The notes beneath the pieces are model-generated. The model saw only the letters and a program-made list of their open reading frames with translations. It ran no database searches and was not told the origin of the DNA. The position numbers and the translations under genes are program-made. From NCBI RefSeq assembly GCF_032362555.1, contig NC_083519.1, positions 3,923,501-3,987,500 on the forward strand: a DNA stretch of 64,000 nt. The letters run 5' to 3'. Numbering within the stretch: the first letter of the stretch is position 1; every line of letters begins with the position of its first letter. Positions 1-64,000 of the stretch are shown here, piece by piece. The stretch is from Amyelois transitella (lineage: Eukaryota > Arthropoda > Insecta > Lepidoptera > Pyralidae).

Positions 1-2040
1 AAGTTCGGTCGTATGCAGTATGGTGAAACTTGACTGGTTTGATTGAGTATGGAATAATTAGATTGTTTTTAGATAACATACATATATTTTTTGTTATTTT
101 ATAGCTTTTAATAATAGTACAGATTTATTATATGGGTTTGTTCGAGGGTTCGTATGGTATAAAGACGAGACGAAGTGATAATATGTATGTATATATGTTT
201 TTAAAAACTATTCATGGGGACCTAAAAATAGTTTTAAAAATAATCAAGAGCACTTTCCAAAGCGAAAAAACATAGTAAAGAAAGAGAACAGATACAAATA
301 AATTAATATAGATTATTCATGAAACTCGCCGTTCTAGTCTTGTGACTGTACTTGTCTACCCCGTAAGTATAAAGAGGAAAAGTGGTGTGTGAGCAACGGT
401 GATAGAATGGCCACCAAATACAATACTAATGTGTACAGGTATTAACATTGAAAATTATTCTAATTTCATTTTCTATAAGGCGATAAAATTATACCTTAAC
501 ACCCAAAGTTAGGTGACGCGTTCGGGTACAAAGTCACAAATTCGATTTCCAACCAGACTAATTTAGGAATCAAACTTTCTTTAATTGGCTTGTGGTTTGA
601 GAACTCCCATTGAACTGCCTTGTTCATTTTGGTGTCCTCACTAAAGTGACTAATATAACTATCCTGGTTTTAATTGAAAATCTTATCCATATCCTCCTGT
701 CGTTAGCCTTGGGGTCTTCCACTGGATAATATAAGAGTGCGATAAGTTTATACATACACCAGCTTTTACCCGCAACTTCGTCCGCGCGAATTTAGCGCCA
801 CCTACAATGTTTTTCGTAAACCTTACGTGAAATATATTTTACCAAAAATCAAACATAGTTTGGCATTTTAAATATGAGTTTGGATTCATATTTACGCCTT
901 ATTCCTTACGAGAGCCAGCAGTCCCGAAAAAACTGAAAACTGAAAAGACCACGTTCAGATGAATGGTATAATGATGGAATTGAGATTCAGACAGCGACAT
1001 GTTGCTAGCTCTTCGCTTTAAATATTAATCCTAACTTTATAAGCTTTTCCCTTTCAAGACTCCCTTATAAGACTTTTACAAAAGTGAGATTTCATCAACT
1101 TTGCATATTTTGATCTTTGAATATTTGCAGTTTTTGTAGGCATAAACTATATTACTGTTTACCATCAGAATTTGCAGAAGTATACAATGTGATGACATAA
1201 ATAATCTATTCAGACCCTTTATCCTTAGCAGAAAAATGTACCTGGGACGTAAAAGGATGGTAGGTGCGCGGTTCGTTACGTTTTGTTGTTCCCTAGGGCG
1301 CCTCGGTGTGATATTGAAGTATATATCACGAACTGACATCGTGTATCAAGTATGTGTCAGGAAAGAAATAAAATGTTTTTTTAATAACGCGTATTAAATA
1401 AAAACCTTATTAAAAAATCTCTCTAAAACGACATGTCATCTTAGAAGATATATCAATCTTTTTATTACAAGAACATATTTTATTACTTTTACATTAAATG
1501 AAATAAAATCTTTATTTTAAACAAAACTTTTAACGACAGGTAATTGTTTAATATTTTATCTAACAATGTAACCTTTTGTTATACATAATTTAATTCAAGT
1601 TAAATTCTACCTTTCGTAAAATACCAAAGTATTACCTGGCGAAAAAAAAAATACGAGTATTGGGGCAACTTTCAGTCGTCTCTAGCGCAGTGTAACTCCC
1701 TGTCCACACATGAATGTTGTATAAGAATACACGTCACACATCAGATTTGTACCCACTATACTGCGAGAGGTTACTGCCGCAGACTGCTGTGTTCGCCAGT
1801 AAAGGTTCCCTATATTATTTTTTTACAACTGTGTCAAGGTTATTAGCCGTACGGGATCCAGCACAGCGTAACAAATTCCGTCTCTTCCGTATTTGTTTTT
1901 CTTATATCATTTTTAGTAAAAAAATCATTTTATATATGACACTGTTACATGTTTTAATATATAATATATCCATAGTGAGACGCCGCTTTGAGCTGCGTAA
2001 ATATGGATCTTCTCGTAAAGTAGATTGACAGTTTGGTTTG

Positions 2041-2260
2041 GTTACCGGCACCAATAGAAAAAAAGGTAGGACCCCTCCATATCTTTGCCATGGATGTCTG
2101 ATGATGATTAATATTCTTCTTTTAAGCAATGGGCTAGCAACCTATCTCTTTTTGAATCTCAATTCATTCAATAAGAACACAGCTTATTAGTCATTTCAAG
2201 ACTGTTGACTCTGTTTAACCCTAGGGGACATGATTTTATGTATGAATATATGTAGATTGA
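2041..2260 (+). repeat. SINE-like repeat R1, diverged copy
   Basis: The head resembles GGTTCCCGGCACCA. The familiar middle block follows (CAATGGGCTAGCAACCT, then TTTGAATCTCAATT), and then the tail block with a CAAGACTGTTG motif and a TATG-rich end. A fragment of the same family lies in the opposite orientation at 2388-2480, so the pair forms a loose inverted repeat. Confidence 0.7.
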
Positions 2261-2832
2261 AAGGCGCTATGAAAATGCGTCGTCTAAAAGGGTTATGCTC
2301 CAAGCTGGTTGTTTTTCTTTTTAGCAACATCACTAAAAAAAGACGGACAAGGGAGTCGTTGCTCAGGGTGTACGCAACTGCGTCAGAGAGATACATACAT
2401 ATAATCACGTCTTTATACCTAGCGGGGTAGACAGAGCCGACAGTCTTGTAAAGACTGATAGCCACGTTCAGCTGTTTGACTTAATGAAACGTCGACTCAT
2501 ATTATTACGTTATCCCTTACCGGGTAGGGAGATCACCGAGTCGCAACAATCAAAAGACACTGGATGCTGGCCTTTGATGAAATTTTAAATAATTAATACT
2601 TCTTCTATACGAAGAAACATACGATATCATATTTGTGATATTTTAATGTTGACGCCATGACAAACATGATAATTATCGTAAAATTACCGAAGTCTAACCT
2701 ACCGAGGTTTCGGTAAAACTTCATGTAAATATTTATTCTTTGAAGTCCAAGTAATTCAGGGTCAATTCACTTTGAATTAATTGAATTTGGAGAACATTCA
2801 GTAATTTTATTAGGTTAGAGTATCTTAAACTG

Positions 2833-2945
2833 ACGAGCTTGCATGAAGAAAGTTTTGAATGTTGATGTGGCAAAAGAAGTATGCAGGAATCATGACATGA
2901 AGAAAGCTATATGTCTGCCTACAACTTCGGAGAAATGCATGATTT
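2833..2945 (+). repeat. RTE-type LINE 3' tail (R2), diverged
   Basis: The stretch carries the GAGCTTGCATGAAGA block followed by a GAAGTATGCAG-like block and the remains of the CTCTGCCTAC region. These also occur at 6431, 10268, 28342, 42186 and 51534. It is older and more diverged than those copies. Confidence 0.6.
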
Positions 2946-3642
2946 TTTCTAAGTACTAAAATAAATAATTCCCGCAAATTTTAGGTCGCGCGGGAATTTT
3001 TAAAAATGCTCTTTTGTACTCGCCTTTGAACCAAGAAGAAACCTACATGCCCAAATTCTAATCTCTTGCCACGTGGATTAATATGTTGATATGTCAGACA
3101 ATCAGGTAGTCAGTGTCTTTTTAAAAATATTCAATTGTTCGAAAAAGTAAATTATACTAGAAATATGGGAAAATCTCTTCACTGATAGGTACATTGTTTC
3201 TTTTTTTCAATAAAGTTACTTTGTTGAGGTACTAAATTCTCTTTGTTTTAAGTTTAAAAATGCAATATTCTTTTTCGAAGTTTACTGTAAAACGTCAACA
3301 GCCTGATCGGAATTGGTAGTGTTCCTGATGCGATTCTCGCTCAGGTCATGATGAGAAATAAACTTTTTATGATTTTGTTGAATCTTAAATGATGAAGACT
3401 AGCTGCACGGCTTTATAATGGGCTTGATATCAGTGAGTCCCTGTTAAGTTTAAAGTTGGTCGTAGCTAAATAACCGAAGAACCATTTCATGTTTATCTCG
3501 GTTAATTAGTAGCATACGTTGTTAATAATTCTTCATAATCTTCATAACCCAGGTATCAAATAACGCAGTGTAGATAAAGAGCTGTTTTAATATGATAAAA
3601 TAATGTTTCCTCTTAACCTGACTCAACGTAATCTTCGCTTAC

Positions 3643-3766
3643 CTTTGGTGCTCTCCACGACGCAGTCGAACCTCCACAACAACAAGGCGGTGTAAACCAC
3701 CCGAATCATCTTTCCTAGGTTCCCGATATCGCTTTTACGGCCCATCCTCATCTCGACAGTCCCCAT
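3643..3766 (-). CDS. Possible first coding exon with signal peptide or anchor (5' partial gene)
   Basis: On the minus strand an ATG in good context (GACAATGG) opens a 41-codon frame that ends at a strong splice donor (AAAG|GTAAGC) in phase 1. An in-frame TAA lies four codons upstream, which supports the start. The peptide begins MGTVEMRMGRKS and ends MIRVVYTALLLWRFDCVVES plus TK, so an internal Met is followed by a short hydrophobic run like a signal peptide. A TCAGT initiator-like motif lies about 45 bases upstream (3808-3812). The patch is clearly richer in GC and CpG than its surroundings. Any further exons would lie to the left, and I did not find one within 1-3600. The product is not recognised. 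A chance ORF is possible. Confidence 0.42.
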
Positions 3767-6415
3767 TGTCGGCTTTTACGAACAACATCACAGACGTAGC
3801 ACTTCTCACTGAACAAATATAGCTGGCAACGTCGCCGCGATAACTTTATACCTCGTAAAAGTTGTATTTTGGCCGCGAATAAATTACCACTCGTAAATTG
3901 TACCTGGAACAAGGAAATATTCTTATTTAGTTGTGTCAGCTCAGCAACACTATTGTTTACATGTTAGGGATTTAGAGGTTTTCAATATTGTTATTGTTTT
4001 AAAGCGTCGTTGGTGGAAAGATCATGGTTGAAGGCAGAAAGGTGAGGATGCAACCCTTGACCTCCATCTTATATATTAAGAAGAATATAGGATTTCGATC
4101 TTCTCGCGATGTGCGTACGATTTGCAACGTTTGATCTGATTGGAATTCATAGTATTTCTGAGTTTGACTTCCAGAGCCGTGGCCGAGGGATGGAGACTAA
4201 GAGTTAGGGAAGGTTAAGAGAAAATTGGAGTAACTACTCCCAGCAACGAAATGCTATTATAAAATATCAATCAATCAAAAAGAATTATTTCCTCCACAAT
4301 CATGGTATTAATTTATGTTACAGATACAATGTAACCTTAACTATACACTTACATGTTGATTTAATTTACGCAACCTCTCGATGTTGAAGAATTTTCGCTT
4401 TTATAGTTTAGATTTACCGATTGCCTCTTAGCCTGCGCCCAACTTTTTATAAGAGACCCACGACTATACCTCTACATCTATATAATAATTATAAGTTAAT
4501 ACACATTTTGCTCAACATCATGCTTAAATGCTATTATAATAACGTTGCAAATCATTCACGACTAGATTAACAGAGGTGCTGTGCTTAATATGAATCTAGC
4601 AATAAAGATGGAGATGGCAGTGGAACATAAAATGAAATTGCTGACGCTAGTAGACCTATTCTCATAATGGGATTCTCCGTAAATACCTCTGAAAGCCGAG
4701 ATTCTGTAAGGCTCACCGCGCGTCGAGCGAGTAAAAGAAATGTTTTTATGGTCACTTTACGGGCACAATAAGTAGCCTATAAATATATTTCATCTGAACG
4801 TCTCACTCCACTTGCTTTGTTTCGCATAGTTTTAATGCTAATGTTTAGTGTTTGGTTGAGTAATAGTATAATTAGAACACTTGATGAAACATTTTAACAT
4901 AACTTTTCATAAAGAATTAATATTTAGTAGTTTAATAATTTTGTTAAAAAATAAATGAGTATAAATCTTTTTCAGTGACACGAACTAAATTTATTGGTAA
5001 AATATCGAAATGTCAGTCGACACTTTAAAAGAATTTCTCACAAATATATCACATTGCAGCGCAACACAGAAATAAAAAGAAAGGCGAAACGGCCGTTCCC
5101 TAGGGAGCTATTCTGGCATCGTCGGGATAGCTGTGCCGGTATTCTTAGATAATTAACTCTTTATGGCTAGGGACATCTGTTTACAGCTCCACCGTAATAT
5201 ATTTATAGACGGCTACTGCAGTTGAATTGTTAATTTCGGGGACTTTTTGGCGCCATCTTGTTTTTTTTTTTGTAAACATGAAAGCTTGTTGTCATCGTTT
5301 GTGTTTTCAAATTGTGGTAGTGTAGAATGTCCACTTTATTAATGGACTGGATTTTGTGGGTTAAAGTGACGAATTCTTGTTTGCACAAGTCTGTTATTTA
5401 TTATGTTAAAAGCATCTGTTTACATAAAAAAATACATTCAATTGTTTTAGGTATTGGGATTGTTTTATCAAAGATCAGTTTGGTTTTATCTTGTGCTGAA
5501 AATCATAAGGTCAATACTGTTATTTTGACAAATACTTTTTGGGTCTGTTTCCGTGTCAGTAAAATTAACTTAATATTAAAAAGATAAACAAATTTACAAA
5601 AAGATAAAAGTCCTCTTGGTAATTTCCCAAAAAAAATCTAAACAGCCAGCAGTTTGTTATTTTTTATACAGGTATTAGAGACGCCGCTGAAGAGCAGTAA
5701 AAAGTTACAAGCTAAGAAATAAAAATGGAATAATCAGACGTTATTCCATTTTTATTTCTCACATTGCATCTAAAACGTCACCTAATGATAGTAGGTATCT
5801 ATATTAATGTGGAAATAAGCAGTGTTATTTCTATTAAAGTGTAATCCTTTAAAATCTGTTCCTGATAGCGTGAAATAGAACGAATGACGGGTATGTGCAC
5901 TTGGAATAGCGCCTGTTATTATTTAATTCAGTAATAAGAAGGTTTTCAAGTAATTTGTACAGCATTTAGGTATCTTATGAACATGCTGCACAGCAAAATT
6001 TTTCCTATCTACGAAGTAAGTAAATATAAGTATACTTACTTAAGTCATAGTGACGTCAAAATACTGAGATCGGAAAATAAAACTTTATATCAGCGAATAT
6101 AATAAAATAGGCAATTTTCATTCATTTTTTAAGCTTAAAAACCAATTAACCCAAATAATTGAATTGTAATTAACCCAAAAATGTTTCCGTTTCTTGGCCC
6201 ATTCCAGTTTATCCTTATATAAATAAATTATAAGATACTAGTTTGTCTGTGCATCGCAGAGCCGGAATTCAATTTATTCCGGACCAAAACGCAACCATTA
6301 GAAGTAATTATTAGATCGTTTCGCATAAATATTGTATAAGTTTATTGCATAAGCCGCCATCTTAGAATAAATGATAAGAGTGAGAGAAAGAAGGAAAGGA
6401 TAAAGAAAGTAAAGA
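3767..6415. other. Gene-free AT-rich stretch
   Basis: No exon or RNA gene is supported. The only structure I would point to is a perfect 18-bp hairpin at 5716-5758. The open frame at 5327-5587 has no homology features and reads as noise. Confidence 0.5.
5716..5758. repeat. Perfect inverted repeat, 18-bp arms
   Basis: The arm GAAATAAAAATGGAATAA (5716-5733) and its exact reverse complement (5741-5758) flank a 7-base loop. No mobile-element ends or target duplication are obvious around it. Confidence 0.85.
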
Positions 6416-6430
6416 CATTAAATGATACAT

Positions 6431-6559
6431 TAACCGCCGAGCTTGCATGAAGACAGTTATGAATGTGTATGAAGCGAAGGAAGTATGCAGAGATCGTGGC
6501 AAGTGGAAAGAGGTAGTCTCTGCCTACCTCTCCGGGAAAGAGGCGTGATTTTATGTATG
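6431..6559 (+). mobile_element. 5'-truncated RTE-type LINE tail with 15-bp target duplication
   Basis: The insert begins in the CCGCCGAGCTTGCATGAAG block, ends GTGATTTTATGTATG, and is 129 bp long. Flanking 15-bp direct repeats CATTAAATGATACAT (6416-6430 and 6560-6574) are identical. This is the signature of target-primed reverse transcription with 5' truncation. Only the last part of the LINE ORF and its 3' end are present, so it is dead on arrival. Confidence 0.85.
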
Positions 6560-6589
6560 CATTAAATGATACATCTTCTTCTTCCTCCT

Positions 6590-6960
6590 GGCGACAGTTC
6601 CGGTAAGTTCCTCATCACTCTGGAGAAGAGCTCGGGGTAGGGCTTTTGACCATGGATCCTGGACTGGGTGAGTCAGGTTTTTACGCGAAGTGACTCTCAT
6701 CTGACTTACGCTAACTATGTAGAGAAACCTTACCCATGGTTTAACATCCAGTTGCTTCAGGAAATTGAATTATAACCTTGATCTCATTTAAACCATTCAT
6801 GTGCAGCTTTGCTCACCATGTTTTCCCTTGCCGTAAAAGACCGGTTAGTATTCAAACTAAAATAGCTCATAATATCAAAAAATATTATTGGTTAATACGG
6901 GATTTGAACCTGTACATTTATGTACATCACGCATTTTAACCGGGCATCTAACCCATACGA
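6590..6960 (-). repeat. tRNA-headed SINE (R3), diverged
   Basis: It matches the family seen clearly at 56770-57110: a CTCTGGAGA..GAGC..GGG block, a GGATCCTGGACTGGGTGAGTC block, a TTAGTATTCAAACTAA block, and a tRNA-like box around GGGATTTGAACCTGT read on this strand. The head lies on the right, so the element reads on the minus strand. Confidence 0.65.
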
Positions 6961-7362
6961 CTGATGCTTGAATAACACATCTACTTACAGTACTTACCTA
7001 GTTCAAAATTTATAATACAATTATTAACGAAATCACTGATTTGAAACATAATTCCGTCTCATCGAATGGAATAATTAGAATTAGGGTAATTAACGCGGAG
7101 ATGTCATAAATTTAATTACTTGGCGACGCTGGGCGAGGGCGAGCCTTGGGAACGGTTGCCGATTTAACGACCTTTATCATCGTTATTGAAGTGGATCTGG
7201 AGTGTAATTTTATTGTTATACTATTTCGAAGATCTCTTCAGAGGACGGTACCTCATTAAATTGAAGAGTGTTTGTCCAATAAAATAAATTTACATACGGA
7301 ACATTAGGATTGCAAATTGTGTCGATACAACTGAATTTGAATTTTTAGGTAAATTATGGAAT

Positions 7363-7605
7363 ACATACATACAAACATACATATGGTCACGTCTATATCC
7401 CTTGCGCGGTAAACAGAGCCAACAGTCTTGTAAAGACTGAATTCAGACTGATGACTGACTTGACTGAACGTTCAGCTATTTGGCTTAATGATAGAATTGA
7501 GATTCAAATAGTGACTTGCTAGCCCATCGCCTAAAAAAGAATCCAAAGTTTGTAAGCATATCCCTTAGTCGCCTTTTATTGGTGCCGGGAACCAGACGGC
7601 GCATA
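7363..7605 (-). repeat. SINE-like repeat R1
   Basis: On the plus strand the copy opens with an ACATACAT tail, runs through GGTCACGTCTATATCCCTTG and GCTAGCCCATCGCCTAAAA, and closes with GGTGCCGGGAACCAGACGG. The element therefore reads on the minus strand. It is nearly full length. Confidence 0.85.
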
Positions 7606-8131
7606 TAATCATTTAAAATAATATGTATAATAATATCAGTATACTATATCTTCAGACTAGGTATTTGCTCATATATTTTCACAGATTTGATTATACAGAA
7701 CCACAACTAAGCCTAGGATAAGAGTAGATAATAAATATCTGAGTATAATTAGTTCCCACAACACAAAAGGGTGTAAGTATTGACTTCAAAGTTTATATTT
7801 GTTGGAAAATAAACAGATTTGTGTCTGCCTCGCGGAACAAGACGGATTCAGCGCATTATGCGATTCTCGACAAATCCTCGGACGTTTAAAATAGAAACAA
7901 AATGAAGCCAGCACTCAGTTTAATCCCTAACGAATTTACTTCGCGGGGTATTGTTCGTAAAGTTTGCCTCTGTAATGATTTAAATATACTAATGCGGCGT
8001 GACTGTTCTTTCTGTTTTGTTAACCGACTTACTCAAAAGAAAGTTATAACGCCTTTTTTTTTGGTAAAGTTAGCTTTTGTTGGTAACAACGTTCTCGTCG
8101 ATATTTTTGGTTTTTTATATTAGATACATAT

Positions 8132-8415
8132 GTATGTTGGTGCCGTGTGGTTCCCGGCACGAAAAGAAATTTATAGAATTGGACCACTCAATCTCTTTTC
8201 CATGGATGTCGTAAAATGAGGTTAAGGTTAAGGGCTAAGGCTCATAAAGTTGGGATTCTTCCTTTAGGCGATGGGCTGGCAACCAGTCACTGCTTGAATC
8301 TCAATTCTATCATAAACGTGAACGTGGCCTGTCATTCTTCTGTTGGCTCTGTTTACTCCGCAAGGGATATGGACGTGACTAAATGTATGGTAATGTATGG
8401 TATGTATGTTATTAC
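8132..8415 (+). repeat. SINE-like repeat R1
   Basis: The head GTGCCGTGTGGTTCCCGGCA is followed by the GGACCACTC, CCATGGATGTCGTAAAA and GGCGATGGGCTGGCAACC blocks and the terminal GTATGTAT tract. This is nearly the whole consensus, in the plus orientation. Confidence 0.85.
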
Positions 8416-10267
8416 ACTAGACCTTTTTCAATTACGCAATTAAAAAGCTGCCATGTAATGATTGAGGAATGTGGATGAAGAAGTTTGCAGAGATCGTGGC
8501 AAATAGAAAGATGATTTAATAAGAGATTTCTTAATAAAAAGATTTCTACGTATTTTCCGTTGGAGTAGGCAGTACTCTGCCTACTCCACTCTCTGCCTTT
8601 CTCACCGGCAAAGATGCGTGACGTATGTATATTTATCTAATTTCATTGAAATGTCCCCTTTTTTTATGACGAAGAAAGAAATACGATCGAAAGCAAAAGC
8701 CTCATCCGACATACGAGTATTTATTCTTCAGATATGTATATTTTATTCCAACAAAACCGAGGGGTGACATTTTGTCGTGTAAAACTTTGAGTTGGATCAA
8801 ACATTCATGGAACTACTGAATTCCGAACGAAACAAGACTTTTGTCTTCGCTGTCAACCCACGTCTGTCTTGTTGGCCGAGTTCGAACTTATATGGGAACG
8901 GATATCTTAAGATAAAACTTGCAAATATGTTGAAACATGTAAATCATATAATATCTTACATATATGTGCCTTACAGACTTGAAGGCTACGTTATGCAATT
9001 TCGTTGATATAATTTTATAGATTGGTAAGATCTTAATGTCTTATTTAAGAGATAAGTTATATAAAATCATCGTTATTAAACAGGATAAATAACGTTTGAA
9101 TTGTTTGCAGAAGAAACTTGAACGAATCTTAAATTTCTTAAGACCGATTCTTATTGGGTAAGAAAACAATATTTTTCAAATCAAGAACATATCAACAACA
9201 TGTAATGTAAGTATGTGATCTATAGCGGCCATCCCTAACTTTAAAAGCATTAGACGGACGCTTAATATACTCGTACGAAAGAAAGTTGAACACCAATAGG
9301 TATACGCAGTTACATACGATAAGCGTTAAAGTTATAGAACTCCGTGAAATTTCCCGACTCATCTCGCGAAATAATCTTTTACAATTGACTTTCCCTTGCT
9401 CGCTCTCATCACGACTTCTCAACAAGACACTAGAAGTTTGCACGTACAGAAAGTTCTCAGAAATAAATATGTTTGCCAGTATTAGTATATGTTATGCCGG
9501 GAACATAATTGAAAAAGTTCTGACAGGGGTTAAACTGCTCCGCCTATGGCCACGCTCTCCCAAAATTGTTGGCTTTTATTACAGCTAAATATGCGACGAA
9601 GACTTATGTGCTATTAGCGTCAAGTTTTAGTGTTTTATTGGTAGGCAGTTTCTGTTCCCACAACTAATTGTTAGGTATTTTAATCATGTAAGTAAAACTG
9701 TTTCTTTTGGTTTTAAATTTGAAGCTTTAAAGCTTAAAAAAATATATTTCTCAAAGTTGAATTACCTATACCTACATATTATCACCTACCGACATTATTT
9801 CATACTATACATATCCACAATTTTATAAAATACGTTAGAAAATATTAAATTTTCAAATGTTTCTTGATTGTAAAATCAGGTGTGTGTATTTAATTTCACT
9901 GTTATTATTTTCATGGTTAAGGAAATGTGATACCCGTTTTTGTTATGCAAATGTGTGTGTGCGTGTGTAAATACTTGCCTATAGTGTAAGTAACAAATCC
10001 ATTTTTAACAATAAAACATTTTAAATTTTGAAATTAATATTCACTTCTCAGATAAAATATTTAATTTTTTCTCTATGATATTAAAAACTAAAATACAGTT
10101 TTCTCTACGCTACGGAACACACGTCAAAGTTTACATATCTACATATATATAAATTAATAAGTACGATTATAATAAACACAATGAGCTTACAAATTTAAAT
10201 ATTTTTTTTTTATAATTTATAATACATTTTTTTTATTAATTTTTCTTAAGAAATTGGAATAATTAAA

Positions 10268-10400
10268 ACGAGCTTACATGAAAAGAATTATGAATGTGGA
10301 TGAAGCAAAAGAAGTATGCAAGAATCGTGGCAGTAGAAAGATGTACCTAATCTGCCTTTTTCCTTTGGGAAAGAGGCGTGATTACATGTATGATATAAAA
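10268..10400 (+). repeat. RTE-type LINE 3' tail (R2), diverged
   Basis: The blocks GAGCTTACATGAAAAGAATT, ATGAATGTGGATGAAGC, GAAGTATGCA and GGGAAAGAGGCGTGATTA appear in the order seen in the other copies. The middle of the tail is degraded. Confidence 0.75.
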
Positions 10401-11259
10401 TACAAGTAATGCAGAACCAGTAAAAAGGGAATTTGCGTGGCAAATTGGATTCCCTTTTTGCAAATAACATTATATCCATATATCTGTTCCAAGATAATAA
10501 AACGGCAGGCGGCTGAGCACGTTTGTTTTGAATTAAAAGCAATCATGGTTTCACGCAATTTGTTTTTTGTTAGTATCCGGGGTAAAATTAGGGGAGTTTG
10601 GATTGAGTTTTCCAAGTGTATATGTTAATTTTTATGTAACTGTTCGACCTTTTTTTCTATACGGAGTCGTTAATCTAACTGTCCTTTCCTGGTATCTTTA
10701 TTTTGAAATCTATCACAACTATCACAAAATTTTATAGTATTTTAAAAGACTTCCGAATTTTGAACGTTATAAAAAGAAAATAACAAAATAAAGAAAAAAT
10801 TTGTTCACGTTTACTAAGTTTATTTCAGTTAATATCCCAAAAATATTTTTATTGTAATAATAAGTATATAAATGTCAAACCTATTAATAAATTTTTTATT
10901 ATTTTTGTTTCACATTTAAAATCGTTTCGGAAATAATAATGTCACATGTGAGCAAAAAATTATCTTTTAAATAAAATTTATAAAATCACATTATTATGAT
11001 TTGTTAAAACAGCACGGGTGTAACTAAACCCATAAACTAGCTGAAGTAAGTTTCCATCATATTTTAGAAAGATAACGGCGAGAGTTGCTGATTTACAAAC
11101 AGCCACACTTTAAGTAATAGCTGTTTTGTTTCCTTGCAAGATATAGTTTTAATAGAAACTGAAGATTTTCTGATTAAAAAAATATTTTTTTTTGTATTCA
11201 TATAATGGAAGTTAGTAAAAGCAAATAAAATGAATCTTAATTACCTTCTTATTATTAAA

Positions 11260-11525
11260 ACTAGCTTTCCGCCCGCGGCTTCGCCCACGTGTAATTCGGT
11301 TATATATAGCGTTTTTTAATGATCTCGACAGGGCTTTTTCTTCAACAGGCTGAAATCTTGTTACAACTGGAATTAAATATAGCCTGTGTTACTCAGGGAT
11401 GATGTAGCTTTCTAATGGTGAATGTTTGAAATCGATTCAGTAGTTTCGGAGTTTATCGATTACATGTGTAAACAAACAAACATATAAAAAAATAGATTGT
11501 TCCTCTTTATAATATTAGTATACAT
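11260..11525 (-). mobile_element. Helitron-like non-autonomous element, diverged
   Basis: On the plus strand the copy opens ACTAGCTTTCCGCCCGCGGC and closes with a TTATAATATTAGTATA run. That is the reverse of the family layout (TACTAATATTATAAAG at one end, a GCGG..GCGGGC..CTAGT hairpin end at the other). The inner sequence is diverged. Confidence 0.6.
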
Positions 11526-12149
11526 ACAAATCTATATAGGAAAAGTAAAGCGAGACAAAATCATCGTCTCAAAAGAAAAAAAAAACAGGATTTATAGGAC
11601 GAAGAGGCCTTACAGGATTTCCTTCTGTTTAAGTATTTGCGTCTGATAGTCATCATCCCATGTGAATGAGCTGATGATGGAAGGTACAACTCCTCAACGG
11701 TTAGGAGTTGAAAGAAAATTCTTACGAAGTTATACGTACATGTGAGGTTATTAGGTTGACCTGATAATAAAAAGTAAATCTCATTAACGTTAAGAATTTA
11801 GGTGAAAATGGATGCGGACAAATTTCGTCTCTTCACTTGTTTCCTTTTAGCTGTTTGTATGGGTAGAGTTAACACAAAATAGGGATTTAAAGGCGTGATG
11901 TTATTAATGTTATGCATGTATGTACATAATTATGTATGTTATTATGTATGTTAAAGAGACGACTGAAAGTTGTCATACAAAGTCTTTTTTTTTAAGGATG
12001 GGAAATCATCAAATGACCTCTCCCGCTCTGGGTGGAACGGAAGGGAGTGTCAGACTTTTACTGACTAAACCCACCTCGTTCCTTCAGTTGCCTTTTGCGT
12101 TCCGGAGCCACGGTATCTCGTTAGAACTTTCCCGCAGCCCCGGCTCAGT

Positions 12150-12585
12150 TTATCCCGTTTCCCCCCCTTGGGGATTGACATTTCAAAAATCCCTTCTTAG
12201 TGCTCACTTATGTTACTAAAGGAACCTCTGTTCAAAATCTCAGACTCCTATACCGAGCGGTTTCGGCTGTGCGTTAATAAATCAGTCACCCAATCGCACC
12301 CCCTAAATCACGATTGGAGGGTAGTTTGAAAAAACTTATAATGTCAAACATATTTACTTGCCTATGTACGTGTTCATGCCAAGTTTCAAGTTTATAAACC
12401 CAAGGAATAATTACCCCTTTTCCCCCCCTTGGGGGTTGAATTTCCAAAAATCCTTTCTTAGTGCTCCCCTACATATCCCAAGGAACCTACATTCCAAATT
12501 TCAGCTGTCTACGACCAGTAGTTTCGACTGTGCGTTGTCTGTCAGTCAGTCACTCAGTAACGGAAGAGTTTTATATATATAGATT
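12150..12585 (+). repeat. Two diverged tandem copies of a CCTTGGGG-type repeat
   Basis: A block with CCCCTTGGGGATTGACATTT, CAAAAATCC and CTTAGTGCTC (from about 12165) recurs about 260 bp later with GGGGGTTGAATTTCC and the same following motifs. Both are followed by a GTTTCGGCTGTGCGTT-like or GTTTCGACTGTGCGTT block. The arrangement suggests a dimeric repeat rather than coding sequence. Confidence 0.6.
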
Positions 12586-13409
12586 AATTATTAACCAATT
12601 TATTTGATACATATTTTTTTAGTTCACTTATAGGTATTGTTCCGTAGCAGAAGAATAACTTTCATTTCTATCTAATATCAGCCAAAGTTAATGATAGTTT
12701 AATTGTCATCACAGGATGCCGGATTTGGTTTATTGTTATAATGCATTGGGTGCACTGTTACTAAAATAATTCACATGATGAAAAAATCTCTATTAAAGGT
12801 TACAACTTCCCTTTTTATAATTAACTTTTTAAATTATCGTGTATTACTGTTGCGAGCTTTCTGAACAAGTGCAACTTTTCCAATCAAAGTATTAAAATTG
12901 TCTTGTTATTTTATTAAAATATTCAAATTAATCAACCCGCAATTCGACTTCACCGCCTTACATTATACATCTTATTTGCATTCCTAATGAGACTTCCTTA
13001 AAAGTAAATAAAGTTGGACTTACTTCGAATATTTAAATCCCAAAGTTATCACGAAACATGTTCACATAAATTAATACTGGCACAAAACACACGCGAACGA
13101 AAAAAAAAAGAACTGTCACTCAAGTCTACTTATAAACGTTGTTTTCCGCGTAACAATATTCGCCGTTTTCTGAGAGCGAGCGATGCGTCCCGGTCTACCC
13201 GCGTCCAGGAATCATCTAAAAAATCTGTGTCCTGAAAGCTCATAGCAATGCCGCTTCGTATTAGAATTCTCTACAGATACATCTCAATTTAAAGTCAACT
13301 TTATCTCGGAGTAAATTGAGTTTGTATTTCCTCTGTTTGACAGAGGGTGTTGCGGGAAGCGCCACAGATGCTGCGCGCATGCGTTCTCATGTCGCACATG
13401 AATGTGTCT

Positions 13410-13436
13410 ATGTGTTTGTGTGTGTGTGTGTGTGTG
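13410..13436 (+). repeat. GT microsatellite
   Basis: A nearly pure GT dinucleotide run of about 24 bases, preceded by an imperfect TGTGTCTATGTG start. It creates the run of alternating Thr and His codons in small frames on the other strand. Confidence 0.9.
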
Positions 13437-14333
13437 AATAGAAGACAACGTTACATTGTTTGAGGTGGACACTATTGTTGTGGACATTCGGCTGAGCCTG
13501 ATAGCCCACCAGGCTTTTGATTAATATGTTCGCGATACTAAGCTTATGAAAGAAAATTTCATATTCACGCTTGCTAGCGGGTTTGAACTTTGTATAAAAA
13601 ATGTCCTTTATCATAAAAGTATCCTGCTAGTACCTATTACGTTATATATTTAATATCGTTATATATTTAGAAAAAAATCATTGATTTTATCCAAATTTTG
13701 CTTCTTTACCAGACCAGAATGGAAGCACAATTATAAAAACTTTGCCTTATTGTCCGAGTTCATGATTTAAATGCAACTACTTAGCGAATCTGTATAGAAT
13801 AAAAATCGTAAATGAAAACAAATACAATAAGTGACAGTAACATAACTATTCCACGTCACAATATCGACTTCATAAGAATTGAAGTCAATATAAATTTAAT
13901 AAAACTTTATTTGTTAAAATATATTGTTAGAAAAAAAAAATTCTCTTTAGCCCCGTTGTTGTTGACACGCGGAAATAAGCTTCGAAAAATGACTGGAAGT
14001 TTCACAAGTCCATTTGTATTGCTAACTGCTGCTATTCATAAATGAATGGGACGCCATTGGGTATTATAATAGGAGCATCAGTGGTTGAACGGTCAAGGTG
14101 CAAGAAAAAAACATGTGTATAGGGTCACTAGGTACATATCCTACGGCGGCCATTATGACTCTTTCTTTGAGTTATGTAGATACATTAGTTTGATTGTTGG
14201 TGGCTGCTGCTTTTACGATTAGGGAGAATATCATGAGGAAATCTGCACGTTCAGGCAACTGGCCTGTGTGATTTAACCATAATCCAATGTAGGTTACGTT
14301 CAGGAGAACATTGCAGAGGTCAGATAGGGGTTC

Positions 14334-16420
14334 AACATACATATATTATATATAATAACGTCTATATCCCTTGTGGTGTCATCAGACAGAGCCAATAATC
14401 TTGCAAAGACTAGGCCGTTTTCAGCGGTAATTACTTAATAATAAAATTGAGATTCAAATAGTGGCAGATTGCTAACCCATCGCCTAAAGACAGAATCCCT
14501 GGTTCCTTAGTCGCTTTTTACGGAATCCACGGGAAAGAAAAAATAACTTTTCGAACTATTTCAGTGCCCAATTTTTTATTAATATTTTTCAAAGTATCGA
14601 TTAATATTCCCATGATGCGATTGTAATATCCTAAAAAAAATATATTTAAAGATATTTAATACGGGCCATGATTACATTAATATGCAATTAGTTGTCATAG
14701 CTTATGCTGAATTAATTACCTTTGGCTATAATCTAGACAAGCATGCGAATCATAAAGCCAATTAGCTGAATGTGGCCTTTCAGTCTTTTGGACTGACTGT
14801 TGGCTCTGTTTACCCCGCAAGGGACATAAACGTGACTATACGTATGCATGTTATTATGTATTTGTATGGCTTAAAAATAGTATTTCTATAAATAGGTGCA
14901 GATAACATACTATATAAATATATATAATACATATTACTATTATATATTTGCGTATGTATGTATGTATTTATTGCGATTAAAGCCACGGGTACAATTGAGA
15001 AGTGTTTGTGCGGTTTTCGGCCGTTTGTTATTCATATTTGCAAATAGGATGCGTGTTTCAGTTTGCGGGACATTCTGCCAATCACAGTGTCCCGGTACTA
15101 CGGTCAGTGTATACGATACGAGTCATGGATTACACGGATTTGGTGTGAAATACATAATATTACGTCTATATCCCTTGCGGAGTAGACAGAGCCATTTTTT
15201 AACTAAATAGCTGAACGTGGCCTACGTTCTGCTGTTTGGCGTAATGAGATACATGTAGTGACAGGTTGCTAGCCCATCGCCAAAAAGAAGAATCCCATTT
15301 TTCAAAGCCTTTTCTCTAGTCGCCTTTTATGACATCCGTGGAAAATTGCAAATCGCACGTATACATACACATATAACGTATAGCTTGTAGCCCACGGTTA
15401 ACATATTTATACATCTAAACGTGGCCTTTTAGTACTTTCAAGACTGCTCTATCTACCCCGCAGGAGATATAGACGAGATTTATGTAGGTATGTATGTGGC
15501 CCATGGTTTTGCTATTGCAAAATATATAACCCTCGTGTTTGTTCGAATTTACCTCTTATGTGAGAGTGCAGTTAAGGAAAATCTTTAACTTTATTGCAAC
15601 ATTTTTATTTTAATTGCTAATCTGGATTTGAAACAGTGATAAGAGTATTTACAAAATGGACTTGTTTCCTAAGGTACTTAACAAATATGAAAGCAAAATT
15701 TTGGAAACAAATATTTACACAGAATCTCATCTCTAAATTTAAAACAAAAACCTTCCACCCATAAATTTCGGACAGTGAAAGGTGCCCACAAATTGTTTAT
15801 TACACAAACAAAACAGATGTTGGATCTCACTCCACGCGGTATCATTGTTTCCTGTCATATTTCTATTCTCATGAAACATTTTAAGATTAACATCGTGTGT
15901 TTTGTAATAATTGTCTTCATTTGTTACCCATTTCATTTGATTGTTAACAAATTGTTTTAAACAGGAAATGAAAAAGTGCTTTTGTTTTGTTTTGGGGGTT
16001 TCAATACATCCGATTGGAAATTAATGTTAATTGTGAGAAGGTTAAGTTTGTTGGATTTGGATGAAGATGTAAATGCTTCATACTAAGCGCCTTGGAAATG
16101 AGAGGGTTAATTTTACATTTTCTTTTATTACGAAGACCAATCAAAGGGCTCCACAGGAATGATTTTTTGACTTAAAGGGTCAACAATCGCAAGGATTATA
16201 GGCCAAACTTATTTGGAAGGTTTAATAATGGAATTGAGATATAAACATAGTTACAAGTTGCTAGTCAATTGCATTAAAAATAGAGTCACAAATTTAACTA
16301 GCTTTTTTCTTGATCGAATTTTGCAATCTGCGTGGAAGAAGCAGCTAGTAGTCTTTTCAAGATCGTTTGCGCTTTCGAGATATAGATGTGACTAATGTAT
16401 GTATGTATGTTTTCTTATAC
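14334..16420. other. Cluster of R1 repeats, no gene
   Basis: R1 copies or parts lie at about 14334-14545 (minus), 14766-14855 (plus), 15155-15350 (minus) and 15410-15500 (plus). The frames at 14896, 15739 and 16213 overlap these or plain AT-rich DNA and show no features of real genes. Confidence 0.55.
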
Positions 16421-19082
16421 ATAGGAAATTCATCAATATGCAACTTGAACTATAACGCCTCTTCCTATATATAATAGAACATTCCTAACTCCTTCAAAAC
16501 ACTAAACAACTGATAGACAATCCTTCCATGACAGCTAGTTTTCAAAGTGGAGCCGACATGATCTAAGTTATGGAGTATTCTGCGTGCAGACAAACTTATT
16601 CGAGTTAAGTAACAAGGCTCTTGAAGAACTTCCCGCGGTCTTCCATCACAATTTGTAATCGAAAATAGATTACCGTTGAATCAGCTGGCGGTTTTGATAC
16701 GGTTACAATATGGATGCGCGTGTTATTAACTTTCTAGATCAAAGCGTTACGTAACGCGCCATAAGGACGCAACGCAACGCCTGGAGGCGCATGAAAGACT
16801 GAAAGTATTTATTTGCAAGTATTTAAGTAACATGGTACATAATGTGTATTTTTCTAGTTATGTAAATTCAGTTGGTTCGACACGTTACACTAATAAAAGG
16901 CAAGCAAAATTCGTAACAATGACCAGATGTTGACATCAACGGTTTAATGGAAGTCTCTTGCAAGACCATATGACAAAGAAGAAAATTATAGAGCCTATAA
17001 GTTAAAATCGTATCTATTTTTGTTCGTCTTTAACGTTCTCCCGATAACGTTTTTCAACTAGCCTTATTGGTTGATTTTTTTTTATTATTATTAGTTTACA
17101 CAGAATGAGTTGCTGTTAGTGCTTGTAACTTCTATTTGTCTTCTACCACAAAAAGTATGAAGTGTTCTTAGCCTGTTCTGCTTACAACCATAGATCTAAG
17201 TACTCTTCACTATTGTCCCTTTTAATATAACTCTACATAATATTTTACCGTCATTTTTATCTCGGTGAAAGTAGTTAAAAAAGTAGGTAAGCTCATGACT
17301 TGAAAACCGTTAAGTCGTTGTTACTGAGTTCTATCCAAGCGGAGTCGCGGCGAAAAGTTTCTTAAATATAATTCGAATCTCTATGTAACACAATAGCCTG
17401 AAGTGTAAGTAGTGAGAACAAATTACTTACAGTTAGAACTAGTGAAGATGGATGGCGGTTGTGGGACTTTGTGGTGGTTAGTTATAAAACTAACAATTCA
17501 GACTGGACTGACACGGGGAAATTATTTTGATGCTCCTAAACAGTAGTTATGTGCAATTGAGACATAATATGTCATCGTCTTGTCATCATTCTTGACTGCA
17601 TTCTTAAGCTAAGTATATAGGAGTAAGTATTTAATGGACAGCTGCCTTTTCAACCCACCTTTAAAATGTCATTCAGATCTGGTTAAAAGCGAAATTTTAT
17701 TATCTACCTAAAAAGCCGTGAGTTGGTAGGACGTAAACCACATTACTATAACTTGAACCAAATCGTAACAAAAATTCGTATATCCACCTACATATGAAAA
17801 AGTTATTTTGCATTTAAAATTTTCATACTTAATCCACCATTATTTATACTCCTAAAGTAAAATTTGGCATACCTACTAAAACACATAACAACACTACATC
17901 CTAAGTGTATGAAATTTTAAAAAATATTTAAAAATATCAACTTCTGATAGCAGGCGGCCGGCAAAGTTTACAATCTGATCGCAGTAAAACTTATGGCCGG
18001 GTGTTCTAACATGAGAACATGCGGATGCAGGAATACTTTCCGCCATATTGGAACTCCAACTCGAATCCCGAAAGCAAATACTGAGTACAAAAACTTGGAC
18101 TCACGTCTGTGGACACTGAAACCTGTAGAGCGGATTGTTATAAATTACAATGAATAATTAAATTATTAATTTTAAATTTCTTGGATAATTTTAATGAAAT
18201 TATAAGTTTTATGTTTAACCGATTTTTGTATCTAGTAAAAACAATTGAGGGATCTATCACCAACAGGAATGATAATACTGATAATTTCAAATATAAACAA
18301 CTAGATACAGTATTAGTTTCATAGTCGTAGTAAACAATTTCTTATTCTATCATCCAATTCCATCATCATCTTAATAGCTCGGAGCTCTGGGGTAGGTAAG
18401 TCTTTTTTATACACACTTTTGCACAATACTTTCCCTCGCCATAAGAGCATCGGTTTGTAATCAAACCAATGTACGTAACATAAAAAGGGTCATAAATGGT
18501 ATTATTAGAACCCGTGCACTTTAGAGCACATCGGACAAGTTTTTTGAGTCACATTTAATAACTATTCATTTAATCACTGACGCTCTCTCCTTTTTCTTAA
18601 CAATTCATGGATCTAAATTCACAACACACGTGTTAATAGCCACTCATGTCATCTTCTGTTCCCAACAAGGGATTATTTCCCCGCCTAAAAGGAAAAAGAG
18701 TGCGAAAACTTTAATTAAACAAGTTTGGTGAGAATTGAGCTCAGGACTTTTGTAAACGGATAATCGAAGTCGTTGAATCCACCTGAGAATGGGTTCGGCC
18801 TTTAGAAAGGGGGGGTTTGACAGTCCGACAATGCCACACCGTATAAGATGGGTGTGATACTGACATTTGAAATAGCTTCGTAAACTCGCAAAGTTTTCGC
18901 ACCGTTGAAAAATTCTCCGAATTTTTATGAACTTCTGCTAACTGATTGAAAGAGTTCAGAATGCGATTTTGAAGATTACGTCGTGCGTCAAATTGCTTTT
19001 TAAAAGAAAATTTTGTAAATTGTGGCCATTTTTATTAAGATCGGATTTTTAAGCAAATAGAATTCTAAAAATTTAAATTTTT

Positions 19083-19186
19083 AAGCAAATATAAAAGGAA
19101 GTATGCAGGGATCGTGGCAAGTGGAAAGAGGTAGTCTCTGCCTACCCCTCCGGGAAAGAGGCGTGAGTTTATGTATGTATGTATGT
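19083..19186 (+). repeat. Short RTE-type LINE tail (R2)
   Basis: It starts in AGGAAGTATGCAGGGATCG, runs through GGTAGTCTCTGCCTACCCCT and ends in a GTATGTATGTATGTA tract. It is strongly 5'-truncated, about 100 bp, and close in sequence to the copies at 28342 and 51534, so it is probably young. Confidence 0.8.
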
Positions 19187-20230
19187 AGAATTCTAACTGA
19201 TGCACTCCGGGGTGAATAACACAGAACTAAAAGACACTTTTAAGATTTTGTAGGGAGTCAAGACAGGGTACGCTGCTAGAGAGTAAAAGCTCCTGATTTT
19301 GCACAGCGCACTCCTCCCATGATTCCGCTCGTATGTATAACCGGAAGGTTGGTAGAGCCATGGGTGGTGGTGGAATAGTGATGTCGAATACGTTTTATCT
19401 ATCTATAACAATACACTAAACGAACATTAATAACAGATAACTTGCTTGTAAGCGTCCACCGAGCATTGCTCGGTCGCCCAGGTACTACTAATTTTTATAC
19501 GATTTAAAAACTTGAAACATAAGATAAAATTAAAACGTAAATATAACATCTTGTTATTATTTATTTACATCTAATGCAATATTTACTTCGTTCGCTTGAG
19601 AATTAGATAAAGAAACGTTAGAAACTAAGATAAATAGTTAACTCAACCTTGACCTAAAGTATGCATTGGGCAGCTGAGACCCATCGGCCCAGATTGGCCG
19701 TTTTAGTGAATTGTAGCGAATAGTGGCCATTCCCTACGGTGCAATTTCGTTGACTCCAACGATTTGTTTTGTGAAAATAAAAGTATATATAAAACAAAAT
19801 GATTTTGGAGACATTTAGGAAAATAGAACTTTTATTGTAAAAATAAAAATGTTATATTTCAAAAGTTTGGGTTTTGTGTTTATTGAACACTAAACGACGA
19901 ACAAGACAAGATCCATATTAAAACTGTATAATCAACTATTCACTAATTTTTTTTTGTAAAGAATACACTTATACATTACGTATTTGACCGATTTTTATGA
20001 AATTTGGCACAGGGATAATCAAAATCTTCGAAATAACATAGGCTGCTTTTATTTCTACAATTTTGGTGAGCTACTTACCTACGAGATCGAAGTCCCGAGC
20101 AAAAGAATAGTACTAAAAAGATGAGTTTTCAAAAAACCTATAACTTAATGGATCACAAACATTATCTTTCCTTTGCAGTCGAAAAGAAAATTATAAACTT
20201 ATGCGTTTGAGTAAATTATAAATCATCATC

Positions 20231-20290
20231 CATTTTGATCATCATCGTCATTTCTTATGGGGATGAGCAATGACGATGATGATCAAAATG
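20231..20290. repeat. Inverted repeat, 22-bp perfect arms
   Basis: The arm CATTTTGATCATCATCGTCA plus TT (20231-20252) matches 20269-20290 exactly in reverse complement, across a 16-base loop. It lies in otherwise plain DNA about 1.1 kb upstream of the acid lipase. Confidence 0.85.
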
Positions 20291-21009
20291 GGTCAAATCC
20301 ATTAATTAAGATTCTAGCCAGTCAGCAGCTAGCTCAAAATTGAGTAAAACCAAGTTATCTATAAAGTCTCGTATACCGAAATCAATGACCAAACCCATAA
20401 CCATTGGTTGTCACTAGTTGCGAGTGTGGCTGAACGATATGTCCGGAATTCTATTTTATGTCCTCATAACTTATACCGAGACCCAGCAAGCCACCTGAGA
20501 CTACCAATGTCATAATATATGATTATTAGCTCCTATGACATATAAATCTATATTACTGCTAGGGCGCGGCTTAATTGAAAACTTTGGAATGCAAATGCTT
20601 AAAATATTATTAAATTTGTTTCACTTTACATCAAAAATTTTGTTTTTACGTGTATATTTTTTGTGGGGTAAATACATAATTTAGGTACCTATAGCTTAAG
20701 AGCTTTGTTAATATTTTCTTCCAGCCACGCATGCGACTTTGCTTTTCAAACCATTTTCACACTAGAAAAAAATTAAAAACAAACATAAAGATAAGAAACA
20801 CATAAATATAGTTAGATGCGTATACTATTGTCAATCTACTGACGTTTTACTGATGGCATTCAAAATAATAGTAATATAATTTTTTTTTACGCCCTGGCAT
20901 TACCTATTCGTAACAATAATTCAAACGTGTCGTATTGTTAATAGAATAATTATTAATTTAGAAATCAATAGATACATTTAAAAAGACGGTAAAAGTAGAG
21001 TGCCTGTAC

Positions 21010-21333
21010 TTACATTGAATATTTTTCCAGTAAACTGATACGGAGAAACCAAAAAATCTATTTTTAGAATTTTTGTCTGTCTCGTACGTTATAACTTCAA
21101 AACAACTCAACGGATTTGAACGCGGTTTTCAATGGTGGATTTACAGATTATAATTAGAGTCGTTTTCACAATATCCCGTTATATGTAAAAAGTTACGATC
21201 ATTTGAAAATTGATTTACATAAATTTTATTTTATTGAATTTCTACTTTATTTTTTGATATCAACAAAGACAAAAATACAATGCAGTCTCTTTTAATTTTT
21301 ATTTCGGGCGGAGACGCGGGCATCTGCTAGTTA
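21010..21333 (+). mobile_element. Helitron-like element remnant next to the acid lipase
   Basis: The stretch contains GTCTGTCTCGTACGTTATAA and CAACGGATTTGAACG motifs and ends GGGCGGAGACGCGGGCATCT followed by GCTAGT, the hairpin/CTAGT end of the lepidopteran Helitron-like families. Its right end lies only about 100-140 bp before the lipase start codons, so any proximal promoter is either squeezed into that gap or lies within the element. Confidence 0.6.
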
Positions 21334-21430
21334 GTTTCAAGGTACGATAACATTTCAGTTAACAGTTGTTCAAACAAAAGTCAATGAAATTCTTATCACC
21401 GTACTTATATTACGTTAAACCATTGTAAGT

Positions 21431-22669
21431 ATGTCATTACCCATCACACAGCAGTCTGTAATTAGAGAAATGATATTTTTAAAGTTAAAATTACTGTTCA
21501 CTTTTATTTTAGTTAATGACGTTGTGTCTTATGCACAGCCACTAGCTGACGAATCTAAAGTTCTGAGCAAATTGCTTCCGCCAGTTCCAAGCTTTGCAGA
21601 AATCGCAAATAAGCATGGCTTCAAGTGTGAAGAATACAACGTCACAACATCAGATGGTTATATTCTCCACCTTTTCCGAATACCGGGTGAGGTGAAACGG
21701 CCAGTTTTTCTGATGCACGGAGTCCTCGACACAGCAGATGCTTTCATCCTCAGGGAAGAAGATTCTTTAGCGCTAACTTTAGCTCGCAAAGGTTACGACG
21801 TTTGGGCTGGGAACAACCGCGGTAACAGGTATTCTCGTCACCATGTCACTCTCAATCCTAATAAAGATACCAGATTCTGGAATTACACTTTCCACGAAAT
21901 GGGCACTCGGGACCTACCAGCAATGATTGATCTCGTGCTCGACAGAACTGGACAATCGCAACTCAGCGCAGTGGCTCATTCTGAAGGCACCACCATATTT
22001 TATGTTCTTGGTGCGACCAAACCAGAGTACAATAGTAAAATAAAAGTATTGGCCTCATTAGCACCCATAGCTCACCTTCAACACACACGAGGAATCCTAC
22101 CATTTTTAATACAGACAGCTCCTCAACTCAACATCATATTAGAGGATTTAAACTACCAAGAGGTGGTAGGTTTCAATTCAAACATTAGGGCTCTGATTCG
22201 TTGGATTTGTGAAGTACCTGGAACGGGATACAGCTTGTGTTACGAAGGACTGATTTCTCAACTAATAGGTTTTGATACTTTTGAACTTGGACCGAAAATA
22301 TTTACAACAATTATAGAGCATTACCCAGCAGGAACGTCTAAGAAAAATTTGTTACATTATGCCCAAGTCGGAAGAAGGAAATCATTTGCTCAATATGACT
22401 ACGGAATCGGAAATATAAGGCAGTACGGATCAAGGACGCCTCCAGAATATGACTTGAGTAAAGTTACGTTTGACATAGGATTATACTTGGGAGCCAATGA
22501 CTTTGTGTCAACTATTAAAGACGTCGACATTATCAAAAAGCAACTACCGAACGTTGTGGATTATCAGATATTGGCTTATCCTTTGTGGAATCATTTTGAT
22601 CATTTGTATGCAAAAGATTTGCCAAAATATTTATTAAGGCATGTCTTGAAATTACTGCGAAATTATTAA
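21431..22669 (+). CDS. Acid lipase (lipase 1/3-like), intronless
   Basis: This encodes a secreted or lysosomal alpha/beta-hydrolase of the acid lipase family, which hydrolyses triglycerides or cholesteryl esters. The frame has 412 codons, a usual length. Family blocks are clear: KHGFKCEEYNVTTSDGY near 61-77, DVWAGNNRGNRYSR near 123-135, HEMGTRDLPAMIDLVL near 155-170. The likely triad is Ser184, Asp357 and His388. The nucleophile elbow reads AHSEG instead of the usual GHSxG. Met1 precedes a polar stretch; Met14 (21470) starts a better signal peptide (MIFLKLKLLFTFILV) and may be the real start. The gene has no intron here, so it could be an old retrocopy or belong to an intronless lineage. No frame damage is visible. 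Confidence 0.9.
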   Translation: MSLPITQQSVIREMIFLKLKLLFTFILVNDVVSYAQPLADESKVLSKLLPPVPSFAEIANKHGFKCEEYNVTTSDGYILHLFRIPGEVKRPVFLMHGVLDTADAFILREEDSLALTLARKGYDVWAGNNRGNRYSRHHVTLNPNKDTRFWNYTFHEMGTRDLPAMIDLVLDRTGQSQLSAVAHSEGTTIFYVLGATKPEYNSKIKVLASLAPIAHLQHTRGILPFLIQTAPQLNIILEDLNYQEVVGFNSNIRALIRWICEVPGTGYSLCYEGLISQLIGFDTFELGPKIFTTIIEHYPAGTSKKNLLHYAQVGRRKSFAQYDYGIGNIRQYGSRTPPEYDLSKVTFDIGLYLGANDFVSTIKDVDIIKKQLPNVVDYQILAYPLWNHFDHLYAKDLPKYLLRHVLKLLRNY

Positions 22670-23997
22670 ATATTTTCAATTGATATTTGTATATTCAGCA
22701 GACATTTAGTGATTTGGCAGAATTCATTTAATTTGTTCAATATTAAACTCCGACCAAATTGCAACTCATTGCATTTATTATAATCATTTAAATGTAATTT
22801 CAGATTTTGGATATTAAAGCAGATATTTATTGTCATATTTAAACTCTATTTAATAATTTTAACCTGTAAATCTTAAGTTTTCAAACATAACGCAAACATA
22901 GCCATGAACTCCGAATTTTATTTAATACCTTAACAGTGGTAATACCTTTTACCGAATAGTGCCCGGCACTTAAAAATAGGACCAATCCATTTATTTCTAT
23001 GACTGTTGAAAAAAACGATACCTCTTTTAGGTGATGTGCTAATAACCTGTCGCTATTTGAATCTCAATTATATAATTAATCCAAACAGCTGAACGTACCT
23101 TTTAGTCTTTGCGAGACTGTTGGCTCTGTCAACCCCGCAAGGGATAAAGACATGTTCAATTAGGAATAAATAATATTCGATTTAACACTACGAGCTAGGG
23201 AATTACTAACATCTAGTCATCAAACTTGCCATGTTACCTAAACCATATCTTTATTTTCATCATATTGATCTAATTTTATGGCGTTAACTCATATATTCTT
23301 ACGTAAATAAGCAATGCCAAGTGTCAATAGTATGTACCGCGAAATAGATTACTTTTGTTGACAGTAACAACGTTACCTGTAGTCGATACTATCGACCAAT
23401 ACTTGGGTGCAGCGCGTATTTGACAAGCGTTGGCAAAAAAGGATCGAGCTGGAAATAAAATCAAGAAATCTTTAGGTTATTAGAATTCTTTTTATCTTAT
23501 TTAGATCTGTTTGACATACGTTTCTTCATCCCCCTGGCTTTGCACCACTCTGGAGACGAGCCCGGGGTGTGCCATGGATCCTGAATTGGGTGAGTCAGGT
23601 TTTTATACAAAGCGTTTCCCGTCTGACCTCCATAACCCTTGCAGGGGAACCTAACCCGTATTTAATCGATTATGGTGTCACATTCAGGCAACTTCCCTCA
23701 CCGTAAGGTCATCGATTAGTATTCAAACAAATGAACATAAATTTGAAAAAAGTCATTATTACATGGTACTGTTACGCATTTTTGTGACGAGCTCAAATTC
23801 GTTATAATAAATTGTTTGGTTCTTAAAAAGGATAATTTATCACCGAAAATTGTTTCACTTTACAAATTATTAAATGTATCTTTCTGACTGTACTTTGAGC
23901 TGTTCAACATAAGTTCAAAAACAGCGATCATTTTACTATTATTCGGTATTATACACGGCACTACAGCAGTAACAACCCTTCTCCAACTGACCATGAA
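22670..23997. other. Intergenic stretch between acid lipase and OR-A
   Basis: No coding exon is seen. An R1 repeat (about 22965-23165, plus) and an R3 SINE (about 23525-23830, minus) occupy much of it. The last 160 bases before OR-A presumably carry its promoter, but no convincing TATA box was found. Confidence 0.5.
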
Positions 23998-26900
23998 ATG
24001 GATTCAGAAATTCCAAACTTTGGCGACCTTCTTCAACAAATTAGAACCAAACTGTGGATAGCTGGCATCAACTACGAGTGCCCTCAAAATTACTACCGGT
24101 TTTATATTCTCATCGTTAATTTGACAATCGTGGCGTCACAAGAAGTTTTATTCTTTATCAAATACGCGACGTTCGATAATTTTCTTAAAATAACCCAAGT
24201 TATACCTTGCACATGCACTTGTATCATTACACTTGTCAAATGTTCATCACTCTTGATTAAAAGGAAAGAAATAAATGAACTTGCAAATTACCTGCAAGAA
24301 TTATATGACCTAATTTTGATGGATGAAAAAAAGAAGAAGTTAGTGCGTAATGAGATGATCTTCATCAAAAAAATGATCAAGACGTTAAACATTTTGAATT
24401 TAGTTCTCATCGTCATATATAATTTCTCGTCACCATTTCTGATGCTTTACATTTACATGAGAAAGAATGAAGTTATATTCGACTTGCCGTTTCCAGTGGC
24501 AACGCCTTTTGAAATTGATTGGTGGCTGCCATGGTTAGTTGAATATCTTTTGTCCATCATTGCAGGTAATTACTTTTTTATTCTTCAAATGAATTTCGAT
24601 GTTGTAAGACTTCTTATAATTATCAGAAATGCGTGAATTAAAAAAAAACGCCCTTTGTTTATACAGACTTCACTATAATATCCGTAGGTACATCAAATTT
24701 CAGCGCAATGGTGTAATTTTGGATCAACGTAATAATAAATATTTAAGGGAATCGCAATGATTTAATTAGGGTTTCCGTCAGGAACTGGTCGGGGATCGAT
24801 CCTGGGACCTTTTAGATCATAGGCCAGAAGCCAACAATTTCGCCAAAAAAGCCGTCATGTCAGAATGTTTGTTCGTATGTATCGGTATGCAGATATAAAT
24901 TACGAACCTTGACCCGAAATGAACACCGGTTTAGATTACCTAGAGATATTTAAATAAATTAACTATAAAGACTAGTTTTAGCTATCACACTGTTCCTATT
25001 TTATTAACAGGTTTTTATTGCGTCCTCCTTTTTGTTACCTTTGACGCAACCTACTTCCTTCTAAGCACTACTGTTTACATAAATTTCACGGTACTGGCTG
25101 AAACTATTAGTAAACTTAATGGTAGAGGAAGTACAAAGGCTCTTAAGGATGTAATACAACAGCATCAACACATTATCAGGTATGATATTGAAATAATTAA
25201 TGTTGATATTTAGAAATACGTCACTCTTTATCCTTTACGTGACCGTAAGACAGAGAAACCGGCTAGAAAAAACACGAATTTGATAGTGGTAAGTTAGTTA
25301 GCTTTCTTATAAAAAGACCCAAGTTTTTAAGCCAAGTTTTCTCTCTATTAACTTCGACAATCTTTACGGAATAAAATTTCAGAGGTGCCACACATCGTTT
25401 TTCATTATAGATTTTAAAACTTTTTTTAAAAATATATATTATATTTGGTTGCACATCAAAAGTTTAAATAACTTTTTCTTATTTGTATTTGATGCTTTTC
25501 AGATTATCAAAAATACTTGATGACATTTTTAATGTTCCAAATTTTTTTAATGTAATGTTAGGATCTCTTGAGATTTGCTTCTTAGGATTTACTATTATGG
25601 TAAGTTCTTCTAACTTACTTTAATTACTTTTTATTCGCTTTTCTACAGCAAAAAAAGTAACGAAATGAAATATTATTTTTAGTTCATTTTTTAAAACAAT
25701 CTTGATATGTAGGTATTTTGATAAAAAATATCTAAGTATGGATACATAGTTATAACATTTGTTATTTCATTTTGCTTATTCTTCTCATGGCTATTAAGAT
25801 ATTAATTAATTTTAAAATGCATATTGTTATTCATAAATGTAAACAATATTTATATCAGTACCTTCTATTAGAAATGGACTATATATCATTTATTTGCATT
25901 GTATATAATAATACAATAAATTTTAGATGGGCACTTGGACGCAAATACCACAGTGTGTTTTTCTATTATTCTCCATCCTTCTTCAACTTCTAATGATGAG
26001 CTATTTCGGAGAAAACATTATGACTGAGGTAACAACATATTGGGTTTTTCTATGAATTGTTCTTGGAAAAAGTTAAACACATAAACCTATTTGTATTCAG
26101 AGCAGAAAAGTGGGGGATGCGGCGTTTCAGTGTTGCTGGTATTCTATGGATGAACAATCTAAAAAAATGATACAATTTATCATATCACGGTAAGATTTCT
26201 TTTTCCTGTCGAATATTTTCAAACAACCGTTTATTTGTATGACCATAACATTATACAGGTGTCCATAATAGCATTTGAGTAAAGAATTTAGCCTGATAAC
26301 AGGCATACAAATTTGGAGTGGAAAATAACATAATTTAATTATTGAATTAACATTTGAATAATATAAATCGATACATTTCAATGCTTTCGTCAATAACTTT
26401 GTGCTATTCAAAATTTATATTTATTATATTCTTCGTTTGTATTATAACTTTATCATTTCATTTCATTATTCGTTCTAGATCTCAGAAACCGCAGCATTTA
26501 ACAGGGTACAAAATAACGAAAATATCCTACGCCAGTTTTACTACAGTAAGTGAACGTTTATCAATACGTTGCCTTTGAAACTTTTTCGTAACGTTACAAC
26601 TAATAATGACTGACAAACAACACACAGCCGAAAGTACTACGTGGGAGGCTAAAATTGTATTTTCTTTAGGAAGTATATGCATTAGATTTATAGATATAGT
26701 AATATTTTCTAAATGTACACACGGAACGATGTTTTTAGTCTAATAGGCTGAAAATATTTTAACTGGAAACATCTACATACATATGAACTGTTCAGTTCAT
26801 ACATTACACCCTTACTTTAAAGATTCCAAGAATTATCTTTCAGAGGTTGCTAGCGCATCTGCTAAAATAAGAAACCCAGTTTATTAACCTATCCCTTGAT

Positions 26901-27090
26901 TGACTTTTACGATCCGCGCGAGAAGTGAAGCAACTGGTTATCTCGTCGAAAAAAAAAACGATAATTATATCCAAAGTATTGCGCCGTTATTAATTATTTG
27001 AAATTTGTATCATTTCAGATAATAAGCAAGTCATGGTCGTACTTCTCAATTCTCAGGACTGTTTATAAAGCACCCAGCAGTTCTACTTAA
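23998..27090 (+). CDS. Odorant receptor OR-A, seven coding exons, 387 aa
   Basis: Predicted insect odorant receptor: a seven-helix protein that forms ligand-gated channels with Orco in sensory neuron membranes. Exons: 23998-24565, 25011-25179, 25503-25599, 25927-26028, 26101-26189, 26479-26545, 27019-27090. The sum is 1164 nt with all phases consistent (1,2,0,0,2,0) and GT-AG at every intron. Several hydrophobic helices are visible, for example FYILIVNLTIVASQEVLFFI and ILNLVLIVIYNFSSPFLMLY. Diagnostic features are the SYFGENI block of exon 4, the GDAAFQCCWY-like block of exon 5, and the C-terminal SWSYFSILRTVYK signature. A possible AATAAA lies at 27152. It shares exon structure with OR-B and OR-C but is clearly diverged. 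The specific ligand cannot be told. Confidence 0.9.
26770..26935 (-). repeat. Degenerate R1 repeat in OR-A intron 6
   Basis: The middle block GAGGTTGCTAGCGCATCTGC and the block CCTATCCCTTGATTGACTTTTACGA are recognisable versions of the R1 consensus read on the minus strand. The ends are lost. It lies between exons 6 and 7 and affects no splice site. Confidence 0.5.
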
Positions 27091-28341
27091 TCAATCAATC
27101 ATAATCAATTTACGTTTTACATTTTTTTATTATTTTAACTCAGTGAAAAATAATAAAATTCATTCTTAAATAAGTACGTTACAATGATTAATTACATTAC
27201 TTATGTATAGATAAGTTTTAAGTTTTTTAGTTGTTAAGGAACATACTCATAATTAAGACAAAATATTAGTATTTTTGTTTGTTTGTGACAAATAAACTTA
27301 AAAACTAATGGACTGATTTTCACGAAATGGCACAGACATAGAGTAGACCTTCGGGAGTGACATAAGCTACTTTTTCTGGAATTCCCCATGGTAGAGAAGC
27401 CCTAGAACTATATTCTTTTCAAATTCAGGAATGTAGAAATAATCTTTTTCCAAACCTAACACTTCTTAAAAGTGCCAGCTATAAAAAGCGTATCCAGTTG
27501 CCATATTGAGCGGGCGTAGAGTAAAAGCTCTTACGTGCCTTTCAGTTTCCAGTCGAGATAACGTAGGAAGTTTTTATTGCACACATAAATGTTTATTCTC
27601 TTTAAGTGCTGATTACAGTCTTTCAGTTTACTGGGAGTTTTCTTTATCATACTTTAATTGTTGTTGTTGATAGTAAGAGATTTTAATTTCTTTAATGTAT
27701 TTAAAATTTGATTTGAGCGACAATAGACTTGTAACTAAAGATAGCGAAGTCCGGATAAATTGGAGAAAGAAGTTTCTTTCCAATACAATTTTTTTTTTTT
27801 TTTTTTTTTTTCAAACATTTATCTTTTTCACTTCAGTTCGCTAGTAGGTATTTCAATTACATTTTCGTATGTAAAATTTACGTAATGTAATCTAGTGAAC
27901 TACTTTGATGATATTTTTCTTAGAGTTAGCGAAATCATCGGGAGAAACATAGGCTTTTTTCTAAAACTTTAATCAGATAGGGACGCGAACTAAGGGAATT
28001 TAGTTTAATGCGGGAGGAGTTGCGGGTAACGACTACTTTTATACATATTTATATTTACTTATTGAGTAGAAGATAAACTAAACACCAAAGATCAAATTAC
28101 CTATAATTTGTATCCTAAATTCAGTGTAGCAACATATTACTACATATTACTTATTACAGGTATAATTCCACGGACGTCCAGCAAACCGCAACCACCACCC
28201 AATTCCCGCAACCCACCCACCTGGGAATGTCATATTGGAATTCGAAATTCAATGTCAAATAATACTGACTAATATTATTAAGTATAATCTTTTCCAACCG
28301 GCAAAAATATCTCATAAGTAAATAATGATCATCATATTATT

Positions 28342-28613
28342 ATGAAGAATAGCAGGTTGACTAAGCAGATATACAAGGAGAGTGTGGAGGGAAAGGTCGG
28401 AGTGGGAAGACCTAGACGAACGTATCTTGATCAAATTAAGGACATCCTGGTAAAGGGTCAGGTCAAAAGTACCCGAAACCGCCGAGCTTGTATGAAGAGA
28501 GTTATGAATGTGGATGAAGCGAAGGAAGTATGCAGAGATCGTGGCTAGTGGAAAGAGGTAGTCTCTGCCTACCCCTCCGGGAAAGAGGCGTGATTTTATG
28601 TATGTATGTATGT
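28342..28613 (+). mobile_element. RTE-type LINE tail with end of ORF intact
   Basis: A 68-codon open frame includes VGRPRRTYLDQIKD and ends RRACMKRVMNV..AKEVCRDRG, the C-terminal part of an RTE/BovB-like polyprotein. It is followed by the CTCTGCCTACCCCTCCGGGA block and a GTATGTATGTATGTA tract. The same C-terminus occurs in the LINE inside OR-C. A second, more diverged copy follows at 28690-28920. Confidence 0.75.
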
Positions 28614-28689
28614 AATAGTAGTTATTTCTGTGTCTTTAGTGATGCAACCATTCGACTTGTACGTTTTTGATGCAGGCTAATATACAAGA

Positions 28690-28920
28690 TGAGTATGAAT
28701 GAGAAAGTTGGAAAGGGAAGGTCAAGACGAACATACCTCGATCAAACTAGGCGGGTCTTAGTGAAAGGCCAGGGCAAGAGAACCCTCAATCATGAACCTT
28801 GCATGACCAGAGTAATGAATATCAATGAAGTGAGAAAAGTATGCAGGGATCGTGGCAAATAGGAAGATGCACTTAGTCTCTGCTAAGCCCTCTAGGAAAG
28901 AGGCGTGATTTTATGTAAGA
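28690..28920 (+). repeat. Second, older RTE-type LINE tail
   Basis: It shows the same order of blocks as the copy just upstream (GGAAGGTCAAGACGAACATA, CCTCGATCAAACTAGGC, then GTATGCAGGGATCGTGGCAA and AGAGGCGTGATTTTATGTA), but with many substitutions. Both are in the plus orientation. They are more likely separate insertions than a duplication, because their divergence differs. Confidence 0.65.
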
Positions 28921-30009
28921 TACGTAACATGCAAATGTTTCGAAGCATAATTATATAGAGGTAAGTAAGTATAATTTGAGAATGAACACAATAAAGCTTC
29001 TAAACAAACAACATTCCTTACAAACTGAACTTTCATTGACCAACAAATGGGACATGATAAGGATTAAGGCATGCACTCCACGTCACCGTATAATAGTGTT
29101 GCATATTTTAATTCTATACGTCGCTGGCGGCCTGAATGGTTCGCTTATCGGGGAAATTTGCATAATACCTACACGCCATCCCCCGCTTTTGATATTGCAC
29201 CGCAGATTATCACAGTATAAGCCGTCTTCCCTAGTGCAATGAGATTCTACCGAGCTGACATCATAAAGTAATTTTTATTATTCCTATACTGTGGTTTCCG
29301 TGGAATTGAGTTTCGGGCAAGGACAATTCGAACGTATAAACCTGGATAATATCTATCTGATATGTGTTATCTTTCGAACCATTAGTAATTTTATACGATG
29401 CCAGAGCATGATGCATTTGTGACCAAGAATGACCTTGGTTTAGAGGATCCAAAGTAGAAAGGCGCGTTAATATAATTTATCTCGTGTACTCTTTACTCAA
29501 AGAAAGGAAGCCGAAGGAGCCGTGGTCACCAAGACATCGGCCACCGCACTCAGTTATGTATATTTACCTTATAAACGTAAAACCGCTAAAGTTTTATGTA
29601 AATTGTTCATGGTTCATTCATTTTTGGAGGAGATGATTTCGGTAATCTTACCGCATTTTCAAGCAAACCCAACAAAATCCTTCGGAAAGTTAGATTAGTG
29701 TTCTGAAAAGATTACACCCAGCAATAAATCAAAAAGATAGAAGCTCCTGTTATGAGTACATTTATGACTCCAGTGTCATAAAACCGTAACCATGAATGTT
29801 TAAATCAAAATGTGAAAGCGGCAATTTTCGAAATTCCTCTCGACATATCTGTAGGCGGGACCAGATCCGCTAAAGTATTACAAGTCATATTTCATAACAG
29901 AAGGCGAGGTTCAACGTCCATATGTTTGTTCAGACGATTAAATTCCTACCATTATCCTACTTTACTTAAACTTTGCAAGTGCTGCATTTTTCAAGCTAAG
30001 ATTCATAGT

Positions 30010-30050
30010 AAAATAAACTCGCCATATTCTCCATATGGCGAGTTTATTTT
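30010..30050. repeat. Perfect inverted repeat, 18-bp arms, 5-base loop
   Basis: The arm AAAATAAACTCGCCATAT (30010-30027) and its exact reverse complement (30033-30050) flank TCTCC. The flanks give no sign of a mobile element. Confidence 0.85.
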
Positions 30051-30724
30051 GAAATTGTAACATGGTTTAGTTTGAAGGTGGATCGTGAATTTGTTTTTGC
30101 TTAAGAAAACAACCCTGCAATTAATTATAAATATGTAAATTGATTTTAAACATCTAGTTGAAAGAGTGATCCTAAAAAAGTTATATTTATTTTCTTATCA
30201 AAATTACCAATATTTACTGTATCAAGACCGAATGTATGTAATGTAATCTTTCATTCTATCCCGTAACAGAATCGGTAATCTAGGTTTGATGTTATAATTT
30301 AAAATTTCATTTTTTTAAATTTGAATACAAGTCAATTATGATAGTTCACAATACTTTAAGTCTTAGTAATACCATAGCGAAATTGTAGTTTTATTTAGAT
30401 GAACGATGCACTTCATTACGAACTTAATTTCACACACATTTATTTTTAGAAAATACTTTATCACATACATGCATTAAATAAACCTAATTTCAAATGAAAA
30501 ATGGCGCCGACACTTAACTATGAATAAGTGGGCGCCGCGGAATATCCGCCCCGTCTATTGCAAAATCAGCGATCCTCCGACAGAATCGATTACTTAACTT
30601 GATGTCGACCACGATAATTTGATACTCACCTACCTTAATAAAAAAATTACATATCATTTATCATTATAGTTTTACCCACATACTATCTAGCGACGTTGCG
30701 ACATTGAATTTCATTTATTTTCAT

Positions 30725-30905
30725 ACTACAAGCCGACTTCATCCGCGTGGAATAAATCCCGCGGGAACTCCGGGATAAAAATATAATAGCCTATATGTTA
30801 TTCTAGGTCTTCAGCTACCTACATAACAAATTTCATCGTTATCGGTTCACTAGATTTTGCGTGAAAGAGTAACAAACATCCATACCATTTACATATAATA
30901 TCAGT
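30725..30905 (-). mobile_element. Helitron-like non-autonomous element
   Basis: On the plus strand it runs AAGCCGACTTCATCCGCGTG, CCCGCGGGAACTCCGGGATA, GGTCTTCAGCTACCTACATA, then GCGTGAAAGAGTAACAAACA. This is the same layout as the two tandem copies in L3 intron 3 at 52382-52775, with moderate divergence. Confidence 0.75.
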
Positions 30906-31674
30906 ATGATTGTGACTTTATCGGAGTCGGCTTAGAGTAAAGCTTGAGTGTTAAGTATTTTCACATGTTAAAAAATAAAATAATGGTAATTGAATTAAAT
31001 TGTTAGTGTCTTGGTGTTCTTGAGTATCTTTTATTTGAACCTATGTGTATGTACTGTAGTAATTTTTCTATAGATACCTATGGGTTATCTTATAATGATA
31101 AAAAATTGCACGTTTTTGAAATCCACCCGTTACTTAATCTTACATTCATAGGTTCTTAACTATTTCTTCATTGAGATCACATAAAATGAAGGGACGCCTC
31201 GTGTTAACGTAGTTGATATCTAAAATGAAGAGGGCCTTTTTCGATTTTTCAAATTATATGAATTTATGATCACATCAATGCTATTAGGGAATACTCGAAC
31301 GAGAATTCATGACCTTTTTGTTTAAACTATATGAAAGATAAAGGGTAGATCGCCTGTAATAGGTTTGGGATTCGATTTTATGAATTTATTTTTCAATAGA
31401 TAATTGTCCTTGGCTGTTTTGATAGCACATACAATTTAGAATAAAAAATGAAAAACTTTGGTTGTTTACAAGATTGGATATTTCATAACATTATATTAGT
31501 TTTGTTTAAAAAGCTTTTTTAATAAAATTCATTATAATACATAAATTAAGTTATATATCATCAGTCCCTAGGTGTAAGCTGAGAAATTACTTATGACAAT
31601 AAACTATGAAACATGAGTTAATGTTACAACAAGATCGGCATTGCAACGCTTACCTACTAACCAGTCAGTGTCTT

Positions 31675-31860
31675 CAAAAGGAAAATAGAACTTGGGATTC
31701 TTCTTTAAGGTGATGGGTTAGCCTGTAACTATTTGAATCTCAATTCGATATATAATCTCAATACAATTACATGTAGCCTTTCCAGGCAGTTCCAGGCAGT
31801 TGTCTTTGTCTACCCCGTAACGGACTTGACCTGACCTAACCTAAGACCTGAAAAAACGTA
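31675..31860 (+). repeat. R1 repeat, head-truncated
   Basis: It begins in CTTGGGATTCTTCTTTAAGG, continues with GGTGATGGGTTAGCC and TTTGAATCTCAATTCGATA, and reaches GTCTTTGTCTACCCCGTAAC. The right end is disturbed by a short GACCTGACCTAACCTAAGAC run. It lies 1.6 kb before OR-B. Confidence 0.6.
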
Positions 31861-33001
31861 TGTATAATAAATTCACAAGTCAAGGTTTATTTATACAAGC
31901 ATTTCAACACTTACAATGCAGCCAATGACTTCTATTTCACCGCGATTACTCATCCGCTTACATTTACATATAAAACGAACTTTTTCCTTGTGTTCAACAT
32001 AAAAAAATTCAGCCGCGCGATCCGTCGAGCGGTTTCTTTATAGCTGTCATTATTCAACAAGGAAGTTTGGACCACCTGAGCAACCTCTCCGCGCAATCTC
32101 CTGCATTGCAGTCATACATTTATATCACACCGAAGATAGAAAATGCTAGTAAAATTTGACTGCAGAAACATCGGCTGAATTTGAATGCGCAAACATATTA
32201 AAATTCGATTTGACGTACATTGTATGTTGGGTCTTAAATCTGGTTGTATGCACATGGTCCTCATTTCTATATTCTTTCCATACTAATATTTTATTTACGT
32301 TAAATCATTTGATAGTAACAAAGTAATATTGAAATACATGTTAATATTCTGTACTCATTCCCAGCATATAATATAAAATCCAGGCATGGCTATTTATTAT
32401 TATTATACAAAAATCAATCTTGAAAATATAATACCAAAGTATTTTTGTATAATATAAGTTAATTTATAAATTTGCTACTACGAGTAAATTGATGTTATCA
32501 AAATATTTGCCACATTTTTACTAAATCGATCATGAAATATTTACCACTTGGTATCAAAATTCTCTAGAAGCTACATTTTAATTTCTAGATAGAAAAGAGC
32601 CTCTTTAAAACTGGAGAAAACAGTTATTTATTGAGTTTTCGATTGTGGTATATAATTTGATTCATTTGACATGCATATAAAATCAAAGAAAATTAATATG
32701 ACAATTCCATTTTCACACCTATTATTTTCTGCTTGGGAAAAGTATTTCAAATGTGAAATGCTTGTCACCGCCTATCATATTATTAGAGATCAAAGAGGAA
32801 TATTAGTATAAAATCTTTGGTAACTCAAAAGTAGGTTAAAGTTACTTGCGAGCTTTTACCGTTGCAAGATACTTTACAAGAATAATTTTGACAGCAGGTA
32901 TCTTGATTTACAATATAGTGTGATTTTTTTTTAAACGTACAATGTTTTCCGGTAGCCATATTTGTTAAATTTTCCAAAACTTAAACCTTTCTTATGTTTC
33001 A

Positions 33002-33090
33002 GATTTGATATTTACTCTCAGTTACTTGTAAGGAGTTATTTGAAACTCAGCATTGAATTAAAAGACGCTATTTGTCTCGCTCTTTTAGTA
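33002..33090 (+). pseudogene. Exon-like block, possible OR exon remnant
   Basis: A good acceptor (ATGTTTCAG) opens a stop-free stretch of about 85-89 bases encoding something like DIYSQLLVRSYLKLSIELKD followed by AICLALL. It closes at a GTAAGT donor. The size and the downstream intron start resemble exon 3 of OR-A, and it lies just 5' of the duplicated OR unit. The peptide match to OR exon 3 is weak, so this could equally be chance. Confidence 0.2.
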
Positions 33091-33500
33091 AGTTAAGCTA
33101 CTCAAATTAAGAATTTTTCACTCTCTATTCCTTAGTTACTTTTAATTCGTTATTTTTTTAATTCTTTCCATTACGCATTATTTTAAACCACAGAATTATA
33201 ATTTATAACATCAACAATTAATTGCTTTCATATCAAATATTAACGACTAAATTATTATTTACAGAAAGACAAAAATATAATAGGTTTAACTTGTTACAAT
33301 ATAAGTACAGTAAGCATTGGTAAACGTATTATTAAACCACTTTGATGTATATGTATAATTTTTTATACAGTTTATTCGTCAATTTATTAAAACAATTAGT
33401 AAGTGTCGCGTTCGGGACAACTGCTTCTTTCACAATTGTATTTTGAAATATTTCAGAGGCGTACTTTGTGTTGGTAGCATTGCATAGGAAAACCAAAACC

Positions 33501-36500
33501 ATGAGTTTACCACCTTTCGAAGACCTTTTCAAACAAATAAAAACCAACTTTTGGCTTTTTGGAATCCCTTATGACCAACCCAAAATTCATATCAGATTCT
33601 TCATTTTGATTATTGGTCTGTTGCTTATGGCAACTGAAGAAATCTTGTTTCTTGCTTCGAAAATATCCACTGAAGATTTGTTAGTAATAACCCAACTGGC
33701 TCCATGCTGTTGTATCGGCGTTCTGTCTTTTTTAAAAGCGGTGTGCCTTGTTCCAAAAAGAAACAAAATATTCAGCCTCACGCAAAGTCTGAAAGTTTTA
33801 TACATCGATTCGATAAAAGAGATGGAAAAACGAGAAATAATACGCGATAACATAAATTTTGTCTCACTTCTGAGTAAATATTTTTTTCTGTTGAATGCTG
33901 TACTGATTTCGGTGTATAATTTTTCCACGCCGCTTTTCATTTTGTATGATTATATAAAGACCAATGAAATTGTATTTCGGTTGCCATACGACGTAATAGT
34001 TCCATTTCGCGTTGACAGATGGTCAACGTGGTCAGTGGTATACATTCATTCTATATCAAGCGGTAAGTTCGTTCTGCCCTTTTCTGTTTTTGTTTTAAAT
34101 TTTTCTCTGCTTGTATTTCGAACTTAGATTATTATAACTAGGGTTGCCATCTCTAAAATTTGGAAAACCGGACAAGACGCGTGAAAACCCCGGATTTTAG
34201 AGTCCGAAAGCCATGTTAACAAAATCTTTTAAACATATACAATGCAATGCAAAAGACATTTGAATATTAAACAACAAATCAGAACATTTCTAAAGTTTAG
34301 ACCTACAGCAATGTAAGCGGCCCAAATTTTTTTTATTTATTAATATTTTAAAACCCGGTCTACAAATGAAAACTTCCCCGGACGCTCCCCGGATGCCCTC
34401 TAAACTAGGACAAATCCGGCGAAACCCGGACGGATGGCAACCCTAATTATAACCGATACCTAGTACTTTTGCTTCACGACACGTGGTTGCTAGCTAATAA
34501 ATTGTGTAATTCTTGCTATAACTTGCTCCAATTTCTTTCAGGTTTTATCTGCGTATTATTTTTTACAACTATTGATATTCTTTACTGTATCCTTACTTCA
34601 CACATTTGCAATAATTTTGCCCTCATTTCGAATGATTTGTTAAAAATTAATTGTGAAAACGTAAACAATCTTAAAAATATCATCAAACAACATCAGCATA
34701 TCATACAGTAAGTTGAGTAAATTTTTAGTGGCTGTATACCTATGTATTTTAATATAATTATTTTTTTCCATTAGGACCGATCCTCTGGGAAAGCATTTTT
34801 TTATACTCAAGAGTATTATAGGAAACCAACATAGAGCTAAATCAATAAAACATGTTTCGCAAAGATTTTCGGCATACTAATATCTGGATACCTTAAGAAA
34901 AGTTTGTAGAAAATCCATCAAATATGCAGTCAGTAACGCAAAAGAACTCACATTCAAATTAATGACATCTATATTTTAATAGCTGTCTCTTTGTTTCAGA
35001 CTATCTCAAGAACTGGAGGACATTTTCAGTTTACCAAATCTTTTCAATGTGTTGGTGGGTTCGGTTGAAATATGTGCACTTGGATTTAATTTAACTGTAT
35101 GTATGTTAGTTTTAGTTTCAATTTATAAAATAATGTTAATAATAAAATAATGTTTTTAAAAGCTCTCCGTTTGGCAGCCCATTGTCGACCACAGCCTATT
35201 ATTTCCCTCTTAATCATAATACGAGTAGTTGTTAAAGTTAATTAAAATGTGACCGTTTTCTCTGTCTACCCCGCAAGGGTAATAGACGTGATTATATGTA
35301 TGTTAATTAAAATGTAGCAACTACAAATTCAAGATTTACAAAATCTACATGAAATAAAAATGTTTTTTACAAGTTGTTTTAATGCTTTTGTAAAAATAAA
35401 GAAATATGGACATGTTTGTTTATTTATCATGATAATTTTCAGATGGGAAGCTTGACTCAAGTGCCTGGCTGTGTTTTATTTTTGTCGTCAGTTCTGCTTC
35501 AAATATTGATGATGAGTGTTTTCGGTGAAAACCTTATTAGAGAGGTAATTGTGTCATAATCTTGTTATTATAATCTCGGTAATGTTAATTTCATTCCCTT
35601 CTTCACAGCGAGTAATTAACGGTACGAGAAACTTCAGGAAGATAATGACCAGAATGATTCCACTATTTTGGAAAATATTATCTATACATATAATAAAACA
35701 GTAAAAATATTTTGTCTGTACATTTAGTATTTTCGACTGAAATGGATAGAGCGACACTTAGAATAAAAAATAGAATGCAAATATTTTTTTTGTCTGTCTG
35801 TGTGTCTGTCTGTACGTATGATCACGCTTATCTCCGAAAGTATTGAACCGATTTATTTAAAACTTTCACTAAATAATTTGACTTTGACTTTGACTTTGAC
35901 CAATTGCTATGTTTTAACTCAGAAAAACATTTAAAGTTTGTTTCATCAAAATCGGTTCACTAAAAAAAGTTATCGTCATTTGAATGAAACCTAGGCATGA
36001 GTTGCCTGAAAATAGGTTACGAAATTTGAAATTCAAATTTTTTTTACTAAAAATATTTTTTTTGTGTTGTTTGTATATTTTATTTTTTATTTCACATTAT
36101 TGTAGATTCAATTCGAAATTTACGCGGACGAAGTTGCGGGCAACAGCTAGTATTATATGAACGGCAAAGTCCTACCTGTCACCTATTTTATTTTATAAAT
36201 ATATAGTTTTTGCAATTTTCCAGAGCAAAAATGTTGGAGATGCCGTTTACTTTAGCGAGTGGCATAAACTAGATGTAAAGACAAGGAAAATGATACTTAT
36301 CATTATCACTAGGTAAGGTATTAACTATCTAGTGCTCATCATAGCCTATCGACAATTGCATTTTCAGCTGCTGGTCTCAAAGCTCAGTAGCCGCTAGATA
36401 AAGCTTACAGTTAATTATACTTAAATCATGCTGTGAAGTATAAGGAAATGTATCATATTAATGACATAAACTTTTGACAAAGGGATTAACAGAAATACAC

Positions 36501-37179
36501 ATGATTATATAGGTTCGAATCCTTCCCAACTTACAAGGCATCCGCAGCCACTTATCAGTGACTATTTAATTTTATTGATGTACATTATTTTGATTACTAG
36601 TTGCCCATTGGTTCGAAAAAATATCGTTTTTAATTTTAATTATACTTAATCCCAATTATCAACATTGAGTATACATTTTCAGAGCCCGCAGACCCCAAAT
36701 ATTAACCGCTTATAAGTTTTCTACGATTTCTTATCAAAGCTTTTCTAAGGTAAGACGTTGTTGTACCTATATAATAAACTATTAAGAGTCTCACATGCAT
36801 AATTACAAAGCTTTTTTTTTTTCGAAAAAATTGGCAGACAATATATTTTCACTTTCCCTAATCCCTGCATATCATTGGTTTATGGTACTCGTGATCTGAT
36901 ATTTTACTAAAACGTTCTCAATTTGATAAAAATATACTATCATGATATTTTTTTGTTTGGATATAGAATTAGGAATAAGAAATAGTTACAGACACTAGTC
37001 TAAGCCTTTTTTTAATATAAGCGCACACTTTGTATTTTCTTTGATATCATACAAACAAAGAACATAATAACATATAATGTATGAGTACGGTTTCTTTTTT
37101 TTAGATAATCAGCTCTTCGTGGTCATATTTCACAATACTGAAAACAGTGTACAAGCCACCTGAAAATACTTCAACATAG
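33501..37179 (+). CDS. Odorant receptor OR-B, seven coding exons, 385 aa
   Basis: Exons: 33501-34062, 34542-34707, 35000-35096, 35443-35544, 36224-36312, 36683-36749, 37105-37179. The sum is 1158 nt with the same intron phases as OR-A. The frame is open 33 bases further upstream (33468), but comparison with OR-C, where that extension is out of register, places the start at MSLPPFED. It keeps the OR hallmarks: SVFGENLIRE in exon 4, GDAVYFSEWHKL in exon 5 and the C-terminal SSSWSYFTILKTVYK. No stop or frameshift is seen. Three insertions (hAT-like MITE, R1 tail, Helitron-like) sit in introns 1, 3 and 4, and none touches a splice site. An ATTAAA signal lies near 37328. It is about 97 percent identical to OR-C by eye count of residues. 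Confidence 0.92.
34139..34445. mobile_element. hAT-like MITE in OR-B intron 1
   Basis: The 307-bp insert has 13-bp inverted ends TAGGGTTGCCATC / GATGGCAACCCTA and is flanked by identical 8-bp duplications ATTATAAC (34131-34138 and 34446-34453). OR-C carries the uninterrupted site (GATTATTATAACCGATACC at about 40418). An 8-bp duplication with such ends points to the hAT superfamily. There is no coding capacity, so it is a MITE. Confidence 0.92.
35251..35301 (+). mobile_element. Very short R1 tail with 14-bp target duplication, OR-B intron 3
   Basis: Only the CTCTGTCTACCCCGCAAGGG block and the GTATG end of R1 are present. They lie between direct repeats GTTAATTAAAATGT at 35237-35250 and 35302-35315. 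OR-C lacks the insert. It is a severely 5'-truncated retrotransposition product of about 50 bp. Confidence 0.8.
35681..36150 (+). mobile_element. Helitron-like element in OR-B intron 4
   Basis: The insert starts TCTATACATATAATAAAAC after an A, contains a GTCTGTCTG run and a GACTTT microsatellite, and ends GCGGACGAAGTTGCGGGCAA then CAGCTAG before a T. A|TC...CTAG|T with no target duplication is the Helitron pattern. OR-C has the joined flanks (near 41562), with one extra base at the join. Confidence 0.8.
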
Positions 37180-37603
37180 AAGAATATGGAGAAAGCTACA
37201 TTTGTTATTTTTCTTATAGGAGATAGTAATCTCATCACTTAGTCACACAAGTTTGCAAATTCAAAAAGATCCAATGATCTTAATCCTGAGGGCAGTAAAT
37301 TCCAGTATTGTCCACAAAATATAAAAAATTAAAACAGAGCAAATGTTTCTTTTTTATTCCTCTTCTGGTATCGCGAGCAGTCAAACCACATTTAAGTTTT
37401 AGTATTTTGAGCTGTCTGCAGTTCATAGCTCATATAAAACAAAAAAGAAAGAAATCAAATTAATCCTGGCCAATCACTCTTTTCTTTTCAAGACTGTTGG
37501 CTCTGTCTACCCTGCAAGGGATATAGATTTGAATATATGTATGTATGTATGTAATAAATAAAACTGAGAATAAATCAAGATTTTATTTCGGAATCCATTT
37601 CGA
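37180..37603. other. Convergent spacer between OR-B and L1
   Basis: It holds the OR-B 3' UTR, an R1 tail fragment (37475-37552) and, on the minus strand, the L1 polyadenylation signal near 37582. The matching spacer in unit 2 (43886-44293) has the same parts, so the R1 fragment predates the duplication. Confidence 0.6.
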
Positions 37604-38032
37604 TTAGTAGGGGTATCGTCGGCGGGTGCTCAGGCGGTATCTTCCTTGTCTGCAATGAAAGAATTAAGTGTAAGTACTAAAACAGTGTTATCTAATTAAT
37701 CAACATGTTAACAATATCAGTGATTACTTATTGATTGATTCACGCATTGATTCCACATGAAGTAATAAAGTGATCGTTCATGAAATAATGTTATGTAATT
37801 ACAAAGTACTTATTTAGTTTTATAATCATCAAGCAAAATTTTGAAATATTGTCACGACATTATAAATAATTAGCCAAATATGACGTAGTAACCTATTTTT
37901 TAGCAGATTTCCTTTTTTAGGTGTATACCTAATTACAAATAAATAGGTTCAAACCATTTAATGATGACTAAGTTTTATTTATAAAATTTTTCATATTAAA
38001 CCGGTAGGTATGTAAAATAATCTATTTAAATA

Positions 38033-38383
38033 GTGCATTCAACTTCTAGGCGAGCGTCGGTGATCGAATTCGTGATGCGCAGAAAGGCGCAGAAATACCA
38101 CCTCGACCATGTACCAATGACTATTTTCAAAGTTATGTTCATTAGTTTGAATACTAACCGATGCTCTAACGGTGAGGGAAAACATCGTGAGAAAACCATG
38201 TGTAACCAACCATGGATCCAATACGGGTTAGGTTTAACCGCAAAGGTTGCGGAGGTCAGATAGTAGTTGCTTCGTGTCACTTGCCTAATCTAAGATCCAT
38301 AGTCAAAGGCCTACCTCGGGCTCCTCTCTAGAGAGGTGAGGGTGAAAACGGGACAAAAACCAGGAGGTAGAAGTGCATTCCAC
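38033..38383 (+). repeat. tRNA-headed SINE (R3) in L1 intron
   Basis: The element runs from the tRNA-like head (GTGATGCGCAGAAAGGCGCA) through CCAATGACTATTTTCAAAGT, TTAGTTTGAATACTAACCGA and CGGTGAGGGAAAA to GCGGAGGTCAGA and CTCTCTAGAGAGG. The unit-2 copy (44717-44870) carries the same insertion with its 3' half deleted, so it predates the duplication. Confidence 0.8.
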
Positions 38384-38645
38384 TTCTATGACAGAACTCC
38401 GAATAACAAGCTCAGACTATAAGGACATGTTCAAATTTTAACTCCTATCATCTATACCTCCGGTGTCAAATTATTGCTCAACGTGGGGCTGATTACAATG
38501 CTGTATCTTTATCAAAAATCGGCATGAAATCCATTAATTATTTTCATTAGTTTATAATGATAGATTAAATTATTCATAATATACCTAATTTTAAGATTAC
38601 AAAATGATAAAATTTTGCTGTCATAAATCGCAAATTTGTTGAAAA

Positions 38646-38912
38646 CATATGTACATACATACATATATATAATCCCGTCTATATCCCTTGCAGGGTAGAC
38701 AGAGCCAACAGTCTTGAAAAGACTGATACGTCACGTTTAGCTGTTTGGCTTTATGATGGAATTGAGATTCAAATACAGACAGGTTGCTAGCCCATCGTCT
38801 AAAAGAAGAATTCCTAGTTTATAATCCTTTACCTTAGTCGCCATTTACGACATCCATGGGAACGAGATAGAGTGGTCCTACTCTTTTTTTGGTGCCGGGA
38901 ACCACACGGCAC
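38646..38912 (-). mobile_element. R1 SINE-like insertion in L1, absent from L2
   Basis: A full R1 copy lies between 12-bp duplications ATTTGTTGAAAA (38634-38645 and 38913-38924). The unit-2 sequence near 45050 reads straight through (ACTTTGTTGAAAATATAAC). It therefore inserted after the duplication or was lost from L2 very precisely; insertion is simpler. Confidence 0.9.
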
Positions 38913-39788
38913 ATTTGTTGAAAATATAACTCTTTATAATTTCTAATAGAAGAAATGAATAAAATGACACATTAGAAAACTGCAAATGGACTCATTGAAA
39001 TTCTTCATTGAAGTGACGTAAAATACGAAACCGATTTAACCAAGTAAATTAGACAAGCTATTTTTATTAAATTAATATTAGGTATTTGTCGTTTCAATAA
39101 TTCTAAATTATATTTGTATGTGGAAGACTTAGAGATAATCGCGTCTTACCTAATTGAACAATTGAAAAACAAAACCTCTGTGTTGATAGTTAAGTCACCT
39201 CTTAAGTAAACAAAAAAGTCGTGATAAATATAGAAAGTAGCTGAAACTTACCCAAATTTGATCAAATCATCATTGCCCATGCGGAATTCTCCTCCACGGC
39301 ACGTGTTGAGGGTAATCTGGAGAGAGCTTGAGCATTCTCTGCCGACCAAATGGTCGTAAGAGACTGTCGCGGCAAAGAACTCCCAGGCACGGTTGTGGTC
39401 ACAGATGTAAGTGAGACAGCCAGGTTGTGAGTTTCCACCGTTATGGAAGAAGTCAGTGTTGATATGAAAACAATTAATTGGTTCCATATCAAATATTAAC
39501 GACTAAATTATTATTTACAGAAAAAGAAAATATAATAGATTGAACTTGTTACAGTATAAATACAGTAAGCATTGGTAAACGTATTATTAAACCACTTTGA
39601 TGTATACCTCCACGTATGAATTTATTTCAATGCAATAAATTTTTAAACAGTTTATTTGACAATATATTAAAACAATTGGTAAGTGTCGCGTTCGGGACAA
39701 CTGCTTCTTTCACAATTGGATTTTGAAATAGTTCAGATGCGTATTTTGCGTTGGTAGCATTGAACAAAGCCAAACCAAAACTAAAACC

Positions 39789-42700
39789 ATGAGTTTACCA
39801 CGTTTTGAAGACCTTTTCAAACAAATAAAAACCAACTTTTGGCTTTTCGGGATCCCTTATGACCAACCCAAAATTCATATCAGATTCTTCATTTTAATAA
39901 TTGGTTTGTTGCTTATGGTAACTGAAGAAATCTTGTTTCTTGCTTCGAAAATATCTACTGAAGATTTGTTAGTAATAACCCAACTGGCTCCATGCTGTTG
40001 TATCGGCGTTTTGTCTTTACTAAAAGTGGTGTGCCTTGTACCAAAAAGAAACAAAATATTCAGTCTCACGCATAGTCTGAAAGTTTTATACATCGATTCG
40101 ATAAAAGAGATGGAAAAACGAGAAATAATACGCGATAACATAAATTTTGTCTCACTTCTCAGTAAATATTTTTTTCTGTTGAATGCTGTACTGATTTCGG
40201 TATATAATTTTTCCACGCCGCTTTTCATTTTGTATGATTATATAAAGACCAATGAAATTGTATTTCGGTTGCCATACGACGTAATAGTTCCATTTCGCGT
40301 TGACAGATGGTCAACGTGGTCAGTGGTATACATTCATTCTATATCAAGCGGTAAGTTCGTTCTGCCCTTTCCTGTTTTTGTTTTTAATTTTTTATCTGCT
40401 TGTATTTCCAACTTAGATTATTATAACCGATACCTAGTTCTTTTGCTTCACGAAACGACGTTGCTAGCTAATAAATTATGTAATACTTGCCATAACTTTC
40501 TCCAATTTCTTTCAGGTTTTATCTGTGTATTATTTTTTACAACTATTGATATTCTTTACTGTATCCTTACTTCACACATTTGCAATAATTTTGCCCTCAT
40601 TTCGAATGATTTGTTAAAAATTAATTGTGAAAACGTGAACAATCTTAAAAATATTATCAAACAACATCAGCATATCATGCAGTAAGTTGAGAATTTTTTT
40701 GTGGTATGTACGTATTTTAATATAATTATTTTTTTTCCATTAGGAGTGATTCTCGAGAAAAGTTTAAATGCAAATTTACTATACTCAAGAATATTATAGT
40801 AAACCAACATAGAGCTAAATTAATAAAAAATATTTCGCAACAATTTTCGGCATACAAATATCTGGATACCTTAAGAAAAATTTGTAGAAAATTCAATAAT
40901 ATACACTCAGTAACGTAAAAGAACTCACTTTCAAATTAATGACGTGTATATTTTAAAAGCTGTCTCTTTGTTTCAGACTATCTCAAGAACTGGAGGACAT
41001 TTTCAGTCTACCAAATCTTTTCAATGTGTTGGTGGGTTCGGTTGAAATATGTGCACTTGGATTTAATTTGACTGTATGTATGTTATTTTTAGTATAAATT
41101 TATGAAATTATGTTTTTAAAAGCTCTCCGTTTGGCAGCTCATCGTCGACCACAGGCTATTATTTCCCTCTCATGCATAATACGTGAAGTTGTTAAAGTTA
41201 GTAACTACAAATTCAAGATTTACGAAATCTACATGAAATAAAAATGTTTTTTTACAAGTTGCTTTAATGCTTTTGTAAAAATAAAGAAATATGGACATGT
41301 TTATTTATCATGATAATTTTCAGATGGGAAGCTTGACTCAAGTGCCTGGCTGTGTTTTATTTTTGATATCAGTTCTGCTTCAAATATTGATGATGAGTGT
41401 TTTCGGTGAAAACCTTATCAGGGAGGTAATTATGTAGTAATCTTGTTTATTATAATTTCGGTAATAATTATTTCATTCCCTTCTTCACAGCGAGTAATTA
41501 GCGGTACGAGAAACTTCATGAAAACAATGACCAGAATGAATTCCAGTATTTTGGAAAATATTAGTATTATATAAACTGTAAAGTCCTACCTGTCACCTAT
41601 TGTATTTTACAAATAAATATTTTTTGCAATTTTCCAGAGCAAAAATGTTGGAGATGCCGTTTACTTTAGCGACTGGCATAAACTAGATGTAAAGACAAGG
41701 AAAATTATACTTATCATTATCACTAGGTAAGGTATTAACTATCTAATGCTCATCATAGCCTATCGACAATTGTATTTTCAGCTGCTGGTCTCAAAGCTCA
41801 GTAGCCGCTAGCTAAAGCTTACAGTTAATTAAACTTAAATCATGCTATGACGTATTACGAAATGTATCATATTAATGACATAAACTTTTGACAAAGGGAT
41901 TAACAGAAATTAACATGATTATATAGGTTCGAATCCTTCCCAACGTACGAGGCATCGGCAGCCATTTATCAGTGAATATTTAGTTTTCTTGATGTACATT
42001 GCTTTAATTTCTAGTTAACCAATGGTGAGAGAAAATATCGTATTCCATTTTAAATATTCTTAATCCCTTATGATCAATTATCTACATACATTATATACAT
42101 TTTCAGGGCCCACAGACCTCAAATATTAACCGCTTATAAGTTTTCTACGATTTCTTATCAAAGCTTTACTAAGGTAAGATGTCGTACATACATACATACA
42201 TAAAATCACGCCTCTTTCCCGGAGGGGTAGGCAGAGACTACCTCTTTCCACTTGCCACGATCTCTGCATACTTCCTTCGCCATCCACATTCATAACTCTC
42301 TTCATGCAAGCTCGGCGGTTTCGGGTACTTTTAACCTGACCCTTTACCAGGACGTCCTTAATTTGATCAAGATACGTTCGTCTAGGTCTTCCCACTCCGA
42401 CCTTTCCCTCCACACTCTCCTTGTATATCTGCTAAGTCAACCTGTTTTCATTCATCCTCTCCACATGACCGACCCATCTCAACATACCCTTTTCTATTCC
42501 TGTAACTCCACCTTCTTTCACATCACAACATTCCCTTAACACGCTGTTCCTTATCCGCTCACTCAATTTCACATTAACTAACCCTGTGCCGCCAGCGATT
42601 GATGATACCCCTTATCCGGGATATCACCAGTAAATGGTCCGAGTCAATGCCAGCACCGCGATATGCACGGGTATCCAGCACTTTGTTCTTCAATCTTTCA

Positions 42701-43885
42701 TCTACAATCACAAAGTCTATCATACTTTTTAAACTACCTTCCACTCTTGTGTAGGTGTGGATCTTTTTATGTCGAAACATTGAGTTCGACACAAAAAGAT
42801 CCCTTTCTAGACAAATTTCTAATACACTTCTTCCATTATCATTCACCATTTCGTCACCAAACGCACCAAGCACCTTTTCATATCCATCACGCTTTACACC
42901 CACCCACCCATTAAAATCACCTAGCATAATAATCTTCTCATTTGGCTTGGTAACTTTCAATACTTCTCTTACACTATTCCAGAACTCCTCGTTTTCGCTT
43001 TTTGCTGTTGTTGTACCCCTCGAACCCACGGTGCATAAACACCTAGAACGAAGATCCGAGTGATTCCAACTTTCAGCCTAATCCATAGAAGACGAGGGCT
43101 GACACACTCATACTCATTCACACTCTCAGCCATTCGTGCAGAAAGAATTAGACCGACCCCTTGACAGCCTCGGCTGGTACTGGAAATTCCAGACCAATAC
43201 GCCGTGTAAGCCGTGCTGCGTCGCGTCGCATCCTTTCCGTTTCGTTTAATTCACGCACAACACATCCAACCGTCTTTCACCCATCATCTGGCATACTTCC
43301 TCAATCTTATCCTTCATTCCTCCTCTTACATTCATCGTCGCAAAGCGGCTTTCAGCAGCCCGCATACCGCTCCCGCCGGGAACGAGACGTGATGGGGTGC
43401 AGACACCATCGTAAGATGTCGTTGTTTATAATCAACTATTAGGAGTCTTGCATACATAATTACAATGCTTTTTCCGATTAAATTGGCAGACAACATGTTT
43501 TCACTTTCCCTAATCCCTGCATATTTCTTTAGATTAAGGAACCTCAGTCTATCATACAAACTCATTGGTTTATGGTAGATACTCGTGATCCGATATTTTA
43601 CAAAAACGTTCTCAATTTTATAAAAATATATTATCATGATATTTTTTTAATTACTATGTAAGAATATAGAATTAGGAATAAGAAATAGTTACAGATCACT
43701 AGTTTAAGCCTTTTTTTTTAATATAAGCGCACACTTTGTATGTTCTTTGATTCCATACAAACAAAGAACATAATAACATGAAATGTATGAGTACTGTTTC
43801 TTTTTTTTAGATAATCAGCTCTTCGTGGACATATTTCACAATACTGAAAACAGTGTACAAGCCACCTGAAAATACTTCAACATAG
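39789..43885 (+). CDS. Odorant receptor OR-C, seven coding exons, 385 aa
   Basis: Exons: 39789-40350, 40516-40681, 40977-41073, 41324-41425, 41638-41726, 42107-42173, 43811-43885. The sum is 1158 nt with the same phases as OR-A and OR-B and all GT-AG. It starts MSLPRFEDLF and ends SSSWTYFTILKTVYK plus PPENTST. About 12 residues differ from OR-B (for example P5R, Q to H, S to I in exon 4, R to H in exon 6). In exon 1 silent changes outnumber replacements, so it looks functional. Intron 1 is 165 nt, a multiple of three, and has no in-frame stop, so an unspliced form would keep the frame. A 1.2-kb LINE lies in intron 6 just behind the donor. AATAAA occurs at 44039. Confidence 0.92.
42186..43410 (-). 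mobile_element. Internally deleted RTE-like LINE in OR-C intron 6
   Basis: The 1225-bp element reads on the minus strand. Its 5' part encodes an APE-type endonuclease, open over 42574-43029, with GDFNGWVG, DFVIVD and GIDSDHLLV motifs; frames upstream of that are broken. The reverse transcriptase is missing. The 3' part holds the VGRPRRTYLDQIKD C-terminus and a TATG tail. Perfect 12-bp duplications GTAAGATGTCGT flank it (42174-42185, 43411-43422). The left one contains the exon 6 splice donor. OR-B has the empty site at 36750. Confidence 0.93.
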
Positions 43886-44293
43886 AAGAAAATATATAGA
43901 AAGCTACATTTGTTATTTTTCTTATAGGAGATAGTTATCTCATCACTTAGTGACACAAGTTTGCAAATTCAAAAAGATCCAATAATCTTAATCCTGAGGG
44001 CAGTAAATTCCAGTATTGTACACCAAATATAAAAAATTAATAAACAGAGCATATGTTTCTTTCTTATTCCGCTTCTAGTATCGCGAGCAGTCAGATCACA
44101 TTTAAGTTTTAGTATTTTGAGCTGTCTGCAGTTCATAGCTCATATAAAACAAAATAGAAAGAACATTAAATCAATCGTGGCCATTCACTCATTTCAAGAC
44201 TTTGGCTCTGTCTACCCCGCAAGAAATATAGACTTGAATATAATAAAAGAAAAATGATAATAAATCAAGATTTTATTTCGGAATCCATTTCGA

Positions 44294-47200
44294 TTAGTAG
44301 GGGTATCGTCGGCGGGTGCTCAGGCGGTATCTTCCTTGTCTGCAATGAAAGAATTAAGTGTAAGTACTAAAACAGTGTTATCTAATTAATCAACATGTTA
44401 ACAATATCAGTGATTACTTATTGATTGATTCACGCATTGATTCCACATGAAGTAATAAAGTGATCGTTCACTGTTCGTGCACGAAAATGTTATGTAATTA
44501 CAAAGTACTTATTTGGTTTTATAATCATCAAGCAAAATTTTGAAATATTGTCACGACATAATAAACAATTAGCCACTTAAAAATAGCAGATTTCCTTTTT
44601 TAAGTGTATAATAAATAACAATTTAGGAGATTCAAACCATATAACGATGACAAATAGAATCTTAAGACTAAGTTTTATTTATAAAACGCTTCATATTAAA
44701 CCAGTAGTTATGTAAAATAATGATCGAATTCGTGATGCGCAGAAAGGCGCAGAAATCCCATTTCGACCTACCAATGACTATTTTCAAAGTTATTTATGTA
44801 CATTAGTTTGAAAACTATCCGATGCTCTTACGGTGAGGGAAAAGATCGTGAGAAAACCACGTGTAACCGTGTCTATACCTCCGGTGTCATATTATTGCTC
44901 AACGTGGGGCTGATTACAATGCTTTATCTTTATCAAACATCGGCATGAAATCCATTAATGATTTTCATTATTTTAAAAAGATAGATTAAATTATTCATGA
45001 TATAATTGTATGATTACAAAATGATAAAATTTTGCCGTCATAAATCACAACTTTGTTGAAAATATAACTAACTAAATAACTCTTCATAATTTTTAATAGA
45101 GGAAATGAATAAAATTACGATTAGAATGGACTCTTAGAAAATCTTTATAGAATTGAAAAATTGACGTAAAATACGAAACCGATTTAACCAAGTAAGTAAA
45201 ACTAACTTTTTTTGATTAAATTAATATTACTTGTTGTTTCAAGTTTCATTCTAAATGATATGTGTGTGTATGTGGAAGACTTAGAGGTAATCGAGTCTTA
45301 CCTAAATTAATTAAAAACTTGAAAACCCCAGAGGGGGTTTATAGTTAATTAAGCTCTTAAGAAAACAAAAAAGTCGTGATAAATATAGAAAGTAGCTGAA
45401 ACTTACCCAAATTTGGTCAAATCATCATTGCCCATGCGGAATTCTCCTCCACGGCACGTGTTGAGGGTAATCTGGAGAGAGCTTGAGCATTCTCTGCCGA
45501 CCAAATGGTCGTAAGAGACTGTCGCGGCAAAGAACTCCCAGGCGCGGTTGTGGTCACAGATGTAAGTGAGACAGCCAGGTTGTGAGTTTCCACCGTTGGG
45601 GAAGAAGTCAGCGTGACCCACGGCAGTTCCGATGCCAAGACCGGTGATGGCGCCGTTAGTGTGGATAGCTTCGACGTATCTGGCGTCACCAGAGTTGATG
45701 CGGTTGGAGTTCAAGTTCCATAGAGGACCAGCGGGGTCAAGACCTTAAATGGAAAGGCTGTTTTAATGTTCATGATCAAGATTAAAATTTTAATGTATAT
45801 TTAAATTTCAAAAAATAATATTATATATTATATTAAAATATTGCCCTTTTACATAGTTTCTCTTTGGCATAAGTTCTTGTTATATTATTTCCTTGATGTA
45901 CATAAATGTATAAATATGTATAATCTAAAATCTAATTACTTAGCCTAAATCTATAGATTAATGTATCGTGAATCACAAATATAAAGATAGTGCAAATAAT
46001 TCCACACAAAAAGTAGGTAACAATCATTTTAATCTAGATGTGATGACTATCTGTTAGAACATTTTAATTTCTTGCTAAGTACTTATGGTACTACCCAATA
46101 ACTATCGAGCTAATCCTAATGTTTCTAACATTTTAAAGGAAAATTTTAAACTAAGTATGACTTACCAGTAACACGAGCTACTCTTCCGTCAAGCTCCCTG
46201 CCAGCATTTCCCACCAAATGAGCGCCCAGACTGAATCCGACTAAATGAATGGTCTCGTATCTAGCTCCGGTTACACCGACGAGGTAACGGATGAACTGTC
46301 CTAATCCTTTGCCTACTGCAGGGACACCGCGGACAGCTGTGATGTAGTTAGAACGAGCCAAACGCCTCCAGTCAAGGACAATAACATTGGCTTCACCCTT
46401 CCCGAGATAAGCTGGAATGAATAAGATAGTTCAATAAATTACAAATAATTTTAGTGAATCTTCCTCTTAAATCGAGATACTCAACATACATACATACATA
46501 CATATGGTCACGTCTATATCTCTTGCGGGGTAGACAGAGCCAACAGTCTTGAAAAGACTGAATGGCCACGTTCAGCTATTCGGCTTAACGATAGAATTGA
46601 GATTCAACTAGTGACAGGTTGCTAGCCCATCGCCTAAAAAAGAATCCCAAGTTTGTAAGCCTATCCCTTAGTCGCCTTTTACAACATCCATGGGAAAGAT
46701 ATGGAGTGGTCCTATTCTTTTTTGTATTGGTGCCGAGAGCCACACGGCACGGAGATACTCAATCGTGTAAATTTACCTTCGCGGATCCTAGCGTTGATCC
46801 CAGTGTTCTGGTTGCTGAGCCAGCCGTGAGCGATCACCACGGTGTTATGGTTAGGGTTGAAATTGGAGCTCCTGATGGAGTCGGCGTCGTTGATGATCAA
46901 AGTTTGACCAGCATCAGGATTGCGCCTAGATAAATAAACAATTTTCTTTAGCATTTTTTTTTATTATTTAAATCTTTATATGTAAGTAGTTTCAAAGAAA
47001 TGTCGTTGTGAAAAAAAAAACGTGTATGAGTACTTTATTTAAATAATTGTTTGTTATGAAAAAGAAAAAAAAAAATTTTAGCTAAAATGTTTGTACCACA
47101 TAAAATACGTTCATTAAAAAGTTTCTGACATCTTGCAAACCAAAAATTCATAAGAATTTCTTGCACTATTTCTTAACCAGTTACTTGTTAAAATTAAAAA

Positions 47201-47755
47201 TACGAATAGGTAGAATTCTTATAACCTGGTGAACAATAAGTATAAGTTGCGTTCAGCAATCCCAACTAATAATTCTTCGTCAACTTCATCTTCTAAATCA
47301 ACATCATGCAGAACACCATCACCATCAGGGAATTGGATGAATCTGGGGTAAATGACATCTTCTCTCTGCTCAATGGGCACAGCATTGGCTGTGTATGCTA
47401 TAAATAAAAATGATTAGATTTCAGTTCTTATATGTAGTAGTTTTTTTTTTAAATAACCCGAATCATTCACCGTTTTCTGTGAATTAAATCTTAAAATCGG
47501 AGAATATCCTAAATTTTTATTATTTATTTATGAATGCAATGAAAGAACTTTAAATTCTAAAAATTTATAAGTATAATTACTTATTAATTCAATAATACTT
47601 GGACACCGAAAAAGTTGCTATTTTGATTGAATGAATGAATTTGAAAAATTTCGTTGCAGCAAGCAATTTAGAAAAATGTCCCTGCCTCATATGTTTCTTA
47701 GTATAAGTAGGTACATACCCAAAGATACAAACAGGAATGCAAGTGTCAACTTCAT
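44294..47755 (-). CDS. L2, pancreatic-lipase-family secreted lipase, six coding exons, 328 aa
   Basis: Member of the neutral lipase/phospholipase A1-like family. Coding exons in transcript order: 47719-47755, 47226-47397, 46777-46925, 46166-46411, 45407-45743, 44294-44339, sum 987 nt. It has a signal peptide MKLTLAFLFVSLG, an acidic propeptide-like stretch, the oxyanion block VVIAHGWLSNQNTG, the nucleophile elbow GFSLGAH (Ser180), GLDPAGP (Asp204) and CDHNRAW (His266). The triad is complete and the C-terminal PLAT domain is absent, as usual in insects. The exon 2 donor is GTTATA, weaker than in L3 and L4. AATAAA lies about 20 bases after the stop. It is probably digestive (inference). Its 3' half is duplicated as L1. 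Confidence 0.93.
46485..46751 (-). mobile_element. R1 SINE-like insertion in L2 intron 3
   Basis: A full-length R1 copy with an ACATACATACATACAT tail on the left and CACACGGCAC on the right lies between 11-bp duplications GAGATACTCAA (46474-46484, 46752-46762). It ends about 25 bases from the exon 3 donor. L3 and L4 have no matching insert at this place. Confidence 0.9.
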
Positions 47756-47775
47756 GTTGTCAAAATCTTATGCCC

Positions 47776-47810
47776 ACTGCGGCTTTTAAGAAGATTAATC
47801 CATTTTTATA
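47776..47810 (-). promoter_or_regulatory. L2 core promoter: TATA box and initiator
   Basis: On the minus strand TATAAAA (47804-47810) is followed about 31 bases later by GCAGTGGGCA, whose CAGT (47776-47779) fits an insect initiator. The start codon follows about 23 bases after that. Further upstream TGATAAG (47839-47845) is a GATA-type site. Confidence 0.75.
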
Positions 47811-47845
47811 CTTATTCTTGTTGTATTTAGATTATAATCTTATCA

Positions 47846-50631
47846 AATCACGCAAATGGCAGATTGATTAAAAAAATTTGCGATTTACAATCAATGATTA
47901 ATTTTTACAAACAAAATAACCTACGTATACGATTATTTTGTCATCAAATAATCATCTTTCTTTAAACTAAAAAATAGAGGAAAAAACCTATGATTACCAG
48001 CTGCTTTAATTCTCGGGCAGATTGTAGAAGATAATCAAGGCAAAGATTTATAAACTTGGGATTCTTCATTTTATGCAATGGGCTATATTAAGCTTTGGCT
48101 GCCTCTACAGCATGTTTCCCATTATAATCCCTCGCACATTCTATGAAATACCTGCGGTTGTACATGTTGAGGAAGTACATGCTTCTAGATTTTTATAATT
48201 TTTCATATCTTATATTCAACAAGTCGTATTTCCTCTTACTTCATCGATTCTATCTCATAACGCTTTCATAACTACTCGTACAAAACAAGTGTCTTAGGTT
48301 CTTGAAAAATTTGCTAATAAGGAGGTCCTCTTTTGTTTACGACGTAAAGCCATTTTACGGTCTAGACTTAGTTCTTTACTCAAGATAGTGTGGGACTCCT
48401 GACGCCTAGTGTCAGCCAGCCTTCTTTACTCAGTGAAACTCCTTCGATGTGGAATTCTAGTCATTTTGTAAGCACCATGGGATCGTTTGTAGATCTTTCT
48501 GTCATGATCGAAATGTGAAATTTCATGAGAATTTTAAAAAGTATAAAGAAATAGGAATGACTCATATGGGAAATCCCACATTTATTGATTAATACATAGA
48601 TAGATAGATAAAACTCATTATTGCACCATAAGAGTATAACATACAAAAATCACAAAACAGATAGAGATGGTACAAAGGCGGACTTATCGCTAATGCAATC
48701 TCACCCAGTCAACCTTTGGGTGTATAATAGCTAAGTGGATAATAGTATTGACCATACATTATATATATATTGACATTATTTGTACGTTCCAACTTTTATT
48801 GCAGAATAATACGAAATCCCGCTGCGTAGCATAATTTCGCAATTACAGATTATCTTTTATTTCTTTTATACAGAAGTTTTCCTGGAAGCGATCAATTCTA
48901 TAACAAATAGGTAGGTATAGATTCAATAAGTATTGCTTAAGATAAAATGTACCTACACATACATTCATAAAGTCACGTCTAAACCCCTTGCATGGTAGAC
49001 AGAGGTCTTAAAAAATGGAAGGCCACGTGCAGTTAACAGTTAGGTAATATACATAAATAATTAATGATTTATATTTTTTAAGGATAAAATGCTGAAGACC
49101 GGTAAAATTAAAGAGAATAACTGGCCGCGACGCCAGTGCGGTACCATTGGATCATTAAATTTGGTTACAGAGTTTCGCGAATAGGTAACTCCAAATTCAT
49201 TCAACACACATCAACCCACCAGACCTACACTTTGGAGTAAGTCACAGATTTTTTTATTTCATGACGTCGTCGCAATATCATCGCCAGCGCCAGGTAACAG
49301 CCCTCCCCCCTACTACCGTGACGTAAGCGACGGCAGGCCCCCACCTAATTGTTGATTGATATTGATCACACTTTTGATTAAAAACCTAAATTACCTATTT
49401 TGGCACACGTGCGCCTTGATTAGTCATTGTTTTGTTGCATCTGCATGATCAATGATTAATATAATTGTACGAATGCAAAAGTTGATAATATTATATACGA
49501 GTATATGTATATAATGACATACGAGCTTTCGTAAAAGCTGACTAAACGAATTATCTTATAGGTTAAAGTTTATGGAAGTCATGATCGATAATAATAGTAT
49601 CTTGTTGAATGAGTTAATGTTATAAAAATCTGTATTATTGAAGTCATAAAAATATTACTGTCACATGACAGTGATATTTTTGAATTCCAACTATTCCTGT
49701 TACATAACAGGAACAGTTGGAATTCATGTCCAAGTTTCTTTGTATGTTCGTATCTGGTCCCCCTAATTGGGCTATGTCCTTTTGGTCTTTTGTCGCTCTA
49801 AATAGTGAGACCATACACAGCCAATAACATAACATTGTTCGCGGATTCATTTTCTGCAATGTTACTTACTTTCTCAGAAATCGAAGTACCTACTGCGAAT
49901 AATGTGTTGGGGAGTTTGCTTATGATTTCTAGTGTTACTATTTTTTTTAGCCAATACTCCAATGTTCAACAGCTCCTGCAAAATTATGTGACCACCTCGA
50001 TCTGGACTGCCCTTTTTTGATGTCAGTCTGAAGGGTCTAAGGAATCTACAGGGATTTTCATCGACGCAAATGACTTGTTAATAAGAGCGTCAATTCTCTC
50101 TTTCAGAGTAGATAAAATTTAAGTTAACTTTGAAAATAAGAATATAATAATAATATTCAAGAATATAATGCAAATATACGATTTGGTTGAATTGCTATAT
50201 AGTTATAACAGGGTGAAGCAAATAATAACAAACATAAACGCTTCCATAGCGAATTGATTACTCAACTCATTTTGGATATTTCCAAAGAAATTTATAATCA
50301 TACATTATTCCGATTCCGAGGAAAAGGCTCCAAATATACCAATATATACCACGGAATCCTTATAATCGATGTAATTTAATTATGATCATATAAATGCCAA
50401 AATGAGTTTATTTGTTTTCTTTCACAGTTAAATCTGTTAAAAATATGGAGAGTGCGAGGAAGGACATATTTTTACGCGGACGAAGCCGCGAGTGAGAACT
50501 AGTCATCAAGAAGTGGTTGGTATAAGTTTTCCGCATTTGAACACTAAAACATGTATTGGAAATAAACAAGAAATATAATTCATATATATTTATTTTATCA
50601 TTTGGTCCTAAGTCTTGCTCCTTTGAATTAC
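47846..50631. other. Spacer between L2 and L3
   Basis: No gene is supported. It contains two neighbouring hairpins at 49648-49725, an R1 fragment at about 48955-49030, a CpG-bearing patch at 49115-49340 with TGACGTC-like motifs, and a Helitron-like end at about 50430-50505. Frames at 49644-49859 and 49805-50020 overlap each other on opposite strands and match nothing I recognise. Confidence 0.45.
49648..49725. repeat. Two back-to-back hairpins
   Basis: The first has 16-bp arms (49648-49663 and 49666-49681) with one mismatch and a 2-base loop. The second follows with no gap and has 21-bp arms (49682-49702 and 49705-49725), again one mismatch and a 2-base loop (CA in both). Confidence 0.85.
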
Positions 50632-53600
50632 TTAGAAAGGGTATCGCCTGTTGGTGTTGACTCGGTATTCTCCTAATCTAAAAGAAAAAAAAAACATTTA
50701 TACATCTAATAATAATAAAATGTTAAACTTAATATGAATATAGCATATAAAAGGAAATACAATTGTGCTGCAAATGGTGGTCGTATTGTTATCTGAAGCT
50801 CAAAAAAGCCGTTTATCGTACTAGTTGCATTGAGTTGTCCCATGTTGGCAGCCATTAAAAGAGCTTCCATGTTTTTAATGCGTGATAGTCATGAAAACTA
50901 GAAATTTCTAATTTCAAGTAAATTCAAGTCATTCTCTTAGGTATTATAGCAATCTTGGTATTCAAAGCCAAGGGACAAGAAGCTGGTATTGACATATCAT
51001 AAAATTGTTAGTATAGGATCATTTCAATTCATTTCAAAAAATATTTATGCTTTTTCAGATTATTCCTTTAGAGAAACGGAAAGTTCATATTTACTCAGCA
51101 ACATAACAAATATTAATATTTAAAACAATCGGAATCTTACCCGAATTTGTCCACAATATGATTGCCCATGGGGAAGGTAGCTCCACGGCACGTATTAAGG
51201 GTGATCTGGACAGAGTTTGAGCATTTTCTTCCAATAAGATGGTTGTACGAAACAGTCGCAGCAAACAACTCCCAGGCACGGTTGTGGTCGCAGATGTATG
51301 TCAAGCAGCCAGGCTGGGAGCTACCACCGTTGGGGTAAAAGTCAGCGTGACCAATGGACGTGCCGATACCCAGACCAGTGTAAGCACCATTTGTGTGGAT
51401 AACCTCCACATATCTGGCGTCGCTAGCTCTTAAGCGATTCGAATTTAAGACCCATAGAGGACCAGCAGGGTCAAGACCTGAAACGACCACAAACTTAAAT
51501 TGAAAACTATAAATCAACACTTTGATTAATCTTTGGAGAGAGTGGAGAGAAAGGTCGGAGTAGGAAGACCTAGACGAACGTATCTTGATCAAATTAAGGA
51601 CGTCCTGGTAAAGGGTCAGGTCCTCGTACAAAACCGTAAAAGTACCCGAACCGTCGAGCTTGCATGAAGAGAGTTATGAATGTGGATGAAGCGAAGAAAG
51701 TATGCAGAGATCGTAGCAAGTGGAAAGAGGTAGTCTCTGCCTACCCCTCCGGAAAAGAGGCGTGATTTTATGTATGTATTAATCTTATAAATTTGGAGTG
51801 TGAAATTTAGCTATCTATTATCAAAATTTGTAAAGAAAATCCAGCTGTACTAACCAGTAATACGACTAACTCTTCCGAAAAGCTCTCTTCCAGCGTTGCC
51901 AACTAGATGAGCACCCAAGCTAAATCCGACTAAGTGGATGTCCTCGTATCTTGCTCCAGTGACACCAATGAGGTAACGGATAAATTGTCCTAAGCCCTTG
52001 CCAACCACAGGGATACCGCGTACTGCAGTAACATAGTTGGCCATGGCCAGTCGCCTATATTCAAGGATGATTACGTTGGTTTCATCTGTGCCGAGGTACG
52101 CTGGAATATTATAATTGTACTGTTAAACATTATCTTCAAAAGCTTATTTGCTTTTTTGTAATTTGGACTAAGTCGTTGGTCTTTGCTTATGGATAGTAGG
52201 AATTATGGCTCACTTCAACCTTAAAAAAATTTACTTATTAATAGTTATTCAATTAATAGAGCTGAAATATTTAGTACGATTTAAATTTTAAGTAGGTACT
52301 TTTCATATTCGTGGGTATGTTTATTATTTACTATCATTAGTATCAAATATAATGTAATGGACTCAATATTATTAACATACTAGAGGCCGCCCGCGACTTC
52401 GTCCGCATGGAAACCCTATCAATCCCGCGGGAACTCTGGGATAAAAAGTAGCCTATGTGTTATTCTGGGTCTTCAGCTACCTACATACCAAATTTCATGG
52501 TAATCGGTTCAGTAGTTTTTGCGTGAAAGAGTATCTAACAAACATCCATACATCCATACAAACTTTCGCCTTTATAATAGTACTAGAGGCCGCCCGCGAC
52601 TTCGTCCGCATGGAAACCCTATCAATCCCGCGGGAACTCTGGGATAAAAAGTAGCCTATGTGTTATTCTGGGTCTTCAGCTACCTACATACCAAATTTCA
52701 TGGTAATCGGTTCAGTAGTTTTTGCGTGAAAGAGTAACAAACATCCATACAAACTTTCGCCTTTATAATAGTAGTAGGATTATGCTCCTTTTATCCGATC
52801 TTACCCATGGCCACTTTGAAATTATATAAGTATATATTTGTTATAAAACTTACCATCCCTGATTAGTTCATTGAGGCCTGTGTTCTGATTGCTAAGCCAG
52901 CCGTGCGCTATCACAACAGTACGATGATTGGGATTAAAGTTGGAAGTTTTTATGGTTGCAGCATTGTTGATGGCCAAAGTCTGCGCGGAAGTAGGGTTAC
53001 GTCTAGAAATAATTAGAGCGACCATTAAAGAAAAAAATTCTGGTTTTCATTTAAAGTTTTCTAATACATACATACATATCGTCACGTCTATATCCCATGC
53101 AATTAATTTCAAAATCTAAAAATGTCAAAATTCTGTAGCGAGTTTTAAGATAAATAAATCATGATGAACAAAATGTGATCGGAAAATTGTATTTCATAGT
53201 TCCAATATTTAAAAATAATTTTACGATTGTAATTTCGTTTTAGGAATTTCCAAATACAAAGTAGTAATGTTTATTCAATATCACACTTAGGATTTTGAAT
53301 TTTTTTCCCAAATCATCAAAATATTTTTGATTGATCGTAAGACATTTATCATTATATGTATTGAAATAAAATATTACCTAGTGAACAGCAAGTACAAGTT
53401 ACGTTCAGCGATGCCTTGCAATAGTTCTTCATCAACTTCACCATCTAAATGTAATTCCACATTGTCACGGCCTCCTTCAGGAATGTCTCCAGTCGGCTCC
53501 ACAGCATTCTCTTTGGTGATAACTGCTTCGTCAATGGGCACAGCAATGGCTGTGTATGCTAATGGGTTTAAAGATATTGTTAGTTTAAAAAACAATCCAG

Positions 53601-54416
53601 TATATAACAATCCAGCTTTCTTCCCAAAACAACTACTTTGGTGTTTTTGAATTTGAATTTTGGTATTTTACTGTATATGTGGGAACATACACATATGTTA
53701 ATCTATTTTAAACTAACTTTCGCTCGCTTGCTCCAACTATCGTAATCTACACTATATGTAAGCAACATTTCATGGAGTTCAAACAAACACAGTTTCACAT
53801 TAATATTAGCTTGGATAACTTATTGATTTTCATTTTCTTATAATATGCTGTTTATAGTAGAGCTTTAAATCCATACTAACTCAGAATGCAACTGTCCCCA
53901 GAAACGATATTTTATTTTATTTTATTATTTATTTCTTCGTTCTAGGTTTCCTATAATATAAGTTTTGGAATCAAGGAGATAGGTATTCAATATTAAATTT
54001 AATCAGTAGATCAGATTTTCATCCAGTAAGAGGTTTAGTTGGTTTAAATCATTTTAAAAAAGGTGGTCCTCAGTTTCACCTGTATGTATATATGTATGAT
54101 TGTCCGCAATTATCTCGTGTTTCGCTAAACCGATTTGGATGCAGTTTTCAGTTAAGTGTTTCTTACACTTGAGAGAAGATTATAGAAATTTCACGGACTT
54201 CAAAAAAGGAGGATAACGATTGGGTGCGGTTCTCTATTTTTTAGTAAAAAATAGAGAACCGCACCCAATATAATATTTAGAAACTTAATATAACTTTTGT
54301 AAATTACAAAAGTTATATTAAGTTTCTAAATATTTTATATGAAATATTGGCTAATAGCTAAATAGTCACAAACACTTACCCAAAGAAACGAACAGCAATG
54401 CAAGAGTCAACTTCAT
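50632..54416 (-). CDS. L3, pancreatic-lipase-family secreted lipase, six coding exons, 331 aa
   Basis: Coding exons in transcript order: 54380-54416, 53378-53558, 52854-53002, 51855-52100, 51141-51477, 50632-50677, sum 996 nt, with the same phases as L2 and L4. It has a signal peptide MKLTLALLFVSLG, the oxyanion block VVIAHGWLSNQNTG, Ser183 in GFSLGAH, Asp207 in GLDPAGP and His269 in CDHNRAW. The normally conserved VLDW motif before the elbow reads ILEY here (Glu136, Tyr137), a change not shared with L2 or L4. The exon 4 donor is GTTAGT, as in L4. Introns carry an R2 LINE tail, a pair of Helitron-like copies and two palindromes. AATAAA lies about 40 bases after the stop. No damage is seen. 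Confidence 0.93.
51534..51777 (+). mobile_element. RTE-type LINE tail in L3 intron 4
   Basis: A 244-bp 5'-truncated copy with AGAAAGGTCGGAGTAGGAAG, GAGCTTGCATGAAGAGAGTT and a GTATGTATT end, flanked by 9-bp duplications ATTAATCTT (51525-51533, 51778-51786). It lies antisense to the lipase, about 55 bases past the exon 5 acceptor and 70 bases before the exon 4 donor. Confidence 0.88.
52382..52775 (-). mobile_element. Two head-to-tail Helitron-like copies in L3 intron 3
   Basis: The blocks CTAGAGGCCGCCCGCGACTT, CATGGAAACCCTATCAATCC and CGGTTCAGTAGTTTTTGCGT occur at about 52382-52585 and again at 52586-52770, nearly identical apart from a small CATACATC-type length change. Both end TTTATAATAGTA. 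The near identity and direct joining suggest a tandem duplication or rolling-circle dimer. Confidence 0.88.
54219..54334. repeat. Two adjacent near-perfect palindromes in L3 intron 1
   Basis: Palindrome one has 25-bp exact arms (54219-54243 and 54245-54269) around a single G. Palindrome two has 31-bp exact arms (54272-54302 and 54304-54334) around a single A. Only two bases separate them. The block lies 45 bases downstream of the exon 1 splice donor, so the transcript would carry two long stems there. Confidence 0.92.
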
Positions 54417-54437
54417 TTTTGTTACTGGTTTTAACCC

Positions 54438-54480
54438 ACTATGGTTGCTATTAGAAAATTGTCCAGTATTTATATTTATA
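54438..54480 (-). promoter_or_regulatory. L3 core promoter: TATA boxes and initiator
   Basis: Two overlapping TATAAATA motifs (54473-54480 and 54467-54474) precede ACCATAGTGGGTTAA, whose AGT (54438-54440) sits about 34 bases after the nearer one. The same AACCAnAGTnGGTTAA context occurs at L4. The start codon is 24 bases further on. Confidence 0.7.
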
Positions 54481-54536
54481 AGTAATGCAGATTTTAATCT
54501 AATCAGTTTGCATAAAGCAATACACGATGATAAATA

Positions 54537-54559
54537 GAATTTACTTGATCCTATAATCT
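54537..54559. promoter_or_regulatory. Conserved upstream block shared by L3 and L4
   Basis: GAATTTACTTGATCCTATAA (then TCT) here matches 61391-61413 at L4 with one difference in 23, and the similarity continues into a neighbouring GATGATAAA-type stretch. Both lie 50-65 bases upstream of the TATA box. I did not find it at L2. Confidence 0.6.
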
Positions 54560-56129
54560 TGGATTTGGTGTCTTATCGGGTCCAACAATCTGGGTGATCT
54601 TTCCCCCTGGGTAGAAAAAAAATTATGTTAAGCTTAATAAATAAATAATTGTTTCGTTCCAAAAAGTATAAAATGACATAGAAATACCTTACGTTAATAA
54701 GACATTTGTTACTTTTAATTTTTTTATAATTAGATGTTATTAGTTTAAAATTTCAATACCATCCCAATTCAGTAAAGCTACATAGAAAATGTATTAAGAG
54801 AAAAGAGAAAGCTTATATTAAAAGCTATAAATAATAAATTATCATAATAGTGTTTATTTAAAAATAAATAATCATATTGCTTTTTTATGAAATTCACAGA
54901 TTTTTTAATTAAGTATATTATAATATTTTGCTCTAATGTAAATCACATAGCCAGACCTTACATATAGTGCTTCAAGGACCTAAATCTCCATCATCCTCGT
55001 TGCGTTCGTTCCCGTTGCATCCTTATTTATCTCTTTGGAGATTGGGTAAGTCAGGCTTTACCCCAAGGTGATTTGAGGTAAAAGCGTGACTTACCCAGAT
55101 TCCTGCCTGATCTCCGCAACCTTTGCCGAGGAATCTAACCTATATGAGGTCAGATTGCCTTAATTCGTAAGTTTCTTTTTCCCTTATAGTAATCCTGTTG
55201 TACTCGGGTCTAATTTCATCATAAGTACCATATTCTCGAAGAGCTTTTTAAAGAGCTGAAGACATTGCATTTGGTATATGTACTTTTGTACAGTTTAATA
55301 TTATTTTTCTTTTAATTTTTTTAAGTTACCCCTAGCAGAGACTATACCATTATTTAAAAAAATCAAGGCAATTACCCTATGTAAGCCGCTTATCTTTTAC
55401 GACAAATTGTAATCAAAATACATAATTAATTCTTTGAAAATTTTGTCATGTACAGGTACAGGATGTTGCTTAATGTTTCTAATTACTTATTTAGTGTGCA
55501 GAACCAACAGTCTTGACAAGACTCAAAAGACAAAAGGCCATGTTCAGCTGTATGGTTTGATGATGGAATTGAGATTCAAATAGTGACAGGTATTAGTCCA
55601 TTGGTCTGAAAGAAGAATTCAAATTTTAAAATAAGAAAAATAATTTTTTTTCGATTGATTTATACAATCAACCAGCTTAGAAACGTTCATTATTTTTTAT
55701 TATTAAAAATTATTTCATTTAGAAAGTATTCAAGTTATATCTTTAAGATAAAAAACTATTAACATACATATTTATGCTTAGGGATTATCCAAGTGGGCAA
55801 AGCCTGAATAGGTATACATATTTATTGAAAAAAAAAAAACTTTCCATTAAGAGAATTCAGTAATTTGATGAAAACAATTAACACCACTTATTATTACATA
55901 AAGTACGTAGTGTTTACATTAAATAGATCTTTATCTCAATGACAGCGCGAGACATTGTTTCGCATTTTGGCTCCGATTTTCATATCCGGTACAAAATGCT
56001 CAAAGTGCTCACTAAGTGAGATAAGAAAGAGTATTAATAAGATTTTAACATCAACATCATTTTTTTTAGTATAAATTTGTGGACACAGTAACGTGGTTGT
56101 GGACTTGTGGTGGTGGACGTTTTATTGTG

Positions 56130-56405
56130 TTATAAATAAATATAAATATATACGGGACAAATTACAGAGATTGAGTGTTAGACTCGAAGTAAGTTCGAGA
56201 CTTGTGTTAGGTACGAGATACTAACTCAACGATACTATATTTTTATAATAAATACTTATTTAGATAAACATCCAAGACCTAGGCCAATCAGAAAAAGTTC
56301 TTGTCCAATCAGAAAGAGTTCTTTTCTCATCATGCCCTGGCCGGGATTCGAACCCGGGACCTCCGGTGTCACAGACAAGCGTACTACCGCTGCGCCACAG
56401 AGGCC
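56130..56405 (-). repeat. tRNA-derived SINE (R4), full length
   Basis: Read on the minus strand it opens GCCTCTGTGGCGCAGCGGTA and carries an A box (TGGCGCAGCGG), a B box (GGTTCGAATCC) and a CCGGG/CCCGG T-stem. It is then followed by about 200 bp of non-tRNA body. A body follows directly, and the anticodon arm pairs poorly, so this is a SINE head, not a tRNA gene. A second head starts at 63932. Confidence 0.85.
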
Positions 56406-56769
56406 GTTATAAGAAAAAGGAAATTGATTTATTTATTACGTACACAAAATTTAATACGGTAACTGTAAAAGTAAATTTTTAAGTTACTGCGGGCATGTTA
56501 TTTTAAATCCTGTATCTGCAATTAAAAGCGAGACCTTTTCAAAGGTGAGTAAACTTACTAAAAGATACCTAATTAAATTATTTTATTGATTTACAAGGAG
56601 GATAGAATGAAACCCAATATGAAACTATTTATTGACTCTTCACCAAAAATAGTGAAATCATGACATAGGAGGATGTTTTAAATAAGAATATTTCTAAAGA
56701 AATGTCTAGTCTTCTTTAAATTTTTGTGCATATTCCTAGTTTATTTCGGGCTGGCTCTTTGAATCTTCT

Positions 56770-57110
56770 TCCATCTAGCTTTATCCTGGTTGCACCACCA
56801 CAGTCACCTCTCTGGAGAGGAGCCTTGGGTATGCCTTAGACCTTGGATCCCAAATTGGGTGAGTCACTTTTTTATACGAAGCGACTCCCATCTGACCTCC
56901 GCAACCTTTGCAGGTAATCATAACCCATATTGGATCCATGGTTACACATGGTTTTCTCACACCGTTAAAACGTCGGTTAGTATTCAAACTAATGTACATA
57001 ACTTTGAAAATAGTCATTGGTACATGGCCGAAGTGGGATTTGAACCTGTGCCTTTCTGCGCATCATGCATTTTACTCGGAAACCGATTCGACCACCAACG
57101 CTCTTCATTG
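56770..57110 (-). repeat. tRNA-headed SINE (R3)
   Basis: The best R3 copy in the window. On the minus strand the head contains TTGGTGGTCGAATCGGTTTC, GATGCGCAGAAAGGCACAGG and TTCAAATCCCACTTCGGCCA, a tRNA-like A/B-box layout. It is followed by CCAATGACTATTTTCAAAGT, and the end is marked by CTCTCCAGAGAGGTGACTGT. Confidence 0.8.
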
Positions 57111-57409
57111 GCTGTCCTGTGATTATGTATTACAAATGCAATAAAGAATATTGGCACATTTTTCGGATATCATTCTTTTCTTAGATTTTTAAATTAATAA
57201 CATGTGCCATTTTTTGCTTTTCCTGAAGAACCTACGTGCATGACGGTTGTTATATCTATCGTTAACAAAGAAATGTATGTATTATAAAGTCCAATCAGTT
57301 GATATATTTCCTCAATATCTCACAATTTTTGTTTCTCCTCTAATTTCATCATTCAAGTCAGTACTGACAGGTTAATAGTAACAAATTATACTCAATTTGA
57401 TTTCATAAT

Positions 57410-57500
57410 TATGGTTAACATTAATAACAATGGCGACAAGATGCCGCCTTGAGAAACACCCAAAGTAATTTTTATCTACAGTGACAACTCACATCCTGAA
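57410..57500 (-). pseudogene. LINE reverse transcriptase relic
   Basis: The minus-strand frame reads TLGVSQGGILSPLLLMLT, which fits the conserved QGGxLSPLLF motif of CR1/Jockey-type reverse transcriptases. A stop precedes it within a dozen codons and no other domain is recognisable around it. Confidence 0.65.
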
Positions 57501-58313
57501 CGTACTGCTTGTGATTTTTTATAGTAAATATGAGGGATAATAAAATATATCCAAGGTCTTATATTTCAAATACCTAAAATATTGAAGGAAAAAATATATT
57601 TGAGTTTATTAAAGGTGTTAGAAAATTAAAAGTGCTGAGTTAATAGAGACATTTTAAAATGTTCGATATAGTAAAGCCTTCACTTGATCTTTATATTTAA
57701 ACACTTTCCTACATACATATTCATTATTACACCTTTGCCTCTTATGGGCTATCTTAAAAGCTTCAATTAAGTTAAGAAGTCATGTGTGTGTTATGACTAC
57801 TTTTTGTTTCTTTAAATGTATATTTATGTAATTTTTTTAATTCTTTATCATATTAGGTCTCACTTGATAAAATAAAATTTTACAATAATGATAATTATAC
57901 GATAACAAATAAAATAAAATAAAATATCAAGATAATAATATTTTATATAACTTTTTTAATATGTTTCATGGCACATATTAACAAAAATATGTATTTGTAA
58001 CATTGGTATTGAATTATAAATATTAATGAAAGTTAAGTACAAAAGTTTTAATGTTTATGTTTACTCTTAAATAAAGATAAACATATTTATATTAAAATAA
58101 ATCACAGAACATTATGTAGAAAATATTTAAAATTAAACTTTTTAAGTATCTAGTTTATTCTCAATGGTAATATTATTTTTAGTTTTAGTTAATTATATTA
58201 TTATATAGTTTTAGTTATTAAGGCTACATAACATTTATGAACCAGAAATTTACTTATAAATATTGTCATGGAATTCGCTAAGTGTATGTATGTAATTTTC
58301 GTGCACAAGATCC

Positions 58314-61287
58314 TTAGAAGGGATATCTCCTGTCGGTGTTAACGCGGAATTCTCCAAGTCTGAAAGCAAATATAGAGGAAATATAAATCCTTATTATCTC
58401 ATAAATTTTTAAATTTGTCCACACGTCTATATATAGGGATCACTGGTAAAAAACTGAATCAAAATATGAAAATAAAAAAGAAACGTTTTCACTAACTCCT
58501 ATTCTTTTCTTAAATGCCAATTTAAATGATAAAACCATTTTGTAACCAAACTGAATCTTACCCGAATTTGTGTAATTCGTCATTGCCCATGGGATAGGTG
58601 TCCCCGCGGCACGTGTTAAGATTTATCTGGACAGAGTTTGAGCATTGCCTTCCAATCAGATGGTTGTAAGAGACAGTCGCAGCAAACAGCTCCCAGGCTC
58701 GGTTGTGGTCGCAGATGTAAGTCAGACAGCCGGGCTGGAAGCTGCCACCGTTTGGGTAGAAGTCAGCGTGACCAATAGACATGCCGATGCCTAGGCCGGT
58801 GTAAGCACCATTGGTGTGGATAACCTCCACATATCTGGCGTCGCTGGGTCTAAGGCGGTTCGCGTTCAAAACCCACAGGGGACCAGCGGGATCTAGACCT
58901 GAAAAGCAATTTGATATTAAAATTACATACATATGGTCACGTCTATATCCCTTGCGGGGTAAACAGAGCCAACAGTCTTGAAAAGACTGAATGGCCACAG
59001 CTATTTGGCTTAATGATAGGATTGAGATTCAAATAGTGACAGGTTGCTAGCCAATCGCCTAAAAAAAGAATCCCAAGTTTGTAAGCCTATCCCTCAGTCG
59101 CCTTTTACGACATCCATGGGAAAGAGATGGAGTGGTCCTATTCTTTTTTGTATTGGTGCCGGTAACCACAAGGCACATATTAAAAATACTAATTACTTTA
59201 AAAAATTTGCTAACTAACCTACATTAAGGTGCAATATTACATTAAGGCGGATTAAGTAAGAAACATAAAACAAAATATGAGTTCCTTCAATAGTAAAATA
59301 ATCCCTTGGTGAATCATTTAAAGAAATAGACGTATTTATTTTTTATTATCTCAACCTTTCTTTGAAGTATATGAAACATAATCATCTAATAAATAAAGTG
59401 CGTAAAATTATCAGATAAGTAAACTACCTTTGTTATCAATGAACGTTCAGACGAAATATTTGAAACTTATCTTATAGAACCCATAAGCTTGATTTCTATT
59501 TTGATCTATTTTATAAAAGATTAATTTACATGTAAGTCAATTTAACCCATTGCACTTCTCAAAAAATATGCAGATATTGAATGAACCTCCTACAATAAAA
59601 GATAAGTACTAACCAGTGATACGTGCGACTCTTCCAAGAAGTTCCCTTCCAGCGTTGCCAACAAGATGAGCACCCAAGCTGAATCCAACTAGGTGAATGT
59701 CCTCGTATCTGGCCCCAGTGACAGAGATGAGATAACGGATGAACTGTCCCAATCCTTGGCCTACAGCAGGTACACCGCGAACAGCAGTGACGTAGTTAGA
59801 TATGGCCAAACGCATCCAGTCAAGAACAATCACATTGGTTTCACCCTTTCCAAGGTATGCTGGAATAATGCAAATGCACCGTTTATTAGTTTTAGTCCAA
59901 ATTAAAACCTCATTCAGGTAAAAATTACATATATTTAAAAATGATTTACAAAGGATATTTCTGTTGATTGAGTGATTGAACCTTTATTGAGTTTTGATAA
60001 ATAATGAAATATTACAAACATTCTCAAATTATCAGTCAATGAACATACGTAATGGATAAAGTGGGAACTACCCAATCTAAAGACCGATTGGCGATAAACA
60101 AATTGATAAGTAGTCTAATAAGTCTGTTAAAAAAATGTTGCTTCTTAAGGATAAAAGCACAGGGCTTTTATCTAGATGCCTATGACTACGATTATGAATT
60201 ATGAAGTCAGGGTTTTCAGCTTTTAGATAATTTGAAAAAAAAAAACGGTCATCCTTCTTCAGCTAATATTCTAATGAAATATAAGCTCACCGTCTCTGAT
60301 TAGGGAATTGATGCCAGTGTTTTGGTTACTCAACCAGCCGTGAGCAATTACCACCGTAGGGTGATTAGGGTTGAAGTTAGAGGTTCTAATGGTTTCTGCA
60401 TTGTTAATGACCAATGTTTGCGCGGAAGCAGGATTGCGTCTGAAAATAAAAATATCTTTTGCTTAGTTTCTTGAAATTCTGTAGAGAAACGACTTCTGTC
60501 GCATTAATTTCTATATATTTCATTATTAAATGCTTCTTAATATTTGACCGGTTATTTCGTCACATCACCATTCAAAGAGGAGCCCAAAGTCCAATTATGG
60601 CTATGATCCTAGATTTTCTGCAATCTTGAAATCCGCAAGTAGAACCTAACCCATATTGTATCATGATTTCACATTCAGTAGCGTGAACATGCCTTATAAT
60701 ATAGCTTTCCTCAAGGTGTTTGCTAGTTGTTTAGCAAGCAAATCACTGTACACTTTTAACTTCTATCTCCATATGAGCGTAGGTATTACCGGTCGTTTCT
60801 CCCCTAATGCATCGGGTGCCGGGGTTCACCTTCCGTTTCCTTTTACTAAATTCAAATTTGAAAATTTTACCTGGTGAACAACAAGTACAAGTTGCGTTCG
60901 GCGATCCCTTGTAGTAACTCTTCATCAACTTCACCATCTAAGTCCAAATCAATGTCTTCACGGTCGCCTTCAGGAAAGTCTCTAGTCGGTTCGTCAAGAT
61001 GATTTTTGTTAATTGCTGCCTCATCGATGGGCACAGCAATAACTGTGTATGCTGTTTGATAAAGCTTTGGTTAAAATAAAACTTTTATACTAAGAAAGTG
61101 GCTTTTTAGATAAAAATTTAAGACGTTAACTTGCAAAATTGACAGTGACAAAGTAAACGTACATACATATTACATAAATCACGCCTCTTTCATCAGAAGA
61201 CTTATTGACACAGTAAAACTTTTTGTTTTATTAATAAAAACATTTCTCACCCAAAAATACAAACAACAATGAGAGAGTCAATTTCAT
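58314..61287 (-). CDS. L4, pancreatic-lipase-family secreted lipase, six coding exons, 331 aa
   Basis: Coding exons in transcript order: 61251-61287, 60871-61051, 60291-60439, 59614-59859, 58562-58898, 58314-58359, sum 996 nt, phases as in L2 and L3. It has a signal peptide MKLTLSLLFVFLG and an acidic N-terminal stretch (DREDIDLDLDGEVDEELLQG) before the catalytic domain. The oxyanion block VVIAHGWLSNQNTG is followed by VLDWMRL, Ser183 in GFSLGAH, Asp207 in GLDPAGP and His269 in CDHNRAW. The C-terminus is LGEFRVNTDRRYPF. L3 is its nearest relative in the window by length, tail sequence and promoter block. The R1 insert in intron 4 is harmless. It is probably a digestive or other secreted lipase; substrate unknown. 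Confidence 0.93.
58923..59176 (-). mobile_element. R1 SINE-like insertion in L4 intron 4
   Basis: A complete R1 copy lies between 9-bp duplications ATATTAAAA (58914-58922, 59177-59185). It begins about 25 bases upstream of the exon 5 acceptor on the transcript, so it could displace the branch point, though the acceptor itself is intact. Confidence 0.88.
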
Positions 61288-61308
61288 TTTGGTAACTAGT
61301 CTTAACCA

Positions 61309-61341
61309 ACTGTGGTTATTAAAATGCGATCGGTATTTATA
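61309..61341 (-). promoter_or_regulatory. L4 core promoter: TATA box and initiator
   Basis: TATAAATA (61334-61341) is followed 30 bases later by AACCACAGTTGGTTAAG with CAGT at 61309-61312. The start codon lies 22 bases beyond. A TGATAAGATTTAAATC stretch just upstream matches the GATA-bearing stretch at L2. Confidence 0.75.
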
Positions 61342-61946
61342 TTTTTTTATGATTTAAATCTTATCATTTCGCGAAACAAAATGATAAAAAGAATTTGCTT
61401 GATCCTATAATCTCTGATTTATATTGGCTAATGTATTACCTACTTAATTCTTCTTTAGCCAACCAGTGGAGGTAGCTCATCAGCAACCCGGATCTGACAT
61501 ATTTTGGATTAATTTTTACTGTGTCATGCATAAAGTGTGTTTTAGCTAGCTTGATAAACAACGCTTTTGTTTGGATTACAAACAATTTTTTAAGTGTTTC
61601 GCCTTAATTGATTTTCACCTTTCACATTTACAATCAGAATCTAACATACCAATTTGGTTTATTTATTTAAGATAAACTTTATAATTGTAATGTTTTGCTC
61701 AATATAATATAAATAACTATAATGGAAAGACGCTAAAAATTTTTACAGAATATTTACTTGCATATTAACTTTCAAAATTAATAATTAAATAAAAATAAAG
61801 TAGAGGGTTCCTCACATATAACATATGTATATTTTGTCTTTCGTCAGCGCCATCTACATTCTCCGAACTAGGATATGACATAATCTTAGTACATAGGACA
61901 TACACTGTGGACATACAACGTGGTATGTATTGACCGCGTAGCTATC

Positions 61947-62006
61947 AACGCAATCTAGCGCACATAGCTAAGAACTATTTCTTAGCTATGTGCGCTAGAT
62001 TGCGTT
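61947..62006. repeat. Perfect hairpin, 28-bp arms, 4-base loop
   Basis: Arm AACGCAATCTAGCGCACATA plus GCTAAGAA (61947-61974) and its exact reverse complement (61979-62006) flank CTAT. It is richer in GC than its surroundings and stands alone. Confidence 0.92.
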
Positions 62007-62225
62007 GTTATAAAAATCCAAGAAAGTCCATGGCATTTCTTCATATTTTTAAGCAATCTTTTGGTCCATTTCAATAAACAGGTAAAAACGTGAATATAAA
62101 AAAAATATATTTAAATAACAAACGTAGATGGTACCTGGAATCCTTAAAGTACTAGTCCGACTCGCACTTGGCTGATTTAGTTAGATCAATGAGAACATTA
62201 TGTAGTTGAAATTCCAACTACGAGT

Positions 62226-62796
62226 ATCTATACTAATATTATAAAGCTGAAAAGTTTGTTTGTTTAAATGTGCTAAACTCAGGAACTACTGGTTCGAATT
62301 GAAAAATTCTTTTTGCGTCGAATAGACTGTAGCGGGTATTATAAAATTTGTACTATTGTTAATATTTAAAGATTTTTAATATTTGTAAATTATTTTGTAT
62401 TTAAGTTTCTGCTGAGTCCGGCCCCTAGAATACGGTCCTGTCCTTAATGGAATATCTAGCGCCCGGCAATTAGAAATCGCGGATTCTATGAATTTCGTTG
62501 CGTTTTTGTTTCTTTTCACATTTTTTCATTCAATATATTTTAAGTTAGTGTTTTGTTAAAATAACAACCAATATATGTTTATTTTATAAATCGTATTTTT
62601 CTCTACATTATTCCCAAGTTGCTATAAGACCATTTATCGAGGAAGGCTTTAGGCTATATAAAGTCACGCTGCAACTATAAGGAGCAAAGAAATAATGAAA
62701 AAAGGTAAAAACACGGGGAAAATTTTTGAAGCCCTCAAGGCTTCAATTATGCCCAAAATAACTATTCCATGCGGACGAAGTCGCGAGCACTGCTAG
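62226..62796 (+). mobile_element. Helitron-like element with internal insertion
   Basis: It starts ATCTATACTAATATTATAAA and passes GGAACTACTGGTTCGAATTG and CCATTTATCGAGGAAGGCTT. It ends GCGGACGAAGTCGCGAGCAC then TGCTAGT, the conserved lepidopteran layout. Unrelated DNA (about 62330-62625) interrupts it between AATAGAC and ACCATTTATCG. Confidence 0.8.
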
Positions 62797-63931
62797 TATA
62801 ATTGTAAAATTCAAGCAAGTTTCAAATTGTGTTAATGTTTTTGTTTATTGCGTTTATAAAATCACGCCTGTTTCGGACAGGGACAGACAGAGACTTGATA
62901 TACAACGCAGAAGCTAATATAAAAGGAAAGAAATGGAGTGGTACATTCAGCTACGTTACCTCTATTCAGCTCTAGAAATTAATTGACAAATAATTATATT
63001 TATCAGAATACAGCATTCATGTTGACTTATTAATTAAATTTATTGTATCGTCTATTTTTTTTTTTAAGTACTTTTTGTTATAGCAGCAAGGGAAAATTTT
63101 CAGCTTTCTTGCTATCACTGTTTATGAGATACATCCTGGTGACAGATAGACAGACAGACAGAGCGACAGACGGACAGACTAAAGGATTACATATTGTTCC
63201 GATTTCTTAGAGTATAGTTTATAAGATGATTGCACTTTTGATATTAATTGAACGAAGGTGACATAGCATTTGGTATGTCAAATGGCTGTCCTCTAGTGCC
63301 GATGAAACAGCCATTCATGATATTATTAAAAATAATACGGTTATTTCTAATTGTTAGTGTTCCCGTAGGAATTTAAAATTTTTTGTGTGTTTTTGTATAC
63401 AGAATACCAACATACTTTCCATTATGGCTATGGCTATTTCCCACAGAAGACTATGAATTCCCACTTGCTATGATCCTTCTATACCTCTTTAGCAACCTCT
63501 ACACCCGTGATAAATGAGGAGGTATTTGGTCTTTTCATAAATTCTCGACGATTATGATAAAGTACTTCTAACATCTTCCCTTTATAAGTCTTCTTTTTTG
63601 TAAGTTAATAAACCCACACGAACCTCATAATGACACACTGATAATTCCTGATTTCTTTTTTATCTATAGAGAAGATAATATTATCTAAAGTAAGCTGCTT
63701 ATATGTTTTTTACAACAAATTGTCATAAAGATGATTATTATCAATTTAATTGAATACACTGTCATTATAAAATTAATATAATTCTTTTTTGCCTAAAAAA
63801 TAAGTAATTTAAATAAAATAAAATTGAAGAAAAACAATGGCTGGTTCGGTTGTTGGCTTGGTTTTGCTCTTTTAAAACTACATTTTTTAATAATATTTTC
63901 CTTTTCTACATATACTACTAATAAATATGTG

Positions 63932-64000
63932 ACGGCCTCTGTGGCGCAGCGGCAGTACGCTTGTCTGTGACACCGGAGGTCCCGGGTTCGAATACCGGCC
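63932..64000 (+). repeat. tRNA-derived SINE (R4) head, cut by window end
   Basis: GGCCTCTGTGGCGCAGCGGC opens a copy of the element at 56130-56405, with A box, B box (GGTTCGAATAC) and T-stem present up to the last base. It is incomplete only because the window ends. Confidence 0.85.

Follow-up and report, generated by a model that had tools for sequence, protein, structure and literature searches.

New receptors gained through tandem duplication are regarded as a driver of change in the insect sense of smell; to our knowledge, the joints of such duplications are seldom readable. In Manduca sexta, as described in the available part of the report on it, the OR33 array consists of tandem receptor paralogues, most copies being intact, with 87-89% nucleotide identity (PMC11617253). 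The locus analyzed here lies in a stretch of 64,000 nucleotides from the moth Amyelois transitella (henceforth the window) and resembles that array in having neighboring receptor paralogues that arose by tandem duplication, here with 97% coding identity; unlike the array as presented there, the duplicated unit includes part of a gene unrelated to the receptors, and its joint can be read. Tandem duplications in Drosophila yakuba and D. simulans likewise have breaks inside genes, giving partial or chimeric structures beside whole-gene copies, but the cases in the portion of that study drawn on here are recently derived and segregating (PMC4503668), whereas the moth duplication carries about 10% silent divergence. 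As with the snap-back and templated insertions made by polymerase theta (PMC4912351, PMC2895639), the joint has a short insertion complementary to break-side sequence and hardly any microhomology; in contrast to those junctions, which in the excerpts used are experimental, the pathway here is a putative one, read from an old scar. No title or abstract opening on insect receptor duplication, among the matches listed, describes this locus. As a way of gaining receptors the duplication is ordinary; its repair scar is unusually readable.

Anatomy and age of the duplicated units

Comparison of the window with itself by BLASTN yielded among the best 60 matches longer than 80 bp a collinear chain on the forward strand that pairs positions 33213-39459 with 39469-45614. 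The former, unit 1 (6247 bases), contains the odorant receptor OR-B and the lipase relic L1, and the latter, unit 2 (6146 bases), the receptor OR-C and the 3' part of the lipase L2. Their global alignment has 372 differences over 4752 ungapped sites (7.8%) and 45 gap runs, a similarity far above the chance level that spans exons, introns and spacer, in agreement with the earlier description of two consecutive units of about 6.3 kb. The left break precedes the start codon of OR-B by 288 bp, so that about 290 bp of 5' flank was copied, and the right break, according to the six-exon gene model, inside exon 5 of the lipase; both are where the first-pass annotation had placed them. Seen from either side the homology stops at the junction, and outside the breaks (31200-33212 and 45615-47760) only dispersed repeats and paralogous exons of the lipases L3 and L4 match elsewhere in the window. 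Head-to-tail copies with a homology-free joint are the signature of tandem duplication by end joining, and the tandem duplication of an odorant receptor together with the end of a lipase gene is borne out by the assembled sequence.

Each unit holds an intact frame of seven exons and 385 amino acids, so that the claim of a complete second receptor stands. OR-B occupies 33501-37179 (exons 33501-34062, 34542-34707, 35000-35096, 35443-35544, 36224-36312, 36683-36749 and 37105-37179) and OR-C 39789-43885 (exons 39789-40350, 40516-40681, 40977-41073, 41324-41425, 41638-41726, 42107-42173 and 43811-43885), both on the forward strand. In these gene models all seven exons of each have GT/AG splice sites, with neither a stop nor a frameshift. 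Both match the odorant receptor profile 7tm_6 (PF02949) over most of the protein, with E-values of 1.8e-42 (146 bits) and 2.7e-43 (148.7 bits), respectively, and OR-C also matches the solved receptor OR28 (8v3c; 3e-21), Orco chains being matched more weakly. An older paralogue, OR-A (23998-27090, forward strand; 7 exons, 387 amino acids), scores 164 bits (the cut-off being 25.8), has about 44% amino-acid identity to the other two and shares its intron positions with them. A tblastn search of 27-33 kb for a lipase relic beside OR-A, such as the same route might have left in the older duplication, gave no lipase match better than E 0.29. Scanning viral_contigs with OR-C turned up one unconfirmed pattern match and no relative.

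The coding sequences of OR-B and OR-C differ at 36 of 1158 sites and the proteins at 12 residues, with dS 0.093 (95% bootstrap 0.059-0.134), dN 0.015 and dN/dS 0.16 (0.07-0.31). Judging from these sequences, both receptors stayed intact under purifying selection, and we infer that they are functional and expressed. Their promoters are unequal, the shared flank kept by OR-C being only 320 bp.

The units are not alike throughout because large insertions distinguish them, some with target-site duplications (307, 51, 267 and 1225 bp) and others without. The 307-bp element (34139-34445) has 13-bp terminal inverted repeats and an 8-bp target-site duplication (ATTATAAC), is presumably a hAT-like miniature transposon, and corresponds to an empty site in OR-C. 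Since it sits in intron 1, the position of which is the same in OR-A, OR-B and OR-C, it leaves OR-B unbroken, and a disruption of the OR-B coding sequence by this insert was rejected. Another OR-B intron carries a 51-bp fragment (35251-35301) of a repeat common in the window, and intron 5 of L1 a SINE-like repeat of 267 bp (38646-38912), with target-site duplications of 14 and 12 bp, respectively, and empty sites in unit 2. The 1225-bp insertion, in intron 6 of OR-C, is a LINE fragment on the reverse strand (42186-43410) with an endonuclease domain (PF14529) and a target-site duplication of 12 bp. By this duplication the splice-donor motif is present twice around the element, at 42174 and at 43411; the corresponding site in OR-B is empty.

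Outside the receptor exons the units diverge by 9.3% over 3594 sites, or by 10.6% over 3130 sites once the two similar tracts discussed below are left out, and the dS of the receptors therefore agrees with the non-coding divergence. The first-pass annotation had called the duplication recent, which does not fit a silent divergence of about 0.09-0.11 and four unit-specific insertions with target-site duplications. It probably happened millions of generations ago, with an estimated age of about 7-23 million generations at lepidopteran mutation rates.

The lipase relic and the scar at the joint

All lipase genes of the locus lie on the reverse strand. L2 (44294-47755) is intact, with 6 exons and 328 codons plus a stop, and matches PF00151 with an E-value of 6.1e-45, obtained with a stretch of exons 4-6 bearing two intron-derived residues at its start. 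Its paralogues L3 (50632-54416; exon 5 matching PF00151, E 1.6e-20) and L4 (58314-61287; gene model only) are likewise intact and have 6 exons. Of L1 (37604-39459), in contrast, tblastn recovered just exon 6 (37649-37604) and the terminal 69 codons of exon 5 (39459-39252), with no match beside it to lipase exons 1-4 or to the beginning of exon 5, which bears out the earlier view of L1 as a truncated by-product. Its exon-5 piece scores 20.3 bits against PF00151, below the 27-bit cut-off. Of the catalytic triad it retains the histidine region, whereas the serine of GFSLG (exon 4) and the aspartate of GLDPAGP (start of exon 5), the presumed catalytic residues of the family, are absent. As L1 also lacks a signal peptide and the 5' end of the gene, it was probably dead from birth.

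The joint itself is a 34-bp imperfect palindrome (39459-39492) with 17-nt arms that are 88% complementary and no spacer, the left arm beginning at the last lipase-matching base. Within it, nine filler bases (39460-39468) are in register with neither parent. They repeat, in inverted orientation, 33227-33235 at the very edge of the copied receptor flank, and with the base on either side they form an 11-nt stretch (39459-39469) that matches 33226-33236 exactly in that orientation. Among 20000 dinucleotide-shuffled flank pairs, 23 contained the 10-mer 39460-39469, with either orientation counted. The breakpoints are without shared homology, as had been noted before, and an insertion templated by flanking sequence is the hallmark of a snap-back joint. 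The first-pass annotation had attributed a few odd bases at 39459-39470 to end joining; end joining holds, but the bases are a templated inverted copy within a palindrome. The palindromic joint suggests fold-back end joining of a polymerase-theta-like kind. By chance, the palindrome may also predate the duplication.

Probable gene conversion, possible selection and the proposed course of events

The divergence between L1 and L2 is strikingly uneven. In the exon-bearing pieces 0 of 212 and 5 of 252 sites differ, versus 124 of 847 in the intron between them (Fisher test, p 2e-13 and 6e-10), a contrast inflated by poor alignment in 38631-39207 (19-28% difference). Two candidate gene-conversion tracts can be recognized: 37569-37780, comprising L1 exon 6 and 131 bp of intron (no difference to 44259-44470 over 212 sites), and 39208-39442, comprising part of L1 exon 5 and the start of the intron (2 of 235 sites differing from 45363-45597). 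None of 20000 permutations reached the identical run of 212 sites and 18 reached the second run (127 sites); in a conservative and weaker form of the test, with 100-site windows above 12% divergence dropped, 5 of 20000 attained the longest remaining run (198), all these permutations ignoring real variation in mutation rate. Tracts with significantly fewer differences than their surroundings are typical of interlocus gene conversion. The 131 bp of intron match the other unit and, at E 1e-3, have no further match in the window, L3 and L4 included, which makes a constraint shared by the whole family unlikely. Of the five differences in exon 5, three fall in the last 17 bp, outside the second tract, and at 39457 and 39444 L3 and L4 share the L2 base, so the change occurred in L1. 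Both tracts cover the two lipase exons, a pattern that selection acting there would also produce.

Had L1 been dead from the start, its pieces should resemble L2 less than they do, and gene conversion is the likeliest reason: L1 was probably overwritten in part from the intact L2, the direction being deduced from the sequences, a step absent from the earlier reading. That selection preserves the L1 exons, whether they provide an L2 transcript with an alternative 3' end or encode a short protein from an ATG beside the joint, appears quite improbable. The frame is indeed open: from that ATG (39487; MEPIN...) it runs through both exons as far as the usual stop codon. Neither exon 6 and its splice acceptor nor the donor region of exon 5 has changed, and dN in exon 5 (0.019) is below dS (0.044); this ratio near 0.4 comes from five changes in 209 sites, too few to tell it from 1. 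However, three of the five changes alter the protein, including a proline-to-histidine replacement where L2, L3 and L4 all keep proline, an open frame is expected anyway with so few differences, identity continues 131 bp into the intron, and the presumed catalytic serine and aspartate lie outside L1. Very improbable, too, is the idea that the joint gave L1 an in-frame start codon and that selection or recurrent conversion has maintained its exons in front of OR-C, where they would serve as a small new transcription unit or an alternative 3' end and tie the regulation of OR-C to the lipase.

From the anatomy, the intact reading frames, dN/dS, the unit-specific insertions, the palindromic joint and the uneven divergence observed here, we favor with good confidence one duplication event in which about 6.2 kb was copied head to tail, closed by a fold-back joint and followed by conversion of L1 from L2. 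This event would have copied the receptor gene with its proximal 5' flank, along with the 3' end of the convergent neighboring lipase. The receptor-flank break would have fallen within or next to a 10-bp palindrome (CAATTAATTG), where the 3' end may have folded back and been extended by some twelve bases, in inverted orientation, before being joined to the break in lipase exon 5 almost without microhomology, by alternative end joining of the polymerase-theta kind. Thereafter both receptors would have remained intact under purifying selection, with the lipase stub probably dead at birth and later overwritten in parts by gene conversion from L2.

A single event, as the first-pass annotation had it, is the most economical reading, but the same anatomy and end-to-end homology would be left by an older, larger duplication of the receptor and the whole lipase, trimmed later by a deletion across the boundary in which L1 lost its 5' part and OR-C its upstream flank. 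This course would have kept L1 functional for longer, helping to explain the few exon-5 differences and a dN below dS; it requires two events, though, and leaves the identical intron segment beside exon 6 unexplained, and we regard it as unlikely. It is very improbable that the assembly has falsely set two divergent haplotypes of one locus in tandem. Mis-joined haplotypes could show breaks in mid-exon and mid-flank, conservation of the lipase exons in either copy and insertions restricted to one unit, yet a templated inverted filler is not expected from a mis-join and the window holds no N anywhere. Moreover, the silent divergence amounts to about 9-11%, some five times the heterozygosity of 1.9% that is given as a high value for the moth Arctia plantaginis in the part of that report consulted (PMC7433188).

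The duplicated region brings together, in one 12-kb locus, a readable joint, a fold-back filler, unequal promoters and a relic able to reveal gene conversion, which makes the order of events testable in relatives.

Tandem units and the genes they carry

When the window (64,000 bases, 0 N, G+C 33.7%) was compared with itself and its 60 best matches were listed, the strongest direct repeats made up a single chain pairing unit 1 (33213-39459) with unit 2 (39469-45614). The first-pass annotation had placed a tandem duplication of an odorant receptor and a lipase gene end at 33211-45610; its observation is confirmed, its coordinates and unit size agree with this chain, and the duplication reading is correct in outline. 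A global alignment limited to the two units contains 372 differences over 4752 ungapped sites and 45 gap runs. Outside the breaks (31200-33212 and 45615-47760), the only matches in the rest of the window are dispersed repeats and paralogous exons of the lipase genes L3 and L4.

Three odorant receptor genes lie on the forward strand, namely OR-A (23998-27090), OR-B (33501-37179, in unit 1) and OR-C (39789-43885, in unit 2). Each gene model comprises seven coding exons whose positions are equivalent among the three, is spliced at GT/AG sites and is free of stops and frameshifts. All three score well over the Pfam 7tm_6 cut-off; among solved structures, OR-C has a match of 3e-21 to the OR28 receptor chain (8v3c). 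Given that OR-A shares 172 identical residues with OR-B and 170 with OR-C over 388 alignment columns, it represents an older duplicate; the unit duplication is young compared with its split. Upstream of OR-A is a forward-strand, single-exon acid-lipase-type gene (21428-22666; PF04083 and PF00561), open over 412 aa, of a family distinct from the PF00151 lipases. The gene types in the window are consistent with a moth.

On the reverse strand, the gene models of L2 (47755-44294), L3 (54416-50632) and L4 (61287-58314) have six exons apiece and end in a stop codon; L2 and L3 were matched in part to PF00151, and L4 was recognised by tblastn to L2. The exon 2 splice donor of L2 (47225) is GTTATA, that of L3 GTAATA and that of L4 GTAAAA. 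L1, a truncated reverse-strand relic between OR-B and OR-C, comprises the last 69 codons of exon 5 (39459-39252) and exon 6 (37649-37604); tblastn and gene models gave no match to the remaining lipase exons beside it.

The joint between the units

Lipase homology stops at 39459 and receptor-flank homology starts at 39469, with nine bases between them that fit neither in register. The segment 39459-39469 matches 33226-33236 base for base in inverted orientation; the matched bases lie immediately within the receptor-flank break. The inverted copy thereby generates a 34-bp imperfect palindrome at 39459-39492 (arms 17 nt, spacer 0) centred on the native palindrome CAATTAATTG; no comparable inverted repeat is present at the corresponding place in the unduplicated flank of unit 1. 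When both flanks (40 bases on each side of every break) were dinucleotide-shuffled 20,000 times, the 10-mer 39460-39469 turned up in one orientation or the other 23 times. Such a templated joint argues against its having been made by an assembly mis-join. We infer polymerase theta to be the enzyme involved: fold-back copying is a mode described for it in PMC4912351, and PMC2895639 reports frequent templated insertions at Drosophila alternative end-joining junctions. As a duplication, the locus is another case of a familiar type, and its scar is clear.

Preservation of the lipase relic

A relic that had been dead from birth would be expected to match non-coding DNA in its divergence; L1 is too well preserved for that. 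Compared with L2 it shows 0/212 differences at 37569-37780 and 5/252 at 39208-39459, against 124/847 in the intron between (Fisher p 2e-13 and 6e-10, respectively). In permutations of the sites outside the receptor exons, the 212-site identical run was reached in none of 20,000, and a second run of 127 sites in exon 5 in 18 of 20,000; with 100-site windows above 12% divergence excluded, the longest run shrinks to 198 sites and 5 of 20,000 permutations attain it. Selection on the two lipase exons would also favour low divergence, and both tracts lie on these exons; exon 5 gives dN 0.019 and dS 0.044 between L1 and L2, from five changes only. Exon constraint alone is nevertheless insufficient for the first tract because it includes 131 bp of intron matching the other unit only, with nothing in L3 or L4. 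We prefer gene conversion from L2 to L1; the poor intron alignment at 38631-39207 (19-28% difference) counts against it, as do the position of both tracts on the lipase exons and the exon-5 dN and dS values.

Of the five differences in exon 5, three fall within the 17 bp nearest the joint (3/17 versus 2/235; Fisher p 0.002, a post hoc choice). L3 and L4 both carry the L2 base at 39457 and 39444, so at these two of the five sites L1 is apparently the copy that changed. The other three are unclear: L3 agrees with L2 at 39443 and with L1 at 39389, L4 with neither, and at 39261 both match neither.

Age, insertions and receptor regulation

OR-B and OR-C differ at 12 amino acids, with dS 0.093 (bootstrap 0.059-0.134), dN 0.015 and dN/dS 0.16 (0.07-0.31). 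Outside the receptor exons 336/3594 sites differ (9.3%), or 331/3130 (10.6%) without the low-divergence tracts (37569-37780 and 39208-39459), in agreement with the silent receptor sites. At the per-site, per-generation mutation rates quoted in PMC10048334 (2.9e-9 for Heliconius melpomene, 4.1e-9 for silkworm), the range of silent values would correspond to about 7-23 million generations. This, together with four insertions with target-site duplications that are each confined to one unit, makes "recent", the word used in the first-pass annotation, the wrong one.

Three of the insertions are peculiar to unit 1: a miniature element (8-bp duplication, terminal inverted repeats) that we take on these features to be hAT-like, a SINE-like repeat, and 51 bp of another repeat. 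Unit 2 alone carries a LINE piece. Five other gaps tested between the units lack a convincing target-site duplication. The LINE entered OR-C at a point 12 bp inside intron 6 and duplicated the donor motif GTAAGATGTCGT, leaving the original donor intact; copies of the motif stand at 42174 and 43411, 1.2 kb apart, and from its sequence this doubling could possibly cause mis-splicing of OR-C. The repeat forming one end of this insert has, among the matches listed, copies at 28342-28614, 42185-42455, 51535-51779, 6432-6562 and 19095-19187, one of which lies upstream of L3 exon 5 at a distance of about 60 bp. The SINE-like repeat, with an ACAT-rich end, likewise recurs across the window, L2 and L4 introns included (38652-38912, 46487-46750, 58924-59176, 7366-7578 and 8140-8399 among the matches listed). 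In an L3 intron the self-comparison also revealed two adjoining copies, in direct orientation, of a sequence of about 200 bp (52378-52586 and 52581-52777), which share 94% identity.

OR-B retains its original upstream DNA, whereas OR-C retains only 320 bp of shared flank (39469-39788), preceded by the lipase relic. Hence, judging by sequence, the two receptors may differ in regulation. In Manduca sexta, duplicated paralogues are described in PMC11617253 as having overlapping but distinct responses, and co-expression may occur.
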